The translations under genes and the position numbers were made by a program. A stretch of DNA of 64,000 nucleotides, taken from NCBI RefSeq assembly GCF_003387475.1, contig NZ_QUNO01000017.1, positions 124,001 to 188,000 on the forward strand. The letters are read 5' to 3'. The number at the start of each line of letters is the position of its first letter. The first letter of the stretch is position 1. Of the stretch, positions 1 to 64,000 are shown one piece after another. The notes under the pieces are model-generated. The model saw only the letters and a program-made list of their open reading frames with translations. It ran no database searches and was not told where the DNA came from. The stretch is from Kutzneria buriramensis. GTDB taxonomy: Bacteria > Actinomycetota > Actinomycetes > Mycobacteriales > Pseudonocardiaceae.

Positions 1-1485
1 CGCCCGCCGCCACTGTGCCCCGTCCGGCTCGACCACGATGTCGGGCAGCCGGTTCTCTCCGTACACCGCGACGGTCTGGGTGCCGTCCGGGCGGGTGAGC
101 CGGTGCAGGTAGCCGGTGACGGTGTACTCGTATCGGGTGGTGCGGCCCAGCGGATCGGTGCGGGCAAGGAGCCGGTCGTAGGCGTCCCACTCCGAAACGG
201 TCTCGCCGCCGAGCGGGTCGACGATCTTCACGACCTGCAGTGCGTCGTTGAAGTGGTAGGTCGTGGCCTGCCCGAGCGAGTTGGTCATGGTCGTGACCGT
301 GTCGCCGTAGTCGAAGGTGGCGTTGAGCAGGCCGTCGTCGCCTTCGCCGGCCACGCAGCGACCTGTGGCGTCGTAGCGGTAGCGGTAGGAGTGACCGTTG
401 CGGTCGGTCCACTGCGTCAGGCGGCCGGCGGCGTCGTAGTCGAAGCGGTAGGAGCGTCCTTCGGGATCGGCGACCTCGACGAGGTTGCGGTCCTCGTCGT
501 AGCCGTAGCGGGCGACCGGCGCGCCGCCGGCCGACAGCCCGACGACCAGCCCGTCGGCGGTGACGACATCGACCACGTAGCCGCCGGAATGCCGCAGCCG
601 GGTCGGACTGCTGGACGCATCACGGTCGAACTCCACCCGGTGCCCGATCCGGTCGCCGATCCACGTCAACGATCCGTCCGCGGCGAAGGCCAGTTCCCGG
701 CCGGCGTCGAGGTCGGCCAAAACGTAGCCGTCGCGGGCGCGCCGCAGCGGCCAGCGCGGGCCGTCGGCCGGCAGCACCGGGTCGGCGTCCGGGGTGGGGA
801 AGGCCAGCAGCAGGCCGTCCTCGCCGACGAACACCACGCCCTCGGCGTCGATCTCCAGCCGCTGGTCGAGCGTGGAGGCCCAGGACGGGCCGAACAGGCG
901 GCCGGCGCGGTAGGACGACTGGTGCGTGCGGGACAACAGCAGCGCCAGCACGCCCGGTAATGCCAGGTCGAGCTGGGTCATCAGCACATCGCCGGTGACC
1001 AGGTCGACCGGGTCGCCGCCGGTGCACTTCTTCACCTTCGGGATGCCGCCGGGCCTCGTGTCCTCGCCCACCTGCTGACGAGCCGACCTCTCTGAGCCCC
1101 GCGACCCTCCGACTCGGCTACCGGCCCGGCTGCCGCCGCCCATCGGGTCGATATCGCCCTTGGCGTCCGGGTGCAGCCGCCTCAACCGACTGGTGCCCTG
1201 GCCGTCGGCCTCTTCGTACAGGTCGGCGGTGGTGCCCAGCCGCTTGCCAGCGCCTTCCACGACACGGCCGCCCTCGCTGAACACCTTGCCGGTGATCTGG
1301 ACGCCCCTGCCCATGGCCTTGGCAACCACCGCACCAACGCCGGAGCGGTCACTGCTGGCGTGCGAGACCAAGTTCTGGCCTGCGGTTTCCAGCTTCTGGC
1401 CGCCCTCGGCTAGCTTGCCGCCGAAGTCGCTGAGCTTGCTCCCGGATCGACGTAAGTGATCGGGATGCGCGTTGATCTTGCTCAC
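1..1485 (-). CDS. RHS/YD-repeat polymorphic toxin, N-terminal part (runs off left edge)
   Basis: The minus-strand frame is open from a GTG at 1485 to the window edge (about 495 residues visible). GGAGGAGG lies 6 nt upstream of that GTG, which fixes the start. Residues 1-150 are a hydrophilic, Gly-rich WXG-type leader (starts VSKINAHPDHLRRSGSKL). A DUF6531-type entry segment follows (DPVDLVTGDVLMTQLDLALP), then YD/RHS repeats such as LTQWTDRNGHSYRYRYDATG. RHS proteins form a hollow beta-cage that encloses a C-terminal toxin; that toxin and its immunity gene would lie left of this window. It is the last visible gene of the operon that starts at 4729, so export by a type VII (ESX-like) route is the natural inference. 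There is no signal peptide, which fits that route. Confidence 0.85.
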   Translation of the reverse strand, partial: MSKINAHPDHLRRSGSKLSDFGGKLAEGGQKLETAGQNLVSHASSDRSGVGAVVAKAMGRGVQITGKVFSEGGRVVEGAGKRLGTTADLYEEADGQGTSRLRRLHPDAKGDIDPMGGGSRAGSRVGGSRGSERSARQQVGEDTRPGGIPKVKKCTGGDPVDLVTGDVLMTQLDLALPGVLALLLSRTHQSSYRAGRLFGPSWASTLDQRLEIDAEGVVFVGEDGLLLAFPTPDADPVLPADGPRWPLRRARDGYVLADLDAGRELAFAADGSLTWIGDRIGHRVEFDRDASSSPTRLRHSGGYVVDVVTADGLVVGLSAGGAPVARYGYDEDRNLVEVADPEGRSYRFDYDAAGRLTQWTDRNGHSYRYRYDATGRCVAGEGDDGLLNATFDYGDTVTTMTNSLGQATTYHFNDALQVVKIVDPLGGETVSEWDAYDRLLARTDPLGRTTRYEYTVTGYLHRLTRPDGTQTVAVYGENRLPDIVVEPDGAQWRRA

Positions 1486-1569
1486 GGCGACCTCCTCCAG
1501 CGCCCAGGCCTTGAGAACATCACGCCGAGTGCGATCACCTCAACCGCTCGGCGGCGGCCGCGGCCGCTA

Positions 1570-2361
1570 TCAGCGACCGCCTATCAGAGCGCTGTGCATC
1601 TCGTACAGCTTGGCCGACAGCACCTGCGGCGTGGCCGGCGCGGCGGTCAACCACGCCTGACCACCGGCGTTGTGCTGGCGCTGCACAAACCAGCGCCCCG
1701 CGTCGGTGTCGATCACGTTGAGCGGGAACGGACACCGATGCCGCCGGCCCAGCCGGTCCCGGACCGCGACATACAACTGCGCCCCACTCGTGCGGGGCAG
1801 CCCCACCAGGCGCCGCAGCTGCTGCACTGCGGGATTGCGCTGCTGGCCGGCGAACACGCTGAACTCCTCGTCCCCACCGACGCTGCGAGCAGTGCCGTCG
1901 ATCTCGCTGGCCGGCACCGTGATCGACTGCCCGTGTCCGGCGGGGGCCGCCGGGAGTTGCGCGACCAGAGCGTCCGCGAGTGCGTCATGGCGCACCGGGT
2001 GCAACCCGAGTGTGTCGCCGTTCAGCACCGCCAGCACTCCCCTGGTGCTTGTCGTGGTCGCCAACGCGGACACCGGCTTCGGGCGCTGCCGGTCCCCGAT
2101 CCACCCGAAGAACTCGACTGCCGGCTTAGCCAGCGCCCGGAACGTCTCCAGCAGGTCGGGGTGAACCCCGTGTTCCGAGTCGAACAGCCCCGCCTGGCTC
2201 AGCTCCTGCCCCGCACGCACCGTGGCCTGCGCCAGCCGGCTCATGTCGCTGGTGTCCAACGGCACGAACAACGCCTCGTGCTGGACGTCGAATCCTTCCG
2301 ACATCCACGTCAGCGCATACGTCTCGTCGGCGAGGACGACGCTGGTCCGCAGCATCGTCAT
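1570..2361 (-). CDS. EspG-family ESX secretion-associated chaperone
   Basis: 263 residues. The sequence fits the actinobacterial ESX secretion-associated EspG family: an N-terminal segment on TWMSEGFDVQHEALFVPL and a C-terminal GRWFVQRQHNAGGQAWLTAA motif typical of these proteins. EspG proteins bind PE/PPE heterodimers in the cytosol and keep them soluble for the type VII secretion machine. Its ATG overlaps the stop of the PPE-like gene by four bases (ATGA), so the two are probably translationally coupled; the RHS gene follows 85 bp downstream. Chaperoning of the adjacent PPE-like and WXG/PE-like proteins is inferred from this order. No ESX ATPase or membrane component lies in the window. Confidence 0.75.
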   Translation of the reverse strand: MTMLRTSVVLADETYALTWMSEGFDVQHEALFVPLDTSDMSRLAQATVRAGQELSQAGLFDSEHGVHPDLLETFRALAKPAVEFFGWIGDRQRPKPVSALATTTSTRGVLAVLNGDTLGLHPVRHDALADALVAQLPAAPAGHGQSITVPASEIDGTARSVGGDEEFSVFAGQQRNPAVQQLRRLVGLPRTSGAQLYVAVRDRLGRRHRCPFPLNVIDTDAGRWFVQRQHNAGGQAWLTAAPATPQVLSAKLYEMHSALIGGR

Positions 2362-3794
2362 TCGCCGATCACGCCGCCGGGAGGCAACGCCGTCGGCAAA
2401 TCGCCGGTGATCTCGTTGCCGTGCTCGTCGGTGACCAGATAGGCCGCGGTCTTGTGCTCTTTGTCTTCCTCCTTCTTGCCACCCCGGCCACCGGCGCCAG
2501 CAGCACCGGCGCCAGGCGCACCGGCCGCGCCACGGGCACCGGCCAGACCGCCCCGACCCGCCATGGCCTCATCCCCAGCGCCCGGCCCGGCAGCGCTGCC
2601 CGCCCCCGGGCCGCTTCCGCGTGTGGTGCCGGACATCCCATTGCGCACGCCAGCACTCCCAGATGCCCCGCCGCTGCCGCCCGCCGTGGATCCGCCGGGG
2701 CCGAAGCCGCCCATGCCGTAGCCACCGCCGGTCCAGCCACCCGAGCCCGTTCGCGAGCTGTCAGCACCGCCGCTGTAGCCACTGGGGTCGGCCCATCCCG
2801 GCGTGCCGCCGGCACCGGGCCCGCCCAGGCCGGTGTAGCCGGCCACATTCGTCCCGGTTGGTGGGGTGTAGCCCGGCGGCGTGGAATACCCCGGTGGGAG
2901 ACCGCCCGGCTGCGGTCCGCCCGAACCAGGCCCGCCAGGAATGCCGCCCGGCTGCCCGCCCGATGGTCCAGAAACGACGCTGGCACCCCGGCGTTCGCCA
3001 CCAGGCGGACCGGAGTAGGTGCCCGGCCCCGTGATGCCCGGCCCAGATGGCCCGGTAGGCCCCGGCGCCGGACCGGTGGGGGTCGCGGTCGCGTTCCCGT
3101 CGGAAGGGATAGACGACGCGTGCGTCTTAGTCGGCGGCTGGTAACTGGTGTATGCCTGCTGGTTGCCGTGGGCGCCGGCTTGGTAGGCCGCGACCTGCGT
3201 AGCCGTGTCGACTTGGCCGATCGGGTCCATCGCGATCGGGTTCATCTGCGGAGGGTTGTCCGCCACCTTCACCACGGAGTTCTTCGTGGTGGTGAACGTC
3301 TGGACCTGGTTGGCATAGGCGGCCTGCTTGATCGCGGCGTGCTCGCTGACCTTGGTGAGCGCGTCGTGAGCGTTTTGGATGGCCTGTTGGGCCTGCTGGG
3401 AGGCTTGGCCACTGCAGCCGCCGGCCAGCAGGGCTTTGGCCGAGGCGACGGCGGTGGCGCTGCCGGTCAACGATTGGTTGATCGAACCGAGCGTGGCGTG
3501 TGCGGTTTGGTAGGAGGGGGTTCCGGGGCCTTCGTGGAACCAGCTCCAGATCTGTTTGGGGTCCAGCCCCGGCATAGCGCCGTCGAAGAACACTTCATCG
3601 GCGAAGCCGTCGATGCCCTGCTCGATGCGCTGGCCTCCGGCAGAATCCCCAGTGACGACCGTGTACACGCCGCCGACGGCCCATCCCGTGGCGTGGCCGA
3701 CGGCCTTACCGGCCTCGTCAACGGCATGTGTGACGGCGTGGCCGGCGTCGCTGAGGGCCCTCCCAGCTGCGTCGAGAAAGTCACCGAACCCCAT
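2358..3794 (-). CDS. PPE-like / WXG-type protein with Gly-Pro-rich C-terminus
   Basis: 478 residues. The first ~200 are helical and Ala/Gln-rich, with a WSWFHEGPGT segment and alternating helices expected of a PPE/WXG100 four-helix fold. Residues ~230-440 are a low-complexity Gly/Pro/Ser linker, and the last ~40 are charged (KKEEDKEHKT) and end in PTALPPGGVIGE. The ATG shares one base with the stop of the lipoprotein gene (TAATG), with GGGGAAG just upstream, indicating coupling. Proteins of this organisation in Pseudonocardiales are predicted substrates or adaptors of type VII secretion. It is probably the partner of the 109-residue protein at 4400-4729 and a client of the EspG-like protein encoded downstream. 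Role in RHS delivery is inference from synteny. Confidence 0.7.
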   Translation of the reverse strand: MGFGDFLDAAGRALSDAGHAVTHAVDEAGKAVGHATGWAVGGVYTVVTGDSAGGQRIEQGIDGFADEVFFDGAMPGLDPKQIWSWFHEGPGTPSYQTAHATLGSINQSLTGSATAVASAKALLAGGCSGQASQQAQQAIQNAHDALTKVSEHAAIKQAAYANQVQTFTTTKNSVVKVADNPPQMNPIAMDPIGQVDTATQVAAYQAGAHGNQQAYTSYQPPTKTHASSIPSDGNATATPTGPAPGPTGPSGPGITGPGTYSGPPGGERRGASVVSGPSGGQPGGIPGGPGSGGPQPGGLPPGYSTPPGYTPPTGTNVAGYTGLGGPGAGGTPGWADPSGYSGGADSSRTGSGGWTGGGYGMGGFGPGGSTAGGSGGASGSAGVRNGMSGTTRGSGPGAGSAAGPGAGDEAMAGRGGLAGARGAAGAPGAGAAGAGGRGGKKEEDKEHKTAAYLVTDEHGNEITGDLPTALPPGGVIGE

Positions 3795-4399
3795 TACTTC
3801 CCCGCTTTGATCGTCGCGACTACGGCTTCGGCCACGGTGCGATTCCGAGGGCAGGGGTTGGTCATGTCCGGCGCCGCGTCGACGCCTGTTTTCAGGTTGA
3901 CCAGGACGTTGACGAACAGCGCGTTGCTCACGCCGACCGAGACGACACAGTTGCCCTGCTTGGGATCGTCGTTCTGGGCCGTCACTGCCGGGTAGCCCTC
4001 AATGTCCGGCAGAGGCTGGAACACCTGGTAGGTGTCCTTCTGGCTGTAGATGCCCGCGAGCCCCTGACCTGCCGTCACGATGTAGACGGCCAGGTCCATC
4101 TTCGATGGACCAGTCTGGTTGTCCCAGTGGCATACAGGCCCAAGCGGGTCGGTGAGGTCTGGCTTGCCAGCCGCCGTGATCGTCAGCTGCTGCAGCTGCG
4201 CGGCGGTCAACACCGAACACGGCGCCTTCTGGAACGCGGCGGTGTCCAGCGGGTGCGCAACGTTCGGCACCCCGGGGGGAGCGGTGTCCGTCGAGGACGC
4301 GGAGCTCGGCCCTGCGGTCCCGCCAATGGACGGCGGGTTCGAGCAGCCGGTCATCATCAGCACTGCGCCGGCCATCACCGCTACTGCTGCGCGTCGCAC
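3794..4399 (-). CDS. DUF3558-type lipoprotein
   Basis: 201 residues with a lipoprotein signal peptide: basic MRRAA, hydrophobic core, and lipobox VLMMTGC with the lipidated Cys at residue 19. The mature part follows the DUF3558 pattern seen in Pseudonocardiales: a Pro/Ser linker, PLDTAAFQKAPCSVLTAAQL, a central CHW motif and a late Cys (TNPCPRNR) that could form a disulfide. It should be anchored on the outer face of the membrane. The GTG start follows directly on the TAA of the upstream gene with no spacer. DUF3558 genes commonly sit beside WXG/PPE-like and EspG-like genes; the biochemical role is unknown. Confidence 0.8.
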   Translation of the reverse strand: MRRAAVAVMAGAVLMMTGCSNPPSIGGTAGPSSASSTDTAPPGVPNVAHPLDTAAFQKAPCSVLTAAQLQQLTITAAGKPDLTDPLGPVCHWDNQTGPSKMDLAVYIVTAGQGLAGIYSQKDTYQVFQPLPDIEGYPAVTAQNDDPKQGNCVVSVGVSNALFVNVLVNLKTGVDAAPDMTNPCPRNRTVAEAVVATIKAGK

Positions 4400-4729
4400 T
4401 TAATTGCCCTTCGTCGTCAAACCGTGAGCACCAGACTGGTCAGCGTCGGTGTACAGCTTCTTCATCGCCGTCAGATTGTCGATGATGTCTTTAAGCTGTT
4501 GCTGGGCGGTGACGATGTCCTTGGTCGTCTTCGGGTGCGATGCCTGCATCGGCTTGTGGAACGTGTTCACTGTCACCGGGTCACTGCCCGGTGGCACTGT
4601 GTTCTCCAGCGTCTTCGCCTGGTCGATGACGTGGCTCAGCTTGTCGTGTTCGGCTTGTATTTGGTTGATCACCTGTTGGATTACGTCCGGATCGGCGGAG
4701 AACCCGCCGCCCAGATCCACCCGCGCCAT
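4400..4729 (-). CDS. WXG100/PE-like small helical protein
   Basis: 109 residues, starting MARVDLGGGFSADPDVIQQV and predicted almost entirely helical, with two long amphipathic helices separated near PPGSDPVTV. Size, helix-turn-helix layout and position at the head of a DUF3558/PPE/EspG operon match the PE or WXG100 partner of a type VII substrate pair. There is no clear WXG triplet, so membership is by context and shape. It is the first gene of the operon, so the promoter should lie in the AT-richer stretch above 4729. The ATG at 4729 is preceded by a G-rich Shine-Dalgarno (GGGGG). No gene overlaps it on the other strand. Confidence 0.65.
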   Translation of the reverse strand: MARVDLGGGFSADPDVIQQVINQIQAEHDKLSHVIDQAKTLENTVPPGSDPVTVNTFHKPMQASHPKTTKDIVTAQQQLKDIIDNLTAMKKLYTDADQSGAHGLTTKGN

Positions 4730-5040
4730 GCCACGACCCCCGTCGCTTGGTCCAACCCCATCTAGTCAAGACAGACGCAACCCACGTCGTGCCGGTTCCC
4801 GAGAGTACAGAGCATGTCCACGCAGCGTGGCCGCTTCTCCGCGACAGCGATAGACCGAACGGGTGACTCCCACCCCTGGTCCGCCGCGAACGCCCCATCG
4901 ATTGCTTGAGGACAACGCTGGCATCCCTCACTACCGAAGTTCGGCAACCTCAGGCAATCTCAGCCGGCGCTACCCGCCCCGCGGGCGGCCCGTCCGCCGG
5001 TGGCTACTCTCGATGGCATCCGCAGCTCACGAAGGACTGG

Positions 5041-5872
5041 CCAGTGGCAGACCGGCTACCACGCACCTCGTTCTGCGTGATGGCCAGCGGCAGTCCCGGA
5101 CTCGCCAACTACGAGGAATTCACCCGCCAGCGCGACGCCAGCGTTCTGCAGATCATCGACCGCGCGGCTCCGTCGCCAGCAACGGGAAATCCGATCTGCC
5201 GCTGGCGGGTTCCCTTGGGGGCCGCGGTGCCAAGACCATCCGCCCGGCTGTGGCGATCACCGACCACAACGACGCCGAGGGCGATCTGCTACGCCTGGTC
5301 TGCGCCGACGCCCCGCCCCCGCGGACCGAACGTACGGAGCCCCCGCTGTTCACCTTCGGCCTGAGCCGAATGCCGGCTGCGGGACAGCGTCATGCGCTAC
5401 TACTTCAAATGCCTGCACAGCGGCCAAGACCCGAGTCCGCCGAGAACCTGGCGATGGCCATCACCACCGCCCTCCGGGGAACACCGCTGCTCCTGCTCCC
5501 CCAACCGCGCGACCTGCACTCGCGGTGCGGGCGATTCGCCCGCGCGACCCTCGGCACTGCCGGGGCCGCCGAACTCAGCGTGGGACTCTCCGACGCGGTC
5601 AACGACCTCCTGTTCCCGCGTCTGCACACCCACTCCGACAAGGTCCGTCTGAGCCTCCCGCTGCTGTCGGGCGCGACCGACCCGTTCACCTACGCCGACG
5701 CCGTCACCGACCTGCTCGACGTCTGAGTCGACAAGGACCTCGGGCACGGCTACCACCCGCGCGACGGCTGGCCGTGGTTGTGGCCGGGGACAGCGGCGAA
5801 ACCGATTGGGTGTTCGCCTTCGACCACGGTCGGGTGTGGATCGCCACCGGCGGCGCGTGGCGTGCCCGCTGA
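5041..5872 (+). pseudogene. decayed gene of unknown function (frameshifts and in-frame stop)
   Basis: Coding-like sequence jumps between frames. Frame 1 around 5041-5160 reads VADRLPRTSFCVMASGSPGL and continues to LQIIDR. Frame 3 from about 5215 to 5726 carries a credible protein body (ITDHNDAEGDLLRLVCADAP ... DPFTYADAVTDLLDV, then TGA). After that stop the same frame continues VDKDLGHGYHPRDGWPWLW, and another frame finishes ETDWVFAFDHGRVWIATGGA before a stop near 5872. This is best explained as one gene broken by at least two frameshifts and a nonsense change. I do not recognise the family. The flanks 4730-5040 and 5873-5999 contain no convincing gene; the promoter of the minus-strand operon starting at 4729 is expected in the former. 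Confidence 0.45.
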
Positions 5873-5999
5873 TACCGCAATCGCGCTAGCAATAGGAAAA
5901 CCCCACGGAGGAGGAGTTGAACTAAGCCCTGGGAGGGCCGACATCAAAGCGCTACCTGCCACCGACTGAGCGCACTCCCAGCGGACTACTGAGCGGATG

Positions 6000-7529
6000 T
6001 TAGATCGTTATCTGCGCGGGGTCGAGCAGTCGAGCATGCCGCGCTATTGCGGGATCGGCGTCAGCCATTGCCGTGCGCAGCGCCGGTGTGTTTCCCGCAG
6101 CATGCGCCAAATCGACGGCACTTCGACGCACCTCCGGGTCGTGGTCTCGGATAACGGTATCGAGGACCTCCTGCGGAAGGCCATCGCTGTGGAAGACGAG
6201 CGACCCGAGAGCACGCCCTCTGACGCTCGGATCACTATCGCGCTGAGCCGCAGCCGTCAGGCTTGCTACGACATCAGGAGTGGTGGGGAAGCTCTGCAAT
6301 GCTTGCGTGGCTGCCCGCCGGACTTCGACGGCAGGTGCCCTGGTAAGTGAGCCGAGCACTCCAGCGACTCGATCGCTGTAGGGACTGAGCGCGAGGGCCT
6401 CTGCCGCGTGGATTCTCGCCCGCCGGGTCCGTCCGGTTATCATCAGGCCGGCGAGCCTATCGGCCAGTGGGTCTTCGACAGGCGAGCCGTACATCTTGTC
6501 CAATGTCGAGGCTACCGCCTGCTCGCGCAACGCTGAGACTGCGGCCTGCGCGGATTCGCTGAGCGCGGGATGTGCCACGAGACGTACGTCAGCGTCGGAC
6601 TCGTTGATCACGCGCTCCTGTAGTTGGGCAGGCATCGGTCCCAGTGCCCATGCGAGATTAGCCAACTCGATACGCGAGGTCCACGACGACGCCTCCCCTA
6701 ACCCCTCCACGAGCGAGCGCTGCAACGCGGAGGGATCATCCACCAGCGTCGTGACTTCCCCACGGCTTACTACGCGGCGCATGGACTCGGCCAAGCTGCG
6801 TTCCAACCAGGGATCGGGGAGGTCGCGGAAGAAGTACCGAAGCACCGGTCCCGACAGCGACCCGTCCAATTCTCCTAGTATCTGGATCGCGTGGTAGCCC
6901 CGAGTGGGTGACGCCTCGACTGACTCGCGGACTGCTTCTGTCACGGCCTGTCCAGGCAGGTGCGCCAGTGCGGTCACCATGACTCGGTACTCCGCGCTGC
7001 TACACACGGACATTGCGTCAGCCGCACGTCGGCAGAACCGCCGGACTGTCCGGGGCAATCGCAGCGTCACGGCAGCGTCGCATGCCCGCGCCCACTGCTG
7101 TGGTGTCAGCGACTCTCCCTCCAGAGCACGGTCAACCAGGTCGAAGTCGGCTTGGCTCTGCGCCTGCCCGTACGGTGGGGAGGACAGCACCGGGTGAGTA
7201 CGCGCATCGACGCTGGCCAGATACCTCTGCAGCCCGCCGCCATCTAACCCGATGAGCTGAAGCCACCGGTCCCGCAGGTCGGGTGGAATCGGACGACGGC
7301 CAGCTTCGATGTGGCTGACAAAGGTCCCATCATGGCCAAGCAGCCCGCCGAAACGCGATTGGGTGTGGATGGCAGGATCGGGATTGGCCATCCGAGTCGT
7401 ACGCAGTAGCCACAAGTACACCGCGGTTGGCCCGCACTCCAGGAGCCCGGCGGCTACCGTCGACAGTGATCGGCCCCGACGACCTGACATGTCGTTCACC
7501 CCTGTCTGAGGACTGGTCATGTCGTTCAT
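6000..7529 (-). CDS. XRE-type regulator with HEAT-repeat C-terminus
   Basis: 509 residues. An N-terminal helix-turn-helix (about residues 45-95: RFGGLLGHDGTFVSHIEAGR, RRPIPPDLRDRWLQLIGL) is of the XRE/Cro type. The remaining ~400 residues are Leu/Ala-rich helical repeats, the last 150 clearly HEAT-like (RRARIHAAEALALSP, VEVRRAATQALQSFP, PSVRGRALGSLVF, PEVRRSAVDLAHAAG). This suggests a DNA-binding protein whose superhelical C-terminus senses a protein partner. Two Met-Asn-Asp-Met starts are possible, ATG at 7529 or a GTG at 7496; the ORF is the same. It is monocistronic, with the small membrane peptide gene divergent. The target is unknown. Confidence 0.7.
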   Translation of the reverse strand: MNDMTSPQTGVNDMSGRRGRSLSTVAAGLLECGPTAVYLWLLRTTRMANPDPAIHTQSRFGGLLGHDGTFVSHIEAGRRPIPPDLRDRWLQLIGLDGGGLQRYLASVDARTHPVLSSPPYGQAQSQADFDLVDRALEGESLTPQQWARACDAAVTLRLPRTVRRFCRRAADAMSVCSSAEYRVMVTALAHLPGQAVTEAVRESVEASPTRGYHAIQILGELDGSLSGPVLRYFFRDLPDPWLERSLAESMRRVVSRGEVTTLVDDPSALQRSLVEGLGEASSWTSRIELANLAWALGPMPAQLQERVINESDADVRLVAHPALSESAQAAVSALREQAVASTLDKMYGSPVEDPLADRLAGLMITGRTRRARIHAAEALALSPYSDRVAGVLGSLTRAPAVEVRRAATQALQSFPTTPDVVASLTAAAQRDSDPSVRGRALGSLVFHSDGLPQEVLDTVIRDHDPEVRRSAVDLAHAAGNTPALRTAMADADPAIARHARLLDPAQITI

Positions 7530-7736
7530 CTTCGGCGGGTGCGGCGGCCGTGAGCAGTTCTTGACGGCAGCAGGACGCGGCGCGCAAGCCCACTTGCCGC
7601 CGCTGGAGATCAGCGATCAGGATCGGCGCGAGCACGGTCGGGCCGGGCAAACTGGGAGTTGTCCTGGCGATAGCCCGAGGTGACGTCTAAAGACCGGGAA
7701 CCGCCAGGCGGTACACCACGAGAGAGGAGCCCGGCA

Positions 7737-7907
7737 GTGTACGTGGTGATGCGGTTGAGTTCGATGTTGCGCATTCTATTGGCGACTGCAACCATTTCCA
7801 TCGTTGTGGTGGTTGCTGTTGTGGATCCCCAGCCCTGTGATAGTCCTCGGCAAGGTTCTTCGTGCGGCGCGCGGCCCGGGTTATCGGCGCAGGCCATGCG
7901 CTGGTGA
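7737..7907 (+). CDS. small membrane peptide, 56 aa
   Basis: A GTG at 7737 sits 8-10 nt after an AGAGAGGAG Shine-Dalgarno. The peptide has a short basic N-terminus (VYVVMRLSSMLR), one hydrophobic segment (ILLATATISIVVVVAVV) and a hydrophilic tail with two Cys. That is a single-pass membrane or exported peptide layout. There is no recognisable family. It lies between the divergent XRE-HEAT gene and the convergent STAND-TPR gene. The strong ribosome site favours a real gene, but the short length keeps confidence modest. The rest of 7530-8056 shows no other convincing gene. Confidence 0.4.
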   Translation: MYVVMRLSSMLRILLATATISIVVVVAVVDPQPCDSPRQGSSCGARPGLSAQAMRW

Positions 7908-8056
7908 CTGGACGGTGCACGCGGTGCCCGATCAGGACTGCGTGCACCTGCTCGGTCGCGTAGACCAGCGGCAGGTGGGAGACCAAAACTCCCGTCCACT
8001 CCGTGTGCGCCGACCAGTGCCCAGGGTGATTCGAGCTGCACCATAACACACACTCC

Positions 8057-9667
8057 TCAAGAGCCGTCTGTCTCCCGCATCCAGTAGGCAAGAGTGGACC
8101 TGGTGATCAGGGAGTGGGGGTGGTCTGGCCCGGAGACGCGTTCACGCACGGGCAGCAGCTCCCGCAGCATCTCGCGCGCCGCGGCTGGATCGCCCGCCTC
8201 GCCGCTGTAGTGGGCGAGGCCGGCGCGAATGTAGAGCGTGTAGGTGTGCTCGGGCCCGGAGACTCGCTCGCGTACCGGCAGCAGTTCCCGCAACATCTCG
8301 CGTGCCCGCACCGCGTCACCCGCCTCCCCGACCCACCGGGCAAGATAGAACCGGGCATTCAACGCAACGGGGTGCTCGGGCCCCAAGACCCGCTCTCGCG
8401 CGAGCAGCACCTCCCGGAACAGGTCGCGCGCCCGCACCGCATCGCCCGCTTCTCCCGTCCACCGGGCGACGCCGAACCGGGCTTCCAGCGCGTCCGGGTG
8501 TTCGGGCCCTACCGCGCCTTCCCGTGCCAGCAACAACTCCCGCATCAGATCGCGCGCCGTTGCGGCATCACCCGCCTCACCAATCCACCGGGCCATGCCG
8601 TACCTGGCAAGCAGCGTGTCGGGGTGTTCGGGCCCCAGCACGCGCTCCAGTAGCGGGAGCAACTCGCGAAACAGGTCGCGGGCGCCCCTTGCATCGCCTG
8701 CCTCCCCGGTCCACCGGGCGACACTGCTCCGAGTGTTCAGTGTGCTGGGGTGTACGGGCCCGGAGATGCGTTCCAGCACCGGCACCAGTTCCCGATAGAG
8801 ATCGCGTGCCGCCACCGCATCGCCCGCTTCCCCGGTCCAGTAGGCGAGGTGGATGCGGGCGTGCAGTGTGTCGGGGTGTTCGGGCCCTAAGACGCGCTCA
8901 TACGCCGGCACCAACGCGCGGTCGAGGTCGCGTGCGGCAGCCGCATCGCCCGCTTCCCCGATCCACCAGGCGATGCCGTACTGGGTGTGCAGGGTGTAGG
9001 GGTGTTCCGGTCCCAGGACTCGTTCACGCACCACCACCAGTTCGCGCAACAGGTCGCGCGCTGTTGCCGCGTCGCCTGCTCGTCCGGTCCACCGGGCGAG
9101 GTTGAATCGGACCAGCAGGGTATCGGGGTGTTCGGGGCCGAGAACGCGATCGCGGACGGGCAGCAGTTGCTGGAACAGGTCGCGCGCTGCCACCGCATCG
9201 CCCGCCTCCCCGGTCCACTGGGCGAGGCTAGCCCGGATCTGCAGAGCCCGGGGGTGTTCGGGCCCCAACACGCGCTCACACACCGGCACCAGCGCCCGGT
9301 AGAGATCGCGCGCCGCGACCGCGTCGCCCGCTTTGCCGGTGTAGGCGGCAAGTCTGGCCTGAGCGGTCAGGGTGTCGGGGTGTTCAGGCCCGGAGACGCG
9401 TTGCAGCACCGGCAGAAGCTCCCGCAGCAGATCACGCGCTGTTGCCGCGTCGCCTGCGTGCCCGGTCCACTGGGCGAGGCTGGACTGGATGTGCAGAGTC
9501 AGGGGGTGTTCGGGCCCCAGGACGCGCGCACGCACCGGCACCAGCACCTGATAGAGGTCGCGTGCCGTCACCGCATCGCCCGCTTCCCCGGTCCAGTGGG
9601 CGAGATTGGACCTGGCGGACAGGGTGTCGGCGTGTTCGGGCCCGAGCCGGTCTTCGTAGACCGTCGC
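8057..9667 (-). repeat. tandem 126-bp TPR repeats (12 full units plus a partial)
   Basis: Twelve consecutive 42-codon units with the consensus RVLGPEHPDTLxAR..LARWTGEAGDA..ARDLxREL, plus a shortened thirteenth at the C-terminus that ends in RETDGS. The DNA copies are very similar in places, so the array can change length by unequal crossing-over or slippage. The protein unit is the TPR_12 type common at the C-terminus of actinomycete STAND proteins. Confidence 0.85.
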
Positions 9668-11361
9668 TAGGCGTTGCCACCAGCTGCGGGCGGTCGCGTA
9701 GTCGCCACTATCGCCAAGGGCAACGGCCAGGCGCCGCATCGGGGTCCCGAGCGGGTCGGCGACCAACTGGGCGTGCGCCAGCAGGGACCGGCAGACCGGC
9801 CACGCCGCTCGGATCGCGACATACTGCGGGACGGCGGCCTCGACCAGGGCCGCGGCCACCGCGCGCCACGCCTGCTGTTCCTGCGGCGGCAACTGGTCGC
9901 GGGTCACGGCCTGCACCAGCCGGTGCACGCTGAACGTCGCCCCCGGCGGCCCGATCAGGCTGTAGAGCCGCAGCCCCGCCACCGCGTCATCCAACGCCAA
10001 CGGTCCCTCGCACAATGCCCGCACCCGTGCGAGAACCTGAGCATCCAGACCCGCCTCGGGCAGTTCGAGGTGGTGCGGCAGCAGCAGCCGGAACGGGATG
10101 TCCTCTGGCGCGAGGAACGCGGCGATCCGCAGCAATGCCAGCGCCCCGGGACTGCTTTCCTCCAGCTCCGCCAATGCCAGCGACCAGGTCGCCACCACCG
10201 GCACCGCGTGCGCGGCCGGCGCCCCACGCGCGAGCACCGCAGCGCGATTCGCGCGCAACAGATCTAGATACTCGGCCAGGCTGCGCCCAGTGGTCTCGAT
10301 GAAGGCCGCGGCCTGCTCCAAAGCCAGCGGCAGCAGACCCAGCTCCTCCGCGACCGCCCGCGCAGACGCCCGGTCCGCGGACATCGTACGGTCGAGCAGG
10401 AATCCGGCCGCAGTTTGCGCATCGAGGGCGGTGACCTCGACGGCTTGCTCGATTGGCCAGTGCCCGTCCTGCGTCGTCACCACCACATGTCCGGTGCCCT
10501 TCGCCGGCAGCCACCGCCGCGCCGCTGCATGATCCTTCAGGTTGTCCAACACGAGCAGCCACCGGCCCGGATGTGCGGCCAGCGCCGCGTGCACCGCCGC
10601 TACCGGATCACCCTCCCCGGCATCAAGCAGCTGCGCCAGCTCGTGGAACTGGGTCAACAGGTCAGTGGCTTGCTCAGCGTGGAAGAACCACACCACCTGG
10701 TAATGCTGCAGCTGCCGGTAGGCGTATTCGAGGGCTGTCGTTGTCTTGCCCACCCCGCCCAGCCGCACAGGGCCACCACCCCGACTCCCCGTGCGGCTCC
10801 AAACCTGGCATGGATATCCGAAATCAGCCCTTCCCGCCCGGCTACCCGACCCGGCCGAGGATCCAATCGCACCGCCTGCCCGGTGCGCGCCCGGCGCTGA
10901 TACACCACCTGCACCGACGCCGCGGTGCCGATCGCGAACCCACCCCCGTCCGCGGACACCCGCACATCCCCACCCACAGCCACGCCGCCAGCTCCTGCCG
11001 ACGCCCCGCCCTGTGCCGCCTGCAGCCGACGCACCAACTCCTCGATCGCTGCGCCGAATACAGCGTCGTGCTCGGTCGCGTCTTCGATCGCCAACGCCAC
11101 TCGCGTCCGTGTCCGCGCCGACGGCTCTACAGCCCCTTGATCCGCTTCTTCGTTCAATCGCGCCAGCGACGCATCGTGGTGCAGCTTGCCCGCCACCAGC
11201 TCATGCAACTTTCCCCCGAGGCGATCGACCGCCGCATCAATCGCTTGATCCACCTGCCCGTCCGCCCGATGAGCGGCCCGCCAGCCCTTCCTTGCAAGCC
11301 AGGCGAACACGTACCCGACCACCAGTTCCGCGCCGACCACCGCGCACCCCCACCCGAGCAC
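8057..11361 (-). pseudogene. NB-ARC/STAND NTPase with twelve TPR repeats, frameshifted in Walker A
   Basis: Two adjoining frames make one protein of about 1100 residues. The upstream frame (11361 to ~10765) has an N-terminal hydrophobic helix (AVVGAELVVGYVFAWLA), a helical region ending IEELVRRL, a GGDVRVSADG strand and the lead into the P-loop (GVVALCG). The downstream frame resumes as LGGVGKTTTALEYAYRQL, through Walker B (RWLLVLDNL), a GLLPLALEQAAAFI motif and then TPRs. Restoring one C near 10761-10764 would give VVALCGLGGVGKTT, so this is a single-base deletion or a sequencing error. A GTG at 10768 could restart the lower frame, but without the strand before the P-loop. STAND-TPR proteins act as ligand-triggered switches in signalling and defence. 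No substrate can be assigned. Confidence 0.8.
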
Positions 11362-12417
11362 ACCGCATCACGACCCTGCGATCCGAGAGTAACTGGCCAG
11401 CCGGCCCACCGCACCGACATGCCCCCTGCAGGACCGTATCGCCGCAGTCGAATCACACTTCGAGGCCGCGCGGGCGACCATCGACACCAACCTCACCGAC
11501 ACCATCCGCGTCATCGACGCCTTCACCCGACACCGCCGCCGCTGGCGACGGCGCGGGCAATGACCGAGATCGTCCGCAACCAGATCTTCTTTTCGTGGTT
11601 TGCCAATGTCTCACCAGTCACCCGATAGAGCTACATGATCGAGTCGCGGCCGCCACCGACTCACAACGACACCGACTTCACCTGAGCGTCCACAGTGGAG
11701 GTCAGTTGTCCTTATCCTTTGTGGACAGCCCGCTTGTCCGTCGCTACCCGGGCAGCATCCAGACACAAGACGGAAATCTACGATCACGTCAACGCGCTAG
11801 CCGACAAATCGGCGGCCCTAACTGGGACTACCGAGGAGGAGTTCGCCGAATTGCGGGCTTGGTGTCCCCGGCAAGGGTTCTGAGCCGCAGGCCGTCAACG
11901 CGCCAGCGTCGGCGAGCTCGCTGGCGAACAGTAGCAGCAGCCACGCCGACAAGACCCACGGCGTCGGGTCAGGACACTTGCATGCAGTCGCTCCTTCTCC
12001 CTCGTACAAGGGAGAAAAAGCAGTGTGCCGGGGCTCGCTAACGTTTCGACCGTGCGTATGTTGGGGCCCAATTTGTCGAACCGGGACCATCGAGCCGAGT
12101 TCGTGTGCAACGATACAGAACGTGACAGCACGGTTACCGCTCCTGGTGGGCGTCCGATGCCTCGGTTCTGCATCGCAACGTAGACGCCGCTGGTCCGGCC
12201 GACCGTAGCGCTGCTCGCAGAGTTCGGGCCGACCTTGTCACAACTCCGGACGCACGCTTGGTCCTTGAAGCGTGTCCGCGTTGAGGTCACGCCATCCGAA
12301 CCCGGCCGCATATGGCGGCCGACTCGACCGGAACGGTGAAGCCGGCTGGCTGGGTTGAACAACTCACGGCCACGCCCACGGTGGGGAACGGGGATAGGGC
12401 ATGGAGGAGGGGCGCGC
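11362..12417. other. intergenic region with gene scraps and a hairpin
   Basis: No intact gene is visible. A plus-strand coding-like tail at about 11429-11563 reads IAAVESHFEAARATIDTNL followed by DTIRVIDAFTRHRRRWRRRG and a stop. A second short tail ends at 11883 (TGTTEEEFAELRAWCPRQGF). An 8-bp hairpin, CGCCAGCG/CGCTGGCG, lies at 11901-11926. Two similar G/C-rich words read on the minus strand at about 12056-12079 and 12217-12240 (GACAA...GGCCC.AAC). These look like remains of former mobile-element genes plus the promoter region of the operon at 12418. Confidence 0.4.
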
Positions 12418-12813
12418 ATGACGTACCTGGTGGAGCTCCCAGTCGGCGAGGCGAACGGACAGCCGCAGACGATCGCCGTCGAGATCGAACAGGCCGAGGA
12501 CGGGTTGGTCCAGGTCTCCCGGCCCGGCGAGGTGGTCGCGCGCGCCGGGCGGTCACTCGGCGAGATGTTGGCCGGTGTCCGGCCGGTAGCAGAGCACTTC
12601 GTGCAGGGATTCCGCGACATGGCAACCGCACCGGACGAGATCGGCATCGAGTTCGGCCTATCCCTTTCCGCCAAGGCCGACGTGATCATCTCCAGCACGG
12701 CAGCCCAAGCCAACTTCAAGGTCACGCTCAAATGGCACAAGCAGCCAGCGGACGAACCCGCCCCATCGAGAGAAGAGCCCACCGCGTCGGCTGTGGAGGA
12801 GCCGACCGAATGA
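12418..12813 (+). CDS. Trypco1 (CU044_2847) family protein
   Basis: 131 residues from an ATG at 12418 with GGAGGAGG about 8 nt upstream; longer upstream frames lack such a site. Sequence MTYLVELPVGEANGQPQTIA, the central RAGRSLGEMLAGVRPVAEHF, DEIGIEFGLSLSAKADVIIS and NFKVTLKWHK are the hallmarks of the trypsin-co-occurring domain 1, a small beta-rich domain (CU044_2847 family). These proteins accompany trypsin-like effectors in predicted NTP-dependent conflict systems. Its stop overlaps the ATG of the next gene by four bases, so the pair is translationally coupled. It probably acts as a partner or regulator of the trypsin-STAND protein; the precise function is not established. Confidence 0.8.
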   Translation: MTYLVELPVGEANGQPQTIAVEIEQAEDGLVQVSRPGEVVARAGRSLGEMLAGVRPVAEHFVQGFRDMATAPDEIGIEFGLSLSAKADVIISSTAAQANFKVTLKWHKQPADEPAPSREEPTASAVEEPTE

Positions 12814-15800
12814 CGACACCAACGCCTCCTGTCCCTGAGAACGCCGGCCCCGGCTCCATGTACGCCGCCATGCTGCGGATCTCCGCCGCGTCGGACAGCC
12901 CGGTGGGGCTGGGCTTCATGGTCACCGACCAGCTCGCGCTCACCTGCGCGCACGTGGTGGCTAAAGCGATGGGCATCAAGGACGGTGCCCCGCCACCAGA
13001 GGGCGCCACTGTCAAGGTCGACCTCCCCCTACTGGGGGCTGGGCAGGGCACCACAGCAAGTATCGAGCAGTGGGTTCCCGCACAGGCCTCGGGGAACGGG
13101 GACGTGGCCGTGCTGCGCCTCAACAGCCCATTGCCCGGCGCTCGTCCGGTCCGGCTAGTCGAGGCGGGCCAAGTGTGGGGGCACCCGGTCCGGGCCTACG
13201 GCGTGCCGGTGGGGCGCCCTGGCGGTGTGTGGCACAGCGGCGTACTGCGGGATCGACAGGGCAACGACTGGCTACAAGCAGACCTGGCCGGGGACGGATA
13301 CCGGGTTTCCCCAGGGTTCAGCGGTGGACCGGTATGGGACGACGAACTCGCCGGCGTGGTCGGCATGATGGCAGTGGCCGAATCCGGGGAGCCACCGGTC
13401 AGCTACTTGATCCCCACCTCCGGCCTGCTGGCGGCCTGGCCCGGCCTGCGTGAATTGGTGGCACCGCCGTCACCGTTTCGGGGACTGCGTCCGTTCCTGG
13501 AAGCCGACACAGCGATCTTCCACGGCAGGCGGGCCGAGCGCGACCAGGTAGCGCAGATCGTGGCCCGCCAGCGATGGACCACCCTTGTCGGGCCGTCCGG
13601 CTGTGGCAAGTCCTCACTGGCCATGGCAGGGGTCGCCCCGCTGCGGCGGTCGGCCGGCGACACGCCTGTGGTGATGCGGCCCGGCCACCACACCAGCCCG
13701 CTGCACGCTCTGGCGGCCGCGCTGCTGCCGCTACTGGAGCCCGACCTGTCCGAGACGCAGCGGTTCACCAAGATTTCCGAACTGGCGAGCGTGCTGGCCC
13801 AGCAGGGGCTGCACGAGATCGCGCCCCGCATCCTGGAACTGCACACCGCTGACCGGCTGCTGGTAGTGGTCGACCAATTCGAAGAACTGCTCGACCTCCT
13901 CCCCGACGCAGTCGACGAGTTCACCCATGCGCTGTTCGGCGACGACACCCCGGCTGCGGTCAAGGTCCTGTGCACGCTGCGGGCCGACTTCCTCGAACCG
14001 ATGCTGGCGCATCCTCGCCTCGGGCCGATCGTAAGCGAGCACGTCTGTGCCCTCGAACCGATGCGCGCCGAACAGTTGCACGAGATCATCACCAAGCCCG
14101 TCGACGAGATTCCGGGCGTGCGCTACCAGCCGAACTTGGCCGAGCGCATCCTGGCTGACGCGGGCACCGAACCTGGTGCCCTGCCGCTGCTGGGCTTCAC
14201 CCTCGACCTGTTGTGGGAGGGACAGGTCAAACGGCAGGACAACGGCGTGCTCACCCACCACGCCTACGAGGAGATCGGCGGCGTCGCCGGCGCGCTCGGG
14301 AAATACGCCGAACGCGCCTGGGCTGAGAACATCCCCGCGCAAGACGAGCAGGCCGCCACACGCCTGCTCACCCAACTGGTACGGGTCCCGATCGGTGCCA
14401 CGGCGCCCACCCGCCGCATCGCGTCGCGGGCAGAACTGGGAGAGCACGAGTGGCGCATCGCCCAACGGCTGGCCGCCACCCGACTGCTGGTCCTCACCGC
14501 CGGCGAGGGCCACGAGACCGTGGAACTCGCCCATGAGGCGTTGATCACCAGCTGGGACAGGCTCAACCACCAGATCGTGGCCGACCGGTCGTTCCTGGAC
14601 TGGCGTGAGTCCCTACGGCACGACCTCGACCGCTGGCAGCGTAGCGAGCGTGTCCTCGATCTGCTGCCGACCCCCACCGCGCTGGTTGTCGCGGGGCAGT
14701 GGCTGCCCGAGCACGCACGCGATCTCAGCGAGGCTGAACGCGACTACCTCGACCGCGGCCGCGTCTACCGGCGCAGGCAGACCCGCAGACGCCGAGCCGG
14801 GTTCACCGCGCTCGTGATCGTCGTGGTGGCGGCGTTGGTGCTTGGTTCGCTGTTCGCGTATGCGCAGCAGCAGAGCACCAAACATCAGGCCGAGGCCAAC
14901 TCTCGGGCGCTGGCGCAAGCATCACAGGACAATGCGGACTACGACCCTGCGCTGTCGATCATGACGGCGCTGGCCGCCTATCAGACCTCGCCCACCCATG
15001 AGGCGCGCAATCAACTGTTGCGCCAGTACCTGGAGCATTCGCATTCCGGGCGTGTGCTGTCCGGGCTGTCGGGCAAGATCGCGGCGTTCCACACGAGCCG
15101 GGACGGCAACGTGGTGCTCGCCGCCACGGACCTCGACCGCGCGACGCTGTTCGTCCACGCCGCCACGGGCACGGTACGCAGCGAACCGGTGGCCGTCGGC
15201 CACTACGCGGCCTACACACTGGTTTCGCCGGATGGCAAGCGAGCTGCCTTCGTCGAGGACGACGGAACCGCGGGATGGTTCGATGTGAATCCCGATGCTG
15301 CCCAACCGGCCGGGCCTATACACCTTCTGCCCAAGGTCACAGGGCTGGTCCAAGCAGAACCCTTCACCGACGCGGCGGTGGCGATGTCGGCGGACGGGAG
15401 GCTGATCGCCGTACACACCGACGGCCACCTGGCGTGGTGGGATCTGCAAACCGGCACCATCGCTGGATCGGTGCCCGAGCCTGCGAACACGAACATCGGT
15501 CTGTGGATCGGCCCCGATGACCGGACGCTGCTGGTCACAACACTCGACAGCCAAGGCTTGAACGGTGTGACCGGCTTGGTCGCCGTCGACATGGCGACTG
15601 GCCGGACGCGGACCGTGGTGGCTCCGGCGACGCATCAACATTTCCTGGTCTCCGGTGATCGGTCAGGGGTGGCGGTATGCCAGGAGCAGGGCGACGGGTC
15701 GTCCGTTCTTCTCCGACTGGAGCGGGTCTCCGACGGCGCCGCGGAAGGGATCCCATCCCGTCTGCAGTCCTCCAGTTGCACGCATCTGCTGGCCATCGAC

Positions 15801-17108
15801 GCGACCGGGCGGCGGGTTGTCCTGAACGACACCGCACTGACCTTGGTGGATTTGGACGATGGCACCAGCGTCTCGTCCGCCGCCTCGGTGCCTCGCGACC
15901 AGAGCTACACCTCAGACCTGATATCGACCGGCGGAAAGCTGCTTCTCGCTGGTCAGGGGGACGCGAAGATCACCTACACCGCGTTGAATACCAGCCCGCA
16001 GGGCGATGTGGTGAGCGACCAACGGCTTACCGATGGAGGTAATAAGGTGATCACCCTTCTCCACGGCGGCTCGCTGCAACTGAGGCTCGCGGGCGCGGAC
16101 GATCGGTTGCTCGCCGAGGCACCCGGCCCGCAATCTCCGTGGTGGGACCTCGCCAGTCACAACCAACTTCGCCTCAGCAGGGACAGAGGACTGGTAGCCG
16201 ACCAGGAGAACGTGAACGTCGTGTCGGTTCACGAAACATCCACCCTGCGGCTGACGACCCGGATCACCACAGCCATGCCGCCCACCAGTGACCACGCTGG
16301 TGACCTGGACCCGAAAAACCACTTCAACTACTTCTTCGACTGGACCGGAAACCTGGTAACCGTCTCCGGCATGCAGGTACAGCAGTGGGATGCACGAACA
16401 GGTCGGCAACTCGCACGCCTCGATCTCGGTGCCCTCCTGCGCGCCGCTGGCGACGTTGTCTCAGATGTCCTGGACGGGTCGGATCCCGGAGTCGGTGTCT
16501 ACCCTGGCGCGAATCTGGTATGGCTAACCTACCGCGGTGATCCTGTCGTCCGCATCGTGGACCTGGCGACAGGTCGGACGGTGACAACGGTGCGGACTGT
16601 CGCCGACGCTGGCAGCCTTAGTTTCGACCCTAGTGGGCGCTACTTCGCGCTGCTGCGGCAGTCCTCGATCCTTGAACTATGGCAGCGGGACCCACCACTC
16701 AGGGAACTTGGCCCTCTCCACAGCGTCTCCGACGCCAGCCGGTCGCCGGCGGTCGGCGGCTTCCTCGACGGAAATGGCCACTATCTGGTCGCGGCCAACG
16801 ATGCCATCCGCATCTATCAGATCGGGCAGCAAGCCCCCATGGACTCCTACGAGTTCGGACATCCCGACGGCAGCCAGCAACAGAACCCTTACGTGTTCAG
16901 AGATTTCTCCCCGGACGGCACGACCGTGGTCTACGCCGAGGGCGACGGCATCGGCGGCGCGGGCATCGGCGGCCCGCTGACCCTCGATCCTGCCGTGTGG
17001 GAGCGTGACCTGTGCCGCATCATCGGCTACCGCACCTTCACCGCCGACGAACAGGCCAGCCTGCCGGCCACCATCCCCACGCAGAAGGTGTGCCCAGCGA
17101 CGGGGTAG
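12810..17108 (+). CDS. trypsin-STAND-WD40 conflict-system protein
   Basis: 1432 residues; the ATG at 12810 overlaps the Trypco1 stop. Domains in order: a trypsin-like protease with a complete triad (His48 in LTCAHVV, Asp98 in GNGDVAVLRL, Ser171 in GFSGGPVW); a novel-STAND NTPase starting SPFRGLRPFLEADTAIFHGR with Walker A GPSGCGKS at 261-268 and Walker B LVVVDQFEEL near 351-360; a winged-helix region (ELAHEALITSWDRL); one transmembrane helix near 665-685 (ALVIVVVAALVLGSLFAYA); and a WD40-type beta-propeller of about 700 residues. This matches the predicted counter-invader or self-killing systems in which a propeller sensor and STAND switch license a protease. The membrane helix separates the protease/NTPase from the propeller, so the sensor may be extracytoplasmic. 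Confidence 0.85.
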   Translation: MTTPTPPVPENAGPGSMYAAMLRISAASDSPVGLGFMVTDQLALTCAHVVAKAMGIKDGAPPPEGATVKVDLPLLGAGQGTTASIEQWVPAQASGNGDVAVLRLNSPLPGARPVRLVEAGQVWGHPVRAYGVPVGRPGGVWHSGVLRDRQGNDWLQADLAGDGYRVSPGFSGGPVWDDELAGVVGMMAVAESGEPPVSYLIPTSGLLAAWPGLRELVAPPSPFRGLRPFLEADTAIFHGRRAERDQVAQIVARQRWTTLVGPSGCGKSSLAMAGVAPLRRSAGDTPVVMRPGHHTSPLHALAAALLPLLEPDLSETQRFTKISELASVLAQQGLHEIAPRILELHTADRLLVVVDQFEELLDLLPDAVDEFTHALFGDDTPAAVKVLCTLRADFLEPMLAHPRLGPIVSEHVCALEPMRAEQLHEIITKPVDEIPGVRYQPNLAERILADAGTEPGALPLLGFTLDLLWEGQVKRQDNGVLTHHAYEEIGGVAGALGKYAERAWAENIPAQDEQAATRLLTQLVRVPIGATAPTRRIASRAELGEHEWRIAQRLAATRLLVLTAGEGHETVELAHEALITSWDRLNHQIVADRSFLDWRESLRHDLDRWQRSERVLDLLPTPTALVVAGQWLPEHARDLSEAERDYLDRGRVYRRRQTRRRRAGFTALVIVVVAALVLGSLFAYAQQQSTKHQAEANSRALAQASQDNADYDPALSIMTALAAYQTSPTHEARNQLLRQYLEHSHSGRVLSGLSGKIAAFHTSRDGNVVLAATDLDRATLFVHAATGTVRSEPVAVGHYAAYTLVSPDGKRAAFVEDDGTAGWFDVNPDAAQPAGPIHLLPKVTGLVQAEPFTDAAVAMSADGRLIAVHTDGHLAWWDLQTGTIAGSVPEPANTNIGLWIGPDDRTLLVTTLDSQGLNGVTGLVAVDMATGRTRTVVAPATHQHFLVSGDRSGVAVCQEQGDGSSVLLRLERVSDGAAEGIPSRLQSSSCTHLLAIDATGRRVVLNDTALTLVDLDDGTSVSSAASVPRDQSYTSDLISTGGKLLLAGQGDAKITYTALNTSPQGDVVSDQRLTDGGNKVITLLHGGSLQLRLAGADDRLLAEAPGPQSPWWDLASHNQLRLSRDRGLVADQENVNVVSVHETSTLRLTTRITTAMPPTSDHAGDLDPKNHFNYFFDWTGNLVTVSGMQVQQWDARTGRQLARLDLGALLRAAGDVVSDVLDGSDPGVGVYPGANLVWLTYRGDPVVRIVDLATGRTVTTVRTVADAGSLSFDPSGRYFALLRQSSILELWQRDPPLRELGPLHSVSDASRSPAVGGFLDGNGHYLVAANDAIRIYQIGQQAPMDSYEFGHPDGSQQQNPYVFRDFSPDGTTVVYAEGDGIGGAGIGGPLTLDPAVWERDLCRIIGYRTFTADEQASLPATIPTQKVCPATG

Positions 17109-17153
17109 CCGTCATCGGCGCAGACCGCTCATCAACTCTGCACACACCGCATT

Positions 17154-17188
17154 AGGCTGCCGGGTAATGGGCCATTATCCGGCAGCCT
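17154..17188 (+). terminator. hairpin terminator after the STAND operon
   Basis: Nearly perfect 35-nt palindrome beginning AGGCTGCCGG and ending CCGGCAGCCT, about 45 bp after the stop at 17108. There is no T-tract, as is common in actinomycetes. Confidence 0.65.
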
Positions 17189-17199
17189 GATCAACATCG

Positions 17200-17805
17200 A
17201 GGGCCAGCTATCCGTTGGAATCATGCGGTGGCGGTGCGCGATTTGTGCGCGTTGTCCGGTAGGCCGATCGGGATGGAGCAGCTTGCTGGCAGCGACCTTG
17301 ACCAAACTGGCCACCCGATGACGCGTCTCCGGCCAGGCATTGGGCCGGGTGGGTAACAGGTGCGGTTCCAGCTCGCCAGCTTCGCCTCTGGTCCCACAGC
17401 TCGGCCAGCACGTCGCCCATCTCGTCGTGCGCTGCCGTCGGCTCGTGGCTGACGTGGTAGGCCACCAACAGCACTGGCTCCGCGCCGGAGTTGCCCCCGG
17501 CCGTCGCGCGTCAGCGCGAACCCGAGGACATCACTATGGCGGTGTCGCGTTTCCGAATCGACCGGCTCTGCCGCCGCGACATCCCCGCTGCGGGAGAAGG
17601 CGCTGTGGCGGATGCGCTCGATCGCAACCAACAGCCATGACTCATGCGACACACGGACTCTGGAGAACAGATCTCGTTCATCAAGGTCTACGTGTTGCGG
17701 CCGCAGGCCGCGCTCGGGCTGGCCGTGCCGATCCCGGAGGGCTCCTGTTGGGCACATCTGGCCGGCCAAGCCCACCCGCCCTCCCGATAAGCCCCAACCC
17801 GTCAT
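17200..17805 (-). pseudogene. decayed gene of unknown function, split over three frames
   Basis: Minus-strand coding-like text moves through three frames. It begins MTGWGLSGGRVGLAGQMCPT and includes DERDLFSRVRVSHESWLLVA; changes frame near 17500 to VLLVAYHVSHEPTAAHDEMG (then DVLAELWDQRR); and again near 17390 to RVASLVKVAASKLLHPDRPT. Each part has credible residue composition but none is complete, so at least two frameshifts are present. I do not recognise the family. It lies between the STAND terminator and other decayed genes, a zone where every reading frame seems broken. Confidence 0.4.
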
Positions 17806-17851
17806 CCCTGTTCGCCGCTGATTCGCCAGGGCTGGTCCCGGCGGAGCGGAC

Positions 17852-17893
17852 GTGGCTGTGCTCCGACGGTGATCAATGTCGGAGCACAGCCAC
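17852..17893 (-). terminator. 16-bp perfect hairpin
   Basis: Arms GTGGCTGTGCTCCGAC (17852-17867) and its exact complement (17878-17893) around a 10-nt loop. It sits just past the stop of the minus-strand winged-helix fragment at 17914, so it is probably the surviving terminator of that gene. Confidence 0.65.
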
Positions 17894-17913
17894 AGCCGCG
17901 ATGCTTGGGCGGT

Positions 17914-18040
17914 TCAGTTCGCATGCGGGGCGGCGGCCGCCTGCTGCGCCGGGGCGAGCGTGAACCGCCTCGGCTTGTCCTGGGCCTTCACCGCCACGCC
18001 GTCGGCGACCAGCTTGTCCAGCGCGTGTAGATATGCGGGT
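17914..18040 (-). pseudogene. C-terminal fragment of a winged-helix regulator
   Basis: Minus strand reads AYLHALDKLVADGVAVKAQD, then KPRRFTLAPAQ and a stop at 17914. This is the recognition-helix and wing end of a MarR-like winged-helix protein. The N-terminal two thirds are gone; sequence upstream (above 18040) no longer reads through. The tail resembles that of the protein ending at 21216 (LARLTERGVAVQVSERPRRY), so the two may be remains of paralogous genes. It is followed by its own hairpin terminator. Confidence 0.5.
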
Positions 18041-18116
18041 CTTCGAGCGCTTCAAGGCCCCACGAAACGCACGCCCAGCGGCTAGCGGACGGCGGGGATG
18101 GCGTCATGGTCGGATC

Positions 18117-18532
18117 ATGGCCAACCACAGCGATGGTCTCCCCGTGTTGGTCATCGACGGAGCTCGTTTCTCCGACATCGATGGCCTTACGCACGAGTTC
18201 TCCCGGCTACTGTGCCACCACGTGGCAGGGACCCTGGACGCCTTTGACGACATACTCCGAGGAAGCTTCGGAACACACGGAAGCGATGGGTTTTGAGGTG
18301 GCTCAACTCCGAGTCGTCTCGGTCCGCGCTCGGCTACCAGGCGAAGACCCGGTGGCTGGAAACGGCTCTGCTCACCTGCCATCCGTCGAACCGTCCTGGC
18401 ATCGAGGCCAGGATCGCCAGCGCACGTAACGGCGAGGGGCCGACGCTGTTCGACGATGTCGTCGGCATCATCCGCGATCACGGACCCGGCGGTGACGAGG
18501 CCGAAGACGGCATCCTCCTGGAGCTACTCTGA
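18117..18532 (+). pseudogene. barstar-family immunity protein, frameshifted
   Basis: From the ATG at 18117 the frame reads PVLVIDGARFSDIDGLTHEF, HVAGTLDAFDDILRGSFGTH and then stops at GSDGF (18296). The adjacent frame resumes at once with LRWLNSESSRSALGY, LTCHPSNRPGIEARI and GPTLFDDVVGIIRDHGPGGD to a stop at 18532. Joined, this is a full-length barstar-type protein of about 138 residues with the usual LDAF.DILRG, RW.NS and IIRDHGPGG motifs. A single missing base in the TTTT run near 18290-18294 explains the break. Barstar proteins bind and block barnase-like ribonucleases. No such toxin gene is adjacent, so it is a dead orphan immunity gene (or a sequencing error in an intact one). Confidence 0.75.
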
Positions 18533-18605
18533 CCGGGCGGACCGTGCCGACGCTCAGCGACAACCGCTTCTCGACGTGGGGGAATGCGCGGATTTGCGAT
18601 ATTCG

Positions 18606-19361
18606 TCAACGCCGGCGCAGATCCATGCCTGCGATCAGCACAGCGGTCGCCGATGTAGCCAGTCCGCAGGTCATCAGCGCGAGACCGACCTCAGAGGGCT
18701 CGCGGAACGCTGCGGCGAAAGACTGCACCGCGGCGACTGCCAGACCGGTGGCGACGAACATCAACGCGAGGTGCAGCCGCGGCCCACTCGGCATCGCGAC
18801 GACCCGGCCCGCGCGCGCCACGAGCACGCAGAGCCTGATCCCGCCGAAGCACAGCGTCACCCAATAGCAGACCAGTAAGAGGACCCGCACCGGGCAGACT
18901 GGACTATCCAGTGATCCGAGGTTGGCGACCAGGCACAGCGCGGCGAACAGCAGGCCCGGCGGGGCAAGCGTACGGGCGGCAACGGCGACCAGACGACCGA
19001 GCACGGGAACGCTGAGCGCTGGCGACGGCACAGCCAGGACAACGCCGGTCAGAATCGGGATGAGCCAGGCACTGCTGGCCGGGTGGTCGATGTTTGCGGT
19101 CAGGGGACCGGCGCCGGCCGCGCGCAGTGACAGCGTCAGCACCACGCCGACGGCGACCAGTGCCGTGGCCACCACACGAGAGGTTTGTCCCGCAACGGTT
19201 TCCGGCCAGTCACTGGGGTGCAGCCACAGCTTCCCGGCGCCGACGGCGGTGTTGAACCACGAGCGTGGGCCGGCCCGGTCCACCTCGTCGGCGATGTCGC
19301 TGCCCCACCGCTCGCGAATCGCCGGTGGGTAGAGCCGGATCAACACGGCTGACGCTCTCAT
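18606..19361 (-). CDS. integral membrane protein coupled to PadR regulator
   Basis: 251 residues. A cytoplasmic N-terminus (RASAVLIRLYPPAIRERWGSD, typical of proteins encoded beside PadR genes) is followed by about six hydrophobic helices (VVATALVAVGVVLTL, AWLIPILTGVVLAV, GLLFAALCLVAN, VLLLVCYWVTLCFGGI, LALMFVATGLAVAAV, LALMTCGLATSATAVLIAG). It overlaps the PadR stop by four bases, so the two are co-translated. PadR/membrane-protein pairs are widespread in actinomycetes and often respond to envelope stress or drugs. The transported or sensed molecule is unknown. Confidence 0.7.
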   Translation of the reverse strand: MRASAVLIRLYPPAIRERWGSDIADEVDRAGPRSWFNTAVGAGKLWLHPSDWPETVAGQTSRVVATALVAVGVVLTLSLRAAGAGPLTANIDHPASSAWLIPILTGVVLAVPSPALSVPVLGRLVAVAARTLAPPGLLFAALCLVANLGSLDSPVCPVRVLLLVCYWVTLCFGGIRLCVLVARAGRVVAMPSGPRLHLALMFVATGLAVAAVQSFAAAFREPSEVGLALMTCGLATSATAVLIAGMDLRRR

Positions 19362-19660
19362 GCCGGCGCGGGGCCCAACGCGCGCAGGCCAGCTTGAGCG
19401 ACGCGCGCCATCTGTTCGAGCTCGGCGCGCAGGGCGGTGCGACCGGTGTCGGTGATGCGCACCGTCCGCCGCTCATCGGTGTCCGATGACGACGGCTCGA
19501 TCAACCCGTGTGATTCGAGGCGGGCGAGCGCGCCGTAGAGGCTGCCGGGACGCAGTCGACTCCCGGTCAGTGCCTCGATCGCGGTGTTGATGGCGTAGCC
19601 GTGCTGAGGCCCCTGTGCGAGGACTGTGAGCACCAGCATCTGGGCGTCGTTGCTCCGCAT
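19358..19660 (-). CDS. PadR-family transcriptional regulator
   Basis: About 100 residues from the ATG at 19660, which has AAGGAG 5 nt upstream; a longer start at 19687 has no ribosome site and would run into the operator region. The PadR winged helix is clear: MLVLTVLAQGPQHGYAINTA, GSRLRPGSLYGALARLESHG (recognition helix) and ERRTVRITDTGRTALRAEL. PadR proteins are dimeric repressors released by small ligands. The palindrome at 19701-19719 in the divergent promoter is the likely operator, giving autoregulation and control of the esterase gene at 19728. Confidence 0.85.
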   Translation of the reverse strand: MRSNDAQMLVLTVLAQGPQHGYAINTAIEALTGSRLRPGSLYGALARLESHGLIEPSSSDTDERRTVRITDTGRTALRAELEQMARVAQAGLRALGPAPA

Positions 19661-19686
19661 GCGTCTCCTTCGTGCCGGTCTCATCA

Positions 19687-19727
19687 TAGTACGTGCCGCG
19701 TAGTACGCGTCGCGTACTATCGTCTAT
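19687..19727. promoter_or_regulatory. palindromic operator for the PadR regulator
   Basis: Between the divergent PadR and esterase genes lies a perfect 9-1-9 inverted repeat, TAGTACGCG-T-CGCGTACTA (19701-19719), plus an extra half-site TAGTACG at about 19687. It sits 8 bp before the GTG of the esterase, where bound protein would block transcription or initiation. Assignment to the PadR protein is by position. Confidence 0.65.
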
Positions 19728-20939
19728 GTGAAGCGATGGTTGCGCACCCTGCTGCTGTTCGTGCTCGCGATCGTCCTGGCGACCGGCGGATATGTCGCCT
19801 ACGTCGCGGTCAGGTCGGCGCAGCCGGTGACACTGCCGGCCCCCACCGGCCCCTATCCGGTCGGTCGCGCCATTCTCGATTGGACGGACCACGCGCGCAG
19901 CGATCCGCTCGCCCCGCGCCCCGACACGCCACGGCAACTGTCGGTCTGGCTGTGGTACCCCGCCGCCCGCAGCGCTGCCCTCGTCCCCGCGCCGTACGCT
20001 CCTGGCGCGTGGGCGGGCCTCCATCTCGGCGGACTGGCCGGACTGGCTGAGACGGGCTTCGACGACCTCCACGGTCACGCGGTCGCCGACGCCCCCGCCG
20101 CCGAGGGCAGGTTTCCCGTCGTCGTTCTGGAACCTGGCCTGGGATTCGCCGCGCCGCAGTACAGCACGTTGGCCGAAAACCTCGCCAGCAATGGATACTT
20201 CGTCGTCGGCGTCACGCCCACCTACAGCGCGAACCTGACCGTCCTCGACGGCAAGCCCGTTTCCGCAACCGAAGCCGGCAATCCCCCGGCAGCCTTCGAC
20301 GGCCCCGACCAGCACTCCGGGCAGGCTCAGATCGTCGGCGACCGACTGATCGAGGTGTGGGCTGCCGACGACCGCTTCGCGGCCGCGCAGACCCTCACGC
20401 TGAACACGGTCGGCCCCTTCGCGGCGCACCTCGACACCACCAAGATCGTGTACCTCGGACACTCCTTCGGCGGCGCCGCCGCGCTCGAAGCCTGCCGCAC
20501 CGACCAGCGTTGCGCCGGCGCAGCCGACCTCGACGGAACACAGTACGGCCCGGTCGTCCAGGCCGGACTGAACAAGCCGATGCTCCTGATCGGCAGCGAG
20601 AACTCCTGCATCACCGGCACCTGCCGACCGGCGGGCGGCGGGGACCAGTCCACCCTCACGACCGCCCATGCGTTGTTGGCCGCGAGCCGCGGGCCGACGT
20701 GGTGCTACCAACTCAACGGCGCCGAGCACTTCAACTTCAGCGACTACGGCGTCTACTACGTCGCCGCACCCATCCGATCCCAGCTCGCACTCGGCGCGAT
20801 CGACGGCGCCGACGCGCTCACTATCACGAACGCCTACCTGACCGCGTTCGTCCGGCAGGTGACCAGCGGCCGCACCGAACCCCTCCTGACCAGCCGGACG
20901 ACGCCGTACCCGCAGGTGGCGGTCCAACACACACCATGA
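19728..20939 (+). CDS. PAF-acetylhydrolase-like alpha/beta hydrolase, membrane-anchored
   Basis: 403 residues. An N-terminal signal-anchor (LRTLLLFVLAIVLATGGYVA) is followed by an alpha/beta hydrolase similar to the platelet-activating factor acetylhydrolase (PF03403) group: RQLSVWLWYPA, PVVVLEPGLG (oxyanion strand), nucleophile elbow GHSFGG near residue 245, an acidic residue in GAADLDG and a likely catalytic His in NGAEHFNFSD near 333. Such enzymes hydrolyse short-chain or oxidised phospholipid esters outside the cytoplasm. It is divergent from, and probably repressed by, the PadR protein. The substrate is inferred from the family only. Confidence 0.75.
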   Translation: MKRWLRTLLLFVLAIVLATGGYVAYVAVRSAQPVTLPAPTGPYPVGRAILDWTDHARSDPLAPRPDTPRQLSVWLWYPAARSAALVPAPYAPGAWAGLHLGGLAGLAETGFDDLHGHAVADAPAAEGRFPVVVLEPGLGFAAPQYSTLAENLASNGYFVVGVTPTYSANLTVLDGKPVSATEAGNPPAAFDGPDQHSGQAQIVGDRLIEVWAADDRFAAAQTLTLNTVGPFAAHLDTTKIVYLGHSFGGAAALEACRTDQRCAGAADLDGTQYGPVVQAGLNKPMLLIGSENSCITGTCRPAGGGDQSTLTTAHALLAASRGPTWCYQLNGAEHFNFSDYGVYYVAAPIRSQLALGAIDGADALTITNAYLTAFVRQVTSGRTEPLLTSRTTPYPQVAVQHTP

Positions 20940-21151
20940 CTCCAGCGGAATGCCGAATCCGAAGTAGGGCGCCGATTTCGCGAAGAGACAGGAGATTCGA
21001 CGCACAAGCTATCAGCCAGCCTTTGACGGTTGATGGGGCCCAGGATCTGCTGGACCACCGCCACTGATGTCCGCCGGACCAGCGAACCGAGGCTCCTGCC
21101 GAGCTGCCCAACCGGCTGATCGCCGACCGGGGATTCTCGGGCGGGGACATC

Positions 21152-21191
21152 GTGTCGGGGCGCGCATAGACCAGCGTGAACGCCCCGACAC
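21152..21191 (-). terminator. 11-bp hairpin
   Basis: GTGTCGGGGCG (21152-21162) pairs with CGCCCCGACAC (21181-21191) across an 18-nt loop, just past the stop of the minus-strand winged-helix gene at 21216. The rest of 20940-21215 shows no gene. Confidence 0.5.
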
Positions 21192-21215
21192 GACAACAGC
21201 TACCGCCTGCTGTGG

Positions 21216-21497
21216 TTACTCCGCCGCTGCGGCCGAATAGCGGCGGGGCCGCTCAGACACCTGCACCGCCACACCACGCTCGGTCAACCGCGCCAACGCA
21301 TTCGCCACCGCGCCGCTGGAGCGGCCCAGCGCAGTCCCAATCGCGTGCGGACCGAACGCTGCATCCCGGTGCTCGGCGAGGAAATCCTCCACCATGCCCT
21401 GCAACCCACCCTGCGGCAGACGCGCCGTGCCGGGTCCGGTTCGCGTGACCGCCCGCAGACCTGAAGGAGCACGCGTCACTGGGTCGACGCGGAACAC
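21216..21497 (-). CDS. winged-helix DNA-binding protein, probably truncated
   Basis: 93 residues. The credible part is residues ~30-93: LPQGGLQGMVEDFLAEHRD, FGPHAIGTALGRSSGAVANA (recognition helix) and LARLTERGVAVQVSERPRRY. This is the C-terminal winged helix of a family widespread in actinomycete mobile DNA, normally preceded by a longer N-terminal part. The first 30 residues look like filler, and the ORF overlaps the end of the GNAT gene by 22 bp, so it is likely a remnant rather than a working regulator. Compare the fragment at 17914-18040. Confidence 0.5.
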   Translation of the reverse strand: MFRVDPVTRAPSGLRAVTRTGPGTARLPQGGLQGMVEDFLAEHRDAAFGPHAIGTALGRSSGAVANALARLTERGVAVQVSERPRRYSAAAAE

Positions 21498-22516
21498 CTC
21501 GCGCCGAGATCGGCCTCCAGCTCAGCGAGGTCGCGGTTGACAGCGATCATGGTCCGGGCCGTGCGGTAGCCCAGCTGGTGGTTAACCCGGATCATGTGGG
21601 CGTTGGCGGCGCCGGTGGTCGTGTTTATGCGGTCGAGATCAGGGCGGTCGGCCAGCAACCATCGAATCATGTACGCCTTGATGCACCGCCCGAGGCCGTG
21701 TCCCCGGTGTGCCGGCAACACGGCCGTGTCGCGCTGGAAGGCCCAGTACGGACGGTGGGGGTGCAGTTCGAGTTGTGTCAGCCCGGCGATGTCGCCGGTG
21801 TCCTCGTGCACAGCGACGACCACCCGCAGCTCGACATTGTTCTGCCTCAACTCGGCCTCGTGTGCCCGAACCCGCCGCGCATTCCACACCGGCTCGCCAA
21901 AGCCCAGGTCTCCGGTCGGGGCGTCTTGCATGGCCGTGAAGGCCTTGGCGAATGACGCGACGAGATCATCGGGTGCGGCGTCCGTCCACTGCTGTACCCG
22001 GTACCCGGGGGGAACACTCTGCTGCCACAGGGCGCTGTCGGTTTCCGAAATCACCAACGCTTGAGAGAGGACTGTATGCGCGGTGTGGAAACCCAGCGCG
22101 TTCGCGAACCGCTCACCATCGCTGCCCTCGGTGATCTGCCAGGTCTCGACGAAGGTCCGGCCGCGGGCGCGCAGCTCCGGGAGAATCGCCTGCAGCATCG
22201 TGGCGCCGATGCTGCGGCGACGGACCCGTGGGTGCACGATCACTTCGGTCAGCCCGATGTGACTGCTCTCCTCCTCCATGAAGTACACAATCGCCAGCCC
22301 CACCAGCTCGCCGTTCAGACGGGCCACCCAGTAGGCGACCGGCCCGAACCCGACGAACGGGTTCTTGAGGCGGCCGAGCACGTCTTCGTAGGTCAGCCGC
22401 GGAATATCGGGCCGGTCCGTCTCCTGCCTGGCCAGCATCACCTGGTAGTACCCGCGGAGATCATCATCGGTGGCGTGTTCGGGATCGAACGACTCGACTT
22501 CCACGCCCACAGTCAT
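21476..22516 (-). CDS. tandem GNAT N-acetyltransferase
   Basis: 346 residues with two GNAT domains. The first (about 1-165) has ELVGLAIVYFMEEESSHIGL and the acetyl-CoA loop region VIVHPRVRRRSIGATMLQAI; the second (about 170-335) has DIAGLTQLELHPHRPYWAFQ, VLPAHRGHGLGRCIKAYMIR with the Gly-rich acetyl-CoA loop, and NAHMIRVNHQLGYRTARTMI. Double-GNAT proteins of this kind in actinomycetes include mycothiol synthase-like and aminoglycoside-type enzymes; the substrate cannot be assigned here. The start lies inside a small overlapping ORF (22464-22634). Confidence 0.8.
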   Translation of the reverse strand: MTVGVEVESFDPEHATDDDLRGYYQVMLARQETDRPDIPRLTYEDVLGRLKNPFVGFGPVAYWVARLNGELVGLAIVYFMEEESSHIGLTEVIVHPRVRRRSIGATMLQAILPELRARGRTFVETWQITEGSDGERFANALGFHTAHTVLSQALVISETDSALWQQSVPPGYRVQQWTDAAPDDLVASFAKAFTAMQDAPTGDLGFGEPVWNARRVRAHEAELRQNNVELRVVVAVHEDTGDIAGLTQLELHPHRPYWAFQRDTAVLPAHRGHGLGRCIKAYMIRWLLADRPDLDRINTTTGAANAHMIRVNHQLGYRTARTMIAVNRDLAELEADLGARCSASTQ

Positions 22517-22634
22517 GAGGGTCCCCCTCGTCGGTCGCGATGGTCGGCTGTTCAGCCCGCTGCGGGTCGATCACGGACATGGAGCCGACGGCCAGCAATG
22601 CGAGTGTGACCATACCGGCACTCACCAGCCTCAT
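22464..22634 (-). CDS. small membrane peptide overlapping NlpC/P60 stop
   Basis: 56 residues from an ATG at 22634 that overlaps the stop of the NlpC/P60 gene (ATGA). It has one hydrophobic helix (VSAGMVTLALLAVGSMSVI) and a short charged tail. Its 3' part overlaps the start of the GNAT gene by about 50 bp, which suggests the original gene was cut when the GNAT gene became adjacent. Small membrane proteins commonly follow NlpC/P60 genes in actinomycete conjugative elements. Confidence 0.35.
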   Translation of the reverse strand: MRLVSAGMVTLALLAVGSMSVIDPQRAEQPTIATDEGDPHDCGRGSRVVRSRTRHR

Positions 22635-23305
22635 GTGGTTCGCCCAGGCCGGGCCGGCTCTGGGGTCGGTGCCGCCGCAATCGCTACCCTCCAAGATCCG
22701 TATCGATGCTCGGCTGTTGGGCGGGCGGCTCCGATCGGGCTGCCGATGTGGTCGATCCGGACCAACAGGCCGATGTCAGGAGCGTCGATCATGTCGGTGG
22801 GCGAGATGGCGATGCCGACGTGGGTGACCGAGTGGGTGCTGGTGCCGAAGAAGACCAGATCCCCGGGCTGGAGTGGTTGACCAGCAGGAAGAAGCGGTCC
22901 CGCGTCGTACTGGTCTTGGGCGACTCTGGGCAGGGCGACGCCAGCAGCGGCGTAGGCGGCTTTGGTCAGGCCGGAGCAGTCGAAGCCGGGGTTGCCGTTG
23001 CCGCCCCAGATGTAAGGCTTGCCCAGTTGCGCCTGGGCGAACGCGACGGCGGTCAGGGCGGCGGAAGGGACCGTGATCGCCCGGTACTGCTGGGCGATGT
23101 CGAGGACCTGGGCGACGTAGTCCTCGGAGTGGTTGTAGCTGAAGATGGCGGCGTGGATGTCGCGGCTATCACGAGCGCCGTTGACACACAGCAACCTTAC
23201 CGCCGCGTAGACGGCGTCGACCGGGTCATAAGGGGTTGCCGAAGTCACGCCGCCGGGCGGAATCGGTTGGGAATACTGGACAAACGTGGTCGGAAGAAAC
23301 TGCAT
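22631..23305 (-). pseudogene. NlpC/P60 peptidoglycan hydrolase with truncated transglycosylase domain
   Basis: 224 residues visible. The first 60 are the end of a lytic transglycosylase-like domain (MQFLPTTFVQYSQ, DPVDAVYAAVRLLC, AAIFSYNHSEDYVAQVLDIA). The rest is a complete NlpC/P60 domain with catalytic Cys in GFDCSGLTKAAYAAAGV, His in HSVTHVGIAI and a C-terminal DMIDAPDIGLLVRID. Upstream of 23305 the frame loses family sequence immediately, so the signal peptide and catalytic part of the transglycosylase are missing. These two-domain enzymes cut the cell wall for conjugation in ICEs. Compare the intact relative at 25529-26494. Confidence 0.65.
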
Positions 23306-23506
23306 GGGGCCGCCGGTTATCCAGAGGTCGACGCGAGAGATGCTGGTTGAGTGCGTGTGATCGATCGAGGAACGTGAGACATGCTGGACCTAGACGATCG
23401 GGTTGGAAAGTATCGATCATGCTCCCGGCGCTGTCGTACAGCGACTCCTTTGCAATGTCTGCACTTTCGTTTCTGGTGTTGTCGATTGCTGGCATCGGCG
23501 TGCCGC

Positions 23507-24463
23507 TCACTGGGTGCTTCCAGGCTGCCGTTGAGTGTGCGCTGCTCGCCGGTACTGGCCTGGTGGACTGCCATGGGCGCGCTTGAAAGCAGCAGCGAAG
23601 GCAAATTCCGATGAGTAGCCGACCTTGACGGCGACGGCGTTCAGCGGTGCGCCCGTGTCGCGCAGCAGGCGAGCGGCCGTGGTCATGCGCCACCAGGTGA
23701 GGTAAGTCAAGGGCGGTTGGCCAACCAGGGTGGTGAACCGACGAGCGAACGGTGCTCGGGACAGTCCGGCCTGGGCGGCGAGGCTGGCTACGGTCCAGGG
23801 GTGCGCGGTGTCGCGGTGGATGGCGTGCAATGCGGCCGTCACCGGTGGGTCGTTCAACGCTGCGGCCCAGCCGCCGGGGTTGTTGTCCGGCTGGGGCTGG
23901 ATCCACGTGCGCAGGATGTACACCAGCAGGGTGTCCAGCAACGAGGGGATCGCGGCGTCCGCTCCAAGGCCCGGCTGTTCCAACTCGGCACCGAGCAGCT
24001 CCACCGCGGCTCGCAGCCGAGGGTGCTGGCCAGGACCGGCGGGCAGGTGGATGATCTCCGGCAGGCTGAGCAGCAATGGGTGCGCGCGCGTCGGATCGAG
24101 TTGGTAGGCGCCACAAAGGGTGATGGTGACCGGCCCGCCGTTAACCCGGTCGACGGTGGCGGCGTGGCGTTGGAGGAACCGCGGATCGTTGGGGTCACAA
24201 GCCTGCGCGCTCAACGGGGTCATTGGGCTGTCGGCCAGCGCGTGCCCACGTCCGTGGGGCAGGAAGACGACATCGCCGGCCGCCAGCGGGATCGGGTCGG
24301 CCGAGGTCGGGAGGAGCCAGCAACTGCCCTGCAAGACCACCTGGAAGCCCGATGCGCCGGGCACCGGCTCGAACCGTTGTCCCCAGGGCGCGTGCCAGGT
24401 GACCCGTGCCGACCGTGGCTGGCCGGCCCGCATCACCGTGATCACGTCGCTGAGCATGTCCAC
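23507..24463 (-). CDS. AraC-family regulator with cupin-type sensor
   Basis: 318 residues. The N-terminal 170 residues form the cupin-type AraC_binding domain (FQVVLQGSCWLLPTSADPIP, LAAGDVVFLPHGRGHALADS, TLCGAYQLD). The C-terminal 110 hold two helix-turn-helix motifs (WTVASLAAQAGLSRAPFARR and LNAVAVKVGYSSEFAFAAAF) with the usual LTWWRM linker. GTG 24463 or ATG 24457 could start it. It is divergent from the oxidoreductase at 24557, and such pairs are typically regulator and target. The effector is unknown. Confidence 0.85.
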   Translation of the reverse strand: MDMLSDVITVMRAGQPRSARVTWHAPWGQRFEPVPGASGFQVVLQGSCWLLPTSADPIPLAAGDVVFLPHGRGHALADSPMTPLSAQACDPNDPRFLQRHAATVDRVNGGPVTITLCGAYQLDPTRAHPLLLSLPEIIHLPAGPGQHPRLRAAVELLGAELEQPGLGADAAIPSLLDTLLVYILRTWIQPQPDNNPGGWAAALNDPPVTAALHAIHRDTAHPWTVASLAAQAGLSRAPFARRFTTLVGQPPLTYLTWWRMTTAARLLRDTGAPLNAVAVKVGYSSEFAFAAAFKRAHGSPPGQYRRAAHTQRQPGSTQ

Positions 24464-24556
24464 ACAGCCAACCTACCCAGTTGACGAGACGAACACGCAG
24501 AGAATGGGGACTCTGACACATGGATCGTCTTTCATGGCCGCCGTAGGTTCCGTGGC

Positions 24557-25477
24557 ATGAAGATCGCCCGATTCCACCGGTACGGTGATGCGTCCGTCAT
24601 TCGCTACGACGATGTCGAGATTCCCGAGCCGGGGCTGGACGAGGTGTTGATCGAAGTCGCGGCTACCTCGTTCAACCCGTCCGAGACGGCACTGCGCGCC
24701 GGACTGCTGCGGGAGATCACGCCGGTAGCGCTGCCCTACGCCCTCGGGTGGGATGTGGCGGGCACCGTCGTGGCGACCGGAGCCGAGGTGAGCACGCCCT
24801 CGGTCGGCGACCGCGTCATCGGTTGGCTGGACGGTGGTGCCGCAGCCCAGTACGCCCGGGCACCAGCCCACCTGTTGGCGTCCGCGCCCACCGAGATCCC
24901 GCTCGCTGACGCAGCCGCTCTGCCGCTGGCGGGGCTGACGGCGTGGCAGGCGGTCTTCGATCACGCTCGGGTCATCGAGGGGCAGCGCGTGCTGGTCAAT
25001 GGGGCTGGTGGAGGCATCGGAGGGTTCACCGTCCAACTGGCCAAGCACGCAGGGGCCGAGGTCATCGCCACTGCAAGCCCACGCAGCGCCGACAGGGTCC
25101 GCCGGCAAGGCGCGGACCACGTCATCGACTACACCGCCACCGCTCTCGGCGTGGCCATGCGCCACCCCGTCGACACGATCATCAATCTTGTGCCGATCGG
25201 TCTCCCGCAGGCCGACGAATTCATTCCGCTGGTGCGCCCCGGCGGCACCATCGTCTCGATTACCACCCCGCTCCAACCACCACCCGACGCCCGGATCACC
25301 GCCACGCACTTCATTACCCGCAACAACACCGCCCAACTCGTCGCGCTGGTGACACTGGTCGACACGGGTGCGGTCACCGTCGAGGTGACCCAGTCCTACC
25401 CGCTCACCGAGCTTGACCGCGTCCACCGACGCAGCGAAACCGGCAACGTCCACGGCAAGATCACGATCGTTCCCTGA
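24557..25477 (+). CDS. NADP-dependent quinone-oxidoreductase-like MDR protein
   Basis: 306 residues of the zinc-free medium-chain dehydrogenase family. The N-terminal GroES-like domain has EPGLDEVLIEVAATSFNPSE and LGWDVAGTVVATGAEVSTPS. The cofactor domain has the Gly-rich NGAGGGIGGFTVQLAKHAGA loop near 147-166 and TASPRSADRVRRQGADHVID. The C-terminus ends in LDRVHRRSETGNVHGKITI, typical of the quinone reductase subgroup. It probably reduces quinones or electrophilic enones in the cytoplasm and is likely controlled by the divergent AraC protein. Confidence 0.85.
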   Translation: MKIARFHRYGDASVIRYDDVEIPEPGLDEVLIEVAATSFNPSETALRAGLLREITPVALPYALGWDVAGTVVATGAEVSTPSVGDRVIGWLDGGAAAQYARAPAHLLASAPTEIPLADAAALPLAGLTAWQAVFDHARVIEGQRVLVNGAGGGIGGFTVQLAKHAGAEVIATASPRSADRVRRQGADHVIDYTATALGVAMRHPVDTIINLVPIGLPQADEFIPLVRPGGTIVSITTPLQPPPDARITATHFITRNNTAQLVALVTLVDTGAVTVEVTQSYPLTELDRVHRRSETGNVHGKITIVP

Positions 25478-25528
25478 ACACTCTGACCGAACGCACCACG
25501 ATGGCGCGGAGAGCGATCTGCATTCTCG

Positions 25529-26494
25529 TTAGCCGCGAGTGGTGCCGGCTGGACGGGTCGCTCCCAGGAAGCCCGTTTCGGTGTAGGGCTCGGATTTCAC
25601 GTGTTGGCCGAAGTCGGGTGCGTCGATCATCAAACCACCACCGATGTAGAGCCCGACGTGGTGGACGTTGGACGGGGTGCCGAAGAAGACCAGATCTCCG
25701 GGGAGAAGTGGCTGTCCTGCTGGAACACGGGGACCGGCGTCGTACTGGGTTTGAGCGGTGCGTGGCAGTGAGATGCCGGCGGCGGCGTAGGCGGCTTTGG
25801 TGAGGCCTGAACAGTCGAACCCGCCGTCCTGCGCCCCGTTGCCGCCCCAGACATAGGGCAAACCTCGTTGCCCGCAGGCATAGTTGACCGCGGCCAGCGC
25901 TGCGGCGTTGGGTGCTTGAATGTGTTCGCAGTCGCCAGTTCCGGTGGTGACGCCGGTGCAGGTGCCGCCCGCGAGGGCGGCGACGATCTGTCGCGCTGCC
26001 TGCTCGTGCTGGGCGTAGGCGTCGGGAAACGCGGAGCGCTCGACGGCTTGGGCGGCGTCGTTGACACTCATCTGCTGCCAGCTGGGGACGGCGAGCAGGT
26101 GCCGGTAGAATTGGGTGGCGGCGTAGGTAGGGTTCATGATCTGCGTTGGGGTGCCCGAGCCTTGGGACGGCCGTTGTTGGAACAGGCCGAGGCTGTCCTG
26201 GTCGCCGTGATCGAGGTTCACGAGGCTGGATTCCTGGAGCGCGGCCGCGATGGCCACGATCCAGCCTTGAGGTGGGACGGACAATTGTTTGCCGACGGCG
26301 ACGATCGTCACGGCGTTGGTCATCTGATCGGGTCGCAATCCAACCGCGGCTGTGTTTGCGGAACCTGTTGTGGCGCAGTATGCGCCGCCGCCTCCGAACA
26401 TCGTGGCGACGCCCGCGACGGCGACGGCGACGAGCACGACGGGAACAGCGAGTATGACCGCCGCGAGAACGGCGATCTTGGTGGTGCCAGACAT
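25529..26494 (-). CDS. NlpC/P60 peptidoglycan hydrolase of conjugative-element type
   Basis: 321 residues. An N-terminal membrane helix (VLAAVILAVPVVLVAVAVAG) is followed by a transglycosylase-like domain (WIVAIAAALQESSLVNLDHG with the catalytic-type Glu, SLGLFQQRPSQG, AATQFYRHLLAVPSW) and an NlpC/P60 domain with Cys in GFDCSGLTKAAYAAAGIS and His in VHHVGLYIGGG. These enzymes open the wall for DNA transfer in actinomycete ICEs. The NlpC part is closely similar to the truncated copy at 22631-23305, so the two probably come from related elements. No relaxase or FtsK/TraB gene is nearby. Confidence 0.8.
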   Translation of the reverse strand: MSGTTKIAVLAAVILAVPVVLVAVAVAGVATMFGGGGAYCATTGSANTAAVGLRPDQMTNAVTIVAVGKQLSVPPQGWIVAIAAALQESSLVNLDHGDQDSLGLFQQRPSQGSGTPTQIMNPTYAATQFYRHLLAVPSWQQMSVNDAAQAVERSAFPDAYAQHEQAARQIVAALAGGTCTGVTTGTGDCEHIQAPNAAALAAVNYACGQRGLPYVWGGNGAQDGGFDCSGLTKAAYAAAGISLPRTAQTQYDAGPRVPAGQPLLPGDLVFFGTPSNVHHVGLYIGGGLMIDAPDFGQHVKSEPYTETGFLGATRPAGTTRG

Positions 26495-26633
26495 GGAGCA
26501 TCGCCTCCGCGGTGTCGAAGGTGAGTGGCAGTAGCTGGTTGACGGGATGGTGTGGTAGCCGTTGCCGAATCAGGGACGGTGCCGCCGTTTGTTGGGGCGC
26601 CGTTTTCTGTCCTGCGACCGGCGTGCCCCGTGA

Positions 26634-27200
26634 TCAGCTCTGAGGTGGACGGTTCTCGGCACGGATCATGCGCCGCAGGCTGGTTCGGGCCGCGGCGAGA
26701 TCGTCTTCGAGTTCAGTGACGCGGACGTGCAGGGCTTGGTTGTCCGTTCGCAGTTGAGCCACGGTGGCGGTGAGTCGGGTGTTGTGGCGGGTGAGTTCGT
26801 CAACGCGGGCGACCAGGTCGGCTTTGGCGATGCTGTCCAGGCGGGCGCCGAGTGCGAGCCGTAGTTGGTGCTGTTGTTGGTCGCGCTCGGCCCGCAGCCG
26901 TGAGATTTCGGCGCGGGCGAGGGCGAGATTGGTGCGCAGACCGGGCGTGTCCGCCTGGGGTGAGGGTGTGGGGGCGTGGTGGAGGTGTTGGTGGCTGCGG
27001 GCGTGCTCGATGGCGTCGCGCAGGCCGGGGGCGTAGACGAGCCAGGTGGAGACCTGCGCGTGCCGTGCCACCGAGGCGAAGGTGATCGGGATGCCCTGGT
27101 CCAGCATGTGTTCGAGCGTGGTCAGTACCCGGGCGCGTTTGGTTTCGCTGTCCCGCCGGCGGGCGTGGATCATTCCGGCAGTCTGCGGCGGGGTCGTCAC
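26634..27200 (-). CDS. DUF6262 / Tn554 TnpC-type protein
   Basis: 188 residues. The N-terminal HTH-like segment (TKRARVLTTLEHMLDQGIPI, TFASVARHAQVSTWLVYA) is followed by a long coiled coil (LALARAEISRLRAERDQQQH, LVARVDELTRHNTRLTATVA, VTELEDDLAAAR). This is the layout of Tn554-type TnpC proteins, the accessory factor made with two tyrosine recombinases. It overlaps the stop of the integrase fragment by four bases. The gene itself looks whole, but the recombinase it serves is cut, so the element can no longer move on its own. Confidence 0.75.
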   Translation of the reverse strand: MTTPPQTAGMIHARRRDSETKRARVLTTLEHMLDQGIPITFASVARHAQVSTWLVYAPGLRDAIEHARSHQHLHHAPTPSPQADTPGLRTNLALARAEISRLRAERDQQQHQLRLALGARLDSIAKADLVARVDELTRHNTRLTATVAQLRTDNQALHVRVTELEDDLAAARTSLRRMIRAENRPPQS

Positions 27201-27610
27201 GGCGTGTCCTTGACAGTCAAGGGAAGCAGTGGGCGTCCCGCGCTGGGGTCGCGGCTGGCCCGCACTTTGCTCAGGACGGCGCTGGCGGTCTCGACTTCGG
27301 CGCGTTCGGCCTCGGGCAGGTCCTGCACCTTCTCGCGCATGGCGGTTGCGATCTGGATGAAGGCGGTGGCCTGATCGGTCAGGTTGCGGATGACGAAGTC
27401 GTCAACATCCATCGCGTGGGCGGTCTCGCGGTCGGCGTTGAGCGCGTTGACGTGTTCTTCGATGGCGGGCAGGTAGGGCGGGTCGGGGCGGTAGAACCCG
27501 CAGCCCGCGCACTGGAACCGGATCGGGCACTGCTTCCCGCCGGCCTTGACGTTGGACGGTTCGATGGTCGTTGTCCGACGCCCCCGACCTGACTGCGACT
27601 GCCAACGCAA
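27197..27610 (-). pseudogene. C-terminal remnant of a Tn554-type tyrosine recombinase
   Basis: 137 residues in frame, of which the last ~110 are family sequence: a zinc-ribbon-like GGKQCPIRFQCAGCGFYRPD, YLPAIEEHVNALNADRETAH and DDFVIRNLTDQATAFIQIAT. That is the tail after the catalytic domain of the larger Tn554-type site-specific recombinases. The catalytic domain with the Arg/His/Tyr residues is absent; sequence above ~27560 is unrelated. It is translationally coupled to the TnpC-like gene. Confidence 0.7.
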
Positions 27611-27873
27611 TGGGTATCTGGTCGAACGCGTTCGCTCGGACCGACGCGCTGGTCAACCTGCCCAATAAGCACGGACGTCGCCCAGGCAGCGGAGCCAGGT
27701 AATCCGGGCGATGGTGCACCCAGACAACGATCAACTTCAGGCCCGCTGTGCCCTGGCTTGGCCACAGCAGCGGCAAAACCCATCGCGCCGATAGGCGGTC
27801 CCGGCGGGACCGTCATACGCGTCAGCGGGGCTACCAGAGATTCGCAGCGAAGAATCCCCAGTCGGGTGACATG

Positions 27874-27937
27874 GAACTGGAGCAAACCCTGACCCCATTT
27901 CGCATAGGGTCAGACCCCTGCTCCAGTTCTGCTCCAG
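27874..27937. repeat. left integrase-arm-like repeat cluster
   Basis: GAACTGGAGCA (27874-27884) forms an inverted repeat with TGCTCCAGTTC (27919-27929), with an inner pair CTGACCC/GGGTCAG. A 22-bp unit beginning CCCTGCTCCAGTT (27916-27937) recurs at 28192-28213 with one mismatch. The word TGCTCCAG is repeated within it. The arrangement around a tRNA 3' end resembles arm-type sites of a tyrosine integrase. The remainder of 27611-28034 has no gene. Confidence 0.5.
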
Positions 27938-28034
27938 TTACGTCATCCACTGTCCACTTGGGACGAAAATACAAGATCGCCCCCAGTCCCGGTTTTCCCA
28001 GGTCAGGGGGCGTATCTGAAATATTCAACAATTG

Positions 28035-28080
28035 TGGAGCTGAGGGGACTCGAACCTCTGACCCTCACACTGCCAGTCTG
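28035..28080 (-). other. tRNA-Ala(GGC) 3'-end fragment (att core)
   Basis: Minus strand reads CTGGCAG (anticodon loop, GGC), then a T-arm with TTCGAGT and ends CAGCTCCA, the 3' end of a tRNA-Ala. The 5' half, D-arm and acceptor 5' strand are missing, and one T-stem pair is mismatched. It is therefore an attachment-site scar, not a working tRNA. Confidence 0.7.
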
Positions 28081-28191
28081 ATTTGGACAGTGCCCCTGAA
28101 CTGAGAAAACAGAGAACCACCACGTCAAACCCGCTGCGGTCACTGCACTTAAGTGCCGTACAGTGCAGTCCACTGTAGGTTCAACACACAT

Positions 28192-28213
28192 CCCTGCTCC
28201 AGTTTTGCTCCAG
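28192..28213. repeat. right copy of the 22-bp direct repeat
   Basis: Matches 27916-27937 at 21 of 22 positions (CCCTGCTCCAGTT, then T instead of C, then TGCTCCAG). It lies on the opposite side of the tRNA fragment from the first copy. Confidence 0.6.
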
Positions 28214-28322
28214 CCGGTCCAGTGTGAAAACCAGAAGCCCAGCAGAACTTCCTTGTGGCACAGCGTACTCTCGTCCACACCGACCTGCTAGCCGCTTCCC
28301 CGGCCAGAACTGAACGATCCAC

Positions 28323-29076
<754 letters not shown>

Positions 29077-29342
29077 GAGGCAATCGTAGTCCCGGTGGCA
29101 TGCGGTTCGGCGGACAGCACGTGCGGATGTGCCAGCTCATCGGCCATCTGCGCCGCCGGCACCGCGCGGGTCTCGCGGCGCGTGCGGGCGTTGACCTGCG
29201 CGCATCACTGCTCGGCCGCGAACGCCAGGTTGGGCTTGACCCAGTTAAACGGACTCGCTGGTGAGGCGACCAGGCGCGAGGGCCTCGGTGGTCGTTCACT
29301 CCGGCGTTCGAGGCTGAGAATGTGGAGTTCAGTGCCTTGTGG
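29077..29342. other. intergenic region, no intact gene
   Basis: Minus-strand text such as WVKPNLAFAAEQ and VNARTRRETRAVPAAQMADE looks like a broken transposase, but no frame is complete. Confidence 0.3.
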
Positions 29343-29374
29343 GCGAGCGCCCGCGCAACAGCGCGGGCGCTCGC
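29343..29374 (-). terminator. 14-bp perfect hairpin terminator
   Basis: GCGAGCGCCCGCGC, a 4-nt loop (AACA), then the exact complement. It lies 15 bp past the stop of the ALF-repeat gene at 29389. Confidence 0.8.
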
Positions 29375-29388
29375 TTGTGTCTGTCAGG

Positions 29389-32300
29389 TCAGTCCAGGAA
29401 GAACGCGTACGGCTCGTAGCGCTGGACAAGGTTCTTCAGCTGGGTGATCTGGTCGGCGTGCAGGCCGATCGTGTCGACGAGCACGTAGTTCGCCTTGTTG
29501 CCCTGATGGGTGTTGACGGCCTGGCGTACCTGCTCGGCGATGGTCTGGGCGTTGAAGTTGTTCGGGTCGAACGGCCCCAGCACGCTGTAGGTCATGCCGT
29601 CGGCGCCGACCCAGGCCGGCCCTGAGCGCAGCGGCCAGCGGAACAGTTTGACCCCGAGCCGGTTCTGGATGGCCACGGCCAGATCCTGTTGGTGCTGCTG
29701 GAAGGCCCCGTCGAGATTGGGGTCCATGCCCAGTCGCTTGAGCCGGTCGGCCTCGCTCATCCCGGCGAACCGGTTGGCCTCCTCCTCAACCAGCGAGTCC
29801 TTCACCTCTTCGGTTTCCAATTCCCGCCACTGATCCCAACCCTCCTCGAAGAGCGCCGCCGTCGGGCCGTTGATCGCCACGGCCACGCCGATCTTCTGCC
29901 AGGTGGTGGCGGCGAGCTCGGAGAGCTGCTCGGTGATGTAGCTCCACTGGGTGAACGCGGCGTCCGCCGCACCACCGCAGAACTCGAGTAGCCCGACGCA
30001 GATCATCGCGGAGTCGAGGAGCGCCTCGCCGCCGCCGACGGCGGAGATCATCTGGCTCAAGGCATTGGTCTGGAACAGGAACTGGTCGGTGCCGAAGGTC
30101 GGCGACTGCGCGTCCATGGCGCAGTTCTCCTGGTACTTGCCGGGGTTAATGAAGCGCTGGCAGAACATACCGCGGCCGTAGATGTCCTGGAGGCGGTGCT
30201 GGGGGTCGTCCCCGGCGAACTGCACGCAGTCCGCGTAGTTCGACTGGCCGCCGACCGCCTTGGCCGCCTGGCAGGCATCCTTCATCTCGGAGGCCTGTTG
30301 CGCCCGCTCGTCGTTGACCTTCCGCACCGCCGCGTCGCGTGCCGTGTTGGCGGCGTCGATCGCCGCGACGGTGTCCTTGCCCGCCGCGACCGCCGAGTCG
30401 TACGCCGCGTGCCAAGCGGCGACCGCGGTGTTGGCGAAGCCGTAGGCCCGGTTCGCGGACACGTTGGCCCGCACCGCGAACCACTGTGCCTGCTTGGCCG
30501 ACTGCTCCGCGCGCTGCGCGGCCTGCCGGGCCGTGTCGGCCGACGCCTGGGCGTCCGCGGCCGACTGCGCCGCCCTGACCGCCGAGTCGTGGGCCTGCGC
30601 GGCGTAGTCCGCGGCCTGGGTGGCCGAGTCCCTGGCCTGCTGCGCCCACTGCGCCGCCTGATCGGCCGCGTTCCGCGCGATCGCGGCCACCTGCTGGGCT
30701 GTGTCGGCGTCTGCCGTCGCGGTGGCCGCCGCGCTGGTGGCCTGCTGTAGCAGGCCCAGCACCTCGGCGTCGTGGTCGGCTGCCTCCCGGTCGTGGCGGA
30801 TCGAGATGTACTGTCCCGCCTCGATGAACTGGTGCAGGTATCCGGACGGGCCGTCTAATGCCGCCTGCGCCATACCCTTGGTCTCCGGGCCGCTGTTCGG
30901 ATCGGCGATCAGCTGGTTGGCGGCCAGCCGGTCGTCGTTGCCCGCCGCAGAGTACTGGCCGGTGGTGACGAACGCGTGCAGCGCGGCGTCGGTGCCGGCG
31001 TCCAGCGCCCGCTGCGCCTCGGTCTTCACCGTGGGGCCGCCGGCCGCCATGATCTGGTTGGTCTGGATCCGTTCGTCCTTGGCGCGGTCCGGATAGGTTG
31101 GATTCACCAGGAAGGCGTGCACCCCGGCGTCCGGGCCCTTGGTCACGGAGTCGATGGCGGCCCGGAGTCCGTCGGTGCCGTTGTCGCCGACGGTCTGCAG
31201 CGTCTCGCGATCGTCCTGCGCCGCAGCGATGTTCACGCCGTCACGGACGTAGGCGACCGCCTCGGCGTCGGACGCGGCCAGCGTGGCCAGGGCTGCCGAC
31301 CGGCTCCATGGCCCGCCGGACGACGCCAGCCGCAGAGCGACTTTGCGGGCGTCGGCCACGACCACCGACTGGGCGGTGCCGGCGGCGTTCGCCTCGGTGA
31401 GCAGGCGGTTGGTCTCGGCGTCGCGCTTGCTGTCCTGTGGTGCGTCCCACGCGGTGTCGAAGTGCAGCGTGTCGGCGTTGGCCTTGGCCGCGATCGCGGC
31501 GTCGTCGGCCTGGCCCACGTTGGTCGCGATGCGGGCGGCGTCCGCCTGAGCCGCGGCGTCGTGGATCTGCTTGGCCTGGTTGGCCGCATCGGTTGCGCGC
31601 TGGGCGGCCGCCGAAGCGGCGTTCGCATGATCGGTCGCCTCCTTCGCGGCGTCGGCGGCATGTCCGGCGTGGTCGGCGGCGTCGTCGGCCGCCGCCGCGG
31701 CCGCGACCGCGTCGGCCGCCGCCCGTTGGGCCGCGTCCCTCGACGCGAAGGCCGCGTTGGCGGCGACCGTGGCGAAGGCCTGCGCGGCGTTGGCTGCCGA
31801 GTCGGCGCGGACGGCCTGCGCACGCGCCCGGCTCGCGGCCGCTTCCGCGGCGCTGGCGTCCGCTCCGGCCCGCTTGGCGAAGGTCACCGAGTCGGTCGCC
31901 GCCTGGGCCGCCGCCGTGGCGTGGCCGCTCGCGTCGCGGGCGGCACTGGCCGCGTTGTACGCCTGCTGCGCCGCCTGACCGGCCGCATCGGCGGCATCGG
32001 CGGCCTGGCTGGCCCCCGTGGCGACGTCTCGGGCGGCCTGCGCGGCCTGCCGCGCGTCGCTGGCCTTGCTGGCGTCGCCGGCGGCCGCCGCTGCGGCCTG
32101 CTGGGCCCGTGACGCCGCGCCGCCGGCCAGCGACGCCGCGTTCGCCGCCCGGGCGGCGGCGGATGCCGCGCCACGGGCGGCGGTGCTGGCGGCGTTGGCC
32201 GCGCCGATCGCCACTCGGGCTGCGTCGGCGGCGTGGTTGGCGGCGTCGGCGGCACGGTTGGCTGCCGCGGCGGCGTCGGCGGCGTTGTGCTGAGCGGATT

Positions 32301-33132
32301 CCGTGGCCTGCTCAGCGGCCACGGCCGCCTGCCGGGCCATCTCCGCCTCGACGACCGCGCGCTGGGCGGCGTCCTTGGCGGCCTGGGTTTGCTGTGCGGC
32401 TTCGGTCTGCGCGTCCTTGGCCGCCGCAGCCAGTTGGGAGACGCTGGCGGTTTCCTGGTCCCGGGCCTGCGCGACGGCGAGTTCGGAGGTGAGGAGCAGC
32501 GCGTAGGCGTTGGGCGTGCCGGTGTCGAGGGCGACCTGCGCGGCCGCCTTGACGGCGTTGCCGCCGCCGGCCACCAGCTGGTTGATCCGGATCCGGGTGT
32601 CGGTCAGCCAGGGGTTCACCCAGCCGTCGGTGAGGAACTTGCGCAGCGCGTCGGCGGACCCGTCGTCCAGCGCCTGCTGCCCGGCCGCGTGCTCGTTCGG
32701 ACCGGCGGCGGCGATCAGCTGGTCGACCTGGAGCCGTTCGTCCTGTTCGGATGGTCCTTGCCAGCCGTTGTCCAGGAACCCGGCCAATGCGCCGGAGTCA
32801 GTCGAGTCGAGCGCGGTCTGCGCCGCGGACCCGACCGCCGGGCCGCCGGCGGAGATCATCCGGTTGACCGCGAGGCGGCGGTCGATCTGATCGGCCGGAT
32901 TCAGCCCGTGGGCGAGGAAGTCCGCCACGTCGGCGTCGGTCCCCACCAGGGCGCGCTCCGCGCCGGCCTTCACCTGCGGGCCGCCGGTCTGCCACAGCAT
33001 CAGCACCGTGTCACGCGGCGAGGCGGCCGCACCGGGCGGTGGTGTGTCGGCGTGCACGGCCGGCGCCTGCGTCAGTGCGGCCACCAGGCTCAGGCCGAGC
33101 CCAGTGGCGAGTAGTCGTCTCATCGGATACAT
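29389..33132 (-). CDS. secreted ALF-repeat, alanine-rich coiled-coil protein with toxin-like C-terminus
   Basis: 1247 residues; ATG 33132 has AGGGGA 6 nt upstream. Signal peptide MYPMRRLLATGLGLSLVAAL cleaved near VHADT. Residues 40-210 carry ALF short repeats (a DG..LxxFLxxGW.....DxRLxxxQLxAAGG pattern, several copies). Residues ~215-520 and 800-960 are extremely Ala-rich heptad-like coiled coils; another ALF block lies between. The last ~250 residues change character: a Cys-containing hydrophobic segment (LLDSAMICVGLLEFCGGAAD), a charged helix, and a compact end with WVGADGMTYSVLGPFD and ANYVLVDTIGLHADQIT. ALF-coiled-coil proteins of streptomycetes are exported, often with variable C-termini, so this tail may be a nuclease-type toxin (CdiA-C-like; inference). 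No immunity gene is obvious downstream. Confidence 0.75.
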   Translation of the reverse strand: MYPMRRLLATGLGLSLVAALTQAPAVHADTPPPGAAASPRDTVLMLWQTGGPQVKAGAERALVGTDADVADFLAHGLNPADQIDRRLAVNRMISAGGPAVGSAAQTALDSTDSGALAGFLDNGWQGPSEQDERLQVDQLIAAAGPNEHAAGQQALDDGSADALRKFLTDGWVNPWLTDTRIRINQLVAGGGNAVKAAAQVALDTGTPNAYALLLTSELAVAQARDQETASVSQLAAAAKDAQTEAAQQTQAAKDAAQRAVVEAEMARQAAVAAEQATESAQHNAADAAAAANRAADAANHAADAARVAIGAANAASTAARGAASAAARAANAASLAGGAASRAQQAAAAAAGDASKASDARQAAQAARDVATGASQAADAADAAGQAAQQAYNAASAARDASGHATAAAQAATDSVTFAKRAGADASAAEAAASRARAQAVRADSAANAAQAFATVAANAAFASRDAAQRAAADAVAAAAAADDAADHAGHAADAAKEATDHANAASAAAQRATDAANQAKQIHDAAAQADAARIATNVGQADDAAIAAKANADTLHFDTAWDAPQDSKRDAETNRLLTEANAAGTAQSVVVADARKVALRLASSGGPWSRSAALATLAASDAEAVAYVRDGVNIAAAQDDRETLQTVGDNGTDGLRAAIDSVTKGPDAGVHAFLVNPTYPDRAKDERIQTNQIMAAGGPTVKTEAQRALDAGTDAALHAFVTTGQYSAAGNDDRLAANQLIADPNSGPETKGMAQAALDGPSGYLHQFIEAGQYISIRHDREAADHDAEVLGLLQQATSAAATATADADTAQQVAAIARNAADQAAQWAQQARDSATQAADYAAQAHDSAVRAAQSAADAQASADTARQAAQRAEQSAKQAQWFAVRANVSANRAYGFANTAVAAWHAAYDSAVAAGKDTVAAIDAANTARDAAVRKVNDERAQQASEMKDACQAAKAVGGQSNYADCVQFAGDDPQHRLQDIYGRGMFCQRFINPGKYQENCAMDAQSPTFGTDQFLFQTNALSQMISAVGGGEALLDSAMICVGLLEFCGGAADAAFTQWSYITEQLSELAATTWQKIGVAVAINGPTAALFEEGWDQWRELETEEVKDSLVEEEANRFAGMSEADRLKRLGMDPNLDGAFQQHQQDLAVAIQNRLGVKLFRWPLRSGPAWVGADGMTYSVLGPFDPNNFNAQTIAEQVRQAVNTHQGNKANYVLVDTIGLHADQITQLKNLVQRYEPYAFFLD

Positions 33133-33142
33133 GTCCGTCCCC

Positions 33143-33673
33143 TCAGGGATTCGCCGTCAGCTGGAGCAAGGTGGTGGGCGCCGCGCCGGGGCCGGTGCCC
33201 TGGCCGACGGGGGTGCTTCCGCTCGGATTGACGTCCACTGTGGACTGTGCGCCGGCGTCCGTGGTGAGCTTGGCTTTGACCTTGTGGCCGGCACCGGGGG
33301 CGTAGCCGTCGCCGCGGATCTCGAAGACTGCGGGGATCTGCACCTGCACGGTGCCGCTGGTTTCCGTGACCTTGAAGCAAATCACGCCGTCGTGCTTGGC
33401 GCCGATAGCCTGCGACGAATGCACCTGCACCAGACCGATGTCGCCGGTGCGCGGGGTGGCGCAGTCCGCGAAAAGGACGTGCCCGTCGCCGGAAATCAGC
33501 CGGACACCGGTATCGGCGAAGATCTGGTCCGCGCCGGGGTAGCTGAAGTCCTCGACCGTGGATGGCTGCTGGTCAGCGGCGCCGTCGGCGACGGCGGTCG
33601 CGACCCCGCCGGCAACCGAGGCGGCCGCCAGCACGCCGACCACCAACGCGGCCGTCAGATAACGCTTCATCAT
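33143..33673 (-). CDS. exported protein of unknown function
   Basis: 176 residues with a clear signal peptide (MMKRYLTAALVVGVLAAASV, cleavage near AVADGA) and GGAGA upstream of the first ATG. The mature part has two Cys (FADCATP and GVICFKV) likely forming a disulfide, and a beta-rich body (VRLISGDGHVLFADC, GTVQVQIPAVFEIRGDGYAP). I do not recognise the family. It lies 10 bp upstream of the ALF-repeat gene and 52 bp downstream of the pseudo-protease, all on one strand, so the three form an exported operon. Confidence 0.7.
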   Translation of the reverse strand: MMKRYLTAALVVGVLAAASVAGGVATAVADGAADQQPSTVEDFSYPGADQIFADTGVRLISGDGHVLFADCATPRTGDIGLVQVHSSQAIGAKHDGVICFKVTETSGTVQVQIPAVFEIRGDGYAPGAGHKVKAKLTTDAGAQSTVDVNPSGSTPVGQGTGPGAAPTTLLQLTANP

Positions 33674-33725
33674 GTTCTCCGATTCTCGGGAGCCGCGACC
33701 TCGCGGTTCCGGGTGCCCTTTGTGG

Positions 33726-35333
33726 TCAGCCGAACACGGTGTGGCACAGCGCGTTCGACGTGCCCGCGGCGAAGACGTCGACCCGGTTCGGACCCCACGA
33801 GACGGCCGTGGGCGCCGACGTCAGCCGCCCGGCGTTGTCCTGGAACCCGAACCACTGGCCTTCCCAGCTGTAATGCAGCAACCGGGAATTACGGTCGGCC
33901 GCGAAGACATCGAGCCGGTTCGCCCCCCACGAGGTGACGGTCGGCGCACTGGTGAGATAGCCGCCGTGGTTCTCCCAGCCGAACCAACCGTTGTCCCAAC
34001 CCATGTGGTACAGCGCGTTGTCCCCGCCTCGGGCGAAGATGTCGATCCGGTTCGGCCCCCACGACACCGCGGCCGGGCTCGCGGTCAGCGTGCCGCCGAG
34101 ATTCTCCCAATCGTGCCAGGCGCCGTCGAAAGCCATGTGATGCAAGGCATCGTTGACACCCACGGCGAACACGTCGAGCCGGCCTGGTCCCCAGGACGCG
34201 ACAGTCGGCGCGTACTTGATGATACCGCCGAGTGACTCCCACGGATGCCAGCTGCCATCGAACCACTTGTGCTGCAACGAGTTGTCATAACCGCGGGCGA
34301 ACACATCGAACCGGCCGGGCGCCCACGACACCACCGCGGGCTCCGACGCCATCCCGTCGCCGAGCGACTCCGCCGCGGACCAGGCGTTGTTCTGGTAGGT
34401 CCGGTGGTAGAGGACGTTGTCCGCGCCCTTGGCGAACAGGTCGATCCGCCCGCTGGCCGAGGACGTCACGGCCGGCGCCCCGGACACCGGGATGTCCGGG
34501 GAATCCCAGCCGTACCAACGAGGTACCCCACCAGCCGGCGGCACCGGCATACCGTCGGACGGCCCGTCGGCCAGGCACCCGAGCATCGGCCGCAGCCACG
34601 TGCCCAGGTCGTCCACCCGGGTCCCGGTCGTTCCCTGGCGGGTCTCGCTCACGCCGACGCAGCCGTGTTGCCACGACCTGCCGGTGACCGCCACGAGCTC
34701 CCGCGTCCCGTTGGCATCACGGAACTCCGGGCCGCCGGCGTCACCCTTGCAGGCGTCGACGCCATTGTCCCCGAGCAAGGAGATCTCGCTCGGATTCGTC
34801 GCGGTCACCGAGAACGTGTGACTTCGAGCGGACGGACCCTGCGCCGGCGACGGCTGGGTCGGCGCACCCCATTCCGTGGTGGTGCGGCCGAGCCCGGCGA
34901 CGCGCAAGACCTCACCCGTCGCCGGGCCCGTGGTCGCCACCTTGATCGGCTGAACCCGCGTGGCCGGGGCGTCGAGTTCGGCCAGCATCAGGTTTCGGTC
35001 CGACCGCGGCACCAGATTCACTACCTGGGCCGAGCCGACCTCGACGACGTTGCCATCTCTGATCGTCCGGACAACGCTCGCGCTTGTCCGTCTGGCCGGC
35101 GCGCCACCCTGCGGGTTCTCCGGGAAGCAGTCGGCCGCGGTCGCCACCCAGCGCGTGTCGATCAGTGTGCCGGAACAGCCACGGCCATCCATGCTCAGCC
35201 AGACTGTAAACGGGTAGTCGTCCGACACCGTTCCGCCGGACAGCCCCAGTGCCGGTGTCGCGGACGCGACAAGGATCGCGGCCGCAAGCACGGCCGACCT
35301 ACGCACGCGCATTGCAGTCCTCGTCTTTCTCAT
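33726..35333 (-). CDS. inactive trypsin-fold protein fused to a beta-propeller lectin
   Basis: 535 residues from ATG 35333 (GGGAGA 8 nt upstream). Signal peptide to about residue 30 (ILVASATPALG). Residues 31-260 are a chymotrypsin fold (GGTVSDDYPFTVWLSMDGRG, CSGTLIDTRWVATAADC, DACKGDAGGPEF), but all three catalytic positions are changed: His to Asp68 (AADC for AAHC), Asp to Asn114 (NLMLAEL), Ser to Ala199 (GDAGGP). Residues ~285-535 are five-plus repeats of about 45 residues with APAVxSWGPxRxDVFAxGxDNALxHxxxDxxWxxWExLGG, the PLL/fucose-lectin-like propeller. It is therefore likely a secreted sugar-binding pseudo-protease, not an enzyme. It heads the exported operon and is divergent from the SARP gene. 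Confidence 0.85.
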   Translation of the reverse strand: MRKTRTAMRVRRSAVLAAAILVASATPALGLSGGTVSDDYPFTVWLSMDGRGCSGTLIDTRWVATAADCFPENPQGGAPARRTSASVVRTIRDGNVVEVGSAQVVNLVPRSDRNLMLAELDAPATRVQPIKVATTGPATGEVLRVAGLGRTTTEWGAPTQPSPAQGPSARSHTFSVTATNPSEISLLGDNGVDACKGDAGGPEFRDANGTRELVAVTGRSWQHGCVGVSETRQGTTGTRVDDLGTWLRPMLGCLADGPSDGMPVPPAGGVPRWYGWDSPDIPVSGAPAVTSSASGRIDLFAKGADNVLYHRTYQNNAWSAAESLGDGMASEPAVVSWAPGRFDVFARGYDNSLQHKWFDGSWHPWESLGGIIKYAPTVASWGPGRLDVFAVGVNDALHHMAFDGAWHDWENLGGTLTASPAAVSWGPNRIDIFARGGDNALYHMGWDNGWFGWENHGGYLTSAPTVTSWGANRLDVFAADRNSRLLHYSWEGQWFGFQDNAGRLTSAPTAVSWGPNRVDVFAAGTSNALCHTVFG

Positions 35334-35591
35334 TCCATTCTCTCCCTGTTGTGAATTGACCACCACTCAGGTATGCCGCTCGCACGACGACGCAGACCGC
35401 AACGGGGAAAGTTGGTCATGCCGGGTCCGGCGACCACAGCTCCTTGATCAGGAACCAGGAGGAAGGTCACCCCGCTTCGACCACGATGGCCGACCATGTG
35501 AGCACAGACTTTGTGAACTCATTGAACGGACTGGTCAGAGCTGGTATCCAGGCAACGAGGTGCATGGGGGTTCAGGGGGAGGGATCCGCGC

Positions 35592-38500
35592 ATGGGCATC
35601 GAGTTCAGCCTGCTCGGCGACGTCGAAGTTCGCATCGAGGGCGAAGTCGTCGATATCGGACATATCCGCCAACTCTCTGTGTTGCTGGCGCTGCTGGTCG
35701 ATGCGAACCGTGTCGTCTCGGCCGATCAGCTCACCGATCGCGTGTGGGGAGAACAACCCCCGCCAACCGCACGTGGCACCCTGTCGGCTTACCTCACCCG
35801 CCTGCGAAAAGCGCTCTCCCCTGCCCAGGACGTCACCATTACCCGACGCCTTGGCGGGTACGTCCTCACCGTCGCACCCGAGACGGTCGACGTGCACCGG
35901 TTTCGCCGCCTCATCCATCAGGCACACGACGCCGACGACGACCACGCGGCGGTGGCGCTGGACCAGGCATTGGGGTTGTGGCGTGGAGAGGCCTTCGCTC
36001 ATCTGGACACTGCGTGGCTGGCCACGGTTCGGGAGTCCCTCAACCGGGAACGGTTGGCCGCGCAACTCGACCGCAACGACCTCCACCTTCGCTACGGGGA
36101 CCACGCTCGGCTGCTCCCTGACCTGGTCGTACAGGCCGGCGAACATCCGTTGGATGAACGCCTGGCCGGCCAACTGATGCTCGCCCTCTACCGCGCCGGC
36201 CGTGCCGCCGACGCGCTGGACCACTACGGGCAGGTCCGGGCCCTGCTAGCCGAAGAGTTGGGCACCGATCCAGGCCCCGCGTTACGGGAGCTGCACCATC
36301 AGATCCTGATCACGGATCCGGCACTGCTCGATGTGCCATCGCGCGCGCAGGCCCGCCCGGTGGTGGTGCCGCGACAACTGCCGGCGCCACCGGCGCCGTT
36401 CGTCGTCCGCGGTGCGGAGCTGGACCGCTTGGAGGTGCCCAGGCAACTGCCGGCGGGCCTGCAGGACTTCGTCGGAAGGGGTGTGACGTTCGAACAGATC
36501 GTTGGACTGCTCTCCGGTGATGGAGGTACAGGTGTTCCCGTGGTGGCGATCTCCGGGCAGCCCGGAGTCGGCAAGTCCGCGCTGGCGGTACAGGTCGCCC
36601 ACCACTTACGGGCACAGTTTCCCGACGGCCAGCTCTTCATCGACCTGCTGGGCAACACGCTGGACCGGGCGCTGACCGCAGAACAGGTGCTTGCCCGGTT
36701 CCTACAGTCCCTCAGCCTGTCCCCGGCCCAGCTTCCCGATGACCTGAACGGTCTCGTCAGCGCCTACCGGACCGCACTCGCCGACCGGAAAGTCCTGGTG
36801 GTCCTCGACAACGCGGCCAGCCCAGGGCAGGTGCGCAACCTGCTGCCCAGTACGCCAGGATCGGCCGCGTTGGTCACCAGCCGCAAATCGCTGCGTGGCT
36901 TGGCCGCGCTGGGCGGAGCACGATTGGTCAACCTGGAAGTGCTCGGGCCTGAGCACTCGGTCGCGCTGCTGAACACCATCATCGGACACGACCGTCGGCA
37001 CGATCTTGCCGCGTTGGACGAGATAGCCGAGTTGTGCGGCCATCTGCCGCTCGCACTGCGTATCGCTGGAGCGAACCTGCTGCTGCGGGACGACGACTCG
37101 GCGCGGGGATATGTCACTGATCTGCGGCACGGCAACCGGCTCTCCGTGCTGGAGATCGAGGACGATCCCGGAGCCACTGTACGCGCCGTGTTCGACCTGT
37201 CCTACCTGGCGCTGAAACCGGAGGTCGCTCGCCTGTTCCGGCAGCTGGGCCTGGTGCCGGGTCCCGACTTCTCCCTGCAAGCGGTCGCGGTCCTCGCTCA
37301 ACTGCCCGCGGAGCGCGCGCGAAAGCTGCTGGCCGAACTGGTCGACGCGGGCCTGATCCAGCAGACCGCGTCCGACCGGTTCCGTTTCCACGACCTGTTG
37401 CGGCTCTACAGCGAGGAACGCTGCCAGATCGAGGAGGACTCCACCGAGGCGGACGCGGCGCGGGCCCGATTGTTCGCTTACTACGTACGCTGGCTCGACG
37501 CCGTCGCTGATGTGCTCTGGGAAACCTGGGTTCGGCTGCCACGCACCGAAGTGGAATTGGTGGTGTCGAGCCCCACTTTCGACGACACAGCGCCCGCGTT
37601 CGCCTGGATGGACCAAGAGGGTCTGAACGTCATAGCCGCGGTCATCGATGCGACAGAACGCGGACCGGTGCTCGCCGCATGGCACCTCGTCGAATCGCTA
37701 TGTGCTTACCTAGTGACCCGTGGCCGCTATCGGGCCGAGGGGCTCGTCGCCGCGAAGGCTGCCTTGAACGCGGCGAAAGCCGCAGGGGACGCGCATGCGG
37801 AGGCAACCATGCACTATGTCCACGCCTCCCTCTACCACCGTGTGCAGGAGCGCGGCACGGCGATGGCGCACACCCTGGCCCAACTGGACGCCTACGACCG
37901 ATGCGAATCCTATGACGGCAGAGCCCGTGCACTGATCAGTCTTGGCATCCTGTTCCAGGCCGACGGCAAGCTCAGAGCGGCCGCCGAGCAGGTCGAACGG
38001 GGCGTGCGCCTCGCCGAGGAACACGGTCTCAACAAAGTCCGGCTCTTCGGGTTGATCAACTTGAGTGTAATCGAACGGAAGCGGGGGCACCTCGACCGGG
38101 CGGAATGGTCCGCGCGGGAAGCCTTGACAGTAGCTCCGGCGAGCGGCACGTTCATGACAGTGGCCTCGTCTCGCACTGTCCTCGGCGAGGTAATGATCCG
38201 CCGGGGCCGCTTCAGGGAGGCTATCGACCAGTACGCGGCGGCACTGGCATGCTACCGGGAAACCGGGACCCGGTATTACGAGGCCAGAACGCTGAGAGCG
38301 CTGGCCGACGCCAACCGCTTGGCTGGGGATCACAAAGCTGCATTGGTCCGGGCTCACGAAGCATTGGCCATCGCTGAAAAGTCCGGCATCGACCAGGACC
38401 AGGTCGACTCACTGGTCACTCTCGCCGCCGCGCACCAAGGAATGGCGCACCCCGACGAGGCGGCGACCTGCGCTCGCAACGCACTGGAGATGTCGCGCGG

Positions 38501-38972
38501 CCTCGGTTACCAACGCGGCGAGATCTCCGCACTGCTGGAACTGGCATCCCAGTGCCGCCAGCGGGGCGACCTGACCACGGCACGGGAACACGCCCGCGAC
38601 GCCGCGGAGCTGGGCAGGCATGCGGAGTTGGTGGAACTCGAAGGTCAAAGCGAGACTCTCCTGGCCTGGCTCGCGTTCGACGTGCAGGACCTGATCGCCG
38701 CGCGTGACCATGCCCAGCGAGCGCTGGCCGCGCACACCAATGCCGGTTCGCGTTTCGGTCAGGCGCGCGCTCTGCATGTGCTCGGCTCGGCGCTGGACGC
38801 GTGCAGCGACAGCGAGCAAGCCAGATCCTGCTGGGAACAGGCCCTGGACTGTCTGGCGGGACTGGACATTCCCGACACCGACGAACTACGCCGGCTGCTC
38901 GCTGCGAGCCCCCGTTCGTGGTCAAAGACCGCCGAAAACGTCGCCTGTCCTGGTCGAGAATCCGGTCAGTAG
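35592..38972 (+). CDS. SARP-type regulator with NB-ARC and TPR domains (AfsR-like)
   Basis: 1126 residues; ATG 35592 has GGGGGAGGG upstream. An OmpR-type DNA-binding domain (1-90: MGIEFSLLGDVEVRIEGEVV, DRVWGEQPPPTARGTLSAYL) and bacterial transcriptional activation domain (90-240) form the SARP unit. An NB-ARC NTPase follows with Walker A GQPGVGKS near 321 and Walker B VLVVLDNA; TPR repeats occupy ~700-1100. The junction contains a duplicated word, VPRQLPA..., 28 residues apart. AfsR-type regulators activate secondary-metabolite or developmental genes after NTP-driven assembly. Divergence from the exported operon at 35333 suggests those genes are its targets (inference). Confidence 0.85.
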   Translation: MGIEFSLLGDVEVRIEGEVVDIGHIRQLSVLLALLVDANRVVSADQLTDRVWGEQPPPTARGTLSAYLTRLRKALSPAQDVTITRRLGGYVLTVAPETVDVHRFRRLIHQAHDADDDHAAVALDQALGLWRGEAFAHLDTAWLATVRESLNRERLAAQLDRNDLHLRYGDHARLLPDLVVQAGEHPLDERLAGQLMLALYRAGRAADALDHYGQVRALLAEELGTDPGPALRELHHQILITDPALLDVPSRAQARPVVVPRQLPAPPAPFVVRGAELDRLEVPRQLPAGLQDFVGRGVTFEQIVGLLSGDGGTGVPVVAISGQPGVGKSALAVQVAHHLRAQFPDGQLFIDLLGNTLDRALTAEQVLARFLQSLSLSPAQLPDDLNGLVSAYRTALADRKVLVVLDNAASPGQVRNLLPSTPGSAALVTSRKSLRGLAALGGARLVNLEVLGPEHSVALLNTIIGHDRRHDLAALDEIAELCGHLPLALRIAGANLLLRDDDSARGYVTDLRHGNRLSVLEIEDDPGATVRAVFDLSYLALKPEVARLFRQLGLVPGPDFSLQAVAVLAQLPAERARKLLAELVDAGLIQQTASDRFRFHDLLRLYSEERCQIEEDSTEADAARARLFAYYVRWLDAVADVLWETWVRLPRTEVELVVSSPTFDDTAPAFAWMDQEGLNVIAAVIDATERGPVLAAWHLVESLCAYLVTRGRYRAEGLVAAKAALNAAKAAGDAHAEATMHYVHASLYHRVQERGTAMAHTLAQLDAYDRCESYDGRARALISLGILFQADGKLRAAAEQVERGVRLAEEHGLNKVRLFGLINLSVIERKRGHLDRAEWSAREALTVAPASGTFMTVASSRTVLGEVMIRRGRFREAIDQYAAALACYRETGTRYYEARTLRALADANRLAGDHKAALVRAHEALAIAEKSGIDQDQVDSLVTLAAAHQGMAHPDEAATCARNALEMSRGLGYQRGEISALLELASQCRQRGDLTTAREHARDAAELGRHAELVELEGQSETLLAWLAFDVQDLIAARDHAQRALAAHTNAGSRFGQARALHVLGSALDACSDSEQARSCWEQALDCLAGLDIPDTDELRRLLAASPRSWSKTAENVACPGRESGQ

Positions 38973-38999
38973 CCTTGGCCTGCTGATATGCCGCGCTCG

Positions 39000-39490
<491 letters not shown>

Positions 39491-39521
39491 CCACTGCCAT
39501 CACAAACCGCACCAGCGACCG

Positions 39522-40115
39522 TTGAACACGTCACGCCCCCGGCTCAGGATTGTTTCGGACCAGACCAGCCTGGGCAGCCGGTTCCGGCTGGTCGACCTGC
39601 TCGGCTCGTACCCGACACTGGACGTCGCCGCCAAGGCCAACAACTGGCCGACCCGGGCCGCGATGGCCGGCAAAGCGATCGTGGAGATCATCCCGGGCAC
39701 CATCGAGGAACAGAACCCAACGGACCGCCTGTGGACCGACGTCGAGTACGCCCGGTATCTCAAAGGCCTGACCACCAGCGGCAACCTGGCCCAGGCACAG
39801 ATCTTCCCGGCTGTGCACAACACCGCCTCCGGCGACCCCGCACCCGCTAAGGCCGACACCACCCTGCGGCCCTGGTTCGTGGTCTTCGACGGCGACGCCA
39901 GCGGCTACATCGACACCTCGTTCTACGTGACCAACCACTACTACCTGATCACGACCGACGCCGAGAACGTCAAGCCCGCCATCGACGACGTCAAGCCGAC
40001 CGTGCAGCAGGCCCAGGACCGGGTGGCGCTGCCGGCCGGCAAGGGCGCCAGCGTCGTCGGCACCGACTGGCGGCAACTGACCACCGTGCTGCCCGAGGTG
40101 CTCCCCCGCGGTTGA
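39522..40115 (+). pseudogene. 5'-truncated gene, possible PI-PLC-like secreted enzyme
   Basis: 197 residues in frame from a TTG, with no start signal or signal peptide; the frame begins abruptly after the transposase scraps, so the 5' end is lost. The sequence is protein-like throughout: FRLVDLLGSYPTLDVAAKAN, AIVEIIPGTIEEQNPTDRLW, RPWFVVFDGDASGYIDTSFY and a C-terminal KGASVVGTDWRQLTTVLPEV. The last motif resembles the closing strand of TIM-barrel phosphatidylinositol phospholipase C-like proteins, but the catalytic His residues, expected in the missing half, cannot be checked. A strong hairpin follows at 40125. Confidence 0.45.
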
Positions 40116-40124
40116 CGGTGTCTC

Positions 40125-40173
40125 CACGTGCGCTTCCCATTTGCGCCCAGGCGCCAAATGGGAACCGCACGTG
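40125..40173 (+). terminator. 23-bp imperfect hairpin terminator
   Basis: CACGTGCGCTTCCCATTTG-CGCC pairs with its complement ending at 40173 (one mismatch, one bulge) over a very short loop. It is 10 bp after the stop at 40115. Confidence 0.75.
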
Positions 40174-40276
40174 ACACTGTTCACCGACCGGGCCCCGATG
40201 CGGTGCACCGAGTGGTGGATCCGGTCGGTGGGCACGGTCAAGTACCGTCGATTGGGACCGACGGGACGGGGGTACC

Positions 40277-42445
40277 GTGGACAACAAGGTGAATACCGAC
40301 GCCGTAGCCAATGTCGTGCAGTCCGGGGTTATTCACGGTGATGTGCACATGCACGCAACGGTCAGTTTGGATCGACCGCCGCGGCCGCGGCAGTTGCTGC
40401 CTGCCCCAATGCATTTCACTGGACGGCGGGCCGAGCTGGCCGCGTTGGACGAGATGCTGATCGAAGCGCAGGCGGGCGAGTTGCCGCTGGTTGTCGTGCT
40501 GACCGGGCCGGGCGGCGTGGGTAAGACGGCACTCGCGCTGCACTGGGCGCACGCGATGCGGAATCGCTTCCCGGACGGCGAGCTCTATGCCGATCTGGCC
40601 GGGTTCGGCGGCTCCGACCCGGTGTCGCCGCATGAAATCCTCAGCGGGTTCCTCCGTACGATGGGGGTTGATCCGCAACGGATCCCGGCCGGCCTGTCGG
40701 AGCAGGCGGCATTGTTCCGCACCGTGACGGCCGACCGTTCGCTGCTGCTGTGCCTTGACGACGCCTTCTCGGCGGCCCAGGTCAGGTTGGCGCTGCCGGC
40801 GTCGCCGGGGTGTGCCGTGATCGTCACCAGCAGACACCGGCTACCCGGGCTCGCCGCGGACGGGGCTCGGGTCCTCGAGGTCGAGCCACTCACGTCCGCC
40901 ACCGCGGTTCGGCTGCTGGCCAGGACGATCGGCGATGACCGGGTGGACCGCCAACCCGAGCAGGCGCAGAGCCTCGCGGACCTGTGCGGCGGCCTGCCGA
41001 TCGCGCTCAGGGTCGCGGCGGCGCAGCTCGCGACCAGGCCGAAGTGGTCGGTGGCCAGGGTGGTGACCGAGCTGTCCGACGAGCGGCGTCGGCTGGAGGC
41101 GCTATCCGCGCCGGGCCAGGTGTCCGTGTTGGCCAGCTTCGACCTGTCGTACCGGGCACTGTCGGACACCGCGGCGACGCTGTACCGGCGGCTGGCGTTG
41201 CAGCCCGGCACCGAGTTCGGCGTCGGGCCGGCTTGTGCGGTGCTGACGGGCGCGGATCCGGCCGTGGCCCGAAATCTGCTCGGCGAGCTGGTAGAGGTAA
41301 GCATGGTGGAGGAAGTCGGCGAGGACCGGTTCCGGCTGCACGACCTGCTGCGGCTGCACGCGAGCCAGCAATGCGCTCGGCACGACGCTGACGACGACCG
41401 GGCGTCGGCCCTGCGGGCCATCGTGGAGTGGTATCTCGCCGCGGCGAGCCGTGCAGACCACCTCGTAAGCCCGACCCGCCGCCGGCTGCAGTACGCGTTC
41501 GCCGCCGAGCCGACCGACCTGCCGGAGTTCGCCGGCCGTGAGAACGCGCTTGACTGGCTGGAAGGAGAGCGGATCAACCTGATCGCGGCCGGTCGCGCGG
41601 CAATGGACCGGGGGTGGGCCGAGCTCGCCTGGCAGCTGTCCGACGTAATGTGGCCCTTGCTGTTGCACCGCAAGCACTATCTCGACCGGCGGGAGATCGA
41701 CCAGCGGGGTGTGGCTGCCGCCCGCCAGTGGGGCAACGTCTTCGCCGAGGCGGACATGCTGAAGCGGCTGGGCCAGGTGAACGTCGTGCTTGGCCAGCGC
41801 GAAGAGGCCGAGCAGTGCTTCCGGCAGTCGATGGCGCAGGCGGAATCGATCGACGACCAGCGCGGTGTCGCTGATGCCAAGGAAGGGCTCGCGCTGCTGC
41901 ACTTGAAGACCGGGCAGCCGGAGGTGGCGATCAGCGAGTTCGAGTCGCTGGCGGTAACAAACCGTCGGCTGGGCGCGGCCCGTTCGCTGGGGCTGACCCT
42001 GATCAACCTCGGCGCCGCGCTGTCCGCCGCCGGCCGCCACCGCGCGGCCCTGGATGTGCTCGCCGAGGCACCTGCGGTGTTCGCCGGGCTGGAGGTTCCC
42101 GATCCTTACAACGAGGCGAGGATCCTCGTGGCCCAGGGACAGGCTTGCGCGGGTGTGGGGGATACGGACCTGGCTTGGGAGACCGCCACTCGTGCCCTGT
42201 CCGAGCTGACGGCCCTCGGCTCCCCGGCCGGTGTGGCTGAGAGCCGCGAGGTGCTCGCGGAGGTCGCGTGGAGGCGCGGCGACGCCGACGACGCGGTCGA
42301 GTATCTCCGTGCCGCGGTCGAGATCTTCACGACGCTGCGGTCGTGGCGGCTGCCCGCGGCACGGAGCAGGCTCAACGAACTGACCACATCGCGTGCAACG
42401 CGAGAGCCAGATCGTCCACAAGAGACGGGCACGGGTGAAGTGTGA
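40277..42445 (+). CDS. NB-ARC/STAND NTPase with TPR C-terminus
   Basis: 722 residues from a GTG at 40277. It lacks a DNA-binding domain: a short N-terminus (NVVQSGVIHGDVHMHATVSL, a motif common to actinomycete STAND proteins) leads into the NTPase with Walker A GPGGVGKT near residues 77-84, Walker B LLLCLDDA, a sensor-type VIVTSRHRLPGL and GGLPIALRVAAAQL. A winged helix (RFRLHDLLRLHASQQC) is followed by about seven TPRs. It is an AfsR-like switch without the output domain, so it may signal through a partner. Its last 74 bp overlap the convergent small gene at 42372. Confidence 0.8.
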   Translation: MDNKVNTDAVANVVQSGVIHGDVHMHATVSLDRPPRPRQLLPAPMHFTGRRAELAALDEMLIEAQAGELPLVVVLTGPGGVGKTALALHWAHAMRNRFPDGELYADLAGFGGSDPVSPHEILSGFLRTMGVDPQRIPAGLSEQAALFRTVTADRSLLLCLDDAFSAAQVRLALPASPGCAVIVTSRHRLPGLAADGARVLEVEPLTSATAVRLLARTIGDDRVDRQPEQAQSLADLCGGLPIALRVAAAQLATRPKWSVARVVTELSDERRRLEALSAPGQVSVLASFDLSYRALSDTAATLYRRLALQPGTEFGVGPACAVLTGADPAVARNLLGELVEVSMVEEVGEDRFRLHDLLRLHASQQCARHDADDDRASALRAIVEWYLAAASRADHLVSPTRRRLQYAFAAEPTDLPEFAGRENALDWLEGERINLIAAGRAAMDRGWAELAWQLSDVMWPLLLHRKHYLDRREIDQRGVAAARQWGNVFAEADMLKRLGQVNVVLGQREEAEQCFRQSMAQAESIDDQRGVADAKEGLALLHLKTGQPEVAISEFESLAVTNRRLGAARSLGLTLINLGAALSAAGRHRAALDVLAEAPAVFAGLEVPDPYNEARILVAQGQACAGVGDTDLAWETATRALSELTALGSPAGVAESREVLAEVAWRRGDADDAVEYLRAAVEIFTTLRSWRLPAARSRLNELTTSRATREPDRPQETGTGEV

Positions 42446-42656
42446 ATGTCCCACCTCCCCGAGAAGACACTAAAACACCGTTGTCAGGAAGCATGAAAAG
42501 GACGATTCCGGCCGGGTGGTCCGAAAACGTTCGGTGCGCGAGGCTACGCGCGGAATCCTCGTCGGAAGCCTCGCCGATGAGCACGTCCGCCAGGCCCGCG
42601 AGTCCATCGTGGACAGTGCAGAGCAGAGTGCCGTCCATGGCCCGGCGCACAGTCAC
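42372..42656 (-). CDS. small protein coupled to the GT-B-like gene
   Basis: 94 residues from a GTG at 42656 that overlaps the upstream stop by four bases (GTGA). Sequence: DGTLLCTVHDGLAGLADVLI, SARSLAHRTFSDHPAGIVLF, LPDNGVLVSSRGGGTFTLHP, ending LVDDLALALHAMWSVR. It is compact alpha/beta in look with no signal peptide and no family I recognise. The 3' end overlaps the NB-ARC gene on the other strand. The translational coupling and protein-like composition support it, but the overlap keeps confidence moderate. Confidence 0.5.
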   Translation of the reverse strand: MTVRRAMDGTLLCTVHDGLAGLADVLIGEASDEDSARSLAHRTFSDHPAGIVLFMLPDNGVLVSSRGGGTFTLHPCPSLVDDLALALHAMWSVR

Positions 42657-43852
42657 CACCGGTCCGGGTTCGGCACCGGTACGGCTTCGACGGCGCGGTG
42701 TCGACCGGGCGCTGTCATGCCGAGCAGCCGGTACAGCTGTTCCTGCAAGGCGGTCACGGCGGTACCCGGCCGGGAGGTGAGGCGGCCGGCCACCTTCGCG
42801 CCCACTTCCCGCGCACGGCGCCGAGCAAGGTCCAGCTGCGGAGCCAATGGCTCCGCCGCGACCAGCCGGACGGCCGTTACCGACAGCACTTCCTGGGCCG
42901 AGCCCGCGGAGTGCACGGCGTGCAGCGACTGGTCGGTGAGCAGCACCGGGCAGCCGATCGCGGCGGCGTACACCGGAAGGGACCCGTGATCGCCCACCAG
43001 GTAGTCGGCCGCGACGACCACCGCCCGCCAATCCACCTCCGGTGGCACCAGCATGAGCCCGGCTTGGCGACTGTCCGCCAGCCACGCCCGCAACTGCCGC
43101 CGGCCGTGGCCGAACCAGACCGACGGGTGCATCAACGCGGCCAGCCGGTGGCGGCCGGTGGCCAGCGTGTCGTGCAGATGCGGCAGCAGATCACCGTTGC
43201 GGGCGAACAGCGAGTCCTGTCCCCAGGTCGACGCGATAACAACGAGTTCCTGGCCCGGCTCCACCCCCAGCGCCTCCCGGTAGGCGTCCCGGCTCGGGAC
43301 GCTGGCCGCGAGGCGGTCGTAGCAGATGTCGCCGACCACGACGGCCTGGTCGACCGCCGCCGGGCACTGCCGGCGCAGCAACTCCAGTTGGTTGTCATGG
43401 GATAGCACCACGGCGTCCGTCAGCACGCGGCCGTTGTGGGTCAGCCGCTGGGCATCCAGCCCGTAGCTCACGGCGGACGCTCCGGTGCCGTGCGTCTTGC
43501 CGTAACCGGCGCCGTGCGGCATCACCACAATCGGCGCGTGCAGGTCACGCAACCCGCCGTACGCGGCTGCGATAGCCAGGTCGAAGCGTTCCCGGACGGC
43601 CTGCTGCCAGGGCAGCACCACCCCTCCGGTGTTCCGCAGGAACTCGTTGACCCCGTTGCTGAACGCGTCCGGGCCCTGCGCGAACACGACCTGCACCCGT
43701 CGATCGGTTTCGATGGTTTCCACCGCCTCCAGCAGGCGCTGGCCGCTGGTGACAGTGTGGACGACGGCAAGCACGTCGCGGCAGCCCGAACGCGTGACCC
43801 AGCGGGACGCATCGATGCCGACCGGCGCGCTCGACCATTCGGCGGCGGACAT
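42653..43852 (-). CDS. GT-B-fold glycosyl/glycerophosphotransferase-like protein
   Basis: 399 residues; ATG 43852 has AAGGGGG 6-7 nt upstream. Two Rossmann-like halves: RDVLAVVHTVTSGQRLLEAV and ERFDLAIAAAYGGLRDLHAP, IVVMPHGAGYGKTHG in the first; QELVVIASTWGQDSLFAR, HRLAALMHPSVWFGHGRRQL and ADYLVGDHGSLPVYAAAIGC in the second. The (M)HPS and GDHGS/P motifs resemble those of CDP-glycerol glycerophosphotransferase and other GT-B enzymes. Related actinomycete proteins are often annotated only as hypothetical. It could modify a cell-surface polymer. It is divergent from the SARP gene at 44052. Confidence 0.6.
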   Translation of the reverse strand: MSAAEWSSAPVGIDASRWVTRSGCRDVLAVVHTVTSGQRLLEAVETIETDRRVQVVFAQGPDAFSNGVNEFLRNTGGVVLPWQQAVRERFDLAIAAAYGGLRDLHAPIVVMPHGAGYGKTHGTGASAVSYGLDAQRLTHNGRVLTDAVVLSHDNQLELLRRQCPAAVDQAVVVGDICYDRLAASVPSRDAYREALGVEPGQELVVIASTWGQDSLFARNGDLLPHLHDTLATGRHRLAALMHPSVWFGHGRRQLRAWLADSRQAGLMLVPPEVDWRAVVVAADYLVGDHGSLPVYAAAIGCPVLLTDQSLHAVHSAGSAQEVLSVTAVRLVAAEPLAPQLDLARRRAREVGAKVAGRLTSRPGTAVTALQEQLYRLLGMTAPGRHRAVEAVPVPNPDRW

Positions 43853-44051
43853 GTGTACCCCCTTGAGATTTCCCCGACTTCCCCGCCACCAGCGTCACCA
43901 TCACCGTTGACAGCGCACTTGCGGTTCTCTTGCCGTACCCGCGTGGACTAGACCGATCGGGAGACAATCCCGATTTTGCGGTGGTGGCGCCCACTCACTG
44001 GTGCACACTGGAAATCCGAAGTCTGGAGGTGACCAGCGAAGGGCGGCGCTG

Positions 44052-47012
44052 GTGGAATTCACGATCCTCGGTCCGACCCGGCTGCACGTGCAGGGGGTTC
44101 CGGCCGAGCTCGGCACGGCCAAGCAACGCGGCCTGCTCGCGTTGCTGCTGCACGATGTCAACAACTCGGTCCCGATCGACACTCTGGTGGGCGAGTTGTG
44201 GTCGCCGGACCGGACATTCGGGCAGGTCCGGAGCTCGCTGCACGCCCTGGTGAGCCGCCTCCGCAAGGCGTTGGAAAAGGCCGGCGCGCCGGCGCGGATC
44301 GACCGCGACGGCGACGCCTATCGCATCGACACCGATCCCAGCCTCATTGATTTGCACAGGTTCCGCGCGATTGCCGAACGGGCGTACGAATCGGCGGCGC
44401 GGCACGATCACGCGAAGTCGTGCGCCCTGCTCAAGGAAGCGCTCGCGCTGTGGACGCCAATGCCGCTAGCCGACGTGAAGGGCCCGTGGGCCGACCACTG
44501 CCGGGAACAGATGGAGACCTTCGATCGGCTGCCCGCCCATTACGCGTTGTTCGACAGCCAACTCGCGCTCGGCGAGAACAATGAGGTCCTTCGGGTCGTG
44601 CTCACCCTGCTGCGCCAGCGCGAACTGGACGAGGAACTGGTGCTGCGACAGCTGCGGGCGCTGGCCGCGCTCGGCCGGATCCCCGACGCCACGAGGGCGT
44701 TCCACCGGTTCCGCGAGCGGATCCTGGACGAGCTCGGCGCCGAGCCGGGGCCGGAACTGCGGGCGCTGAATGCCCGGCTGCTGCGGTCGGAATGGGATCC
44801 CGCCGTGCACGCGCACCTGGCCGTGCCGGCTCGGCCGGCGCGGCAGCTCCCGCGCGCGGTGCCGGACTTCGTCGGTCGGGCCGACATCCTGGCCCGGCTG
44901 GACGCGCTCGTGAGCGAGGGCGACACCGCCGCCACGCACCGCGTGTTCACTTTGCACGGTATGCCCGGCATTGGCAAAACCAGCCTGGCCGTGCACTGGA
45001 TCGACCGGAACCGCGAGCGTTTCCCGGACGGGCAGTACTCCATCGACCTTCGCGGATACGGGCCCACCGCGCCGCTCGCCCCTGAGGACGGGCTTGCGCT
45101 CCTGCTGCTCTACCTGGGCGAAGATGTGCCGGCCGGCGTCGACGAGCGCCAAGCCCGCGTACGAGGTCTGCTGTGTGACAAGAAGATCGCCCTCTTGCTG
45201 GACAACGCCCGGGACACCGTGCAACTGAGGCCGTTGCTCGCGGCCGTGCCCAACTGCGTCGTGCTGATCACCAGTCGAGACCTGCTCGCCGGCCTAGTCG
45301 TGCACGACCACGCCGTGCCGATCACGGTGTCCGCGCTGGACCCCACGGAGTCCGTCGCGCTGCTGACCGCCTCGCTCGGCCCCGCCCGGGCGTCCGAGGA
45401 CCACGACGCGGTCCGACGGCTGGCCGCCCTGACCAGCGGCCTGCCGCTCGCGCTGCGCATCGTCACCCAGCGTGTGGTCGAACGCCCGCACACCCGCCTC
45501 GCCGACCTGGCCCGGGAGCTACAGCGGCAGGACGTGCTCGGCGCGATCGGCGTCGGCGACGACGAGGCCGCCACGCTGGCCGCACCGTTCACCTGGTCCT
45601 ACCGGGCGCTGTCGCCGGCCGCCGCCGGCACGTTCGCCGCGCTCGGCCTGCTGCCCGGCCCAGACTTCTCCGTCGACGCCGTGTGCGCCCTGCTCGGCGC
45701 GGAACGGTCCGAAGTGGACCCGAACCTACGTGCCCTGGCCCGCGTGAACCTGCTGCAACCCGGCGCCGGCCAGCGCTATCGGATGCATCTGCTGCTGCAG
45801 GGGTATGCCGCCCAACTCGTGGAGCACACCGACGCGGTGCCGGATCCCCGTGCCGCACAACGAAGACTGCTCGATTGGCTCGTGCTGTCCCTGGCCGCCG
45901 GCCATCGTCGGCTGGTGCCGGGCGGCGCGGAGATTCCCGCGCTGCCCGATCCGGCCCCGGTGCAGCCGATGACCTTCGCCGATGATTCGGCCGTAATCGC
46001 TTGGGCCAGCGAAGAATCCGCCAACCTGAGTGCCGTTGTGACCGCGGCCCGGCACGCCTTCCCAGAGCACTGCTGGCGGCTGGCCGCCTACGCGCAGGAG
46101 GTGCTGGACCGGCTCTTCCAGCACACGGAACTGCTGGCGATCCACCGCACCGGTCTGGCCGCGGCCCGGGAGCTCGGCAATTCCGAGAGCGAGTGCGGAA
46201 TGCTCAACGACGTCGGCATGATCTACCACCGGATCAGCCGGTACTCCGACGCCGGGACGGCGCTACGCCGGGCGCTGACCATTGCCACCGAGCATGGTCT
46301 CCGGGAGCTGTTGCCGATTGTGCTGTCCAACCTGGCCAGTGTGCACCTGGCCACCGGCGATCTGGCCACCGCAGTCGGCCTGTACGAGAAAGCGCTGTCC
46401 GCGGTCGAGAAAATCGGGACCCAGAACACCGAAGCGGTCGCACTAGACCAGCTCGCGAACACGTACAGGAAACTCGGTCGCGATGACGACGCCCTCGAAC
46501 TGTACCGGCGAGCCCTCAGCATCCGCGAAAATATCGGACACACCAGAGGAATGGGCACGACCCTCGCCGAGATGGCCGCACTAAAGCACGAGCACGGCGA
46601 GAACTCGGAGGCGCTTCCTCTTGCCAGAAAAGCCCTTGTTCTCCACATCAAGAGCGGCGACCGGATCAAGGTCGCCGAAACGCAGGTGACCCTGGCCGAG
46701 ATCCATTACGATTTCGGCTCCTTCGGCGACACGATCACATGGTCCGACCGGGCCCTCAGATTGCCCGAAACGGTGAGGTCCTCGGATTTGCGGACTCGCG
46801 CCCTACGCGTTCGCGGCTACGCGCTTGCCGCTCGCGGCGACCGCGACGGCGCCCGCTCGTCCTGGCGTGCGGCACTGGACGTGCTGCTCGACGCGGGAGC
46901 GCCCGATACGGACAGCCGACTGGCACAGCTGCGGAACCTGCTGAGCACCGTCACCTTCGACACGAATCCGGACGAACCGGAAGCGACACCCGATCGACAT
47001 CACGGAGCGTAG
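44052..47012 (+). CDS. SARP-type regulator with NB-ARC and TPR domains (second copy)
   Basis: 986 residues from a GTG at 44052 with AAGGGCGG upstream; a longer frame to 44001 adds only non-conserved residues. Domain order: OmpR-type winged helix (VEFTILGPTRLHVQGVPAEL, LVGELWSPDRTFGQVRSSLH), activation domain to about 245, NB-ARC with Walker A GMPGIGKT near 304-311 and Walker B IALLLDNA, HLLLQGYAAQLVEHT winged helix, and TPRs ~690-970. It is divergent from the GT-B gene and upstream of the 59-residue peptide gene. Targets are likely local (inference). It is distinct from the SARP at 35592 and shares only family-level sequence. Confidence 0.85.
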   Translation: MEFTILGPTRLHVQGVPAELGTAKQRGLLALLLHDVNNSVPIDTLVGELWSPDRTFGQVRSSLHALVSRLRKALEKAGAPARIDRDGDAYRIDTDPSLIDLHRFRAIAERAYESAARHDHAKSCALLKEALALWTPMPLADVKGPWADHCREQMETFDRLPAHYALFDSQLALGENNEVLRVVLTLLRQRELDEELVLRQLRALAALGRIPDATRAFHRFRERILDELGAEPGPELRALNARLLRSEWDPAVHAHLAVPARPARQLPRAVPDFVGRADILARLDALVSEGDTAATHRVFTLHGMPGIGKTSLAVHWIDRNRERFPDGQYSIDLRGYGPTAPLAPEDGLALLLLYLGEDVPAGVDERQARVRGLLCDKKIALLLDNARDTVQLRPLLAAVPNCVVLITSRDLLAGLVVHDHAVPITVSALDPTESVALLTASLGPARASEDHDAVRRLAALTSGLPLALRIVTQRVVERPHTRLADLARELQRQDVLGAIGVGDDEAATLAAPFTWSYRALSPAAAGTFAALGLLPGPDFSVDAVCALLGAERSEVDPNLRALARVNLLQPGAGQRYRMHLLLQGYAAQLVEHTDAVPDPRAAQRRLLDWLVLSLAAGHRRLVPGGAEIPALPDPAPVQPMTFADDSAVIAWASEESANLSAVVTAARHAFPEHCWRLAAYAQEVLDRLFQHTELLAIHRTGLAAARELGNSESECGMLNDVGMIYHRISRYSDAGTALRRALTIATEHGLRELLPIVLSNLASVHLATGDLATAVGLYEKALSAVEKIGTQNTEAVALDQLANTYRKLGRDDDALELYRRALSIRENIGHTRGMGTTLAEMAALKHEHGENSEALPLARKALVLHIKSGDRIKVAETQVTLAEIHYDFGSFGDTITWSDRALRLPETVRSSDLRTRALRVRGYALAARGDRDGARSSWRAALDVLLDAGAPDTDSRLAQLRNLLSTVTFDTNPDEPEATPDRHHGA

Positions 47013-47165
47013 CAAGGGGCAGGTATTGTCACCCGAAAGATAATTCAATTCACAACTAACGACGTTCGGTTCACGTGCACGGGCGGCGTGCAGACGGGTG
47101 ATTGACACCTCTCAGGTGACACCCGGTTGAACGAAGGTTTCCGCCGTCTGGCAAGCTGCGCGACC

Positions 47166-47345
47166 ATGAGGAAGATCCACTACAGGTTGGCAATGACCGC
47201 CGGCTTCTTCGTCGCCTCCACGGCCGCCATTGCCGTCGTCATTGCGGTCTCGACCGCCGGTGCGACCGCCGGCAAGACGCAGATGAAGGCATGGGGCCTC
47301 ATCAACGTGGCACAGAACTCCACCTCGACAACGAAAATGGACTGA
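47166..47345 (+). CDS. 59-residue membrane or exported peptide
   Basis: From ATG 47166: basic MRKIHYRLAMTAG, a hydrophobic helix FFVASTAAIAVVIAVSTAGA and a mature-like tail KTQMKAWGLINVAQ ending STTKMD. This looks like a signal peptide or anchor plus a ~25-residue tail lacking Cys. It lies 153 bp after the second SARP gene on the same strand, which makes it a candidate target or signal of that regulator. There is no family I recognise. Confidence 0.45.
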   Translation: MRKIHYRLAMTAGFFVASTAAIAVVIAVSTAGATAGKTQMKAWGLINVAQNSTSTTKMD

Positions 47346-47471
47346 ACCAATAAACCGACACGCGGGGGTGTCGAAATGGAAGCCAGCGGTGATTTAGTCA
47401 CGAGAACAACCCGTCAGGGCCGGCTCGAACGATCGCGTCGGAAAAACGGTCGCTGGCCTTGACACGACATC

Positions 47472-47508
47472 GTGTGGTGGTGACGGGCAGCGCTCGTCAC
47501 CACCACAC
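47472..47508 (+). terminator. 14-bp perfect hairpin
   Basis: GTGTGGTGGTGACG pairs exactly with CGTCACCACCACAC across a 9-nt loop, 127 bp after the small peptide gene and 90 bp before the transposase. Confidence 0.6.
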
Positions 47509-47597
47509 AGGCCACAGCCTGTACCGTGCCAGAACTCGACGCTGCAGCCGTGACCTGGCGTTTCGTCACCAGCGACACCCCGGCATGATCACCTCCC

Positions 47598-48632
47598 GTG
47601 ACGTTCCGTCTCTTGTACTTGCTCACAGTTCGGGTGCTCGGATGGCTGATGCTGCTCGCTGGCAACAGGACCGTGTTGATCGCTGAGGTGCTGATGCTGC
47701 GGCACGAGGTCGCCGTTCTGCGTCGTCAGGTCGGCCGACCACGTCCTACCTGGCCGGACCGGGCGATCCTGTCCGCCCTCGCCAGGGCTGCTACCGCGCC
47801 CGCTCCGGACACGCCGTATCGTCACGCCAGCCACACTCCTGGCCTGGCACCGCCGTCTGGTCCGAAAGAAGTGGACCTACCCAACCGGATGGGGCGTCCG
47901 CCCATCACCGAGGAGATTCGCAGTCTGGTTCTGCGCCTGGCACAAGAAAATCCGCGATGGGGACACCGCCGAATCCAGGGCGAATTATCCCGACTCGGCC
48001 ACCGACTGGGAGCCGGCACGATCCGCCGCATCCTGGGCAACGCCCGCCCGGGGCCGCCTCCCCGCAGTACCGACACCCTGTGGCGGACCTTCCTACGCAA
48101 CCAGATCCAGGGCCTGCTCGCCGTGGACTTCTTTCACCTCGACACCATCGGCCTGGAAGTCCGTACAAGGCGAGTGCACATCCTCGGCGTCACCGCGCAT
48201 CCGACCGCCGCGTGGACCGTCCAGCAGGCGCGCAATCTGGTGATGGACCTGGGAGAGCGGATCGCGTCGTTTCGGTTCCTCGTCCGCGACCGGGACACGA
48301 AGTTCACCGCCGGGTTCGATGCCGTGTTCGCCGGTGAGGGGATCACCAGCGTGATGATTCCGCCGCGGACGCCTCGCGCGAACTGCTACGCGGAGCGATT
48401 CGTGCGCAGCGTCCGAGCGGAGTGCACCGACCAGATTTTGATCTACAACGAACGGCACGCCGCCGCCGTCCTCGGAGAGTACGCCCGGCATTTCAACGAC
48501 CACCGGCCACACCAAGGCCTCAACCAACAGCCACCAAACCACGATCCGGCCAGCGTCATCCCGCTGGACGCTCCGATCACACGCCGAAAGATCCTCGGCG
48601 GCGTGATCAACGAGTACCGGCGAGTTGCCTGA
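47598..48632 (+). CDS. IS transposase, integrase-core (IS3/IS481 group)
   Basis: 344 residues. N-terminal region [20 protein letters not shown]; then rve-type core [20 protein letters not shown] (first Asp), [20 protein letters not shown] (second Asp) and [15 protein letters not shown] (Glu); C-terminal [16 protein letters not shown]. The core DDE residues are present. Between about 47785 and 47882 the frame is wrong: the alternative frame there reads [20 protein letters not shown] and [12 protein letters not shown], the normal family sequence. A +1 G near 47785-47787 and a lost C near 47880 offset each other. About 31 residues of the HTH linker are scrambled, so the enzyme is likely inactive although the ORF stays open. 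No terminal repeats were identified. Confidence 0.8.
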
Positions 48633-48726
48633 GCTGGCCGGCGAAACACCTGGACACCGCCTACGCATCGACTTTTGGCACGGTACACGCAACGCGCCGC
48701 CACTGAAAGATGCCACCACTCCCGAG

Positions 48727-49161
48727 TTATGCACCCGGCAACACCGTCAGCAACCGCCGCCCCCGCACCGAAGCGATATAGCCGTCATCTTGAACAACGA
48801 TCACTATTCCTGTAGCTGGCGAGACGACGAATACACTGGCGTACATAAAATAATCCCGCACTCGAACATGGAACGTCTTCACAAATTCAGCCAGGTCGAC
48901 CGCATCCACAAAGAACGGACCTTGATCGGAATCGAAGCTTGTACTATTGACGACGATTAGAGGACCCTCAAGTTCGACACACCGCGACAGAAAGTCGTCC
49001 TCAATAGCGTCCGCATCGCGCCGCTCAATATCAAACGACTCCCAAGCCTCTCTCGATATACCAACGATTCGATCGTGATCGTATGCCGTCGAGCCAGGCA
49101 GGACCGCAGCGAGCACGCCTTCCGCGAAGCCCCAATTCACGTGACGCTTTATTGATGTCAT
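48727..49161 (-). CDS. predicted immunity protein for the RHS/HINT toxin
   Basis: 144 residues: MTSIKRHVNWGFAEGVLAAV, RIVGISREAWESFDIERRDA, PLIVVNSTSFDSDQGPFFVD, YASVFVVSPATGIVIVVQDD, ending LLTVLPGA. It is soluble, acidic and without a signal peptide. Its ATG overlaps the stop of the toxin gene by four bases (ATGA), the usual linkage of polymorphic toxin and immunity. No recognised immunity family. Base composition is lower in G+C than the neighbours, as in the toxin tip at 49158-49510, so both probably arrived together. Confidence 0.7.
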   Translation of the reverse strand: MTSIKRHVNWGFAEGVLAAVLPGSTAYDHDRIVGISREAWESFDIERRDADAIEDDFLSRCVELEGPLIVVNSTSFDSDQGPFFVDAVDLAEFVKTFHVRVRDYFMYASVFVVSPATGIVIVVQDDGYIASVRGRRLLTVLPGA

Positions 49162-52100
49162 CGCTCCTCGCGCCCCTCAATGAAGACCTTCAACACAGTC
49201 CGCCAAGGATTCCCCTTGGTAGAGCCGAGACTATTGTCCACCAGTTCGGACAATTTGACGTGCGGCCCCTCCGGCGGAAAGTCGTGGCCATCGAGATTGA
49301 ATTCAATATCCCGGTGCGTGCCATCAGGAAGTTGCCCTCGCCAGAAGTTCGGCTTCCGTTCAACGAAATTGTCAAGACCTCCACCAGCGAGATGATCAGC
49401 GACAGCAAGGAGGTCATCCTCATTCTGCACCGTATTCCGTTCCACTTGCTGACCGGCAGAGTTCGTCACGGTGCGTGAAGTGACATTTACGCCGCACCCT
49501 TCCAGGTAATCGTTGTTGTGTACTAGCACCGGCGTGTTGCCAGCCAGGACATAGTACGTGTGCTGGGTGTCGACGGTGAGGTTGTAGACGCGGGTCGTCT
49601 CGTCGTGTGTATGCAGGCTCCTGACGACGACAGTCCGGCCGTCGTCGGTGAGCAGGTGCTCACCGGCCTTGAGCTGACTGGCGTTCACCCACCGGCTGAA
49701 GTCCACCACCCAGAAGGGATGATTGTCGGTGCTGGTGACGGAGTCGGACTTGCCGTTGTCGGTGACGGCGACGTCGACGAGGTGCTTGAGGCCTTGGCCG
49801 ACGATGACGTCGGTGACAGGTTCGTCGGCGGTCTTGCCGGTGGTGGGGTCGGTAGCTCGAACCCGGTCGCCGACCTGGAGAGAATCGATCCGCTCAGTCG
49901 ACCCGTCCGCCATCTCGACTCTGGTGTCGTCGGCGAAGCTATTGGCACCGCCTAGGCAAGACTCTTCCACCCTCTTGGCGATGCCTTCGCCCGCGTCTTC
50001 CGCAGTTCTGGCTAGCCCCTTGCCGATGTCTTCAGCAACAGCAGTGCCTGCCTTGCCCAGCAGTTTCGCCCCATCTGCGAGTTCTCCACCGAACGGGATC
50101 ACGCCAAGCGCCGACCAAAGGGCATCCTCATAGTCACCGTCCACCGCGTACCACACCGCATTGACGGCACTGGCGATCTGTCCAATCACGGGAAACATGC
50201 CCAGGAAATCGAGCAAAGTGTGCCCAGCAGACTTGAGCTGATCTGTCGGCTTCGGGGTACCGCCGCCACACGAAGTGCAGCTCGTGGGCGTGACGTCGGA
50301 CGGACCGGCACCCTTGACCGTCTGGATCACCGGCTTGTCACCGGTGACATCCTGCTGCAACTGCTGCATCTGGTTGGCGTTGTCCGCAATGACGTTCGAG
50401 GACGATGCGACCTGATTCGCAGGCAGCGACGACGAGGAGGAGACCGGCGGCCCCTGCTGGGCATAGTGCGGTGCCGTCAGCGCCTGAGGCACCGGTATCG
50501 GGTTGTTCTGGGCGGCCTGCTGCTGTGCCTGTCGCGCGGCGATTGCGGGATCAGGTGGCGCGGGCGCGGGCCCATAGGCACACGCATTGCCCGAACAACC
50601 ACCAGTACCTCCGCCACCGCCGTTGCTCCCGCTGCCCGACGGCCCATTGCCAATACTGGGCGGCTTTTGAGGACCAGCACTACAACCAAAGCTGCACACA
50701 CCAAGGAACGCATTTTTCCGCGCGAAACTGTAGCCTTGCTGAGACGCCGTGTGCGAAGCTAACGATTCGGCTACAACCGCAATTAAAACAACCGCTCCAG
50801 CGATGCACACCATAGCAGTAATTGGCTCAATGCAGTGGCCGGAGGGATCGGTGTGGTTCGTCGGTGCACCGGCGGCATAGGCGTAGCGGTTGGGGCTGCT
50901 GGCGACCTGGATGCTGTCGCGGGAGTCGAAGCTGCCGGTGGACGGGTTGTACCAGCGCGCGCCCATGTGCACCTGGGCGGTGTCGGGATCGGTGTAGGCG
51001 CCCTGGAACCCGATCGACTGCTGGGTGCCGGAGGTGGCGGTCACCTGACCGAACGGGTCGTACGCGGCGGAGTGTGACAGCCCGGTGTTGCCGTCGCCGG
51101 GCGCGAACCCGGCGATCACGTCGTCATGCTTGTCGGAGATGGTGAGCTGCTTGTCGTTCCCGTTGCCGGTCGCCAACAGCTCGCCGCCGGGCGCGCGGCT
51201 GTATGTGGTGGCGCCGTCACCGGAGATCTGGTCAGCCAGCCCGGAATAGCTGAACGTCTGTCCATTGCGGACCGCGAGCCGGTCGAGTCCGTCGTAGGTG
51301 TAGCTCGACGAGCCGTCGCCGACCATGCGATCGAAGGCGTCGAAGGACATCTTCTCGGTCAGGCCGGAGCTGGTCCGTGACGCCATGGTGCCGCGCGGCG
51401 TGTACGTATAGGTGTAGTCGCCGTCGGAGAGCAGCCGGTTGCGCTGGTCGTAGCTGGCGGTCTTGGCGCCGGCCTGCACCCGGTTGCCCGCGTCGTCCCA
51501 GGCGTACGCGGTCGTCTTGCCGCCGGCTGTCCACGACACCATCCGGCCGGCGTAGTCGTAGCTGTAGCTGTTCGTGCCGGCGCCGGCGGTGCCGGCGGTG
51601 TCCTTCTCGGTGAGGTTGTTGGCGGCGTCGTAGCCGTAGCTGACGGACGCGGTCACCGAGCCGGCGGCGGTCTTGGTCGTGTCGGAGGCGAGCCGCCCCA
51701 GGTCGTCGTACGTGTAGCTACGCGATTGCCCAGAAGAATAGGCGACGCCGTCGACGTCGCCGGTGGCGTTGTAGTGCGCGGTCTGCGCGACGCCGGTGAT
51801 GCCGTCCTGGACGGAAGCCATGCGGCCATTCGCGTAGTGGTAGACGGCCTTTCCGGCGGCGTCGGTCCTAGTGGACATGCGGCCGTCAGAGTCATAAGTG
51901 AACGTCGAGTCCGCGCCGCTGCCCGTGGTCGACAGGACGTCGCCTCGGTCGTCGTAGCCGACGGTGATCGCACCGCTGGGCGCCGAGACCGAGTTCAGCC
52001 GGCCAGCGGCGTCGTAGCCGAGCGTGCGGTCGGTGGTCGCTGCCTCGGCGCCGCTGCCGGTCTGCTTCACCATCCGGTTGAGCTCGTCGAACGTGCTGGT

Positions 52101-55100
52101 GGTGGCTACGCCACCAGGTGCGGTAACGCCGACGACGTTGCCGGCGGCGTCGTAGCCTGCCTTCCACGTCGCCGCGGGCTCCGTCGCGGTCGCGGGCTCG
52201 GTGACGGATTCCTTCAGCCCGAGACTGTTGTATGTGGTGATGGTCGAGTTACCGCGGCCATCGGTGAGGCGCGACTGCCGGCCCGCCGGGTCGTAGCCGT
52301 ACGAGGTGGTCACTGACTTCGTGTCGGACACTGGCTCGGTCTGCTGCACGACCTGGTCGATCGCGTTGTACGAGAACGTGGTGGTGTGGTTGAGGGCGTC
52401 TGTGGCCGACAGCAGGTTGCCGGCCGGGTCGTAGGCCGCCGACGTGTCACGCAGATCGGCGCTAGTCCCCTTCCAGTCCGAAGTAGACACTGCCCGTCCG
52501 GCCGGGTCGTACTTCGTCCAGTGGTTGCGGCCCAACGCGTCGGACACCAGCACGGTGCGCCCGGCCAGGTCGTAGCCGTACTGGGTGGTCACGCCGGCGG
52601 CGTCGGTGGTGCTGGTCTGCTCGCCGGCCCCGTCGAACGTCGCGGTGACCTTCTCACCGGCCGGTGTGGTCAGGGCGACCTGGTGCCCAAGGTCGTCGTA
52701 GCCGTAGGTCGTCGTGTAGGCAGCGGGTTGGGGAGTCCGCTCCACCTGCGTGGCGGTGGCCATCCGGCCGAGGTCGTCGTACGTGGCCGTGGTGGTCGCG
52801 CCGCCAGGCACGGTGCTCTGCAGCACCTCGCCGTCGTTGTCGTACTGGAACACCGACACCCGCGAGCCGGGTTCCTCGGAGCGCACGAGCCGCCCGAGCT
52901 GGTCGTAGGCGTACTTGATGACGTTGCCGCGCGGATCCGTCTGCGCGACGACGTGGCCAAGCGAGTCGTAGGCCGACGTCATGGTCGGTGTGATCGCGGT
53001 GGTCGTACCGGGCGCGGTGTAGCTCGGCGCGATCTGGTTCACCGGCCGGCCGTCCTGGTCGTACTCGATGCGGCTGACGTTGCCGACCGGGTCCTTGGTC
53101 GCCACCTGGTCGCCAAAGGTGTCGAGGCCGACAGTCGTGGCCGGCCGCTGCATGCTGGGCTGGCTGCCGTTGGACTCCACGGCCACCGGCGGCAGCGTCA
53201 AGCCAACCTTACGGCCGAGTTCGTCGTACTGGAAGTTGGTGGTGAACGCGGTGCGGTCGGCGTTGGCGACGTTGCCCCGGGGGTCGGTCGTGGCGGTCAC
53301 CAGGCCGCGCTGGTCGTACGAGTACGACGTGGTCAGCGTGGTGGAATCGTTATGCACCCCTTGGCTTGTCTGCCGGCCGGCGGCGTCGTAGCCGTAGTCG
53401 ACGACCTCGGTGGTGGAAGGCATGAACGCGCCGATGTTCGAACTGTTGCCGGTGCGGGTCACGCTGGTCACGGCGCCGTTGAGGTTGTATTTGTAGCTCG
53501 TCTTGCGAGCCAGGCCGGTCGGGTCGACGGTCGTGGTGGTGATGCGCCCGACCGCGTCATAGGTGGTTGCGGTGGTGGCACCGCCGCCCCCGGCGACGTC
53601 CTTGACCACCTTGCCGGCGGCGTCGTAGCTGTAGTCGTGCAGCACGATGTCGCGAGTGGTGTTGTTCGGGTTGCGGAAGCCCACCTGGATGACCTGGTGC
53701 ACCAGATCGTCGTTGTAGTACGTGTACTTCGTGGTGCGCCCCATGGCATCGGTGTCACGCACCAGGCGGCCGCCGAGGTCGTAGGCGTACGAATGGAGCG
53801 GCAGGTCGTCCTTGGGCGAGGTGTCGCCGGTGCCGTCGCCGCCGCTGCCGGACACACCGCTCAGCGCCGCGCCCGTCCAGCCGACGAGCACCACTTCGGC
53901 CACCTGGTTGCGCGCCGTGTAGAGGTACTTGGTCTTGGTGCCGGCTGGATCAACCATCCACACACGGTTGCCGAAGGCGTCGTGTCCGTAGCTTGTCACG
54001 TTGCCCAGCGCGTCTGTCTGCTTGCTGAGCAGGTTGTGTGAGTCGAACTCGTCGGTGACCGCGCGCGGCTTGTCGCCCCCGGTGAGATCGGTGACCTCGG
54101 TCTTGGTGATGTTGCCGTCAGCGTCGTAGGTGCTGGTGGCGCGGGCGGTGTGCTTGACCCCGGTGACGGCGTCGGTGGTAGCGGGTTGCGTCACCGTGCT
54201 GAGGCGGGACAGCACGTCGTAGGTGAACTGCGTGGTGACGCCGGCGGGCTGGCTGTCCGAGACCTGGGTCTGGGTCAGCACTCGGCCCTGGCTGTCGTAG
54301 GTGTACTTCGTGACCAGGCCAGTCGGGCTGGTGGCCTGGGCGAGTGTGCCGTCGACGAAGTAGTTGAACGTCGTCACCGCGCCCATGGCGTCAGTCGAGG
54401 TCATGACCAGACCGGCGGGCACGCAGGGGCACGCGCTGGGTGTCGTGCCGGACATCCCCGTGGATGGGTTGATGCCCTCGTGCCCGGTGGTGTAGGTGTG
54501 CTTGACCTTGCCGCCGTCGGCGGTGGTCTGGGTGTCGAGCAGACCGGTTGCGGTGTAGGACAAGGACGTCTGGTAGGTGGTGTCGGTCGCGTTCGCCGAC
54601 CGCCCGTCCCGGGTCGCGACCGGCTTGTCGTTGCGGGGGTCGGTAGCGCTGTCGGCGTTGAGGTAGTAGTCGATGTAGGAGGTCTGGCAGTCGGTCTGGG
54701 TGGTGCGGCAGGTCTTCTTGGAGACGACGTTGCCGCGCTTGTCGTAGGCGAGGGTGACCTGGTCGCCGTTCTCGTCGGTGATGGTGTTCTGGAAGCCGCT
54801 CGAGTCGTAGGAGTAGCTGCGCACCCCCTGCCCGTCGACCGGGCCGCCGACCCATGTCGGATCTCCGCCGACTGGGCCACCGCAGAAGATCGGGCCCCCG
54901 TTGGTGGGAGTGGTGCAGGTGGTTGTGGGTGTCGCAGTGGTCGTGGTGGTGGTGCTGCCCGGCGTGTCCTCCGGGCGCACGCCCACGCCCAGCGGCGCGA
55001 TGGATCGCACGATGCGGCCGCGCAGCGGGTCGTAGTCGTACTCGTGCGGCCGACCGGCCGGGTCACTCACCGAGGCAACCTTGATCGGGTTCTCCGCGGA

Positions 55101-58100
55101 ACCGGTGGTGGTGGGCAGCGCCAGCGTCCACACGCCGCCGTTCTCGTCGGTGTACTGGTGCACGCGGTCGTGGCTGACGTCGTAGGTCGCCGCCGCGCCG
55201 ACCTTCCCGCTGGGCAGGGTGATCTTGTCGAGTTCGTCGCTGCCGGCGGCCGCCGCGAACTGTGCCGCCACGGCCGGCTGTCCGAGCGGGTGCTCGTAGA
55301 ACGCGACCTCGGCGAGATCGCCGCTGTAGTACTGCCGTTGGCCGCCGGTGATGCCCGGCCAGGAGCCTGATTTGACGATGAAGTCGGCGCCGAGCTGGTT
55401 GTTGGCCATGTCGGCGGCGTCGATGGTGCCGGCGAGCGAGCCGACGATCTGGCCGTCAAGGTACATGGACTGCGTGGTCATCGCGCCGGTGAGCACGACC
55501 TGGTGCCACTTGCCGTCGTTGACGGTCCCGCCGGTGGTGATCGGCGCGACCGTGCCGGTCCACAGCTGCCCGCGCAGCTTGCCGTCCGTGCCGACGTACA
55601 GCATTGGCACGGCGGCCGTCGGCGCGGTGCCTCCGCCCAGGGCTTGGTTCTGGTAGGCGACCAATGGTCCCGACTTGGTTGTCCGGAACCACAGCGACAC
55701 GGCGAGGTTGCGGTCCTTGCGCAGGGTGCCGTCGGGCAGCGTGACCATCGAGGATGTGCCGTTGAACGTGGCGGCGGTCGAGCCGGTGACAGGCCCAGCG
55801 ATGCCGAGGATGACGTCTTTGTAGGTGCCCTTGTCCGCGCCCAGGTTGACGCCGACCTCGCTCTTGGCGTCCGGGCCGGAGCTGTCGCCCAGGCGCCAGT
55901 ACGAGTCGGGCTTGCCGTCCGCGACCGCGCTCCGGTAGTGCGAGCCGGCCTCATAGTTGTAGGTGGTGCAGTCGGACAGCGGGTCGCAGACTTTGGTCAG
56001 CTTGTCGCCGTCGTAGGTGTACTGCCACGTCGGCGCCGTGCCACTGGCCTGCTCGATGGTGACCGCGGTGACGTGCGACCCCGTCCAGGTGAAGCTCAGG
56101 CCGAGCGGCTGCGACAGGCGGCGCACCGCGGCGAGCTTGCCGCCGCTGTAGGTGAAGACGATCGCGCGGCCCTGGGCGTCGGCGATCGTGGACAGCTGGT
56201 TGTTCACGAACTCGTACTTGGTGGCGGACTTGTCGACGAGGTCCCATACGGTCGCGCTGGGGTGGGTCAGCGAGGCGTAGCGGCCCTCCGGCGGTGCGTA
56301 CGTGCCGTCCGGGTTGAGGCCGAACCGTACCTGCTGCCCGTCGGGGTAGGTGACCACCACATTGCCGGAGCCGTCGTTGTCCGGCACCACGGACATGTCG
56401 TACTGCGTCGCCCAGCCCTCGCCGAAGGCGTTGGTACGCCGCGGATCCAGGCTGTTGTACGTGCGGGCGACGGAGATCGACGGGCCGCCGAAGGCCAGTG
56501 CGGCGTCCAGCGCGCTGCGGTAGAAGTTGCCGACCTGTGGGTCGAAGTCGTTGCTGTCGGTACTGTACGGGGCGTTGCCGAGGTGGGCGGTGATCTCGGG
56601 CTGAGGCACCGCCGTCAGCAGCGCACTGTAGGGCAGTTTCTGACTTTCGTCGGTGCCGTCGAACGCGAAGGCCCGCCACACGTACGTCTTGCTCCACACC
56701 AGTTTTCCGGCCGGCACGGTCCATCTGTCATCCGGGATGTGCCCGGAGTCGAAGCAGTTGACCGGGTTGCCGCCGCTGTCCTGCTCGCAGACCTCGAACC
56801 GGTATTGCAGCGAGCTGTCCGGTGGTGCGTCGACCTTCACGGCGTCGGCCCACAGTTGCGGGGTCAGTGTGGGGGCGGAGTAGCCGTTGGGCGGGTATTG
56901 GGCGGTGATGACCGGCGGGATGTTGTATACCCGCAGCACGAGCCGCGCCGGCGGGATCTGTTCGTCGGTGAAGAATGGGCCGCCCTCTTTGAGCATGCTG
57001 AAGTCGAGGTAGTAGTCGCCCGGGTCCAGCGGCAGGATGGTGGCGTCCAGGCTTACGGACTGGCCGTGTGCGACAGTGCCGGGCAGCTGTGCGGCTTCCT
57101 TGGATGCGACCGCCTGTCCGTCGCTGGTGTAGGCGCGGTAGCCCAGCGCGTAGGTGTCGGGGGTCCAGGTGTCGACGCCGCGGTTGGTGACGGTGACCTT
57201 GATCTGGCCGCTCTCGTTGCGGGTGATCGGCGGGTTCGGGATCGGCTGGGTGATGTCGTAGTCGGCGTTGAACGGCGTGTGCGTGACGAACAGCTTGGGT
57301 GGGTTGGCGGTTCGCGCGCCGGTGAACTTCTTCCAGCCGTAGCTGTCGGTGTCCGACCCCCGCACGGTCAGTCCGTAGTTGGGCATCGTGCCGTCGACCC
57401 AGGCCTGCACGACGTCGCGGCCCGACGGGCCGAGGTCGATGCCCTCGCCGGCCACCGGGCAGTCGGAGCTGGTGTGTCCTGACGCGATGTAGCCGTGTGC
57501 GAAGGATGCCTCGGACAGCTCCGGGCCGTAGCTGGGGTTGTTGCCCCAGGGCGAGGTCACCGCGTGCACCGTGACCGGACGTGGCTGGCAGGACCAGGAC
57601 CAGTCGTTCACCAGGTACAGCTGCGCGCCGAAGATCTTCTCGTTGTGCAGGCTGTTCTCGATGCCGTCGAACTTCAGGTACGTGGCGGCGTGGATGTTGT
57701 CGGCGCCGTCGAAACCGGTCTTCAGCTCGGTGCCGCCGTCGTTCTGGACACCGTTCTGCACATACATCGACGCGCTGGCGTTCGGGCTGGCCACCGACGG
57801 GTCGACCACCACCGGGTACTGCCGGGCGGGGTCGTTGAGCCAGTTCTGGTCCAGGTCCACGCGCAGTCCGCCCGGCACCAGGTGGTAGCTGACGCCGGTG
57901 GAGGTGGCGGGGTCGCCGGTGTGCGGGTTGCGGCTGGTATCCGACATCGAGCCGGCCGGGACACTGGCCCGCTCCTTGCCGGCGGCGTCGACCAGCGCGA
58001 CCCGCCCGTCGACCAGCTTGGCTGTCAAACCCTTGAGCTGCAACGGGAACAAGAAGCTGTGCGGCGCGTTGCGCGAAGCCAGCACCAGCGATTCCTTGAC

Positions 58101-58847
58101 GCCGCCGGGCTGCACGTCCAGCCGTAGATCGGTGTCCGCGAGCACGCCGCGGTAGGTGACCGTGCTGCCCTGCGCCTGACCGGCCACCGGCTGCGCGCCA
58201 TCGAGGCCGTAACCGAACACGTGGTCGCCGTCCAACCCGAAGCTGACCATGCCGCTGCCGCCGGCGTGACCGGCGAAACGCGACGACACCTCGTCGGCGG
58301 CGTTGCGCCAGCCGCTGCCGTCGGGCACCAGGCTGGTGTCGATCGACCCCCAACTGCCGTCCGGCTTGCGGTAGTTGACCGGGTCCTTGCTGAACTCCGT
58401 GGTCTGTGTGCCGTCGGTGTTGCGGTACGTGCTCGCGTATCGACCGCGCTGGGCCGGGACTTCCTCACTGCTGGCCGGATCGAAGCCATGCACCGAGGTC
58501 TTCCCGACGGCGGCGCTGGCGGTGTTGGCCTTCGGCCTGGCAGCTGGGAACTTGATCGCCGGGTAGTCGGCGTGCGAACCGCGGGCGGTCTGTTGGTTGC
58601 CGGCGGTGGTGGCCACGATGTGGTCGTGCTCGCCAGGTTGCCGGGTCGCGGGGTCGTCCGCCGAGCCCGAGCGTTGCTTCGGGGCCAGGGACAGCGCGTC
58701 CGCGAGTTCGTGCAGGTCGCCGAACAGCGGCGGCGTGACCCGGGCGGCGGTGGGCCCGAACACTGCGACCACCAGGATCACCACGAGCATGTTGATCACG
58801 ACACGAGTGCGCCGCACGTGGGCGCGCCGGTCACCGGCAGATGCCAC
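49158..58847 (-). CDS. secreted giant RHS polymorphic toxin with HINT domain
   Basis: 3229 residues from GTG 58847 with GGGGAGA 6-8 nt upstream. A signal-anchor (VVINMLVVILVVAVFGPTAA) is followed by a DNRLRE-type beta-sandwich (about 360-520), an RHS entry segment (YSTDSNDFDPQVGNFYRSAL), a LamG/concanavalin-like insert (about 965-1170, SDSYWRLGD-type start), and YD/RHS repeats to ~2560. The RHS core ends with YAYAAGAPTNHTDPSG. A PT-type pretoxin hydrophobic region precedes a HINT autoprotease (about 2960-3110: NSFADDTRVEMADGS, NHPFWVVDF, TPVLVHN). The last ~117 residues are the toxin tip (ERNTVQNEDDLLAVADHLAG, RKPNFWRGQLPDGTHRDIEF, GHDFPPEGPHVKLSEL). The tip's activity is not recognised; His-rich motifs would fit a nuclease. 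Confidence 0.85.
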   Translation of the reverse strand: MASAGDRRAHVRRTRVVINMLVVILVVAVFGPTAARVTPPLFGDLHELADALSLAPKQRSGSADDPATRQPGEHDHIVATTAGNQQTARGSHADYPAIKFPAARPKANTASAAVGKTSVHGFDPASSEEVPAQRGRYASTYRNTDGTQTTEFSKDPVNYRKPDGSWGSIDTSLVPDGSGWRNAADEVSSRFAGHAGGSGMVSFGLDGDHVFGYGLDGAQPVAGQAQGSTVTYRGVLADTDLRLDVQPGGVKESLVLASRNAPHSFLFPLQLKGLTAKLVDGRVALVDAAGKERASVPAGSMSDTSRNPHTGDPATSTGVSYHLVPGGLRVDLDQNWLNDPARQYPVVVDPSVASPNASASMYVQNGVQNDGGTELKTGFDGADNIHAATYLKFDGIENSLHNEKIFGAQLYLVNDWSWSCQPRPVTVHAVTSPWGNNPSYGPELSEASFAHGYIASGHTSSDCPVAGEGIDLGPSGRDVVQAWVDGTMPNYGLTVRGSDTDSYGWKKFTGARTANPPKLFVTHTPFNADYDITQPIPNPPITRNESGQIKVTVTNRGVDTWTPDTYALGYRAYTSDGQAVASKEAAQLPGTVAHGQSVSLDATILPLDPGDYYLDFSMLKEGGPFFTDEQIPPARLVLRVYNIPPVITAQYPPNGYSAPTLTPQLWADAVKVDAPPDSSLQYRFEVCEQDSGGNPVNCFDSGHIPDDRWTVPAGKLVWSKTYVWRAFAFDGTDESQKLPYSALLTAVPQPEITAHLGNAPYSTDSNDFDPQVGNFYRSALDAALAFGGPSISVARTYNSLDPRRTNAFGEGWATQYDMSVVPDNDGSGNVVVTYPDGQQVRFGLNPDGTYAPPEGRYASLTHPSATVWDLVDKSATKYEFVNNQLSTIADAQGRAIVFTYSGGKLAAVRRLSQPLGLSFTWTGSHVTAVTIEQASGTAPTWQYTYDGDKLTKVCDPLSDCTTYNYEAGSHYRSAVADGKPDSYWRLGDSSGPDAKSEVGVNLGADKGTYKDVILGIAGPVTGSTAATFNGTSSMVTLPDGTLRKDRNLAVSLWFRTTKSGPLVAYQNQALGGGTAPTAAVPMLYVGTDGKLRGQLWTGTVAPITTGGTVNDGKWHQVVLTGAMTTQSMYLDGQIVGSLAGTIDAADMANNQLGADFIVKSGSWPGITGGQRQYYSGDLAEVAFYEHPLGQPAVAAQFAAAAGSDELDKITLPSGKVGAAATYDVSHDRVHQYTDENGGVWTLALPTTTGSAENPIKVASVSDPAGRPHEYDYDPLRGRIVRSIAPLGVGVRPEDTPGSTTTTTTATPTTTCTTPTNGGPIFCGGPVGGDPTWVGGPVDGQGVRSYSYDSSGFQNTITDENGDQVTLAYDKRGNVVSKKTCRTTQTDCQTSYIDYYLNADSATDPRNDKPVATRDGRSANATDTTYQTSLSYTATGLLDTQTTADGGKVKHTYTTGHEGINPSTGMSGTTPSACPCVPAGLVMTSTDAMGAVTTFNYFVDGTLAQATSPTGLVTKYTYDSQGRVLTQTQVSDSQPAGVTTQFTYDVLSRLSTVTQPATTDAVTGVKHTARATSTYDADGNITKTEVTDLTGGDKPRAVTDEFDSHNLLSKQTDALGNVTSYGHDAFGNRVWMVDPAGTKTKYLYTARNQVAEVVLVGWTGAALSGVSGSGGDGTGDTSPKDDLPLHSYAYDLGGRLVRDTDAMGRTTKYTYYNDDLVHQVIQVGFRNPNNTTRDIVLHDYSYDAAGKVVKDVAGGGGATTATTYDAVGRITTTTVDPTGLARKTSYKYNLNGAVTSVTRTGNSSNIGAFMPSTTEVVDYGYDAAGRQTSQGVHNDSTTLTTSYSYDQRGLVTATTDPRGNVANADRTAFTTNFQYDELGRKVGLTLPPVAVESNGSQPSMQRPATTVGLDTFGDQVATKDPVGNVSRIEYDQDGRPVNQIAPSYTAPGTTTAITPTMTSAYDSLGHVVAQTDPRGNVIKYAYDQLGRLVRSEEPGSRVSVFQYDNDGEVLQSTVPGGATTTATYDDLGRMATATQVERTPQPAAYTTTYGYDDLGHQVALTTPAGEKVTATFDGAGEQTSTTDAAGVTTQYGYDLAGRTVLVSDALGRNHWTKYDPAGRAVSTSDWKGTSADLRDTSAAYDPAGNLLSATDALNHTTTFSYNAIDQVVQQTEPVSDTKSVTTSYGYDPAGRQSRLTDGRGNSTITTYNSLGLKESVTEPATATEPAATWKAGYDAAGNVVGVTAPGGVATTSTFDELNRMVKQTGSGAEAATTDRTLGYDAAGRLNSVSAPSGAITVGYDDRGDVLSTTGSGADSTFTYDSDGRMSTRTDAAGKAVYHYANGRMASVQDGITGVAQTAHYNATGDVDGVAYSSGQSRSYTYDDLGRLASDTTKTAAGSVTASVSYGYDAANNLTEKDTAGTAGAGTNSYSYDYAGRMVSWTAGGKTTAYAWDDAGNRVQAGAKTASYDQRNRLLSDGDYTYTYTPRGTMASRTSSGLTEKMSFDAFDRMVGDGSSSYTYDGLDRLAVRNGQTFSYSGLADQISGDGATTYSRAPGGELLATGNGNDKQLTISDKHDDVIAGFAPGDGNTGLSHSAAYDPFGQVTATSGTQQSIGFQGAYTDPDTAQVHMGARWYNPSTGSFDSRDSIQVASSPNRYAYAAGAPTNHTDPSGHCIEPITAMVCIAGAVVLIAVVAESLASHTASQQGYSFARKNAFLGVCSFGCSAGPQKPPSIGNGPSGSGSNGGGGGTGGCSGNACAYGPAPAPPDPAIAARQAQQQAAQNNPIPVPQALTAPHYAQQGPPVSSSSSLPANQVASSSNVIADNANQMQQLQQDVTGDKPVIQTVKGAGPSDVTPTSCTSCGGGTPKPTDQLKSAGHTLLDFLGMFPVIGQIASAVNAVWYAVDGDYEDALWSALGVIPFGGELADGAKLLGKAGTAVAEDIGKGLARTAEDAGEGIAKRVEESCLGGANSFADDTRVEMADGSTERIDSLQVGDRVRATDPTTGKTADEPVTDVIVGQGLKHLVDVAVTDNGKSDSVTSTDNHPFWVVDFSRWVNASQLKAGEHLLTDDGRTVVVRSLHTHDETTRVYNLTVDTQHTYYVLAGNTPVLVHNNDYLEGCGVNVTSRTVTNSAGQQVERNTVQNEDDLLAVADHLAGGGLDNFVERKPNFWRGQLPDGTHRDIEFNLDGHDFPPEGPHVKLSELVDNSLGSTKGNPWRTVLKVFIEGREER

Positions 58848-58951
58848 GGAAAATCTCCCCCTTGAATGTGTCCGCCGCGCGAGACGGCGCACGGGACAGG
58901 ATGAGGCAACAAGGCCGGTAAAGGCAAGGTGAAATCACGCCTAACACGCCT

Positions 58952-58980
58952 TTGACAGGCGGTCAAGATGCAATCGGTTA
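58952..58980 (+). promoter_or_regulatory. possible promoter of the lectin gene
   Basis: TTGACA (58952-58957), 17-nt spacer, then a weak CGGTTA -10 in the 270-bp divergent gap between the toxin and lectin genes. The -35 overlaps a small CGCCT/AGGCG inverted repeat. A candidate only. Confidence 0.3.
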
Positions 58981-59117
58981 GCCCGTTGGGACGCTTATTA
59001 CGTAACGCAAACAGTCGCCAGGCGGCGTCACGGGAACGTCACAACTGTCCGGTACGGTCCGCCTCGGCCACCCGACTCGGGGCCGCCCACCAGGTAAAAC
59101 ACCATCCAGGGGGAACA

Positions 59118-61058
59118 TTGAGAACACACCGCCTCAGATATTCCGCGGCCGTTCTCGTCGCCACTGCAACAATGTCTGCCGTCGTACCGACTTCCATTTT
59201 GTCTATTGCGCACGCGGACACGACAACGACGTGCACGGGCCCGACGCAGATTTTCGCCGCACTTCCCGACGGTTCCACCCGCCGTTACAACCACACTGAT
59301 CCGGTTGGCGGCACGGCAGGTATGACCAATCTGGGCGAGGTCGGCGGCCCCAACGGCGGCACCATGATGGGCGGCCCGAACGGCGACGTCTACAACATCC
59401 AGCCCGCCGGCGAATTCCGCCGCTACCACTGGAACGGCACCGGCTGGGACCCCTACCAGGTGATCGGGCAGGGCTGGACCAACTGGGACAACCCCACCTA
59501 CCACAACCGCATCACCGTCGACTCCCGCGGCGACATCTACGAAGTGCCCAGCGACGGCAATCTCTACGTCGACCACTACGACCCGGCCGCCGGCCAGATC
59601 GTCAGGCACGAGATCGACACGAACTGGGGCAACTACGACCTCATCCTGGCCGCCGGCCCCGGCGTGCTCTTCGCCCGCAACCCCAGCCTCAACAACGGCG
59701 AGCTCTACCGCTACCAATACGACGCCAACTCACAACGCTGGCTGCAAAGACAAAAGGACGTCAGCTACGGCTGGAACATCTACAGCGGCATGTTCTCCCC
59801 CGGCGGCGACATCCTCTACGGCCACGTCACCGACTCGCACGGAGATCTCTACTGGTACAACTACGACAACGCCACCAACGGCGGGACCGTTGGCAACGAC
59901 ATCGACTGGGGTTGGGACCCCAGCTGGCTGATCACCTCGACGTCCAACACCTGCGCCACCCCGATGAGCCTGCCGCCCAAGGCACAAGTCACGCCGACCA
60001 GCGGAGTTGCGGCCACGCTGCTGCCCAACGCCAACGGCCGCTTGGAGTACTACTACGTCGGCAAGGACGGCACCGTCGTCACCATCGACCAGAGCAACAT
60101 CTCCGACAACAGCACCGCCCAGTTCAGCACGCTCGCCGGCACCGGCTCCTTCACCGGACGGGTGGCCGCCGGACTCAACGACAACGGCGGCGCCCAAGTC
60201 CTCGCGCTCGGCACCGACAGCGAGACCCGCAACGCGACACAGCCCGGCGTCGGCGGGGTCTGGTCATCGCTGTCCCCGGCCGGCGGCTACTTCCCGGCCG
60301 AGCCGGCCATCGTCCGCAAGCCCGACAACACGCTCGTCGCGTACGGCCTGGACGCCCAGGGCAACCTCTGGTATCGGCCGCAGTACGTCAAGAACGGCGA
60401 CCTCACCGCGTGGCTCAAAGTGAAGAGCACGGGCATGAAGGGCACGCTCACCGCTGTCGTCCAAGGCAACGCGACTCGACTCTTCGCCTTGGACGCCAAC
60501 AACCGGCTCAACACCGCCACCGTCACCGGCACCACGGTCAGCGCGTGGACGACACTGACCGGCCTCACCTCAGGCACGTTAGCCGCTGCCGTGCCATCTG
60601 TAGTGGTTCGCAGTGACGGCACGGCCCAGGTGTTCGCTCTCGACGCCAGCGATAACACGGTGCGAACTATCAAGCAGAACGCCGACCTCAGCTGGCCCAC
60701 CACGTGGACCATCATCCCCGGCCTGACCGCTGCCGGGGCACCCTCGGCATTGGTCACCACCAGCGGCACCGTGGAGGTCGTCGTCAAGAGCAGCGACGGC
60801 CACATCTACGACACCGGTCAGATCGCCGTCGGCAACCCCGCCTTCCGCGCCTGGTCAGCAGTTGACCCGCTGGACAAGGCGGCTTCCGACCCGTCGAGCG
60901 CCCTGCTGACCACCGGGACCTGGGTGGTTGTGTTCCGCGATGCCAACGACCGCACGCTGCTTTTCCGCGCCGTGCCGAACAGCCCACAAGCCCGCGCCAC
61001 GATCACCACGGCTGCACCGTCGTTCGTCGGCGGCCCCCTGCCGGCGCCGAAACGCTGA
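59118..61058 (+). CDS. secreted tachylectin-like / propeller lectin
   Basis: 646 residues from a TTG at 59118 with AGGGGGAA 4-6 nt upstream; the frame extends to 58968 but without a start signal. Signal peptide (LRYSAAVLVATATMSAVVPT to near AHADT). Residues 35-280 are a tachylectin-2-like propeller (IFAALPDGSTRRYNHTDPVG, GEFRRYHWNGTGWDPYQVIG, DIYEVPSDGNLYVDHYDPAA, GELYRYQYDANSQRWLQRQK). The rest is a second set of PLL-type propeller repeats. Such proteins bind cell-surface sugars. It is divergent from the RHS toxin, ends in a strong terminator, and may be an adhesion partner of the exported toxins (inference). Confidence 0.75.
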   Translation: MRTHRLRYSAAVLVATATMSAVVPTSILSIAHADTTTTCTGPTQIFAALPDGSTRRYNHTDPVGGTAGMTNLGEVGGPNGGTMMGGPNGDVYNIQPAGEFRRYHWNGTGWDPYQVIGQGWTNWDNPTYHNRITVDSRGDIYEVPSDGNLYVDHYDPAAGQIVRHEIDTNWGNYDLILAAGPGVLFARNPSLNNGELYRYQYDANSQRWLQRQKDVSYGWNIYSGMFSPGGDILYGHVTDSHGDLYWYNYDNATNGGTVGNDIDWGWDPSWLITSTSNTCATPMSLPPKAQVTPTSGVAATLLPNANGRLEYYYVGKDGTVVTIDQSNISDNSTAQFSTLAGTGSFTGRVAAGLNDNGGAQVLALGTDSETRNATQPGVGGVWSSLSPAGGYFPAEPAIVRKPDNTLVAYGLDAQGNLWYRPQYVKNGDLTAWLKVKSTGMKGTLTAVVQGNATRLFALDANNRLNTATVTGTTVSAWTTLTGLTSGTLAAAVPSVVVRSDGTAQVFALDASDNTVRTIKQNADLSWPTTWTIIPGLTAAGAPSALVTTSGTVEVVVKSSDGHIYDTGQIAVGNPAFRAWSAVDPLDKAASDPSSALLTTGTWVVVFRDANDRTLLFRAVPNSPQARATITTAAPSFVGGPLPAPKR

Positions 61059-61067
61059 CCGCCGCTG

Positions 61068-61095
61068 GTCGGGCTCGGGTGACCGAGCCCGACCG
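61068..61095 (+). terminator. 12-bp perfect hairpin terminator
   Basis: GGTCGGGCTCGG, loop GTGA, then the exact complement, starting 10 bp after the lectin stop at 61058. Confidence 0.8.
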
Positions 61096-61346
61096 GCACT
61101 CGGTGGTTGGCCTCCAGGAAGCCGACAACGATGCCTCCGCACCAACAGATCTGGGACACGGTAGCGTGGCCCCTCCGGCGAAGTCGCGTTCCTCTGCGGG
61201 GTGCCCGAAGTGGACTTGGTGAACTCCATCAGCCGTGCCACAGACCGCCATCCGCCTCGCCACCCCGAAAAAGCCGATTTGGACGCCGACGCTGCCGCCC
61301 TGGTCTCACTCAGCCGCGACCCCGAACGGAATGGATCCAAATCCCA

Positions 61347-62501
61347 GTGGCACACGCACTCATCATCGGCGCCGGCATTGCCGGCACCACAACAGCCATG
61401 GCACTCCACAAGGCAGGAATGACCTCCACCGTCTACGAGGCGTACCCGCAGGGCGGCGACGACGTCGGCGCCTTCCTTCTCGTCCTGAATAACGGCATGG
61501 ACGCACTTCGCGCCATCGACGCCCACCACGCGGTGAACAACGCATCTTTTCGCACCACCCACGCTCAACACATGGGCCCTGACGACACAGTATTCACGGG
61601 CGGCCCGATGGGCACCCCCGACCCAGACGGTCCCCGAACTCTCACACGCGCTGCTCTCTACCGCGCCCTGCAGAACGAACTGCTACGCCGTGGCGGCCAG
61701 ATCGAGCACGGCAAGACGTTCGTCTCCGCCCACGAGACCGAGACCGGCGGCATGGTCGCCACATTCGCCGACGGCACCCAGGCTGAAGGCGACCTGCTGA
61801 TAGGCGCAGACGGGATTTGGTCGGCAACGAGGCGCATCATCGCGCCGAACGCGTCTCCGACCCACACCGGCTCCAACTTGGTCTACGGGTACAGCCGAGA
61901 TCCCAACATCCCCCGCGTCGACAACACGTTCCGCTTGATCACCGGCAGTCGCGGCCGCCTCGTCTATGTCACCTCCCCCAGCGGAGAGACCTACTGGGGC
62001 GCCACCATCCCCGGTAACCCACTCGACAAGGCCGACACCCAAGATCAGCAACGGTGGATAGCGGAACTCATCGACCGATTCTCCGTTGATCCTGGCAAGG
62101 TTCCACTCAGCGTGGTCAGCGCCCGCCAGGATCGCGTGCTGGTGCTCAGCATCTACCACTTGGCGTCACCCCTACCAGCCTGGCATTCAGGGTCGATGGT
62201 GCTGGTCGGCGACGCGGCACACGCAGTTGGGCCGTCCGCCGGCCAGGGCGCCTCAGTCGCCCTGGAGGACGGCGTCATTCTGGCCAAGTGCTTGCGCGAT
62301 ATCGGAAACCTCGGCGACGCGTTCTACACGTACCACCAGCTACGAGCCGACCGCCTCCAGCAGCTGCTGGTCCTGACGCAGACACGTGTGAGCAACCTCC
62401 ACGAGGCCAAGGCCTACTCCAACCCCAACAGGCGCACCTTCCTGTACGAGCACAAGATTGAGTGGGACGAGCCGATCACCGCCGTCGCCAAGCCGCGATG
62501 A
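61347..62501 (+). CDS. FAD-dependent monooxygenase (PHBH type)
   Basis: 384 residues from a GTG at 61347; upstream codons in the frame to 61107 are not family sequence. The FAD-binding GAGIAGTTTAMALHKAG motif is at residues 6-22, the DG-type motif ADGTQAEGDLLIGADGIWSA in the middle, and SMVLVGDAAHAVGPSAGQGA with ALEDGVILAKCL binds the ribityl part near residues 287-320. These are class A flavin monooxygenases that hydroxylate aromatic or polyketide substrates using NAD(P)H and O2. The gap 61096-61346 holds only short coding-like scraps. The gene stands alone, so its substrate is unknown. Confidence 0.8.
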   Translation: MAHALIIGAGIAGTTTAMALHKAGMTSTVYEAYPQGGDDVGAFLLVLNNGMDALRAIDAHHAVNNASFRTTHAQHMGPDDTVFTGGPMGTPDPDGPRTLTRAALYRALQNELLRRGGQIEHGKTFVSAHETETGGMVATFADGTQAEGDLLIGADGIWSATRRIIAPNASPTHTGSNLVYGYSRDPNIPRVDNTFRLITGSRGRLVYVTSPSGETYWGATIPGNPLDKADTQDQQRWIAELIDRFSVDPGKVPLSVVSARQDRVLVLSIYHLASPLPAWHSGSMVLVGDAAHAVGPSAGQGASVALEDGVILAKCLRDIGNLGDAFYTYHQLRADRLQQLLVLTQTRVSNLHEAKAYSNPNRRTFLYEHKIEWDEPITAVAKPR

Positions 62502-62760
62502 GTACCTGCCGCATACGCTGATCCGCCCCCAAAAGGCCATCGCCATGGGGGCGCTACCGCTGGCCACGCTCAGTGCGGTTGACGCACCGGCCCTTGTCGG
62601 CCCACCAGCCAGGCACGCCGCGCTAACCAGCAAAACACCGCATGCCCACTCGCGGCTCGTTTCCTGACGGGGCTTGCACGGTGATCGAGTTGCACCTACC
62701 GGGATCAAGGTGCACTACGGGGTCTGTTCACACAGCCGTCCGCAGACCCGGGAGGACGTC
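62502..62760. other. intergenic region before the integrase
   Basis: No gene visible. A 7-bp hairpin, TGCACCT/AGGTGCA, lies at 62692-62715 shortly before the integrase ribosome site and may be a control element or arm site. Confidence 0.3.
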
Positions 62761-64000
62761 ATGGCATGGGTCGAGAAAACGGGTAAGAACAGCTGGCGAG
62801 TCCGCTACCCCAAAAAGACCGGCGGAACCGGCTCCATGTCCGGATTCCGCACCAAGAAAGCCGCCGACGCCTACGCCAACGACCTCGAGACCGACCAGCG
62901 CCGCGGCATCTGGATCGACCCCACCGACTCCCGCATCACCGTCGCCGACTGGACCGCGCAGTGGTTCCCCACCCTGGACGTCGATCCCCGCACCATCGAC
63001 AACTACCGCAGCTACCTCACCAACCACATCCTGCCCCACTGGGGCACCAGCAGCCTCGGCGAGATCACCGCCCTCGACGTCACCGCATGGATCAAACAAC
63101 TCCGCCACCACCTCGCAGCCTCCACCGTCAACTGCGTCGTCTGCGTATTCGCCATGCTCATGGACGACGCCGTCGACCAACACCTCATCCCCGCCAACCC
63201 CGTCCGCCGACGCCCCCGCCGCGGACGCCGCTGCAACCGACCACACCCACCCACCGAACGCGTCTGGACCACACCCGAGAAGGTGCTGCGCGCCGCCGAG
63301 CAGGCCGGCATGCTCGGCGGACCCGACGCGAAGCTGTTGGTCATCACCACCGCCTGGACCGGCTGCCGCTGGGGCGAAATGGCCGGACTGCAACCACACA
63401 ACGTCGACCTCATCCGCCGCGTGATCGTCATTGATGACAAGATAGGGGCCCTGCACGAGTCCGCCCACACGCTCTGGCTCGGCCCACCCAAAACACCGTC
63501 CTCAGCGCGCACCATTCCACTACCACCGTTCCTGGTCGAACTCCTGCGCGAGCACCTCGCCCGACACACGGGCCAGTTCGTTTTCACCAGCCCACTCGGC
63601 TATCCCCTGCGGCGCAGCGACTTCCACCGCCGCGTGTTCCGCCCCGCCGTCGACGGCAACCGAGACCACCCCAACGCCAGCATCCACACCGAACCCGTCC
63701 AACCAGGACTGACCTTCCACGGACTACGGCACAGCCACAAAACCTGGATGATCACCGACGGCATCCCTGAAATCGCGCAAGCCAAACGACTCGGCCACCA
63801 CCTGTCCAACCGACTCGTCGAAACCTACAGCCACGTCGCCCCCGAAATCGAAACCCGCCTCCTACGCGGACTCGAACAACGCTGGCACAACGCCACCCAC
63901 ACCCGACGCCCCACCGACAACCGACCCCGTCGCAGCTCGGCAGCCGGTGCACACCACACGCGTCCGGCGCGGCGCAGCACCCCGCGCACAAACAGCACAC
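62761..64000 (+). CDS. tyrosine site-specific integrase (runs off right edge)
   Basis: At least 413 residues, open at the window end. ATG 62761 has GGAGG about 6 nt upstream. An Arm-type DNA-binding N-terminus (MAWVEKTGKNSWRVRYPKKT), a SAM-like core-binding domain (ITVADWTAQWFPTLDVDPRT) and the catalytic domain are present. Catalytic residues: Arg203 (GCRWGE), His320 and Arg323 (HGLRH), His346 (LGHH), Tyr356 (ETYSH). It belongs to the large actinomycete ICE/phage integrase group that targets tRNA genes. The C-terminus beyond ~385 is a basic low-complexity tail. The att site and excisionase would be expected to the right of the window. Confidence 0.9.
   Translation, partial: MAWVEKTGKNSWRVRYPKKTGGTGSMSGFRTKKAADAYANDLETDQRRGIWIDPTDSRITVADWTAQWFPTLDVDPRTIDNYRSYLTNHILPHWGTSSLGEITALDVTAWIKQLRHHLAASTVNCVVCVFAMLMDDAVDQHLIPANPVRRRPRRGRRCNRPHPPTERVWTTPEKVLRAAEQAGMLGGPDAKLLVITTAWTGCRWGEMAGLQPHNVDLIRRVIVIDDKIGALHESAHTLWLGPPKTPSSARTIPLPPFLVELLREHLARHTGQFVFTSPLGYPLRRSDFHRRVFRPAVDGNRDHPNASIHTEPVQPGLTFHGLRHSHKTWMITDGIPEIAQAKRLGHHLSNRLVETYSHVAPEIETRLLRGLEQRWHNATHTRRPTDNRPRRSSAAGAHHTRPARRSTPRTNST

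What the first reader, a model, noticed from the sequence alone, without database searches (positions are those of the whole stretch)
12418..17108. Trypco1 plus trypsin-STAND-WD40 two-gene conflict system
A coupled pair: a small Trypco1 protein and a 1432-residue protein with an intact protease triad (His48/Asp98/Ser171), complete Walker A and B, a membrane helix and a large WD40 sensor. This architecture is known from comparative genomics as a predicted anti-invader or self-killing device, but members are scarcely tested. The membrane helix between NTPase and propeller implies a surface-facing sensor, which is unlike cytosolic Avs-type STANDs.
Basis: partly seen in the sequence, partly recalled or inferred. 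Interest (0 to 1): 0.75.

Follow-up and report, generated by a model that had tools for sequence, protein, structure and literature searches.

The report
Membrane-spanning NLR-like protease with outside sensor
Two neighbouring genes in a large-genome actinobacterium encode a small helper protein and a membrane-anchored protease switch that resembles animal and plant NLR immune receptors, but whose sensor appears to sit outside the cell, so it may detect threats at the cell surface; what it actually does is untested.

Summary
Window 12418-12813 encodes Trypco1. Overlapping it by ATGA, 12810-17108 encodes a 1432-aa protein: trypsin-like peptidase, nSTAND1 NTPase, one membrane helix (665-683) and, by fold search, a double beta-propeller. 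Triad H48/D98/S171 and Walker motifs are intact here and in all 32 aligned rows. The pair recurs: in 11 of 12 plasmid records holding most of the large protein, Trypco1 is adjacent; one plasmid has two tandem pairs. The helix has an arginine-rich N-terminal flank in 22 of 22. A C-terminal cysteine pair is in 28 of 28 complete rows, and a second pair in 17 of 22, although the sensor is only 18-42% identical to the window's; post-helix cysteine number is even in 27 of 28. The C-terminal pair recurs in 36 of 38 and 23 of 28 other nSTAND1-TM proteins, where parity is less strict. Best reading: a receptor-protease whose extracytoplasmic, disulfide-stapled propeller controls a cytosolic STAND/trypsin module, with Trypco1 as cytosolic partner. 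An anti-invader role is inferred from relatives, plasmid carriage and one apparent sensor replacement; nothing here tests it. Some homologues lack adjacent Trypco1. New variant of a known kind.

The parts
12403..12410 (+). ribosome-binding-site-like GGAGGAGG before Trypco1
   Evidence: read
12418..12813 (+). Trypco1 protein, 131 aa
   Evidence: PF19493 6e-25; CU044_2847 family
12810..12813 (+). ATGA overlap of the two genes
12810..17108 (+). trypsin-nSTAND1-TM-double propeller protein, 1432 aa
12906..13367 (+). trypsin-like peptidase domain (residues 33-186); triad codons H48 12951-12953, D98 13101-13103, S171 13320-13322
   Evidence: triad conserved
13473..14651 (+). nSTAND1 NTPase (222-614); Walker A 13590-13613, Walker B DQFE 13872-13883
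14802..14858 (+). membrane helix, residues 665-683, Arg-rich N-terminal flank
14835..15035 (+). helices running from the end of the membrane helix to the propeller (residues 676-742)
   Evidence: predicted structure
15045..16982 (+). 52 predicted strands, double WD40-like propeller (residues 746-1391)
15678..15779 (+). first cysteine pair, C957 (15678-15680) and C990 (15777-15779)
   Evidence: both present in 17 and both absent in 5 of 22
17013..17093 (+). C-terminal cysteine pair, C1402 (17013-17015) and C1428 (17091-17093)
   Evidence: 20 of 20 full-length members; 28 of 28 complete rows

Best explanation
A single-pass receptor-protease. Its C-terminal double propeller is exported by the internal membrane helix and held by two disulfides outside the membrane; the nSTAND1 NTPase and the trypsin domain stay in the cytoplasm with Trypco1. 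I propose that a ligand at the cell surface (phage particle, competitor protein or envelope damage) changes the propeller, the signal passes through the membrane helix, nSTAND1 exchanges nucleotide and oligomerises, and the clustered trypsin domains become active and cleave cytosolic targets, halting or killing the cell. Trypco1 most likely binds the trypsin/STAND part as regulator or adaptor. Shown by sequence: domains, intact catalytic residues, charge asymmetry, cysteine pairing pattern, recurrence of the gene pair. Inferred: the disulfides themselves, ligand, oligomerisation, substrate, outcome, Trypco1's action.
For: Triad intact in 57 of 57 Trypco1-paired trypsins (one of 58 dropped for a poor domain cut, its triad is intact) and 32 of 32 family rows. 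More K/R on the N-terminal than the C-terminal flank of the helix in 22 of 22 and in the 10 further trypsin-nSTAND1 rows. C-terminal Cys pair in 28 of 28 complete rows. C957/C990 both present or both absent in 22 of 22. Post-helix Cys count even in 20 of 20 and in 7 of 8 further complete rows; counts before the helix are 11 odd, 9 even. Other nSTAND1-TM proteins: C-terminal pair in 36 of 38 from own genome, genus, family and order (chance about 2% each at 8 Cys per 1000) and in 23 of 28 from a named-genome scan. TM-less Trypco1-paired WD40 proteins L097, L113, L175: 5, 17 and 15 cysteines, no such pair. Own genome encodes VKOR (role in disulfide formation recalled). Gene pair on plasmids, with tandem pairs in NZ_CP109179. 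L241: trypsin 49%, nSTAND1 55%, sensor 18% identical.
Against: No direct topology or function data. No PADLOC match. Parity is not universal: L252 has five post-helix cysteines, and 11 of 38 and 5 of 28 other nSTAND1-TM proteins have odd counts; 2 of 38 and 5 of 28 lack the C-terminal pair. The spacing limit was widened after seeing the data, and 9 of 37 complete proteins were left out there (weak helix or under 300 aa after it). A fourth TM-less Trypco1-paired WD40 protein, L174, has just two cysteines in its short tail, 44 apart. In the second alignment L241 shows only one cysteine of the first pair. The sequences are related, so counts are not independent. The structure gave no Cys-Cys distances. 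Trypco1's divergence follows nSTAND1 (partial r 0.61) and not trypsin specifically (partial r about 0). Homologues without an adjacent Trypco1 exist. Most plasmids fetched are typed non-mobilizable (6 of 8). No defence island was shown.
Confidence: 0.5

Rival explanations
1. Same topology, but an ordinary signalling receptor (envelope stress, development, cell-cell recognition) whose protease processes a regulator; not an immune device.
For: nSTAND1-TM proteins are common: nine others of the own genome were read, all with the helix. Nothing invader-specific was seen beside the pair among the 18 window proteins scanned.
Against: Patchy occurrence, plasmid carriage and fast-changing sensors; a shortened relative of the gene in another genus, G018; Trypco1, trypsin and nSTAND1 parts recur in predicted conflict systems (literature passages).
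Confidence: 0.25
2. Toxin-antitoxin-like pair: Trypco1 is the inhibitor of a constitutively dangerous protease.
For: ATGA overlap; adjacency in 11 of the 12 plasmid records that hold most of the protein, the twelfth (Embleya) not checked and several of the 11 near-identical; tandem pairs.
Against: Intact-triad homologues without an adjacent Trypco1 (L125, L245, L250), although their genomes carry Trypco1 elsewhere (G006; L245 and L250).
Confidence: 0.15
3. Cytoplasmic propeller: the helix only anchors the protein, or is buried, and the sensor reads cytosolic phage proteins as Avs does.
For: All tested STAND defence receptors known to me sense inside the cell (recalled).
Against: Charge asymmetry and conserved cysteine pairs.
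Confidence: 0.1

Closest known systems
vWA-MoxR-VMAP ternary conflict systems with Trypco1/Trypco2 (Kaur 2020, PMC7159879; passages read)
   Same: Trypco1 gene next to a trypsin-like peptidase
   Different: here no VMAP; the trypsin is fused to nSTAND1, a membrane helix and propellers
nSTAND1 systems with trypsin or caspase effectors (Kaur 2021, PMC8195603; passages read)
   Same: effector domain, nSTAND1 switch, variable further domains
   Different: the passages read do not mention the membrane-spanning layout or cysteine pairs
CARD-NLR systems: LypABC of Caulobacter and the Lysobacter gasdermin system (PMC13236601; passages read)
   Same: LypA has a trypsin-like peptidase domain followed by an ATPase domain; LypABC are needed for GTA-mediated lysis, and the Lysobacter system for abortive infection
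   Different: no CARD found here; extra membrane helix and propeller
Apaf-1 apoptosome
   Same: STAND NTPase with double WD40 propeller (fold match) and protease output (recalled)
   Different: Apaf-1 is cytosolic and recruits caspases (recalled); here the protease is fused and the sensor appears to be outside
Avs STAND receptors
   Same: effector-STAND-sensor logic (recalled)
   Different: no PADLOC match of any kind; cytosolic sensors (recalled)

Membership tests
Trypco1 family | PF19493 above the curated cut-off | tested here: met
   88.1 against 24.6 bits
nSTAND1 clade | PF20703 above the curated cut-off with intact Walker A and B | tested here: met
   313.7 against 27.1 bits; motifs
Active trypsin-like peptidase | His-Asp-Ser triad in a Trypsin_2 domain | tested here: met
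Active trypsin-like peptidase | measured proteolysis | not testable with these tools
   no assay
VMAP ternary system | VMAP-C domain on the peptidase protein | tested here: not met
   none; the genome's three VMAP-C hits lie on C2, C24 and C16, not on the window's contig C17
VMAP ternary system | adjacent MoxR ATPase and vWA genes | tested here: not met
   none among 18 window proteins scanned with Pfam; not every window ORF was scanned
CARD-NLR system | N-terminal CARD-like bundle before the peptidase | tested here: not met
   only 32 residues precede the Trypsin_2 match and Pfam finds nothing there
Avs | match to PADLOC models (that PADLOC holds Avs models is recalled) | tested here: not met
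   no PADLOC hit at 0.001
Single-pass membrane protein, N-in/C-out | one strong hydrophobic helix with positive N-terminal flank | tested here: met
   (8 K/R before, 1 after, in 15 residues each)
Single-pass membrane protein, N-in/C-out | experimentally mapped topology and disulfides | not testable with these tools
   no experiment
Anti-phage defence system | protection on phage challenge | not testable with these tools
   no experiment

The most novel reading that the evidence does not exclude
nSTAND1-TM-propeller proteins are a broad class of transmembrane NLR-like receptors in which a disulfide-stapled propeller outside the cell controls an ATP-driven effector inside. Here the effector is a trypsin with a Trypco1 partner, giving bacteria a surface-sensing counterpart of the apoptosome that acts before or during adsorption rather than after phage entry.
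Probability: 0.35. Interest if true: 0.85.

Novelty: new variant of a known kind. Interest (0 to 1): 0.55.

Why it matters
STAND/NLR receptors are usually thought of as intracellular sensors (recalled). If the propeller is outside, bacteria have STAND proteins that convert an extracellular cue into cytosolic proteolysis in one polypeptide. The cysteine pairs make this directly testable, and the two-gene pair is convenient for a first experiment on Trypco1, for which the searches made found no test.

Tried and rejected
Structure of Trypco1 (mean pLDDT 68.8, beta-beta-alpha-beta-beta): no PDB match at E 0.001, so its fold gives no function. PDB sequence searches of both proteins: none at the limits used. 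Phage records: no Trypco1 at E 0.01. Rfam and tRNA: nothing in the window.

Co-evolution: distances of Trypco1 and trypsin correlate (r 0.82 over 57 pairs), but in 19 nSTAND1-type pairs the correlation with trypsin vanishes once nSTAND1 is controlled for, so it does not single out the protease as binding partner. One search gave wrong values because wrong stretches were cut as the trypsin domain of plasmid proteins; one search replaces it (one of 58 pairs, L234b, dropped).

Empty-site test: the 10 kb left of the pair has only short matches (up to about 550 bases) in six other genomes of the genus. A block to the right (18610-20945) occurs in G001 without the large gene in the 16.5 kb fetched, and part of it in G006, but in other neighbourhoods, so no clean insertion site was shown.

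Rejected: pseudogene (motifs intact); membership in VMAP, CARD-NLR or Avs (see membership test).

Full report
Observation. Trypco1 (12418-12813) scores far above the Pfam cut-off. The large gene starts just before Trypco1's stop codon (ATGA, 12810-12813) and encodes 1432 residues with a Trypsin_2 domain, nSTAND1, one hydrophobic helix and a long C-terminal part. WD40 profiles match that part only weakly, but its predicted structure (8 sequences, mean pLDDT 77.3) has helices and then 52 strands, and its best fold matches are tandem WD40 propellers and Apaf-1 (low TM-scores, so single propellers rather than their arrangement are matched).

Family. Of 95 distinct Trypco1 sequences, 48 have a trypsin gene within about 700 bases on either strand. 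Most loci were fetched with only about 4 kb upstream, so this is a lower bound; three loci fetched with more show a trypsin frame about 5-6.5 kb upstream (L075, L078, L086). Among partners scanned with Pfam the trypsin is fused to nSTAND1, VMAP (L156, L173, L111), TM-less NTPase-WD40 (L097, L113, L175, L174) or CHAT-TPR (L178). Trypco1 therefore goes with trypsin-bearing systems, whatever the switch.

Conservation. An alignment of 22 trypsin-nSTAND1 proteins (the window, nine plasmid copies, twelve from genomes) has the triad, Walker A G261/K267/S268 and D355 in 22 of 22; adding ten from named genomes gives 32 of 32 rows (L247 repeats L163). Identity to the window ranges from 34 to 64% in trypsin, 33 to 59% in nSTAND1 and 18 to 42% after the helix. 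L241 is 49% and 55% identical in the first two but 18% in the sensor, and its sensor is only 16-22% identical to each of the other 18 compared, which reads as a sensor replacement.

Topology, for. In all 22 the helix has more K/R on its N-terminal than on its C-terminal flank (window 8 against 1), as in the ten further rows. C1402/C1428 are present in all 20 full-length members and in 28 of 28 complete rows (four early-ending or cut rows set aside: L096, L101, L246, L249). C957 and C990 are both present in 17 and both absent in 5 of 22. Cysteine counts after the helix are even in 20 of 20 (17 with four, 3 with two), against 11 odd and 9 even before it. Among 39 other nSTAND1 proteins from own genome, genus, family and order, 38 have the helix; all 38 have the charge asymmetry and 36 the C-terminal pair; the one without a helix, L224, lacks the pair. 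In the named-genome scan, 28 complete non-trypsin proteins with helix show the asymmetry in 26 and the pair in 23. Three TM-less Trypco1-paired WD40 proteins have 5, 17 and 15 cysteines in the comparable part, with no such pair. The genome encodes VKOR, and oxidative folding of exported proteins in Actinobacteria is described (PMC9974433, search listing only).

Topology, against. L252 has five post-helix cysteines, so parity holds in 27 of 28 complete rows (26 of 27 distinct). In the wider sets the count is odd in 11 of 38 and 5 of 28, and 2 of 38 and 5 of 28 lack the C-terminal pair. The spacing limit was widened after inspection, and 9 of 37 complete proteins were left out of it. L248 and L251 lack C957/C990 but have two other cysteines 6-7 residues apart. 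In one search L241 shows one aligned cysteine at C990 and none at C957, an uncertainty in its divergent sensor. A short TM-less WD40 partner, L174, has two tail cysteines, 44 apart. The sequences are related, so counts are not independent. I still conclude that the propeller is probably extracytoplasmic; the pairs carry the argument more than parity does.

Cassette. In the eight plasmid regions fetched the pair is the constant element. Three of them (L235, L236, L237) also share a nearby asnB, MFS and iron-transport block, so those are not independent settings; the other five share no listed neighbour that I noticed. NZ_CP109179 has two pairs in tandem. Transposase genes lie near two. Six of the eight plasmids are typed non-mobilizable and two mobilizable. 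In the window's genus the best other match is 37% identical over residues 19-959 (L008/L125). G018, in another genus, holds what looks like a shortened gene: 57% identity to residues 1180-1431 and a separate piece like residues 11-58.

Trypco1 is not obligatory. Of ten trypsin-nSTAND1 rows, six have Trypco1 within the locus (up- or downstream); L245 and L250 have none nearby, L246 shows only a remnant-like start (my reading), and L249 ends early and shows none. L125 has none in 18 kb. The genomes of L245, L246, L249 and L250 carry Trypco1 elsewhere, as does G006, the genome of L125, so action in trans remains possible.

Prior work. Searches for 'Trypco1' and 'trypsin-co-occurring' found two papers between them, and 'nSTAND1' two; three papers in all, passages read. 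Further searches added PMC13236601, passages read; of the 413 papers only 12 were listed. None of the passages read describes the membrane-spanning trypsin layout or the cysteine pairs; the 2024 paper predicts periplasmic NACHT and CLec domains for one of its proteins. Subscription papers and preprints were not searchable, so absence from print is not established. The closest tested relative by architecture that I found is LypA.

Verdict. Real, intact, recurrent; a new variant of a known predicted conflict system with good indirect sequence evidence for an outside sensor and no functional evidence.

Noticed in passing
window 8057-11361, minus strand: FxSxx-COOH system TPR protein (NF040586) appears split into two overlapping frames near its P-loop: frameshift or sequencing error.
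   Followed up: no
window 49158-58892, minus strand: 3244-aa RHS-repeat protein with pretoxin HINT domain: a polymorphic-toxin-like protein.
   Followed up: no
window 35592-38972, 40277-42445, 44001-47012, plus strand: Three NB-ARC/TPR proteins, two with BTAD activator domains, in one stretch.
   Followed up: no
window 29389-35366, minus strand: ALF-repeat protein of 1247 aa and a trypsin/DUF346 protein.
   Followed up: no
L234 7600-17216: Two tandem Trypco1 plus trypsin-nSTAND1 pairs on a Streptomyces plasmid.
   Followed up: partly
L259, L260, L271, L281, L284: In these Chloroflexi nSTAND1-TM proteins the C-terminal cysteine pair is present but closer together (9-13 residues) than in Actinobacteria (about 25); two other Chloroflexi loci, L287 and L290, have it about 25 apart.
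   Followed up: partly
L113, L175, L097, L174: TM-less trypsin-WD40 proteins beside Trypco1, presumably cytosolic counterparts.
   Followed up: partly
G000:C6:389351 (L075): Another Trypco1 of the same genome, about 6 kb downstream of a 485-aa trypsin frame and on a contig without a VMAP-C hit; its system was not identified.
   Followed up: no
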